A stretch of 22,451 nucleotides of DNA from a virus. The stretch lies in IMG/VR virus record IMGVR_UViG_3300030090_004503, positions 1-22,451 of that record; one strand, written 5' to 3'. Positions 1 through 22,451 of this stretch are shown piece after piece. How positions within the stretch are numbered: the stretch's first letter is position 1; every line of letters begins with the position of its first letter. Under the pieces are notes generated by a model. The model ran no database searches. It was not told the DNA's origin and saw nothing but the letters and a program-made list of their open reading frames with translations. A program made the translations under genes and the position numbers.

Positions 1-62
1 TTATAGCCGTCATCATCAGTGCTATTCCACATATTTTTAAACCATTGCATAAAATCGTTCAT
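1..62 (-). CDS. 5' end of a gene leaving the window (partial hypothetical protein)
   Basis: Only the first 20 codons are in the window, beginning MNDFMQWFKNMW and continuing with an acidic stretch. The ATG at 62-60 shares an ATGA junction with the TGA stop of the transglycosylase-like gene upstream, so the two are probably translationally coupled. The phase is open to the window edge. A Trp/Phe/Met-rich amphipathic start would fit a small tail-associated or membrane-active protein, but too little is visible to name it. Confidence 0.6.
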   Translation of the reverse strand, partial: MNDFMQWFKNMWNSTDDDGY

Positions 63-520
63 ATCATTAGTTTTTCTACTCTTCTAATTGTTGCATCATC
101 AGGGTCTGTATGATGAAACTTGTAATAAGCCTCTTTCCAAGCATTTAAATCACCTAAGCCAACTTTATGTAATACCTTGTCAGAACCTCTTTGAGCAAAC
201 ATATTAGCTAAAAATACTGAATCTGCCTGTGCATCTGTCCATTCTTGAGGGTTTCTTGGAATTTCTCTTATTTCTTCTTTAAAAAACCCCATATTGTACA
301 TTCTGTTTTTAGCTGTATCTACAGAATCATCTGTAAATTGATAAACCCCTTTAGCAGAGGTTGTTTTCGCTGCTGCCATAGGATTGTTATCAGATTCTAT
401 TTGTCTAATACATCTAGACCATTTGAAGATATTGTCACAAAAACTGCTAATATTATCAACTTTTAGCCTTCTGCACTGTTTTTTTAAGAAAAATAAAGGT
501 ATGCCGTTAAATTGCTTCAT
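59..520 (-). CDS. Lytic transglycosylase-like (SLT-type) protein
   Basis: This 153-aa protein resembles a short soluble lytic transglycosylase domain, which cleaves the MurNAc-GlcNAc bond of peptidoglycan. The segment IRQIESDNNPMAA followed by SAKGVYQF (residues 38-62) matches the family pattern of a catalytic Glu (E42) and Ser, an N-P-x-A, and then GAxGxxQF. The rest is a helical domain of about 90 residues. Residues 1-35 are Cys- and Lys-rich and unlike the family, so the true start could be further in. It overlaps the upstream gene by 14 bp and the downstream one by 4 bp. With a peptidoglycan-binding-like protein two genes upstream, the likely role is virion-associated wall penetration; an endolysin role is the alternative. 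The family call rests on motif reading only. Confidence 0.7.
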   Translation of the reverse strand: MKQFNGIPLFFLKKQCRRLKVDNISSFCDNIFKWSRCIRQIESDNNPMAAAKTTSAKGVYQFTDDSVDTAKNRMYNMGFFKEEIREIPRNPQEWTDAQADSVFLANMFAQRGSDKVLHKVGLGDLNAWKEAYYKFHHTDPDDATIRRVEKLMI

Positions 521-1121
521 ACTGGAAAGAATCCCCTGCTATACCCATTAAACCTTGCCCAAAAGCTTTTAATATGTCTCCACGTTTATTTTTTTTCTGG
601 TCTGCAACATAATCACCTACATCGCCATAACCTTCTTGATAAGACTTTAGGTTAGTCTTTTTAATACTTTCTAAGTCAGTTGTACCATATGTTTCCATTA
701 GACGTTTTCTGTCTGATGCCGCTTCTTCAGGGCTTCTACCATAATCATCTTCATCTTCCCATGGATTAAAATCGTCACCTGTATCAACTTGAGCTTTAAA
801 AAGGTTTTGTTTTCCTAATGTAGTAGCAGTATCTGAATAAGGGTCTCCTTGATTTACATCTATAGCATCTATTAATCCATTATCAGTATCGTTTGCAAAT
901 GCATCCATAGATTCACCTAAACCTGTACCACTTCCAGATAAAATAGACTCTGAACCTTCAGATTGTGAGTACATATCAGTTACATACTGTCCATCTAGAC
1001 CTAAAGACTCTGTAGTAGGCACTCCTCCCCAGTCTGGTATAAGACCTTGTTTTCCAGAAAAATATCCTCCTAAATCTAGGTTTTTCGAAAAAGTATTTGA
1101 TAAATTATCGAACCACCCCAT
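507..1121 (-). CDS. Hypothetical acidic phage protein
   Basis: The protein is 204 aa if it starts at the ATG at 1121 (MGWFDNLSNTF). That start makes a TAATG junction with the upstream stop and has an AGGA sequence about 11 nt before it. An in-frame ATG at 1148 would add nine residues but lies inside the upstream gene. The protein begins with an amphipathic helix rich in Phe and Trp and is then Gly/Ser/Asp-rich and probably flexible. It ends with a basic patch (KKNKRGDILKAFGQG) and a short glycine-rich hydrophobic stretch. No domain is recognised. It lies between the peptidoglycan-binding-like and transglycosylase-like genes, so a structural or internal virion role is plausible but inferred from position only. 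Confidence 0.7.
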   Translation of the reverse strand: MGWFDNLSNTFSKNLDLGGYFSGKQGLIPDWGGVPTTESLGLDGQYVTDMYSQSEGSESILSGSGTGLGESMDAFANDTDNGLIDAIDVNQGDPYSDTATTLGKQNLFKAQVDTGDDFNPWEDEDDYGRSPEEAASDRKRLMETYGTTDLESIKKTNLKSYQEGYGDVGDYVADQKKNKRGDILKAFGQGLMGIAGDSFQYEAI

Positions 1122-1714
1122 TAAGAGCCTATTCCTAATGAGTCCCAAATCTTACTAAGCCATCCACCATCATCACCTTCTTCATCTTCATCAAGGTCCA
1201 TCATAGCATTTTTCCCCATATCAGTATTTATCATACCTAAACCAGCAGCTCCTGCTGAATATCCTCCACCTCCAGTGTAAAGGTCTATATTCTTAACGTC
1301 AGCATTACCTTCTTCTTCTACGGGAGTTCCATATTTGTATGATTCTAATCCCATTTGCTCTCTTCTTTGGCTTATAGCTTCTCTATATAGTTTTTCTGTC
1401 TCAGGACCCCAAACTCCATCTACATCTGCTCCAATTGCAGATTGTATAGCCTTAACTTGGTTTTTATCATCAAAATCTATATTGCTAGTATCAAGTGATT
1501 TACCTGTAGGGGCGTATTGCCATGCCTCAGCCATACCAAATAGATTCTTTTTTATACCTGTACCACCTTCAGGTGTTTTATCTAATCCCATATAATTACC
1601 AGATTCATCATAGTAATTTGGATAAAGGGCTTTTCTAGGAAAGCCTTCTTTGTTTTTCATTGTTCTATCAAAAGGAACTCTAGGTGTCCCAGGACCGTAA
1701 GGCTTATTTGCCAT
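1121..1714 (-). CDS. Protein with a peptidoglycan-binding (PG_binding_1-like) motif
   Basis: A 197-aa protein. Residues 85-114 fit the peptidoglycan-binding repeat common in endolysins and wall hydrolases: V-x-x-I-Q-x-x-I-G, then D-V-D-G-x-W-G-P-E-T (D99, G100, G103, P104, T106) and a closing helix. The N-terminal 80 residues are Pro/Gly/Tyr-rich. After a Gly/Ala-rich linker and an acidic run (DLDEDEEGDDGG) the protein ends in an amphipathic Trp-containing tail. There is no catalytic domain here; the transglycosylase-like domain is in a separate gene two positions downstream, so binding and catalysis may be split between subunits. The start has a good AGGAGAG site. This is the first gene of the leftward operon, facing the divergent control region. 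Confidence 0.7.
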   Translation of the reverse strand: MANKPYGPGTPRVPFDRTMKNKEGFPRKALYPNYYDESGNYMGLDKTPEGGTGIKKNLFGMAEAWQYAPTGKSLDTSNIDFDDKNQVKAIQSAIGADVDGVWGPETEKLYREAISQRREQMGLESYKYGTPVEEEGNADVKNIDLYTGGGGYSAGAAGLGMINTDMGKNAMMDLDEDEEGDDGGWLSKIWDSLGIGS

Positions 1715-1730
1715 TTTTCTCTCCTAATTC

Positions 1731-1744
1731 TTTAAACGTTTAAA
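1731..1744. repeat. 14-bp perfect palindrome at the leftward operon start
   Basis: TTTAAACGTTTAAA is a perfect 14-bp inverted repeat ending about 16 bp from the first leftward start codon, just upstream of its ribosome binding site. It could be an operator for a dimeric regulator. In such AT-rich DNA a chance palindrome is possible. Confidence 0.4.
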
Positions 1745-1821
1745 AAAAGTGTATATATACTGCTATAATTTACAAAATATAAAAAGTATTATACAAGAAA
1801 AAAGATACTATAGCCTGTAAT

Positions 1822-1905
1822 TACTAAGTATATAGCGTATCTTTGTCTTTTATCTTAAAAGTACTAAGTATCGCTACTTACTATCGATTACTTACTACGT
1901 AGTAA
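1822..1905. repeat. Cluster of short repeats (TACTAAGTAT x2, TACTTACTA x2, palindrome)
   Basis: TACTAAGTAT occurs at 1822-1831 and 1862-1871. TACTTACTA occurs at 1875-1883 and 1889-1897. The second copy runs into the perfect palindrome TTACTACGTAGTAA (1892-1905). The two repeat types are near reverse complements of each other (TACTTAGTA versus TACTTACTA), as expected of iterated binding sites in both orientations. This could be an operator array or replication iterons. Confidence 0.45.
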
Positions 1906-1980
1906 AATAACCCAAAAAAAATATTTTGCAAGTGTTTTTTTAAAAAATCAAAAAAAAGTCAAATATCCCACCCTAAACCG

Positions 1981-2009
1981 TTGAAAAACAGGCATTTCTG
2001 AAAAATTAT
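1981..2009 (+). promoter_or_regulatory. Candidate rightward promoter
   Basis: TTGAAA (1981-1986) is followed after 17 bp by AATTAT (2004-2009). This is a reasonable sigma70-type -35 with a weak -10, placed so that transcription would start near 2016, just before the structured leader at 2041. Confidence 0.35.
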
Positions 2010-2040
2010 CACAAAAATGAGTGCAGGTGATATGTATTGA

Positions 2041-2096
2041 AGGGCACCCCTCAAAAAAAAGCCCTATAGGGGTCACTTTATCGTTGGGCTTTTTTT
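2041..2096 (+). promoter_or_regulatory. Leader with competing pseudoknot and terminator pairings (possible attenuator)
   Basis: AGGGC (2041-2045) can pair with GCCCT (2061-2065). ACCCCT (2046-2051), inside that loop, can pair with AGGGGT (2068-2073); this is pseudoknot topology with an A-rich loop. The same GCCC with its upstream A run (2054-2064) can instead pair with GGGCTTTTTTT (2086-2096) to form a terminator-type hairpin ending in U's. The two folds exclude each other, as in transcription attenuators and small riboswitches. The element lies 80 bp upstream of the 112-aa gene. It matches no riboswitch consensus that I recognise. The terminator stem is symmetric and could also act on the minus strand. 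Confidence 0.5.
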
Positions 2097-2106
2097 CTCA
2101 GGTAAT

Positions 2107-2130
2107 AAATAAAGCCACACGGCTTTATTT
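2107..2130 (+). terminator. Hairpin, terminator-like
   Basis: AAATAAAGCC and GGCTTTATTT form a perfect 10-bp stem around an ACAC loop. There is no extended T run after it, so it may be a weak terminator or an RNA-stabilising hairpin ahead of the gene at 2176. Confidence 0.45.
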
Positions 2131-2175
2131 AACGACTGTTATCTTTGATTCTTATAACTTTATAAAGGAGAGATA

Positions 2176-2514
2176 ATGAAAAATTTATTTCAATATGTTG
2201 TAAATATCATCAAAGATAATGCAAATGTCTTTAATGGTAAGAGTGTTGCTGATATTTCTAGTGAAATCAAAGATGATGACGGCGTTGTTATTGGTATCAA
2301 ATTTGATTGGAAATATTCTCATTTGCTTGATAGAGGTGCTATCACAGATTTATTATCTGATAGTTTGTGGTCTGTTGCTCCTCCAAAGCCATATCAAAAC
2401 GATATGAATGAAGCAAATGATTTAAAGCAAACCTATGTTCCTTCTGTTGTATTATGGAAGCAAGAAGATAGGTCAACTGCAGATAGTGCTGACGGTTGGA
2501 ACGCTTACGAATAG
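2176..2514 (+). CDS. Hypothetical protein, 112 aa
   Basis: No family is recognised. The gene has a strong AAGGAGAG ribosome binding site and is flanked by the structured leader upstream and a Rho-independent terminator downstream, so it looks like a separate transcription unit. The N-terminal third is a helix (LFQYVVNIIKDNANVF), the middle is mixed with an acidic DDDG turn and a possible beta-hairpin (VVIGIKFDWKY), and the C-terminus is polar and aromatic without Cys. There is no signal peptide and no membrane segment. A singly transcribed gene at the edge of a divergent phage control region is often an early host-takeover or regulatory gene, but that is inference from position. Confidence 0.7.
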   Translation: MKNLFQYVVNIIKDNANVFNGKSVADISSEIKDDDGVVIGIKFDWKYSHLLDRGAITDLLSDSLWSVAPPKPYQNDMNEANDLKQTYVPSVVLWKQEDRSTADSADGWNAYE

Positions 2515-2528
2515 TAAGTGATTGTTTG

Positions 2529-2578
2529 AATAGATAGAGAGTGTATTTATATGCTCTCTATTTATTCTTATTTTTTTT
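2529..2578 (+). terminator. Rho-independent terminator
   Basis: AATAGATAGAGAG (2529-2541) pairs with CTCTCTATTTATT (2554-2566) over 13 bp with one G-U pair and a 12-nt loop. A run of eight T's follows at 2571-2578. It lies directly after the 112-aa gene. Confidence 0.75.
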
Positions 2579-2589
2579 ATAAAGTAATA

Positions 2590-2817
2590 CATAACAGGGG
2601 TTGTTATGGTAGATTTAAATAGACACAGATATACAAATAGAATGAATATAGGTAGCCATAAGGTGAAGAACCACAGAAAGCAAGTAGCGAAAGCAAAAGT
2701 TAGTAAGAGTTCAAGGGTAACAGAATTAAATGACTGTTACTTTTGCTTTGCATTGGGCAGAATACAATGCATATTCTATAAACTCGAGATTATCTGTGTC
2801 TATTTATTATTAAATTT
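2590..2817 (+). ncRNA. Structured RNA element closed by a 15-bp helix
   Basis: AAATAGACACAGATA (2617-2631) pairs perfectly with TATCTGTGTCTATTT (2791-2805). Inside are AAAGCAAAA/TTTTGCTTT (2690-2698/2741-2749), enclosing GTAACAG/CTGTTAC (2717-2723/2734-2740). Then TGCATTG/CAATGCA (2749-2755/2765-2771) competes with AGAATA/TATTCT (2759-2764/2772-2777). A small hairpin, CATAAC/GTTATG (2590-2595/2603-2608), precedes it. Nested and competing helices over 200 nt fit a folded RNA better than a protein gene. It may be one domain of a larger RNA reaching to about 3180. The family is unknown and the strand is inferred from the neighbouring genes. Confidence 0.6.
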
Positions 2818-2863
2818 GAAATTGGGGTGCAGTTATGAGCCTTATTACCCAAATCATACAGTT

Positions 2864-2994
2864 ATAAAAGCATATTGAACGAGTAAAGCAAAAGAAAATG
2901 GACTATCATAAGCGAAACCTTTCGAGGGAAAATGAGTAATGATATAAATTAGTATAATGTGTGGTTTAGTAAATATGCTTTTATTTCATAGTCC
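2864..2994 (+). ncRNA. Structured RNA element with pseudoknot-type pairing
   Basis: ATAAAAGCATATT (2864-2876) pairs perfectly with AATATGCTTTTAT (2972-2984). GGACTAT (2900-2906), inside that loop, pairs with ATAGTCC (2988-2994) outside it, so the two helices are interleaved in pseudoknot order. The 65 nt between GGACTAT and the second arm contain no clear gene. A group I intron was considered because GGACTAT/ATAGTCC recalls its P7 helix, but the spacing between helices is wrong. Confidence 0.55.
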
Positions 2995-2996
2995 TA

Positions 2997-3178
2997 GGAG
3001 AATGGTGGAGGACTTAAAAAATAGCTACCATTGTGATAGTATGTTAGGTTTGCTAGTACCTAACAGAACTCATATTCTCCCTACTCCGTAGCCGATAACA
3101 CAGGGGTTTTAATGCTGTGTAACTAGCAAATGACATCGTGAACAAGCGGGCGATGACACAGAGGTGATAATCCTAATC
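2997..3178 (+). ncRNA. Structured RNA element with a loop-to-3'-strand pseudoknot
   Basis: GGAGAAT/ATTCTCC (2997-3003/3074-3080) encloses TGTTAGG/CCTAACA (3042-3048/3059-3065). Nearly all of that hairpin's loop, TTTGCTAGT (3049-3057), is complementary to ACTAGCAAA (3122-3130). Additional hairpins are ACACAG/CTGTGT near 3100-3119 and CATCG/CGATG around 3135-3155. There is no open reading frame of note. Together with the two elements before it, this makes about 590 nt of nearly continuous predicted structure between the 112-aa and 43-aa genes. Confidence 0.55.
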
Positions 3179-3226
3179 CTCAGAATAAATTAAATAATAG
3201 ACAAATAAATTAACTAAGGAGACAAA

Positions 3227-3358
3227 ATGAAAGAATATTACATTAAAAATATGTTAAGTGGTTTAGTAACAATAGTAGTATCTAGAAATAGATATAATGC
3301 TATTAAAAAAGGCATAAAATATTTTGGTGTTAATCAAGTAAGATTGTGCAATAGATAG
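3227..3358 (+). CDS. Small basic hypothetical protein, 43 aa
   Basis: It starts with MKEYYIKNMLSG after an AAGGAGA site spaced 5 nt from the ATG and ends at TAG 3356-3358. It is basic (many Lys/Arg), with a hydrophobic strand-like stretch (LVTIVVS) followed by a helix-like NRYNAIKKGIKYFGV. This could be a tiny beta-alpha fold; no family is recognised. It is isolated between structured RNA stretches, and its stop codon overlaps the first arm of the next element. Confidence 0.6.
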   Translation: MKEYYIKNMLSGLVTIVVSRNRYNAIKKGIKYFGVNQVRLCNR

Positions 3359-3438
3359 TGGTAATGGTAACAGACCACTTTAATCAAAGAAGCTATAAAA
3401 AACAGTGAAAATACTAGTAGTAGCTGAGCCTTTGTTAC
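3357..3438 (+). ncRNA. Structured RNA element with pseudoknot
   Basis: AGTGG (3357-3361) pairs with CCACT (3375-3379). The loop carries GTAACA (3367-3372), which pairs with TGTTAC (3433-3438). Between them is a hairpin, AGCTA/TAGCT (3391-3395/3421-3425), possibly extended by AAAG/CTTT. The order stem 1, loop strand, hairpin, then loop partner is the same as in the elements at 2997 and 4789. Confidence 0.5.
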
Positions 3439-3447
3439 ATACAAAAT

Positions 3448-3576
3448 AAATATAAAAAGACTATTTAATGCACCGTGGCCTACCTTGAGTGGGACGATAG
3501 ATAGCAGACGGTTAAGTTTAGGAGACGAGGCTATCCTGCCTAAACCGAAATGATGTTAGATAGTCTTTTTATATTT
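3448..3576 (+). ncRNA. Structured RNA element closed by a perfect 17-bp helix, with pseudoknot
   Basis: AAATATAAAAAGACTAT (3448-3464) is perfectly complementary to ATAGTCTTTTTATATTT (3560-3576). Inside, GATAGC (3500-3505) pairs with GCTATC (3530-3535), and GTTTAGG (3516-3522) pairs with CCTAAAC (3539-3545); the two are interleaved, giving a pseudoknot. The interior (about 3465-3559) is clearly richer in G and C than its surroundings, as expected of a folded RNA core in an AT-rich genome. Confidence 0.65.
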
Positions 3577-3602
3577 TAAAATTAATAGACAAACAATAAT
3601 TA

Positions 3603-3684
3603 ATTAGAGAGGTGAGGTGTGATAGAATCACGATGGGGGTGTAAGTAATGGTCCAGGTGAAAATCCTGATTTAGCCTCTCTAAT
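3603..3684 (+). ncRNA. Structured RNA element, about 80 nt, with a 10-bp closing helix
   Basis: ATTAGAGAGG (3603-3612) pairs with CCTCTCTAAT (3675-3684). Inside are hairpins GTGAT/ATCAC (3619-3623/3627-3631) and CAGG/CCTG (3654-3657/3665-3668). The second has the 7-nt loop TGAAAAT. The size recalls a tRNA, but there is a 6-nt gap between the last hairpin and the closing helix, the T-loop sequence is wrong and no anticodon arm is seen. The next gene's AGGAG site starts about 10 nt after the closing helix. Confidence 0.6.
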
Positions 3685-3709
3685 AAATTAAATAGGAGAT
3701 AAACTATTA

Positions 3710-3850
3710 ATGAAGTTAAATCTTAAAGATGGTGAAATTATTAGAATATGTATAAAATGTGGGAAAATACATCAAATAAAAGAAGATAATTTAGAAGGCA
3801 AAAATTATGTATCTCCTACATTTATACCAAATTGTAAACAAATAAATTAA
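3710..3850 (+). CDS. Small protein with one CxxC pair, 46 aa
   Basis: It starts MKLNLKDGEIIRI. The start has TAGGAGAT about 13 nt upstream, a little far. Residues 12-22 (RICIKCGKIHQ) hold C14-x-x-C17, and a third Cys (C42) lies near the end, so it could be half of a zinc ribbon needing a partner or a dimer. The rest looks beta-rich. No specific family is recognised. It lies between a structured RNA element and a small membrane protein gene. Confidence 0.6.
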   Translation: MKLNLKDGEIIRICIKCGKIHQIKEDNLEGKNYVSPTFIPNCKQIN

Positions 3851-3866
3851 AGAAGAAGGAGAAGCA

Positions 3867-4001
3867 ATGAGCAACAAACAAAAAACAATATGTAATATTT
3901 ATTTTGGATTTATTCTGCACGTTTTATTAGCAACGTGTAGTTTAGGAATAGTTTTATTATGCTTAAAATTAACCAAATATGTATACAATATAGCATTTTA
4001 A
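3867..4001 (+). CDS. Small single-pass membrane protein, 44 aa
   Basis: The start MSNKQKT is followed by a continuous hydrophobic stretch (about residues 8-33), then LKLTKYVYNIAF. The ATG has an AGAAGGAGAA site. The basic N-terminus and single transmembrane helix suggest a small inner-membrane protein. Phages use such proteins for lysis control, superinfection exclusion or inhibiting host membrane proteins; nothing here distinguishes these. Its stop lies 15 bp before the next structured RNA element. Confidence 0.6.
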   Translation: MSNKQKTICNIYFGFILHVLLATCSLGIVLLCLKLTKYVYNIAF

Positions 4002-4015
4002 TAACTAAAACAACA

Positions 4016-4118
4016 ATTAAGCGAGAGTGACTATTATCGTGAGAAATAGCATGGTTTTTAGACAAAGGTCGTTATATACCTTCATGTCTCCTTTCAACCA
4101 GGTTGGCTCTCGCTTAAT
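4016..4118 (+). ncRNA. Structured RNA element closed by a perfect 12-bp helix
   Basis: ATTAAGCGAGAG (4016-4027) pairs with CTCTCGCTTAAT (4107-4118). Nested inside are CTATT/AATAG (4031-4035/4045-4049), GGTT/AACC (4053-4056/4096-4099), AGAC/GTCT (4060-4063/4086-4089) and AAGGT/ACCTT (4065-4069/4078-4082). The last competes with AAAGG/CCTTT (4064-4068/4090-4094). The next gene's AGGAG site follows about 8 nt after the helix. Confidence 0.65.
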
Positions 4119-4134
4119 AATTATAGGAGAAATT

Positions 4135-4296
4135 ATGGACAAAGAAAAAGCTTTATATCAAAGTAAAATAGCAATATTAGAAGGTAATTGTGCTAAATAT
4201 TCATATGCATATGATGTGCTAATGACATATTTTGACAAACTACCTGATGATATTCAAAGAATTGTTCATAAGCAATTAAAGGAGGTTGACTTATGA
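4135..4296 (+). CDS. Small helical hypothetical protein, 53 aa
   Basis: The chosen start is the ATG at 4135 (MDKEKALYQSKI), which has an ATAGGAGAAAT site. A longer reading from 4027 would run back through the structured RNA element and has no ribosome binding site. The protein is predicted all-helical (two helices joined near a Gly-Asn), acidic at the middle (KLPDDIQRIV), and possibly a small coiled-coil. No family is recognised. It opens a run of overlapping genes leading into the ubiquitin-like protein gene and ends with an ATGA overlap. Confidence 0.6.
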   Translation: MDKEKALYQSKIAILEGNCAKYSYAYDVLMTYFDKLPDDIQRIVHKQLKEVDL

Positions 4297-4439
4297 TAGA
4301 AAAAGAAGAAGAATGGTATAGTGTATGTTGTTATGCTCCTCCATTGTATGATATAGACACTAGTTATAGTGAACCAATAGGTTTATGTATGCATTGTAGA
4401 GATAATACAACATTTGAATTAATAAAGGAGGAAGAATAA
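4293..4439 (+). CDS. Small zinc-ribbon-like protein, 48 aa
   Basis: The sequence holds two cysteine pairs: VCCYAPP (C12, C13) and GLCMHCRDNTTFE (C32-x-x-C35). This spacing and the CC-x-A-P-P...G-x-C-x-x-C pattern resemble very short phage zinc-ribbon proteins of unknown function. One of C12 or C13 plus the C32/C35 pair gives at least three zinc ligands. The gene overlaps the previous one by 4 bp (ATGA) with GGAGG immediately upstream, and joins the next through TAATG. It may bind nucleic acid or host transcription proteins, which is inference. The assignment rests on the Cys pattern. Confidence 0.65.
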   Translation: MIEKEEEWYSVCCYAPPLYDIDTSYSEPIGLCMHCRDNTTFELIKEEE

Positions 4440-4573
4440 TGTGTTATTGGGAAGATAAAGCAGATATGTATATTGATTCGCAGATAGAAATACAGAAACA
4501 ATTTAGCAGAATTGCTAAATATAACAAAAACGAAATAATCCTTAAGGAGGGAAATAAAAATGGCAAACGATAG
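4439..4573 (+). CDS. Small hypothetical protein, 44 aa
   Basis: It starts MCYWEDKADMY from an ATG sharing its A with the stop of the zinc-ribbon gene, preceded by AAAGGAGGAAGAA. It is a mostly helical polar peptide (residues 10-33) ending in basic residues, and overlaps the ubiquitin-like gene by 14 bp. The end of its reading frame contains that gene's AAGGAGGG ribosome binding site, so translation of the two is probably coupled. No family is recognised; it could exist mainly to couple translation. Confidence 0.5.
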   Translation: MCYWEDKADMYIDSQIEIQKQFSRIAKYNKNEIILKEGNKNGKR

Positions 4574-4772
4574 TATAACAATCAACTTGTTAGAAAACGG
4601 AGAGTTCGCATCTAGAGAAACATCATCTAAAACAGTAGGTGATTTAAGAAACGAACTAGACATACCAGCATCAGCAAATGTTATGGTAGCAGGAACTATT
4701 AGACAAAATGATTTTGAATTGTCTGATGGTGCGTTAGTAGCCTATGCAAGTAATAATAAAGTAGGTGGATAG
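4560..4772 (+). CDS. Ubiquitin-like (beta-grasp) protein ending in Gly-Gly
   Basis: This is a 70-aa protein with the layout of a ThiS/MoaD/ubiquitin beta-grasp domain. It has an N-terminal strand (SITINLLENG), a helix (TVGDLRNELDIP, residues 25-36), a strand with the typical V-x-V-A-G turn (VMVAGTIRQ, 41-49), and a D-x-x-L-S-D-G-A-L-V-A-Y segment leading to NNKVGG. The terminal Gly69-Gly70 is what E1-like enzymes adenylate. Because it already ends in GG, no processing is needed before activation. Genes for an E2-like protein, a JAMM protease and an E1-like enzyme follow, so its role is most likely covalent attachment to targets. Sulphur-carrier function (ThiS/MoaD-like) is the alternative, but no thiamine or molybdopterin genes are present. 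Strong AAGGAGGG site. Confidence 0.8.
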   Translation: MANDSITINLLENGEFASRETSSKTVGDLRNELDIPASANVMVAGTIRQNDFELSDGALVAYASNNKVGG

Positions 4773-4788
4773 TAAGTAAACGATAACT

Positions 4789-4912
4789 TTAAATGAGAGA
4801 TGTAAGTCCCGAGAAGACACTCGTAGATAAGCCTGTAACGTTGCAAAATCAGGTTATAGAAATGTTCAATCTATATTAAATATCCTGAAAACGTAGGCAT
4901 TCTCTCATTTAA
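4789..4912 (+). ncRNA. Structured RNA element between Ubl and E2-like genes, with pseudoknot
   Basis: TTAAATGAGAGA (4789-4800) pairs perfectly with TCTCTCATTTAA (4901-4912). Inside are hairpin CGAG/CTCG (4810-4813/4820-4823) and hairpin CCTG/CAGG (4832-4835/4850-4853). The loop of the second carries ACGTT (4838-4842), complementary to AACGT (4890-4894). A further hairpin, TATAG/CTATA (4855-4859/4871-4875), lies between. The AAGGAG site of the next gene begins about 9 nt after the closing helix. It splits the conjugation module into Ubl and enzyme halves and could set their relative expression. Confidence 0.65.
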
Positions 4913-4932
4913 TACAAAACGAAGGAGATAAA

Positions 4933-6426
4933 ATGGCATTTTATAATGGTAATTCATATTGTGATGTAGAAAGTTTAAGTTATTTATCTGATTTAAGTCA
5001 AGATGACGCTAATTTATTAGCATGTGGTCCTCAAGATTTATTTTTTGATAAATTAGACATGCTCAATCAAGAATTGAATGCTTTTGGCATAAGTTCTATT
5101 GATGTAACAAATAAATGGAATTGGAAACCAGGTTCATATGACAAAATTAAAGAGTATATGTATAAAAAGCTCGAATTAAACAAAAAAGCAATGGGTGTAG
5201 ATAGAATAATGATGAGAGCCCAAGATAATATGAATTATATGAACTACATTCAAAGAAGAGCAAGAGAAATAGAGCTTGAAAAAGGTAATCTTAAGCAGTT
5301 AGGAGTTAGCAGAGATACAGATGTAGAAGCATTTAAAGAAAAGTGTGTTGAATTTGTAAATAAATTACAACAAGGCTGTATTAATGCTAAAAAATTAACT
5401 GAAGATAAGGTTATTATAGACCCTTATATACAAATAAATAGTAGAAATCAATCTAATTTATATTTAGATATTACATTAAGAAATTTAATACTATCTGTAT
5501 ATGATGGAGCAGAAAATCCTAAATTAGTTCAAGAAATACCTATGTCAGATATAAATATTATATTTGGTATATCTTTAAGGCATATAATAAATGATATAAA
5601 AGCTCAGTTTAATCTAAATGGCAAATATAGGTCAGGAGGATTAAATTTAAATCATCCTTATATAGCAAGTGGAAGATATAACACTGAAAGATATGGTACA
5701 GTTTGTTTAGATTCTTTTTATGATGATGTAGTTAAATCAGTTAAAGAACTAGATATGGTTAAATTGTCAATGATATTGATGCAATGGGCTCAATATTACA
5801 ATTTTAAAATATCTAATCCATACAATCAACCATATATGTCTCACATAGGTATGCCTAACAGTTTTTCAGAAGAATATAAAGCATTATGTTCTTCTTCAAC
5901 TGTAGCAGATTTTTGTTCTAATAGATTGTACAATTTTGGAACAAACTTAAAAATGGATAATTTCAGTAAAGATAAAATAATGATTGACGCATGTGATAAA
6001 GTTGATTGCTCTCTTAAAGATATATGTGAAAGACATGTAAGAGCTAAAGAAAGACAAGAAACTTTAAATACCGAATTTGGTTATATGGCACAATCATTAT
6101 CTTATAAAATAATAGAGTATTTATTTGACAAATATGAAGATGATGATTCAAGTATTACTTATCAAATAAATGAAATAACTGGTGGAGACTTGTATCCAAA
6201 TTCAGAAAACGATGAATTTAAAGATGATTGCTTTAAAACATTATTATGGTATTATGCTAACTTTAAAGGAAACGATTTCTGTAGATACACTTATTCATTT
6301 TTAGAAAGAGAAGGGTTGATTGAACTAAAGAAAGAAGAAGACAAAACACCATCTGTAACTGATATGGATGAAGAGCAACTTAAAACGATAATGAAAACAT
6401 GGGCAGATTCCCAAGGAGGTGTGTAA
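4933..6426 (+). CDS. Large protein with E2 (UBC)-like conjugating-enzyme motif
   Basis: A 497-aa protein. Residues 241-260 read H-P-Y-I, then eleven residues later Y-G-T-V-C-L-D (C258). This closely follows the ubiquitin-conjugating E2 signature H-P-N-I...G-x-I-C-L-D, in which the Cys carries ubiquitin as a thioester. A helix (KLSMILMQWAQYYN) and an N-P-Y-N-x-P segment follow, comparable to the helix and N-P-D region after the E2 cysteine. It is far longer than a minimal E2 (about 150 aa): roughly 180 residues of helical, charged sequence precede and about 190 follow the UBC-like core. These could select targets or act as an E3. Strong AAGGAGAT start. It ends in a TAATG junction with the JAMM protease gene. 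The E2 assignment is motif plus context; structure prediction would settle it. Confidence 0.7.
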   Translation: MAFYNGNSYCDVESLSYLSDLSQDDANLLACGPQDLFFDKLDMLNQELNAFGISSIDVTNKWNWKPGSYDKIKEYMYKKLELNKKAMGVDRIMMRAQDNMNYMNYIQRRAREIELEKGNLKQLGVSRDTDVEAFKEKCVEFVNKLQQGCINAKKLTEDKVIIDPYIQINSRNQSNLYLDITLRNLILSVYDGAENPKLVQEIPMSDINIIFGISLRHIINDIKAQFNLNGKYRSGGLNLNHPYIASGRYNTERYGTVCLDSFYDDVVKSVKELDMVKLSMILMQWAQYYNFKISNPYNQPYMSHIGMPNSFSEEYKALCSSSTVADFCSNRLYNFGTNLKMDNFSKDKIMIDACDKVDCSLKDICERHVRAKERQETLNTEFGYMAQSLSYKIIEYLFDKYEDDDSSITYQINEITGGDLYPNSENDEFKDDCFKTLLWYYANFKGNDFCRYTYSFLEREGLIELKKEEDKTPSVTDMDEEQLKTIMKTWADSQGGV

Positions 6427-7349
6427 TGGAGTTAGAAGAAATATTTTATATCAATGAAAAAGATTGGTATAAATTACAAGGCTGGGCTAAACTGGCTTAC
6501 GATGAAGATAAAAATGAAATATCTGGATTAATGACAGCAGTACCACAAGAAGATGGTAGATTTAAAGTGGGAGATGTTGAGATACTAAAACAAGAAAATA
6601 CAGGAACTAATACAGAATTAGATGGAGATGCTGTTAGTGCCTATATGATGAAACATGGTATGAAATACAATAATACAGATATGAAGTTTGTTTGGTGGCA
6701 TTCACATCATACCATGGGAGCGTTTTGGTCTGGAACTGATGAAAATGAAATCAAAGCATGGAAGAATAGTAGTTTTTCTTTGGCTTTAGTTATCAATCTT
6801 AAAGAAGAGTATTTATTTAGAGTTAGTTTTTGGAAGACAAATGGTCTACCAATTGAACAGCATATAGATACTACTTTAACTATAGAAAGAGAAGAGCCAA
6901 AAATAAAAATAACAAAGGCAATGCAGAAACAATATGAAGAGCTATGCTCAAGTCCTGTACAAATAAGAAACAATTGGCAATATGGTGGTTATATGAATTA
7001 TAATAACACAAGACAAACCAATATATGGACAAGAGATGAAGCTAGTTTAAATATGGAATCTGCATATGGTCAATTGCTTGAAAAAATAGAAGGATTGCAA
7101 GATGGTTTTATGGATGGAACAATAAAAATCAAGCAATTCAAAAACTCAATTAAAGAAGCTAATAAAGTATGCAAAGACAATAAGTATCCTTTCAGATTAA
7201 TAGAACATAATCTAAAATCTGAAGAACTTATGAGTTTGCTAATGACTAAATTACCAAGTGAATTGATTGAGTTTGATGATAATAAAATAAAAGATGAACT
7301 AGAAACAGAAGCTTGGAACAATAGCTTTAGGGGGTTTGGATGGCAATAA
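6426..7349 (+). CDS. JAMM/JAB-family metalloprotease (deubiquitinase-like)
   Basis: The protein has 307 aa from the ATG at 6426, chosen because it has an AAGGAGGTG site and a TAATG junction; an in-frame ATG at 6399 lies inside the upstream gene. The JAMM zinc-protease signature is complete: E31 (NEISGLM), then H92-S-H94-x7-S102-x-x-D105. This family cleaves isopeptide bonds between ubiquitin-like modifiers and their targets. Residues 1-150 form the JAB domain. The C-terminal half is helical and charged, without a recognised domain, and may bind substrate or the E2-like partner. Because the Ubl already ends in GG, removing or editing conjugates is more likely than maturation. It overlaps the E1-like gene by 10 bp. 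Confidence 0.88.
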   Translation: MELEEIFYINEKDWYKLQGWAKLAYDEDKNEISGLMTAVPQEDGRFKVGDVEILKQENTGTNTELDGDAVSAYMMKHGMKYNNTDMKFVWWHSHHTMGAFWSGTDENEIKAWKNSSFSLALVINLKEEYLFRVSFWKTNGLPIEQHIDTTLTIEREEPKIKITKAMQKQYEELCSSPVQIRNNWQYGGYMNYNNTRQTNIWTRDEASLNMESAYGQLLEKIEGLQDGFMDGTIKIKQFKNSIKEANKVCKDNKYPFRLIEHNLKSEELMSLLMTKLPSELIEFDDNKIKDELETEAWNNSFRGFGWQ

Positions 7350-8008
7350 ACATGAGAAGTAGAGGGTTAGTAGACAACCTTAATCAGTTCAATTATCATA
7401 TATTAGGTTGCGGTGCTATAGGTAGTGCCGCAGCCCTCCAACTATGTAGGATGGGTGCAGAAAATTTCTGTTTATATGATAATGATGAAGTAGATACAGG
7501 TAATATAGGTGTTTCACAATATACTATATATGACGTGGGTTATGCAAAAGTAGATATGTTAAAATCTAAACTAAAAGATATAAATGACTCAGTAGAAGTA
7601 GTATGTATGGAAGAAATGTTTAGCAATTACGTGTATATGGACGACAATGACATAATAATCCTAGGTTTTGACAGCATGAAGTCTAGAATGGATGCTGTTA
7701 AAGCAATAGGCAAATGGAAACGTTCTAAACCGTATGCTTTAATAGACGGAAGAATGGGTGCTGAGCATTATCAGCAATATGTTATTTTAAAACCTACTTT
7801 AAGTAAGTATGAACAAGTATGGTATCCTGATGAAGAAGGTAGTGAAGAGCCTTGCAATATGAAGGCAACAAGCTATTGTAGCAATATGTCTGGTAGTTTT
7901 ATTGCAAATGCCGTCAGGAAAATAATAAAAGAACAACCATATGAGGAATTTGTGTCATTTCATTTTCCTACTATGTCAATAGAAAAAACTACTTGTTTAT
8001 ATAAGTAG
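7340..8008 (+). CDS. E1/ThiF-like Ubl-activating enzyme
   Basis: A 222-aa protein matching the ThiF/MoeB/E1 adenylation fold. It has G23-C-G-A-I-G28 (nucleotide loop), YDNDEVDTGNIGVSQ with D47, D49, N55 and Q60, then Y-D-V-G-Y-A-K70. LGFDSMKSR (D111, R116) and LIDGRMGAE follow. C180 in the SYCSNMSGSF segment (or C172) is the likely thioester cysteine. The family activates the C-terminal Gly of a beta-grasp protein with ATP. The usual Arg after the N-x-x motif (N-L-x-R-Q) is replaced by Ser (N-I-G-V-S-Q), a departure from MoeB/ThiF. It is shorter than MoeB (about 250 aa) and lacks the zinc CxxC pairs. Last gene of the conjugation operon; a structured RNA element follows. Confidence 0.85.
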   Translation: MAINMRSRGLVDNLNQFNYHILGCGAIGSAAALQLCRMGAENFCLYDNDEVDTGNIGVSQYTIYDVGYAKVDMLKSKLKDINDSVEVVCMEEMFSNYVYMDDNDIIILGFDSMKSRMDAVKAIGKWKRSKPYALIDGRMGAEHYQQYVILKPTLSKYEQVWYPDEEGSEEPCNMKATSYCSNMSGSFIANAVRKIIKEQPYEEFVSFHFPTMSIEKTTCLYK

Positions 8009-8026
8009 ATAGTATTAACTTAGTAA

Positions 8027-8142
8027 GCTTGAGAGAGCCAACAACTGGTCCTATAAGTCCAAGTGATAAATGTTATTATCAGAGTATTAACTTTACCTCA
8101 TTATAGCTACTTGGCAAAGGAATATGTGAGGTTCTCTTAAGC
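8027..8142 (+). ncRNA. Structured RNA element after the E1-like gene, with pseudoknot
   Basis: GCTTGAGAGAGCC (8027-8039) pairs with GGTTCTCTTAAGC (8130-8142) over 13 bp, two of them G-U, which points to RNA rather than a DNA palindrome. Inside, CTATAA (8051-8056) pairs with TTATAG (8101-8106), and CCAAGT (8059-8064) with ACTTGG (8109-8114); the two are interleaved, with matching 2-nt gaps. A hairpin, GATAA/TTATC (8065-8069/8076-8080), sits in the large loop. The direct repeat AGTATTAACTT occurs at 8011-8021 and 8083-8093. The small hairpin CCCT-TTCGT-AGGG (8142-8154) follows. Confidence 0.65.
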
Positions 8143-8178
8143 CCTTTCGTAGGGGATAAATTAACAAGGAGAAACATA

Positions 8179-8853
8179 ATGGCGTTAAAGAAAGTCAAAA
8201 GGAAAGCTGTCTCTCAAAATCCTAAAGTAATGTTACTTTATGGAGCACCAAAAGTAGGGAAAACAACAGCTTTAAGTCAATTAGAAGATTGTCTTATAAT
8301 TGATACAGAAGATGGTGCAAATATGGTAGAAGGTTACATCGAAACTGCAAATGATAGAGAAGATTTTATTAATATTCTCAAAGAAGCAAAAGATGGACAC
8401 GACTACAAATATGTAGCTATAGATACTATAGATAAAATAGCTATGTGGGCAGAAAATACAGTATGTCAAGAAGAAGGAGTATCTGCCGTATCTGACCTAG
8501 CATTTGGCAAAGGTTTTGGTATGGTAAGAGAGAAAGTTCTAAATACTGTAAATGCTCTTAAATCAATATTTCCTCATGTAATTATCATCGGACATAGGAA
8601 ATGGGCTAAAGCCGTAGTAGATAGTAAAGCAATAGTAGAACCAGAAAGTCTAGATTTAACAGGTAAATTAAAGAATATGTTAATGGCAGACTGTGATGCT
8701 ATAGGCTATGTCTACAGAGATGAAGAAAAAGGCGATTTAATGGTATCATTTAAAGCAAATGAAGCATTAGAAGCTGGAAGTAGAAGTCCTCACTTAAAAG
8801 GTAAGGATATGAAGTTAACTTGGAATAATATATACAAAAAGGAGAATAAATAA
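8179..8853 (+). CDS. RecA-like ATPase, Sak4-type recombination protein
   Basis: A 224-aa AAA/RecA-fold ATPase with Walker A G22-A-P-K-V-G-K28-T29 and Walker B ending at D82 (YKYVAIDTIDK). A later HVIIIGHRK strand (H139) fits the sensor position of phage AAA_24/Sak4 proteins. These act in single-strand annealing and recombination during phage replication. The size and the placement directly before an SSB-like gene and the primase-helicase are typical of that family. The start has an AAGGAGA site 8 nt after a region free of strong structure. It ends in a TAATG junction with the next gene. A generic phage nucleotide-binding protein is the conservative alternative name. Confidence 0.75.
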   Translation: MALKKVKRKAVSQNPKVMLLYGAPKVGKTTALSQLEDCLIIDTEDGANMVEGYIETANDREDFINILKEAKDGHDYKYVAIDTIDKIAMWAENTVCQEEGVSAVSDLAFGKGFGMVREKVLNTVNALKSIFPHVIIIGHRKWAKAVVDSKAIVEPESLDLTGKLKNMLMADCDAIGYVYRDEEKGDLMVSFKANEALEAGSRSPHLKGKDMKLTWNNIYKKENK

Positions 8854-9455
8854 TGGCGATATATAGACCACCAATGACAGAGTCAACAGGCGGAAACAAA
8901 TTTACAGGTATCTGTAATTTTGGAATAGTAGGTTACGAAGATAAATCAGATATGTTTGATTGGGCTGATTTATACTTAGAAATAGAAGTCAAACAAGAAC
9001 ATAGTGACTACACTAGAAAACTGCAAATAAAAGGTTCTTTTGAAAAAGATTCAGCAGGTAATATAACTGGTGGTAGTGTTCTTAAAAGACTTTATAATTT
9101 CTTTGATGCTATTAGTTGCACAGCTGGCTTGAATATTAAAGGCGAATGGGAAACTGAAGAAGGTCATAAAATAGAAAATATAGCTAATTATCTTAATGAA
9201 AGAGGTACAGATGGAACAGCTCAAGAAATGCCTGTTTATAGATATTTGGCTTATTTCTATAAAGAACAACCTAAGAAACCAGGAGCTAAATCATATGTAA
9301 ATGTTTGGCCTAAGGTATACTTAGCATCAGAAGAAAATTCTGGAAAACTACAGAAAGATATAGATTGGTTAAAAGGTAAAGGTTATCTTAAGGAATTAAG
9401 TGACGAAATTACACAAGCTCCAATAATGAATGGGGACGGTTTATCTAATCTATGA
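8853..9455 (+). CDS. Probable single-stranded DNA-binding protein (SSB-like)
   Basis: A 200-aa protein with an apparently beta-rich N-terminal half (GICNFGIVGYED, WADLYLEIEVK, TRKLQIKGSF) that would suit an OB-like fold. A helix (GGSVLKRLYNFFDAI), a W-E-T-E-E-G-H loop and a YVNVWPKVYLASEE strand follow. The C-terminus is a flexible tail ending NGDGLSNL. Phage Sak4-type ATPases are often paired with SSB genes, and this one is joined to the ATPase by TAATG and to the primase-helicase by ATGA. The fold was judged by eye and there is no diagnostic motif, so the function is mainly inferred from context. Confidence 0.5.
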   Translation: MAIYRPPMTESTGGNKFTGICNFGIVGYEDKSDMFDWADLYLEIEVKQEHSDYTRKLQIKGSFEKDSAGNITGGSVLKRLYNFFDAISCTAGLNIKGEWETEEGHKIENIANYLNERGTDGTAQEMPVYRYLAYFYKEQPKKPGAKSYVNVWPKVYLASEENSGKLQKDIDWLKGKGYLKELSDEITQAPIMNGDGLSNL

Positions 9456-11215
9456 ACTACGTTGAAATAGCTAAAGGAACTCCTTTTAATAGAGGAATCA
9501 TCATACCTATTGATAGGTTAGGAAATCATATAGGGGAGGAGCCTGTTTATAGAAGTGTTTATCTATACGATGAATCAGCTTTTGAATATGTAAAAGAAAA
9601 TGGCAGTTTAAAGAATTTCTTTGGTGTCAGATACATAGACAAAATACCTGTAGATATAGACAAGCAAGACAGGAGTGATGAAAGAACTTTAGATATTTTA
9701 AGAGGTATTATCCTAGAACTAGAGGATGCAGATATTGGTTGTGGGAGCTTCCAATCTTATTTCTCTGGTTCTGGATACCACCTCATTTTATCAGGAGAAT
9801 TGTTCAATTTTCAGCCAGGAAATGATTTGCCTTTTATTGTTAAACAAACAATGAAAAAGTTAATGCCAGATATTGATTCCAGTATTTATATGAGAACTGG
9901 TATCTACAGACTTCAGCATACTATAAATCAAAAAACTGACTTATATAAAATTCCATTAACTCGAAATGAAGTTATGAATAAGAACCCTGATGAAATCTTT
10001 GAACTCGCCAAAACTCCAAGAATCGATTTTCCTTATATAAAGTTAGGAGGAAATGGCGAGTTTGAAGATAGAATAATCAAAGAAGTTCCTGATGTTCAAG
10101 TGTTTAACAAAATATCAGAACCGAATAAGATAATACCTTGTGTTCAGTCTATGCTTAATCAAGGAGCAAGAGAAGGCAGTAGACACATTACAGCTATGAG
10201 AATTATTAGCCATTTTAAAAGACACGGAATACCAAGCCATTATGCAAAAGTATGTATGTTGCATTGGAATAACAAAAGTATGCCAGAGCAACAAGTAATG
10301 GAAATGGTAGAAAACGTGTATAATAGAAATTATAAATATGGTTGTCAAGATACTGTAATGTTACAGCATTGTAAAACGCAATGTATTCACTTTCAAAGAA
10401 AAGACTATTTAGTAGATATAAAATCAGCATCAACAATGCAAGAAGAACTATCTGAACGTTTGACTACTGACTTTAGTGGTAAAACTATCGATTTAAGTAA
10501 AGCATTAGGATTAGATGTTGAGTCAACTATATATCCAGGAGAACTAGTAACTATATTCGGGCCTACTGGTTCAAATAAAACTACATTTGCTCAAAATTTA
10601 GCATTAGGTGTAGACTTTGTCAATAACAAGATTGTAAAAGAATGGCAAATACCCACCTTATTTCTAAGTCTAGAGCTATCTTCTTGGTATATGCATAGAA
10701 GACATCTGCAAATAGTATCAGCTAAAACAAAAGAACAAGTAAACGATAATTACCAAGTATTATACGACACGCATAAAGACGAGTTAGAGCACATTATGGT
10801 GCAAACTATATCTCCTACTTTAGATAAGATATATGAAAAAGTTAGAGAATTACAGCCACAATTAGTTATTGTAGATTATATTGATTTAGTAGATACTCCA
10901 GTTAGTTATAGAGGAGAATACGAAAAAATCAAATATATATCTCACGGATTATCTAATATGGCTGTAAACAACGACTTAATAGTAATTCAAATATCTCAAG
11001 TAAGCAGAGAATATAGCAGAAATGAAGTTCTTGACTTGTATGCAGGTAAAGGGTCAGGTGCAATAGAAAATGCCTCTAGAAAAGTGATTGGTCTAAATGG
11101 ACAATCAAAATCTCCAACAAGAGCAGTAAGGCTTTTCAAAAACACTGATGGCGAATTATTTGATACTGAAGTTGAGTGGACACCTAGTTTTAGATTAAGG
11201 AGGACACATGGGTAA
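9452..11215 (+). CDS. Primase-helicase (AEP-like primase plus DnaB/RecA-like helicase)
   Basis: A 587-aa bifunctional replication protein. The N-terminal part has V-D68-I-D70 (metal-binding acidic pair), FSGSGYH (S105-H110), matching the S-G-x-G-Y/F-H motif of archaeo-eukaryotic-type primases, and a GIYRLQHTINQKTDLYKIPL segment (R-x-x-x-S/T...K-T type). C268, C298, C307 and C311 may hold zinc or an Fe-S cluster. The C-terminal part is a DnaB-like motor: Walker A G370-P-T-G-S-N-K376-T377, LSLELS, and Walker B LVIVDYIDL (D475). Such proteins prime and unwind DNA at phage forks. Start overlaps the previous stop (ATGA). No DNA polymerase gene is in the window. Confidence 0.82.
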   Translation: MNYVEIAKGTPFNRGIIIPIDRLGNHIGEEPVYRSVYLYDESAFEYVKENGSLKNFFGVRYIDKIPVDIDKQDRSDERTLDILRGIILELEDADIGCGSFQSYFSGSGYHLILSGELFNFQPGNDLPFIVKQTMKKLMPDIDSSIYMRTGIYRLQHTINQKTDLYKIPLTRNEVMNKNPDEIFELAKTPRIDFPYIKLGGNGEFEDRIIKEVPDVQVFNKISEPNKIIPCVQSMLNQGAREGSRHITAMRIISHFKRHGIPSHYAKVCMLHWNNKSMPEQQVMEMVENVYNRNYKYGCQDTVMLQHCKTQCIHFQRKDYLVDIKSASTMQEELSERLTTDFSGKTIDLSKALGLDVESTIYPGELVTIFGPTGSNKTTFAQNLALGVDFVNNKIVKEWQIPTLFLSLELSSWYMHRRHLQIVSAKTKEQVNDNYQVLYDTHKDELEHIMVQTISPTLDKIYEKVRELQPQLVIVDYIDLVDTPVSYRGEYEKIKYISHGLSNMAVNNDLIVIQISQVSREYSRNEVLDLYAGKGSGAIENASRKVIGLNGQSKSPTRAVRLFKNTDGELFDTEVEWTPSFRLRRTHG

Positions 11216-11426
11216 AATAATCGGAGTACTATTCACAGAAAGAAAGTTTATCATATTCTTATTTCAGATATTTAGAATAGGAATAATTAAATCGAAAATA
11301 ACAAGAGGTATAACTAAAAGAAGTATACTTTTAGGGATATGGCGTTTTGATTTCGAATTAGGAGTTTCTTTCTTGAAAAGCCATAAAGCATTCTTACCTA
11401 CAAGAGGCGAATATGGACAAGCGTAA
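11208..11426 (+). CDS. Small basic hypothetical protein, 72 aa
   Basis: The ATG overlaps the end of the primase-helicase gene by 8 bp and has an AAGGAGGACAC site. The N-terminal half is hydrophobic (FIIFLFQIFRIGII), then basic (KSKITRGITKR), then WRFDFELGVSFL. Its end overlaps the HNH gene by 14 bp. It could be a short membrane-associated or beta-rich protein; no family is recognised. Good ribosome binding site and tight packing support it as a real gene. Confidence 0.5.
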   Translation: MGKIIGVLFTERKFIIFLFQIFRIGIIKSKITRGITKRSILLGIWRFDFELGVSFLKSHKAFLPTRGEYGQA

Positions 11427-11904
11427 AACAAACAAACCTTTAAGGGGGCGAAAGTCCCCTAAAGGAATTACAATTTGGGAAAATAAGTTCAATAAAAAGT
11501 TGAAGAGACATCATAAACATTTTGCTAAAAAAGTGTTTCATAGATTAATGAAGAAATCATCAACTTTAAGAACTACCTTAAAAAGAAGGAGCAAAGAATA
11601 TGAAGTTGAATTTAACATTAGTCTTAATGAAGTTAGAGAAATTCTATACAAAGCTTATGGAAAAAAATGTAGATATTGTGATAGTAGGCTACTTGTCAAT
11701 AATATGGCATGTGACCATATCCATCCTTTGTCTTTGGGCGGTAATTCAACTCCTCCTAATCTTCAAATGATTTGTATGAGGTGTAATACTAGAAAAGGAC
11801 CTTTAACAGACAAAGATTTTAACAAACTCTTAAGATGGCTTAAAAGACAAAATATAGAGCTTTCTAAATACGTATTAAGAAAACTATCAAGTAGAGATTT
11901 TTAG
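11413..11904 (+). CDS. HNH endonuclease
   Basis: A 163-aa protein. The C-terminal half has a complete HNH zinc-finger nuclease motif: C86-x-x-C89, then C100-D101-H102-I-H-P-L-S-L-G-G, N116, and C121-x-x-C124-N125. The D-H pair and Asn are the active-site residues and the two CxxC pairs bind structural zinc. The first 75 residues are very basic (RGRKSPKG, KKLKRHHKHFAKK) and probably bind DNA. This resembles free-standing phage homing-type nucleases inserted between genes, though it could instead serve replication or packaging. The start region contains a strong hairpin (listed separately), and its TAG stop lies in the first arm of the next RNA element. The ribosome binding site (AAGAGGCG) is weak. 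Confidence 0.85.
   Translation: MDKRKTNKPLRGRKSPKGITIWENKFNKKLKRHHKHFAKKVFHRLMKKSSTLRTTLKRRSKEYEVEFNISLNEVREILYKAYGKKCRYCDSRLLVNNMACDHIHPLSLGGNSTPPNLQMICMRCNTRKGPLTDKDFNKLLRWLKRQNIELSKYVLRKLSSRDF
11437..11465 (+). promoter_or_regulatory. Stable GNRA-tetraloop hairpin inside the start of the HNH gene
   Basis: CCTTT-A-AGGGGGC pairs with GTCCCCT-AAAGG around a GAAA loop closed by C-G, with one bulged A and one G-U pair. It begins 24 nt after the HNH start codon. A C(GAAA)G cap is a hallmark of a folded RNA. It may limit HNH translation, as hairpins near phage homing-endonuclease starts are known to do. Confidence 0.55.
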
Positions 11905-12018
11905 GGCAAACGACACGCCAACGGTGAGCAGTTGGAAAAAGTAAGCAAGGTTAGTCTTACGGATTTTTTTAGCAGTCGGATGCTAAAAGTAATATCAATC
12001 ACTAGTTTGCCCTAAAAA
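11898..12018 (+). ncRNA. Structured RNA element with 14-bp closing helix and three hairpins
   Basis: TTTTTAGGGCAAAC (11898-11911) pairs perfectly with GTTTGCCCTAAAAA (12005-12018). Inside are three hairpins in series: CCAAC/GTTGG (11918-11922/11931-11935), GTAAG/CTTAC (11941-11945/11956-11960) and TAGCA/TGCTA (11970-11974/11981-11985). The loop GTCG of the third (11975-11978) is complementary to CGAC (11911-11914). The next gene's AAGGAG site starts 3 nt after the helix. Confidence 0.7.
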
Positions 12019-12031
12019 AGTAAGGAGTATT

Positions 12032-12181
12032 ATGATACATGTAGATGATATAAAAATATGGTTAGAATTATTAGAAGAATCTAGAGATGAACTTCTAAGA
12101 ATATATGGGGACAGGGCTATAAAAGGCATTCCTTTATATGAAAGATTAAATAAAGCAATTAAGAAAGCGAGGGAATTATGA
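12032..12181 (+). CDS. Small helical hypothetical protein, 49 aa
   Basis: It starts MIHVDDIKIWLELLEE after a TAAGGAGTATT site. It is two probable amphipathic helices, acidic then basic (NKAIKKAREL), separated by Y-G-D-R-A-I-K-G-I-P. It may form a small helical hairpin or dimer. It ends in an ATGA overlap with the next gene, opening the accessory block downstream of the structured RNA. No family is recognised. Confidence 0.6.
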   Translation: MIHVDDIKIWLELLEESRDELLRIYGDRAIKGIPLYERLNKAIKKAREL

Positions 12182-12330
12182 GTAAAAGAAACTGGGGTAA
12201 ATCTACATTAAAATATTGCCCTATAAATAAAAAAGTTTGGCAACAAAAAAGAAATGGAATGGTTGTATCATACGTAGATATGCCGACATATGGATTAAAA
12301 AGGGAGGAAATGCCTAATGGCCAGACCTAG
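12178..12330 (+). CDS. Small hypothetical protein, 50 aa
   Basis: It begins MSKRNWGKSTLKYCP and has a basic N-terminal half with one Cys, a beta-hairpin-like VWQQKRNGMVVSYVD, then MPTYGLKREEMPNGQT. The ATG shares an ATGA junction with the preceding gene, and the stop overlaps the next gene by 14 bp. The next gene's AAGGGAGGAAA site lies inside it. No family is recognised. Confidence 0.55.
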   Translation: MSKRNWGKSTLKYCPINKKVWQQKRNGMVVSYVDMPTYGLKREEMPNGQT

Positions 12331-12448
12331 AAAAGTAAACAACACATTTTGGTTGAGGTTTACTAAAAAATACTTTGGATATTCAGTAGATTATTTGGCT
12401 GAAAAATACAAAGTATCTAAAAGAACAATATGGAGATACTTAAAATGA
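12317..12448 (+). CDS. Mini helix-turn-helix protein, 43 aa
   Basis: The C-terminal 22 residues (YSVDYLAEKYKVSKRTIWRYLK) fit a helix-turn-helix DNA-binding motif: a first helix, a K-V-S turn and the recognition helix KRTIWRYL. The N-terminus (MARPRKVNN) is basic and could grip the minor groove. At 43 aa it is little more than the motif, so it would need to dimerise or act with a partner. It overlaps both neighbours and has a GGGAGGAAA site. A phage transcription regulator is the likely role; the repeat cluster at 1822-1905 is one conceivable target, which is pure inference. Confidence 0.6.
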   Translation: MARPRKVNNTFWLRFTKKYFGYSVDYLAEKYKVSKRTIWRYLK

Positions 12449-12882
12449 TAAATCTGAAAGGAGTAGATGTGGCAGAAAAGTTAAAAGAATATCAAGCTTT
12501 AAAATACAATAAAGACAATAAATTTGACGTTGATTTAGAGTTTGGAGAAAAGTTTGAAAAAAGTTTAGCTAAAATACTTACACTAGGTAAGATAGAAGTT
12601 AAAACTGAAAGAGATAAATGGAAGAAAACAGGCAATATAGCAATAGAACTATCTTCTAGAGGCAAATTAAGTGGGCTAGTTACTACAAAAGCTGAATGGT
12701 GGTGTCAAGTACTCACTATTAAAGGCAATATTGTAGGTATCTATATGGTTCCAGTTAAAAAGCTTAAAAAAATAGTAAAACATAGCGTAGAATTTGGTAG
12801 AGGAAGGATGGTAATGGGTGGAGATAATGATACAAGCGAAATTGCATTAATACCATTAGAGGATTTGACTAATGGAATTTGA
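12445..12882 (+). CDS. Possible PD-(D/E)XK-fold nuclease-like protein, 145 aa
   Basis: The ATG at 12445 is preferred since it makes an ATGA junction with the preceding stop and has GGAGAT 9 nt upstream; an in-frame ATG at 12430 adds five residues. Residues 32-66 (EFGEKFEKSLAKI, then GKIEVKTERDKWKKTGNIAIE) resemble the E...(D/E)-x-K core of small phage PD-(D/E)XK nucleases, with E35 or E38, E51 and K53 as candidate catalytic residues. A G-x-x-S-G-L-V-T-T-K-A-E-W-W segment follows, as in a widespread phage family whose members keep the T-G-N-x-x-I-E and S-G-x-x-T-T motifs. DNA processing or resolvase-like activity is plausible; the fold was judged by eye. Confidence 0.55.
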   Translation: MINLKGVDVAEKLKEYQALKYNKDNKFDVDLEFGEKFEKSLAKILTLGKIEVKTERDKWKKTGNIAIELSSRGKLSGLVTTKAEWWCQVLTIKGNIVGIYMVPVKKLKKIVKHSVEFGRGRMVMGGDNDTSEIALIPLEDLTNGI

Positions 12883-13159
12883 GAAAAACAAAAAGTATTT
12901 TTCTTGCTTGAAGGAGGAGAGAGAAGGAAGATGGGTATGCGAAAATCCCTTATTTGTGTGCGGAGATAAGGGATTATACCCTATTTATAGAGCAAATGGA
13001 AGATATGGAATACTAAACAAACATTACCATGAACTAATACTAAAACCTATTGATAAAGAGACATTAGATATGTGGGGAACTAAAGCAGAGGCTGGAAATA
13101 AAGGAGCTAAAAACATAATGAAATTTAAGGAGGAAGACAATGAATTTAAAGGACTTTAA
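12872..13159 (+). CDS. Hypothetical protein, 95 aa
   Basis: It overlaps the nuclease-like gene by 11 bp and the next gene by 20 bp. It has three Cys (C12, C23 and C30), several aromatic residues and a YPIYRANGRYGILN segment, followed by a charged helical C-terminus. The end contains the AAGGAGGAAGACA site of the next gene. No family is recognised; the compact beta-rich middle suggests a small globular protein. Confidence 0.6.
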   Translation: MEFEKNKKYFSCLKEEREGRWVCENPLFVCGDKGLYPIYRANGRYGILNKHYHELILKPIDKETLDMWGTKAEAGNKGAKNIMKFKEEDNEFKGL

Positions 13160-13421
13160 AGTAGTTTGTAGACTTATAGATGATATTATAGGTATCAAAA
13201 CAAAGCAAGGAAATACGCTTAAAAAGGCGATAAAAAACTATTTTGATACTAAGCCTATAAGTGTTAAATTAGTAGCGAAAGAGAACATATCTTTTAATAT
13301 AGCTGATATATCTAGGCATTCAAAAGCCGCTGATGAAGCTATGGAAAGATATACAGAAAAGTTAAAGTTGGAAACTGAGAAATTAAAGAAAAAAGGGGAG
13401 TTCTGTGGAATATCAGGTTGA
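13140..13421 (+). CDS. Hypothetical protein, 93 aa
   Basis: The start (MNLKDFKVVCRLIDDI) has an excellent AAGGAGGAAGACA site within the preceding gene. It appears as helix, strands (ISVKLVAKENISFNIA), then a long basic coiled-coil-like helix (residues 60-87). The stop lies in the loop of a 12-bp hairpin (13403-13439), which may attenuate or process the message before the next gene. No family is recognised. Confidence 0.6.
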   Translation: MNLKDFKVVCRLIDDIIGIKTKQGNTLKKAIKNYFDTKPISVKLVAKENISFNIADISRHSKAADEAMERYTEKLKLETEKLKKKGEFCGISG

Positions 13422-13439
13422 GACACTTGATATTCACAG
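13403..13439 (+). promoter_or_regulatory. Hairpin spanning the end of the 93-aa gene
   Basis: CTGTG-(G)-AATATCA pairs with TGATATTCACAG over 12 bp with one bulged G and a 12-nt loop that contains the TGA stop. There is no T run, so it is not a classic terminator. It ends 10 bp before the next ATG, which has no obvious ribosome binding site, so the fold may help position ribosomes for re-initiation. Confidence 0.5.
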
Positions 13440-13449
13440 TTAGTGAATT

Positions 13450-13746
13450 ATGGCAAAATTTAAAAAGAAACCTACTATAAGAGAAATAGCAGGTATTCAA
13501 ATAGAGTTAAACAGAAGGTTAAACGGAGTAATGAACCTTTTAAGTGAACTAGAAAAAGCTTTTGGACTTTATGTTGAAATGAATAAAGACGTTGACAAAT
13601 TCAGTAAATATATAGAAAAAAAGATTAAAGAAATGAAGGAAATGCAAAATGACGCAACTGGAAATGAAGAATCTGATAAACAAAATATTCAAAAAGATTC
13701 AGACGACAAGGGAAGCAGGACAAAAAGAGTACGCAAGAAAAAGTGA
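13450..13746 (+). CDS. Coiled-coil hypothetical protein, 98 aa
   Basis: It starts MAKFKKKPTIREIAGIQIEL. Residues 8-75 form long amphipathic helices with heptad-like spacing. The last 30 residues are low-complexity and charged, ending in RTKRVRKKK. The start lacks a clear AGGAG site and follows a hairpin. The 3' end overlaps the next gene by 98 bp in another frame, and the low-complexity tail coincides exactly with that overlap, as expected if the tail frame is constrained by the other protein. Function unknown; an oligomeric scaffold or nucleic-acid-binding role is possible. Confidence 0.6.
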   Translation: MAKFKKKPTIREIAGIQIELNRRLNGVMNLLSELEKAFGLYVEMNKDVDKFSKYIEKKIKEMKEMQNDATGNEESDKQNIQKDSDDKGSRTKRVRKKK

Positions 13747-13954
13747 TAATGCGTTTGCTAACTTTGAAAGAGTTGGTGAAAACCTCGGAATAGACAAAAA
13801 AGAAGTTTTACTTGTCTATTTATTAAAGCATATTGACGGAATATGTTCATACGTAAAAGGTCATAAAAGTCAAAGAGAAGATGTAAGAGGGAGAATAACT
13901 GATGTTATTGTTTACTTATGTCTTCTTTGGGGGATGGTAGAAGAAAATGATTAA
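13649..13954 (+). CDS. DUF1599/Nmad1-like protein, 101 aa
   Basis: Residues 17-97 fit a small all-helical family found in phages (nucleotide-modification-associated domain 1, DUF1599). The pattern is K/Q-x-E-Y-A-R-K-x-D-N-A-F-A-N-F-E, then L-x-K-H-I-D-G-I, and finally R-G-R-I-T-D-V-I-V-Y-L-C-L-L-W-G. The conserved acidic, His and Asp positions resemble MazG-type NTP pyrophosphohydrolases, so it may act on nucleotides; the biochemistry of this family is uncertain. The start has a GAAGGAAATG sequence as a ribosome binding site and overlaps the previous gene by 98 bp. An 8-bp overlap couples it to the next gene. Confidence 0.55.
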   Translation: MTQLEMKNLINKIFKKIQTTREAGQKEYARKSDNAFANFERVGENLGIDKKEVLLVYLLKHIDGICSYVKGHKSQREDVRGRITDVIVYLCLLWGMVEEND

Positions 13955-14135
13955 ATGCCCTATATGTAGAGAACTCATAACACCTTCGTCATTAACCTAC
14001 AAAATATCTTCAGGATTTCAAAACGAAGATGGAAGTTATTACGAACAAGCAACAATCATAATACATAAAGAATGTAGTTATGATTACCTTTATAATCCAT
14101 TCGAAAAATTAGAAGAAGACATTAAGAATAGTTAG
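13947..14135 (+). CDS. Small zinc-finger-like protein, 62 aa
   Basis: C4-P-I-C7 near the N-terminus and H40-K-E-C43 near the middle make a plausible C2HC zinc site holding together a short beta-sheet (LTYKISSGF, ATIIIHKEC). It ends with an acidic tail. It overlaps the previous gene by 8 bp and its stop overlaps that of the giant convergent gene by 4 bp, so there is no room for a normal bidirectional terminator. Role unknown. Confidence 0.6.
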   Translation: MIKCPICRELITPSSLTYKISSGFQNEDGSYYEQATIIIHKECSYDYLYNPFEKLEEDIKNS

Positions 14136-17100
14136 AATATATCTATACTTTTGCCTGGAGTAATGGGCTCATAGTTTTCTTCTCTCATTCTTTTAGCATG
14201 TTGAGAGAATCCAGTTAATGGAAATCCGAATACTTTTTCAGGTATTCTCATAGGGTTTTTAAATATGTTTTGCTCTGGATGAAGTAAATCTCTACCCATT
14301 CTTCCAAAAGGAAACATAGTCCAAATATAATAATCAGCTAATTTAGTATAATCATCTTCAGCAAACTCCCTGATTATAGATATAGGGAATCTAGCAATAG
14401 GAGGAGTTATCATTTGAAGAGGAGCAATAGCACTTGGATATGTTCCAAAAAATGCTCTATCTCTTTCTTTTTCATCTCCAAATACCCATTGTGCAGTATC
14501 TTGAATCCAGCCATATGGAGCTGGAATAGTTTGCTCAAACATAGAATACATAAATAAAGAACCTAAAGCCATTACAAATAAATCAGTAGTCATCATTCTT
14601 TCAAACTTTTTCATTCCTTCACTTCCAGGCTTATATCCATATCTTTTTGCAAGTTTTCTTACATCATTTCTGAATCTAACAGCATTCCAAGCCCATAATT
14701 GGAAACGTGTCATTGTTTTTCCTAAAGCAGAACGAGCAAATGCAGGTCTAAATGGAGCAGAATACAAAAATTGTGTAGCCTTTACACCTTTTTTAGCAAG
14801 TTCTATTAAAATAGGGCTATCTGGGTTTTTAATTGAACCTCCAAATCTTTCCCACGCCTTAATATAATGAGCCAAATAAGCATCTCTTCTTAATCTTCTT
14901 TCTGGAATTGACATAAACTTAGCAGCTAAATCCATTATAGGTTTAGTTACTCCGTGTTTTTTACGCAATGCTTCTAATTCAGCTTTAGCAATTTCTTGAC
15001 CACCTTTTGCTTTTGCAGATACAGCATCTATAAATTCTTCATTTTTTATTCCTCTTAAAGATTTGTCTAGCCCTAGTTCATGTTTAGCTAGTTCAACCTG
15101 TATTCCATGTTCATCTAAATGCCTTATAACACCCTCTTCATTTTCAAATTTTCTATTAATTGTTTTAAGATATTCATAGTCATAAGCTTTTCTTAAAGGC
15201 TCATATCCAGCAGATTGGAATGTATGCATAGTTCCACCAAATATATTATTAATAGGAGTTTTAGGATGCGTCATTAAAGTAGCTAATTGGAATCTAGCCT
15301 CTAAAGTTCCAATTTTTTGAACATCATAATTATCTAATTGCTGAAGTTCTTTAGGAAGTTCTTTGTCTTTATTTAGTAAGTTTAAAGATTCTCCAATTTT
15401 ATTAAGCCTATTGGCAAATATATTATCTGCAAACCAACCATAAGGAGTTGTGCTTACATGCAAATTAGGGTTATTCCAAGCCTCTGAGCTTACGATACTA
15501 GGAGCTCCCATAGCCTCTCTAGTATATTGCCTCCAAAACCAGTCCCAATTTCTTACAACTTCTAATGCATCTTCATAATCTTTTTCTTTGCCCTTTTTAG
15601 CTTCTTTAGTTATTTTATTAAACCACTTAGGATTTTCAGCAATTTTTTGTGTATTTCTTTTATGCATATTATGCAAAGTTTCTCTAGTAATCAAATTTGT
15701 CATAGTATCATAAAGATTTTTAGTTGCATTCTGTATATAGATACCATGAATTACAGGGTCCATCATATAATCTAATTTATGATTTTCTCTGCTTCTTTGA
15801 TTGCCAGTTCTTCTTGTTATTGATTGTAAATTAGCAGTATTTAATCTGTCTGTTTCATATTCAGCCAATTCATCTTTAACTCTTTTAAACATCATTCTAT
15901 CTAAAGTTGTAATATAATCTTGATTTCTACCTAAATCATAATCTCCATTTTGAAATTTATATTTCATAAAGTTAGCTTTCATTTCTTGAACGTATTCATT
16001 AGATATTTTTTTATACATTTTGCTATCAAGAGGTACACCTTCTAATTCTTTTTCAAATTTAGCTCTAATTTCATTTTGTTCTTTCATCATTACTTCTTTA
16101 CTTGCTTTAGTATCATTGAAATAATGAGGAATATAACCTTTTCTGTATCCAGTTTCAGGAACAATTAACTTTTCAAGAGTTTTTAGTTTCTTCTCTGTAT
16201 CTGGTTTGTAGAACTTTTGTTCTTTTTTAGACAAATTAAAGTATTCTTCAGCAGAGATTATTTCTTCTGTAATTTCTCCAGTTTTCTTATCAACAATCTC
16301 TTTTATATATTGTTCTGTTTTTAGATTTTCTATAGCCATAGAACGCATAAGCTGACGCATTCCATCACTTCCAACATTTAAAGCAAAATCTAAAGCTTTA
16401 TCAGGCCCTTTTGCCCAAGCTGTTCTTAAATCTCTCATAAACTTTTTAACATCAAGTCTTCGTTGAGTTTGTAGTTTGTCATAATAACCTAGAGTATAAT
16501 CAACTAAAGGATGCTTAGAGTAAAATCCATTTCCTACATCATCGTATTTTTCTTGTTCTTTTTTACTTAAAAGATTCCATTCGTCTTTATGTATTTTGTC
16601 AAACACACCGCTATTTAATTCGAATAATTTTTCATATTTAGATTCTATTGTTTTCATTAAATGATTTACGACTTGCCAACCTTTATAACTTCTTCTTCCA
16701 GAGCCATCCATATCTAACATATAATCTTTCTGAAACAAAGGGGTTCTTCCACTAGCAGTAGTTCTCCAGCCGTATAAATCTCTTAGTTTTTCCCACTTTT
16801 GAACATATGCTTGTTTTAATTCTGTATTATCTAATAATTCTCGTTGTTTTAATTCTATTTTAGCTAAAGCTATATTATGCAATGCCATACCATCTTTTGT
16901 TTGATTTAGAAAGTTTATATCTTCCATAAATTCATTTGACAATCTAGCGGAATGTGCTTCTTGCATAGAAGTCATTCTGTGTATTTGACTTTGTAATACT
17001 TCTCCCCAGGAAGTAGGATAAAGCATATCAACTTCTTTAGCTTCTTTACCAGCCCAATCTTTTAGAAACCCTTTTCTTTGCATAAAAACTATGTCTTCAG

Positions 17101-20100
17101 CCATTTGTTCATTAGATACCATTAAAGGAAACTGCATTTGATTTCTAGCTTTTAAAGATAATCTTTTTAATAAAGGTAACTGTTTTTCCCAATGTTTAAA
17201 AACACCGCCTTGTTTAATTTCTTTGTAAGTATTAATAACTCTTCTAAAGTCTGATAAATTCCATTGGTCTACAGACTTAGTAACAGGGTCAAAAGGGTCT
17301 ATATATGTATAAAGCCCCATTAAAGTTCTATTTAATTTTTCCATATTAAAATTAGGGTCTGTTACAATCAAATTAGCAAATTCAGATACAACTTTAGATT
17401 GTTCTGGAGTGAGTTTCCCTTTACGCATATTTTCCATACCAACAATATCGCCTATTAAAGAGTTTCCTATTTCAGGCTCTAGTATTTCTCTATATCTTAC
17501 TTCAGGGTCAAATAGTTCAACTACTTTACTTTTTTCAAATTTTTCTATATGCTTTTCAACTTTAGGGCTTATTTTTGGTGCTTTTCCAGCCTGTTTATAA
17601 AACTCATTCATAGATTCAAGAAACTTTTTAATATTACTACTAGAAACTTCTCTAGAATTAAAAGCAGCTCTAGTGCTTCCAGTTCTTGCCCCTTCTCTTT
17701 TATAAAGAAAACGTAATGCATCTTTTTGCATTTCACTCTTATAAGGAAGAGATTCGTAAGTGTTTTTTATTTGATTACTAACATTTTTATTTCTAAAAGA
17801 GCTTAATAATAAAGTGTCAAACATATCTTTTGCATATTTTGAAGATAGTCTATTTTTAAAGTCTCTTATAGCATTATCAATTCTTACTTGGTCTAATATT
17901 TTAGTTCCAGTAGTTTCAGGAGCTTTACCTTTTTCAGCATTTACTAAATCTAACCATACTTGTATTTCAGGGTCATTTTTTTTAGATGCTGTAGATGTTT
18001 CTTCTAAAGAAGATTTTAAAATCCTTCTTTGCTCTAAGTTTGATTTGTCTATTTTTTTAATAAATTCAGCATTCTCAAACATTTCGCTAAATTCTCTGTC
18101 TGATATTTTTTGACCAGCTTTAATAGCATCTTTGTATATTTCTAAGATTCTAGAAAAACCTCCCATTTCCCAAACTGAATTTTCTAAAAACTCTTCTGTT
18201 GTTTTTACAAATTTATCAAGCTTTTCTTTAACTTGCTTTTGATTCATTTCAGGTGTAATTTCGTGGAAATAATCTTTTATATCTGCTTTTCTAAACTCTT
18301 TAATAATATCTGCAGGATTAGATTCGGACATAAGTTCTCTTTTGTAAGAATTTTGTAATTTTTTGTCAAACATAAAAGTTATTTGCTTGCTTTCTGGATA
18401 ATCTAATTTAGTTCTGTCTAAGAGTTTTTTAAATACATCTTTCTCAGGTAATGATTTCATTAACTTGTTATAATCATTTAAAGTTTTATTATAAGAAGTT
18501 TGATTAACTCTATCAAATATAGACATTCTTAAATCTACACCTTGCATCATTTTAGCCAATCTAGGTAACGCTGTGTTCATTTCTGGCTCAGTTAACTTGT
18601 CTATTCCTTTAATTAATTCTTGTTTTTGGTCATATGTAAACTTCTTTCCTGTATTAAAATCTTGACCATAAAATGCTCTATTAATATCAGAAAATAAATT
18701 AAATCTACTTTGTTTTGTTATATTAGGAGCGTATAATCTTTTTATTGCTATAGTTGATTTAGGATAATCAAGAAAACCACTTCCAGCACTTAAAAAAGAA
18801 TAATTTGACTCCATCCACCCACGTTCAGGATGAAGTATTTGCACTTTAGGTTTTTGATAATATGCGTCAGTAAGAAGACGTGATATTTGTTGTCTATTTA
18901 TAAGGCCTAATTCATTAGCTGGGTCAGCAGTAAATCTTATCAAAGCAGAAGATAAAGTTAACTGTCTTAATTTATCAATTTCACTTGTCTTTGGTGCTCT
19001 AATAATTCTATATGTTGTTTGTTCATTTTCAGGAATCGTTTTATAAGCTCCTGTTTTAAAATCAAATTTTTTCGAAATAGTACCCTCTTCTACTACATCA
19101 ACTCCTGTTTTATCCCTTTTGCCTATTTTTATAGGGCTTTTAATAACAGAAGCCCAAGCGGCTCTATGATTTTGTGTCATGCTAACTACATCTGACATTA
19201 AAGCCCTTGAACTAGCAGTTTGTTCGCCTACAAAACCTCTTAATGTAGGAGAAAATTGAGCATACGGAAAAGCATCGTTTTTATTTATAGTATAATTAAA
19301 TATATTTTCAGGTATATTTAATTCTTTTATAGTTTCAGGATTTAACACTACTTCATGATGGTGCATGTCTTTTACTTGGGAATAAACAGGTTTTTTAGGA
19401 GGTTGTTTTATATATAAAGGAGCAAATATAACTGTTCCATCAGATTGCTTTACATTTTCTGCAGTTCTATGTGTATAAATATCTTTATAGGTAGCGCCTT
19501 CTTTGTTTGTTTTTTCAATAGCTTTTCCTTCAATTAATCCAAATGATTTTAAAATATCTTTAGCAGGAGTTTTACCTTGTAAATATCCAGGAGGAGCAAC
19601 ACCTCTTGTTTTCTTTCCAAGAAGTCTTGCTACTTCAAGACCTATCATATCAGCCCCTAACTGGCCTCCACTTCTAACAAATTCAACATCTTTTAACCCT
19701 TCTTTTAAAGCTGCTTCTATATTTTTCTTAGTAATGTTTACATCTTTATCTGGATATACTTTTAAACCTTTAGGTCTAGAACCAGCTACATTTATTTCTT
19801 TAATTCCAAAACGTTTAATAAAATCTGCTAATTCTTTTCCTGTAGGATTGACTATGTAAGGTTTATTATTATCATTTGCAAAACGAGCAGTAAGACGACT
19901 TCCAGGGCTTTCAATATCGGTAGGAAATACTTCACCTCTACTTGTAAATTCATCTTTCTGATTTTTATACATTTGAAGCCATTCTTGTTTCATTCCTTCG
20001 CCAGAGCCATCTGCTCTTCTTCCTCCAAAATACATAAATGCACTATCTGCATCAAGGTCAGCACCACCTAGTTTTTCCATAGCTCTTCCATGTATTAGTA

Positions 20101-22451
20101 TCCCATGGTCTTTTATACCAGAAAAACCTGCAAATCTTAACACCTGTGCTCCTGAAGCAGAATCCTGTGGAATTCTTACTGTCAATCCATCAAAAAGAGA
20201 TTTATATTCATTTTTTTCAAAACCAGTTGATTTTTGATATTTATTCCAAACTTTTTGTAAAGTAGACCATTTATTTGTCAAAGGGTTATAAAAAGGAGTA
20301 TCAAAATATAAGTCTCCTAAAACAACAAGCTCATCTGCTTTTACTCCATGTTTTTTAATAGCTTGTGCATCGCTGTCAAACTCAGGATACTTTACATCTA
20401 ATTCAAACTCTGTATAAGGCCTTAATCGCCCTTTTATGGAGTTTTTAACTCTAGGGCTCATTACTTTATCAATAAGCCAATTTTCCACTGCTTTTTCAAC
20501 AAATTCTTTAGTATACTTCCCGTGAAATAAAGGAAGAGCTTCTCGCCCTAAAGCAGATGCGTGTTTTATTATATTATCAGCAGTAGTCGTGAACTCTGCA
20601 ATATTTTGCATACTATCTGTAATATTACCATAAAAAGATTCTCCTTCTAACATAAGTCGTTCTTGTGCTTCTCTTGAAACATTCATCATTTCTAAAATCA
20701 TTTCTTGAGAAAGTTTTTCATATTCAGGTTTAGTTAAAATATCCTGTATCTCTTTTACTCCCATATTATGGAAATGTTCTTTGACTATTTCAAATTCTGT
20801 TCCTGGAATAGCCACACCTTTTTCTGCCAATTCTTTTTTATAAAGAGTTAATTCAGTATTCGCTTCTTTTGTTCCTTTAAAAGATTCCCCTACTAAAGTG
20901 TCAAAAAAGTCTAATGGAATTTCTTTTGAAACATTTTTCATTTCAGCATTAGGTAAGATTAAAGTTTGTTTAGGCATTGGTATTCCTTTATAAACACCAT
21001 TTTTAATACCTAAATTTGAAGGACCATCATAAACTCCGTAATTATACCTAAATGAACCAGGGTCTATTTCAAATATTTCAGCCCCTTCTACTAATAATTC
21101 ATTTTTAGTAGTTTCAATTTTAATTATATCTTCAAATCTATTAGCAGTTTCATTATATATATAATTGCCTTTACCTTCTTTTGTCATGGTATTAGCAAAT
21201 TGTATTTTAGACCTTACAGGGTCAAACATATCTACCATTTTTCCTGTTTTTTTGTCTTTTTTAAGAAATGCGTCATTTCTTCTTATTATTAGCTTTGAGC
21301 CTAGTTGAGTAGGGTCAGTAGGATTAGGGGTGTCTACATAAGTATTCCATTCTTGTTCTATTTCAAAACCTGTTTTTATAATTTTCTTTTTAGTTTTGCC
21401 ACGTTCAAATTTATATCCGCCTGCTTTAATATTACCTGTTTGTTTGCTAGATGTATCATAAATAATGAAATTTAAACCATCTCCTAATTCGGGATTATTT
21501 GTCTTAAAGTTTCTCATCGCTTCACTAAGTTCAGGAGAAGTATTATGAACCATATGCTTCAGCATTAAAGGGCCGTCCATAACAATAGATTTTTCATTTC
21601 CTTGAACATATTTAGAACCTCTATCTAAATGCAGAGCATCCATTGTTTTCATTTCAGACAATGTTGCACCATCTCTAATTTGTTCCATTTCAGAATTAGT
21701 TAATTCTAATAAGTCCTTTAAAGCCTTTTTTGTTTTAACTATAATTGCTTTAAAATTACCTTTATTTGACAAATTCAATCCTAGTGTATTCATTAAAGCT
21801 TTGTCGCCTCTCCATCCAGAGTTTAAAATAACTGGCAATCTCTTATTCATTTTAACTGTATTGTCTATAAAGCCATCTTTACCTATAAATTGATTCATCG
21901 GAAGTCCATTAATATCTTCGTGATATTTTAACATAGACTTCATTCCTCTTATTTCTTGCTCTCTAGTAAGCCCATAATTTTCTTTTCCATATTTAACAAT
22001 TTCATTTAACATATCTGTAAATTTCTTATCAGTAGGCAGTTTTACTGTATCAGTCATAGGATGATATTTGACAAATACCAACCTATCTTTATCGCCTTCT
22101 CCTCCCCATAGATGCATATTGTGCATTTCTTCCATATCTTTAACAATGTTTTTAATAGCATTTTTTTTCATTTCTTTTGCTTTTTCAGAAATCTCTTCAT
22201 AGGTTTTATATTTATTTTCCCCTTTTGAAGTTAATTCTGATTCTAAATAATGAGAAGCTTTTTGCTCAAATCTAATAAGCTCAACATCTTGTCCATTAAA
22301 TAAAACAGAGTCAATATATCCATTTTTAGGACCAGCAGTTATTTTAGGACCAGCAGTTGGTTTAATTTGTTGTTTAATAGGAGCTGGTTGAGAAACAGGC
22401 TCTGTTAATTCAGGGGCAAATTTAGTTCTTCTAAATGTCAAACTTAATCTA
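14132..22451 (-). CDS. Giant multidomain virion-type protein: RNA-polymerase-like motifs plus SLOG domain (5' end open)
   Basis: At least 2769 codons (numbered here from the TTG at 22441); the frame stays open to the edge, with no ribosome binding site before the TTG, so the true start is probably outside. Residues 756-799 run R-I-P-Q-D-S-A-S-G-A-Q...G-G-A-D795-L-D797-A-D799. This resembles the second double-psi beta-barrel of crAss-like/YonO-type RNA polymerases, whose DxDxD binds catalytic magnesium. YDTSSK333 upstream may be the first barrel's lysine. Residues 883-1010 form a SLOG/YpsA-like domain: V-A-G-S-R, S924-G-G-Q-L-G-A-D, H-R-T-A-E-N, S1000-D-G-T. TASSRALMSDVV...NHRAA (about 1072-1099) and FTADPANELGL (about 1168-1178) recall segments after the barrel in such polymerases. 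The C-terminal half is helical, with a hydrophobic stretch near 2618-2636. A polymerase or polyvalent protein injected with DNA is the leading idea. Confidence 0.62.
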   Translation of the reverse strand, partial: RLSLTFRRTKFAPELTEPVSQPAPIKQQIKPTAGPKITAGPKNGYIDSVLFNGQDVELIRFEQKASHYLESELTSKGENKYKTYEEISEKAKEMKKNAIKNIVKDMEEMHNMHLWGGEGDKDRLVFVKYHPMTDTVKLPTDKKFTDMLNEIVKYGKENYGLTREQEIRGMKSMLKYHEDINGLPMNQFIGKDGFIDNTVKMNKRLPVILNSGWRGDKALMNTLGLNLSNKGNFKAIIVKTKKALKDLLELTNSEMEQIRDGATLSEMKTMDALHLDRGSKYVQGNEKSIVMDGPLMLKHMVHNTSPELSEAMRNFKTNNPELGDGLNFIIYDTSSKQTGNIKAGGYKFERGKTKKKIIKTGFEIEQEWNTYVDTPNPTDPTQLGSKLIIRRNDAFLKKDKKTGKMVDMFDPVRSKIQFANTMTKEGKGNYIYNETANRFEDIIKIETTKNELLVEGAEIFEIDPGSFRYNYGVYDGPSNLGIKNGVYKGIPMPKQTLILPNAEMKNVSKEIPLDFFDTLVGESFKGTKEANTELTLYKKELAEKGVAIPGTEFEIVKEHFHNMGVKEIQDILTKPEYEKLSQEMILEMMNVSREAQERLMLEGESFYGNITDSMQNIAEFTTTADNIIKHASALGREALPLFHGKYTKEFVEKAVENWLIDKVMSPRVKNSIKGRLRPYTEFELDVKYPEFDSDAQAIKKHGVKADELVVLGDLYFDTPFYNPLTNKWSTLQKVWNKYQKSTGFEKNEYKSLFDGLTVRIPQDSASGAQVLRFAGFSGIKDHGILIHGRAMEKLGGADLDADSAFMYFGGRRADGSGEGMKQEWLQMYKNQKDEFTSRGEVFPTDIESPGSRLTARFANDNNKPYIVNPTGKELADFIKRFGIKEINVAGSRPKGLKVYPDKDVNITKKNIEAALKEGLKDVEFVRSGGQLGADMIGLEVARLLGKKTRGVAPPGYLQGKTPAKDILKSFGLIEGKAIEKTNKEGATYKDIYTHRTAENVKQSDGTVIFAPLYIKQPPKKPVYSQVKDMHHHEVVLNPETIKELNIPENIFNYTINKNDAFPYAQFSPTLRGFVGEQTASSRALMSDVVSMTQNHRAAWASVIKSPIKIGKRDKTGVDVVEEGTISKKFDFKTGAYKTIPENEQTTYRIIRAPKTSEIDKLRQLTLSSALIRFTADPANELGLINRQQISRLLTDAYYQKPKVQILHPERGWMESNYSFLSAGSGFLDYPKSTIAIKRLYAPNITKQSRFNLFSDINRAFYGQDFNTGKKFTYDQKQELIKGIDKLTEPEMNTALPRLAKMMQGVDLRMSIFDRVNQTSYNKTLNDYNKLMKSLPEKDVFKKLLDRTKLDYPESKQITFMFDKKLQNSYKRELMSESNPADIIKEFRKADIKDYFHEITPEMNQKQVKEKLDKFVKTTEEFLENSVWEMGGFSRILEIYKDAIKAGQKISDREFSEMFENAEFIKKIDKSNLEQRRILKSSLEETSTASKKNDPEIQVWLDLVNAEKGKAPETTGTKILDQVRIDNAIRDFKNRLSSKYAKDMFDTLLLSSFRNKNVSNQIKNTYESLPYKSEMQKDALRFLYKREGARTGSTRAAFNSREVSSSNIKKFLESMNEFYKQAGKAPKISPKVEKHIEKFEKSKVVELFDPEVRYREILEPEIGNSLIGDIVGMENMRKGKLTPEQSKVVSEFANLIVTDPNFNMEKLNRTLMGLYTYIDPFDPVTKSVDQWNLSDFRRVINTYKEIKQGGVFKHWEKQLPLLKRLSLKARNQMQFPLMVSNEQMAEDIVFMQRKGFLKDWAGKEAKEVDMLYPTSWGEVLQSQIHRMTSMQEAHSARLSNEFMEDINFLNQTKDGMALHNIALAKIELKQRELLDNTELKQAYVQKWEKLRDLYGWRTTASGRTPLFQKDYMLDMDGSGRRSYKGWQVVNHLMKTIESKYEKLFELNSGVFDKIHKDEWNLLSKKEQEKYDDVGNGFYSKHPLVDYTLGYYDKLQTQRRLDVKKFMRDLRTAWAKGPDKALDFALNVGSDGMRQLMRSMAIENLKTEQYIKEIVDKKTGEITEEIISAEEYFNLSKKEQKFYKPDTEKKLKTLEKLIVPETGYRKGYIPHYFNDTKASKEVMMKEQNEIRAKFEKELEGVPLDSKMYKKISNEYVQEMKANFMKYKFQNGDYDLGRNQDYITTLDRMMFKRVKDELAEYETDRLNTANLQSITRRTGNQRSRENHKLDYMMDPVIHGIYIQNATKNLYDTMTNLITRETLHNMHKRNTQKIAENPKWFNKITKEAKKGKEKDYEDALEVVRNWDWFWRQYTREAMGAPSIVSSEAWNNPNLHVSTTPYGWFADNIFANRLNKIGESLNLLNKDKELPKELQQLDNYDVQKIGTLEARFQLATLMTHPKTPINNIFGGTMHTFQSAGYEPLRKAYDYEYLKTINRKFENEEGVIRHLDEHGIQVELAKHELGLDKSLRGIKNEEFIDAVSAKAKGGQEIAKAELEALRKKHGVTKPIMDLAAKFMSIPERRLRRDAYLAHYIKAWERFGGSIKNPDSPILIELAKKGVKATQFLYSAPFRPAFARSALGKTMTRFQLWAWNAVRFRNDVRKLAKRYGYKPGSEGMKKFERMMTTDLFVMALGSLFMYSMFEQTIPAPYGWIQDTAQWVFGDEKERDRAFFGTYPSAIAPLQMITPPIARFPISIIREFAEDDYTKLADYYIWTMFPFGRMGRDLLHPEQNIFKNPMRIPEKVFGFPLTGFSQHAKRMREENYEPITPGKSIDIF

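Follow-up and report, generated by a model that had tools for sequence, protein, structure and literature searches.

A candidate ubiquitin-like conjugation cassette encoded beside the replication genes of tailed phages

Ubiquitin-like conjugation in bacteria and mobile elements

Conjugation of ubiquitin-like proteins (Ubls) in bacteria has mostly been described in antiphage defence or in sulfur chemistry. In Bil (BilABCD), a Ubl, an E2, an E1 and a JAB-type protease act together. The Ubl of this system is attached to a phage tail fibre (as cited in PMC11364771). Compared by description, Bil is a bacterial system directed against phages, whereas the cassette considered here is a phage core component. 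Type II CBASS (Cap2/Cap3) and the multi-ubiquitin operons (type 6e) likewise resemble the phage cassette in having a ThiF-family E1, an E2 domain or protein, and a JAB or a substitute for it. However, CBASS Cap2 is a fused E2-E1 that acts on a cyclase, whereas the phage E1 and E2 are products of separate genes, and no CBASS cyclase (CD-NTase) was recognised among the scanned proteins of the window, that is, the entire IMG/VR record of 22,451 bp analysed here. Type 6e differs in its tandem Ubls and the presence of DUF6527.

The closest layout to that of the phage cassette is found in the PRTRC cassette of plasmids, the content of which corresponds to operon type 6d of Iyer 2006 (PMC1779556). 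The PRTRC order, C (Ubl)-F-B (E2-like)-A (JAB)-ThiF, is in relative terms that of the phage, with PRTRC protein F inserted between the Ubl and the E2; both cassettes have separate genes for the Ubl, E2-like, JAB and ThiF proteins and lie on mobile replicons, and the ThiF cysteine lies in a similar context (PSCSM/EPCNM). PRTRC nevertheless also includes ParB, E and F genes, none of which was recognised next to the phage genes in the window, and the type 6d/PRTRC E2-like proteins are described in the same text as lacking a histidine before the cysteine, whereas the phage E2s retain it (HPYI, HPHI or HSHV). Among the curated PRTRC models, PRTRC_A gave an E-value of 0.024 and PRTRC_ThiF 26.8 bits against a cut-off of 144.75, with no match to PRTRC_B or PRTRC_C; membership of PRTRC was dropped, as hhalign comparisons of the E2 and the Ubl with PRTRC B and C were not significant.

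Viruses and virus-like elements are also known to encode parts of such systems. For instance, the tail genes of lambda and T1 include a phage-encoded pair of a Ub-like protein (TAPI) and a JAB (TAPK), as reported in PMC1779556, but no E1 or E2 is described there, and these are tail assembly rather than replication genes. Borgs, which are virus-like elements, carry JAMM deSAMPylases and one SAMP-like Ubl, and the available text of PMC12660748 describes no four-gene conjugation cassette of the phage kind. A search of an open-access library, with little reach into subscription papers and preprints, found no earlier description of a phage module of this kind.

Gene layout and components of the phage cassette

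The four-gene cassette occupies positions 4560-8008 of the window and forms one operon, with the genes in the order Ubl, E2-like protein, JAMM protease, ThiF/E1 enzyme. A preliminary description, made from the DNA letters alone, had claimed that the phage encodes a Ubl/E2/JAB/E1 set within a replication/early-gene region, with four consecutive genes on one strand and the last three overlapping; it had further pointed to a 70-residue beta-grasp modifier ending in Gly-Gly, an H-P-x-I...G-x-V-C-L-D motif typical of E2s, a complete set of JAMM ligands and an E1-like enzyme with C180 as its catalytic cysteine. The set itself is well supported and the ORF coordinates agree with the layout, while the assignments of the individual proteins hold up, as detailed below, the E2 fold only moderately so and with the exception of the E1 cysteine. 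The JAB gene starts at an ATG that overlaps the E2 stop codon, the mechanically called ORF beginning 9 codons earlier, at 6399. Replication genes adjoin the cassette both in the window and in crAss001, and no separate E3 gene was seen.

The Ubl (4560-4772, plus strand) has 70 residues and the tail NNKVGG. Its AlphaFold model (pLDDT 83) shows a beta-grasp of the ThiS/Mth1743/ubiquitin-like kind, with Mth1743 (1ryj) as the best structural match (Z 8.5, Foldseek E 2.3e-4), followed by ThiS (2lek, Z 8.3) and many ubiquitins. Gly-Gly stands near the C-terminus in all 41 relatives, a few of which carry short extra tails. The protein thus combines the beta-grasp fold and the C-terminal glycine that characterise the ThiS/MoaD/ubiquitin superfamily, whilst scoring below the gathering cut-off of Pfam ThiS PF02597 (E 0.051; 14.6 bits against 22.5).

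The E2-like protein (4933-6426, plus strand; 497 aa) consists of an N-terminal helical region, a UBC-like core at approximately residues 135-305, a four-cysteine site (C328-x25-C354-x4-C359-x5-C365) and a variable C-terminal region. Its active-site motif reads H241-P-Y-I...G-T-V-C258-L-D, with tyrosine in place of the asparagine of HPN; P242, C258 and W285 are present in 45/45 relatives, and the cysteines of the four-cysteine site in 33-39 of 39. No Pfam family, UBC included, was matched up to an E-value of 1. In the structural model (pLDDT 89), the core aligns with UBC/E2 domains, which make up nearly all of the best 50 VIA-align rows, although Z reaches only 5-6.3. By Foldseek, the full model had no significant match in the PDB, the TSG101 UEV domain being reached with a probability of only 0.51 and an E-value of 0.74. 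The assignment to the E2 fold has moderate support at most, from the middling structural Z (at most 6.3) and the motif. Structural links also connect the protein to other phage proteins. A search of PDB sequences with the E2 profile (hmmsearch) yielded chance helical matches, with no E2 among them.

The JAMM/JAB metalloprotease (6426-7349, plus strand; 307 aa), predicted to process and remove the Ubl, scores just under the family cut-off of Pfam Prok-JAB (E 1.2e-4), and its ligands E31, H92, H94, S102 and D105 are invariant in 27/27 sequences. The E1-like adenylyltransferase (7340-8008, plus strand; 222 aa) belongs to the ThiF family (PF00899, E 1.1e-20, 74.3 bits against a cut-off of 28.1) and carries GxGxxG and D47-x-D49, as had been described; PHROGs returned solely families of unknown function for it. 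D47, D49, K70, D111 and R116 are invariant, and C172 occurs in 27 of 28 sequences as aligned. The catalytic cysteine is probably C172 rather than C180, since C172 (EPC172NMKAT) is kept in the distant E1s of crAss001, cr85 and Fpv1, two of which have Met or Ala at the position of C180.

Conservation and distribution

The gene order and the catalytic residues are conserved in dozens of relatives whose E2s share 20-50% identity, and the four-gene set is for this reason considered to be beyond chance. When loci were retrieved through the neighbouring helicase, E1 and JAB were present at all 24 of those with at least 3.5 kb of upstream sequence, 7 of which came from contigs absent from the E1 scan results; the cassette is thus core, not sporadic, in the studied phage clade. 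Divergent type B modules occupy the same position, beside a helicase of 55-59% identity, and keep all the parts, with their Ubls ending in SNKSG, KNRSGV or KNKSGN. Among bacterial and archaeal genomes, the one scan that was run turned up a single short contig; it relied on just two short peptide patterns, which distant cellular relatives could escape.

All four genes are under purifying selection, albeit to different degrees. The Ubl and the E1 show dN/dS values of about 0.1-0.2 in most pairs, the JAB 0.15-0.37 and the E2 0.44-0.72, still below 1; the E2 evolves approximately 4-5 times faster than the E1 and the Ubl, and its C-terminal region fastest.

The order Ubl-E2-JAB-E1 is also found, unannotated as such, in crAss-like phages (Gp79-76 of crAss001) and in Flavobacterium phage Fpv1, and every phage type examined has an E2-like protein whose cysteine is invariant (34/34 among the crAss-like). 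The E1s and JABs of the window type and the crAss type are clearly related, whereas their E2s and Ubls are weakly so, with profile P values ranging from 0.0015 (via type B intermediates) to about 0.2 (direct). As tblastn searches of named phages with E2, JAB and Ubl gave no matches, it was the E1 and the gene order that connected the cassette to crAss001 and Fpv1; no cultured relative was found at the DNA level. In crAss-like phages the Ubl tail NKKIKSGA is followed by an extension of 100-200 aa; in crAss001, whose Ubl forms the N-terminal domain of a longer protein, this extension could be cleaved by a JAB. The JAB gene of Fpv1 is split; a recognised group I intron does not account for this, as no Rfam family was found in the window or in L087.

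Proposed function

The four genes appear to constitute a working, phage-owned cassette for Ubl conjugation and deconjugation, made together with the replication proteins, a reading to which a probability of roughly two in three is assigned. From the components we infer its biochemical steps and targets. The E1 would bind ATP and adenylate the C-terminal glycine of the Ubl, which would then be taken as a thioester on Cys172 and passed to Cys258 of the E2, the latter attaching it to lysine residues of its targets; substrate choice probably falls to the regions that flank the E2 core, namely the helical one, the metal-binding one and the fast-evolving C-terminal one. The JAMM protease would remove the Ubl from its targets, and would also trim the precursor wherever residues follow GG or SG, be they short tails or the 100-200 aa of crAss-like phages. 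The cassette is made with the replication genes. Phage or host proteins at work on replicating or recombining DNA are the most likely targets, a role in replication that is suggested through guilt by association; the middle genes of crAss001, for comparison, largely have replication and recombination functions and are transcribed from 10-30 min (PMC8375218). The broader proposal, that a phage-specific Ubl lineage is standard replication-stage machinery in several unrelated groups of tailed phages, including cultured crAss-like phages of the gut, and reversibly tags replication or host proteins in mid-infection, is evenly balanced. The earlier suggestion that the set modifies host or phage proteins rather than serving host defence is favoured, because the module is core in its phage clade, almost absent from the cellular genomes scanned and placed beside replication genes in unrelated phages.

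Should this hold, a Ubl modification pathway would be operated by the virus itself and not by its host, and a complete cassette as a phage core component would reverse the usual picture of defence. A function would then be given to crAss001 Gp76-Gp79, whose present annotations read thiamine biosynthesis, metalloprotease and hypothetical protein, and since crAss001 and Flavobacterium phages are in culture, the role of the cassette is directly testable. Studies of how ubiquitin signalling arose would moreover gain a minimal E1-E2-JAMM-Ubl set.

Alternative functions

Counter-defence, in which the phage Ubl system would tag or strip host defence proteins or compete with Bil or CBASS Cap2/Cap3, is considered unlikely. 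Bacterial Bil systems do attack phages (as cited in PMC11364771), and the rapid evolution of the E2 is compatible with such a contest, but its dN/dS below 1 leaves an arms race unproven. Furthermore, counter-defence predicts a sporadic pattern, whereas the module is a core feature situated within the replication block, and the presence of a full charging chain, Ubl included, points to genuine conjugation rather than simple blocking of Bil.

It is improbable that the cassette serves to modify virion proteins of the phage itself as particles are assembled. The tagging of a tail fibre by Bil indicates that structural proteins can be modified in this way, and Ub-like/JAB pairs do occur in the tail gene clusters of lambdoid phages, in the sources cited above; the module, however, lies with replication genes, and in a relative the portal, head and terminase genes are on the opposite strand.

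It is more doubtful still that the Ubl acts as a sulfur carrier, donating sulfur from a thiocarboxylate to a small molecule or nucleic acid as ThiS and MoaD do. The Ubl and the E1 are nearest to ThiS and ThiF in fold or family, crAss annotations read "thiamine biosynthesis protein", and Ubl/E1/JAB sets are known from sulfur pathways too (Iyer 2006, PMC1779556), yet this role is at odds with the invariant E2 cysteine, and no rhodanese, cysteine synthase or thiolase was recognised among the scanned neighbouring genes of the window. Equally doubtful is a PRTRC-like role in the maintenance or partition of a replicon, for which the shared relative gene order and an ssb gene following the PRTRC cassette in one plasmid would speak, against the model scores far below cut-off, the profile comparisons, the partner genes not recognised beside the module and the E1 tree. 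With its few bacterial rows and long bacterial branches, that tree supports a separate phage clade without proving it; in it, the phage E1s group together (98/97), apart from the sampled CBASS, multi-ubiquitin and PRTRC E1s.

The four-gene module and its proteins

The window, one entire virus record of 22,451 bases, carries on its plus strand the genes for a ubiquitin-like protein (Ubl; 4560-4772), an E2-like protein (4933-6426), a JAMM protease (JAB; 6426-7349) and a ThiF-family E1 (7340-8008), and the preliminary description of this module and its coordinates is borne out. Downstream of E1, a Sak4-like annealing protein is encoded at 8179-8853, then a 200-aa protein, a primase-helicase at 9452-11215 and, at 11413-11904, an HNH/endonuclease VII. 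At 4293-4439 lies a gene for a 48-aa protein with CC...CxxC, possibly a small zinc ribbon, which is found upstream of Ubl in several relatives and is absent in others. The minus strand (14132-22450) encodes an open-ended giant protein of 2,772 aa with a cpYpsA/SLOG domain (residues 925-1010, E 1.9e-9); giant proteins are present in further phages of the clade.

Pfam assigns E1 clearly to ThiF, JAB weakly to Prok-JAB and Ubl, below threshold, to ThiS, and matches no family to the E2-like protein. The Ubl model (pLDDT 83) shows the beta-grasp order with a floppy Gly-Gly tail, and its structural matches include Mth1743, ThiS, MoaD, Caldiarchaeum ubiquitin and ubiquitin. The E2-like model (pLDDT 89) comprises a helix, a beta-meander and two further helices, with Cys258 in between, and its VIA-align matches, over residues about 135-305, are nearly all UBC/E2 proteins; since their Z scores are middling (5-6.3), the UBC fold of this core is probable rather than proven. 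Weight is added by the invariant C258, W285 and P242 and by the active-site motif, H-P-Y-I...G-T-V-C-L-D, which is close to the textbook E2 motif, HPN(I)...G-x-(I/V)-C-L-D. The core is flanked by an N-terminal helical region and followed by C328, C354, C359 and C365 (C-x25-C-x4-C-x5-C, conserved in 33-39 of 39 sequences), probably a metal site, and by a variable C-terminal region in which W490 is conserved.

Conservation and variants in the same slot

A search for E1 relatives gave 221 matching stretches in IMG/VR, 80 of which were fetched, and the order Ubl-E2-JAB-E1-Sak4-200aa-helicase recurs among those on sufficiently long contigs. The JAMM residues, the Ubl Gly-Gly, E2 C258 and E1 C172 are invariant in the clade. 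C180, the E1 cysteine named in the preliminary description, is not retained across distant phages; C172 is the better thioester candidate, because it is retained in them and is placed like the ThiF/MoeB cysteine. All four genes are under purifying selection by dN/dS; Ubl and E1 are strongly constrained, JAB less so and E2 least, and most variation in E2 falls in the C-terminal region. When, as a test of whether the module is core, loci were instead chosen independently of it, by searching with the helicase, E1 and JAB were present in all 24 newly fetched loci whose upstream sequence spans 3.5 kb or more, seven of them on contigs absent from the E1 scan results.

Phages with helicases 55-60% identical to that of the window have one of two modules in this slot. 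In L134 and L136 it is a diverged module, in which Ubl extends to KKGGI and the L136 E2 motif reads HPFI...GNTCFGD; in L137, L138 and L141 it is of type B. The type B modules have Ubl C-termini SNKSG or KNRSGV, the E2 motif HPHI/L..GxxC(M/F)G, the JAB motif IHSHxxMGAFFSGTD and E1s with EPCTAKHTIF or ELCTMKHTIF; the additional type B loci L148, L149 and L199 have the Ubl tails KKSNKSG, KKKNKSGN and KKSTKSGD. Sequence divergence in this slot is therefore large and the parts list constant. Type B E1s join crAss-type E1s in one tree and are unresolved in another, so that exchange between phage lineages is possible.

Distribution among phages

Among named phages, E1 relatives occur mostly in crAss-like and Flavobacterium phages. 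In crAss001, Gp79-Gp78-Gp77-Gp76 are Ubl-like, E2-like, JAB and ThiF proteins, in the order of the window; the N-terminal Ubl-like region of Gp79 (225 aa) runs to EKKIKSGA and is followed by about 130 residues, and Gp78 has the motif YMHSHV...TPCTG. In 27 crAss-type Ubls a tail like NKKIKSG has an extension after it, and of the crAss-type E2s 34/34 keep the cysteine and 32-33/34 the HSH residues. As the terminase families of the window clade and crAss001 differ, the module spans more than one phage family. In Flavobacterium phage Fpv1, gp58 contains KQVKSGGRGDG and is followed by E2-like gp57, JAB and ThiF. Across Fpv1 gp54-gp56 (L087:3653-5945), a reverse-strand endonuclease gene interrupts the JAB gene immediately ahead of the HSHN motif, as though the active-site codons were occupied by a homing element; Rfam recognised no intron family at the split.

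Profile comparison gave 97% for window against crAss JAB, and 99% both for crAss against Fpv E2 and for window-type against L134-type E2; for E2s of the window against type B and of type B against crAss, P was only 0.0015, with the match lying at the active-site motif or spanning it, and for the Ubls P was 0.003-0.025. When viral proteins were searched by structure with the E2 model, the matches beyond closer viral proteins were a 420-aa protein (E 1.1e-4), of the length of Fpv1 gp57 and possibly that protein, two podovirus proteins, one of 381 aa (E 3.9e-4) and one of 408 aa (E 1.7e-3), and, as a weak match, a Faunusvirus protein annotated as an E2 enzyme. Xanthomonas phage PhiXhv-12 encodes an 892-aa protein with HPHM...SLCLGSF directly 5' of a ThiF gene.

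Ub-like/JAB pairs have already been described in lambda tail genes (PMC1779556). In the open-access literature, no description was found of a complete Ubl-E2-JAB-E1 cassette that is a core element of phages, and a jumbo phage review leaves JAB, E2-like and ThiF proteins unmentioned; the occurrence of the cassette in a cultured model phage makes it of note.

Proposed function

The simplest reading of the module is a chain of charging, transfer, attachment and removal: E1 would charge Ubl, which would pass to E2 and be attached to a lysine of the target, and the JAMM protease would remove it and, in phages whose Ubl has residues beyond the glycine, also mature the precursor. No E3 gene was recognised with the phage module; substrate choice may be made by the extra regions of E2, the natural candidates for substrate selectors, among which the C-terminal region evolves fastest. 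The location of the module points to replication-stage targets, by association rather than proof, because crAss001 gp76-79 share a strand and lie between gp80, a primase, and gp74, a uracil-DNA glycosylase, and the middle genes of this phage, switched on at 10-30 min, have largely replication and recombination functions (PMC8375218). A role in counter-defence is a rival reading.

Relatives in cellular genomes and plasmids

Bacterial operons of Ubl/E2/JAB/E1 content have been described since 2006 (PMC1779556). A scan of 84,980 species genomes of bacteria and archaea matched one short contig, in a Spirochaetia MAG (L152, 3,681 bp), which is probably phage DNA, as its E1 groups with that of crAss001; the scan used two peptide patterns from the E1 alignment, and the absence thus applies to near relatives only. 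In a tree of phage-type, CBASS, multi-Ub, TcdA and PRTRC E1s, to be read with caution for its long branches, all 34 phage-type rows group together (98/97), apart from the PRTRC rows, which have a group of their own (98/94). PRTRC plasmids share the relative gene order of the phage module but have protein F inserted, and the PRTRC label does not fit the phage module by score, by extra genes or by tree.

In a Xanthomonas PRTRC plasmid (L226:1863-6651), protein C (131 aa) carries TKGG internally, with about 60 residues after it, and resembles crAss-type Ubl precursors in this, and an ssb gene lies downstream of the cassette. Elsewhere, two adjacent ThiF-family genes lie beside a BREX cluster on an Acinetobacter plasmid (L210), and a Microcystis plasmid locus (L212) has a ThiF gene within a type III CRISPR locus.
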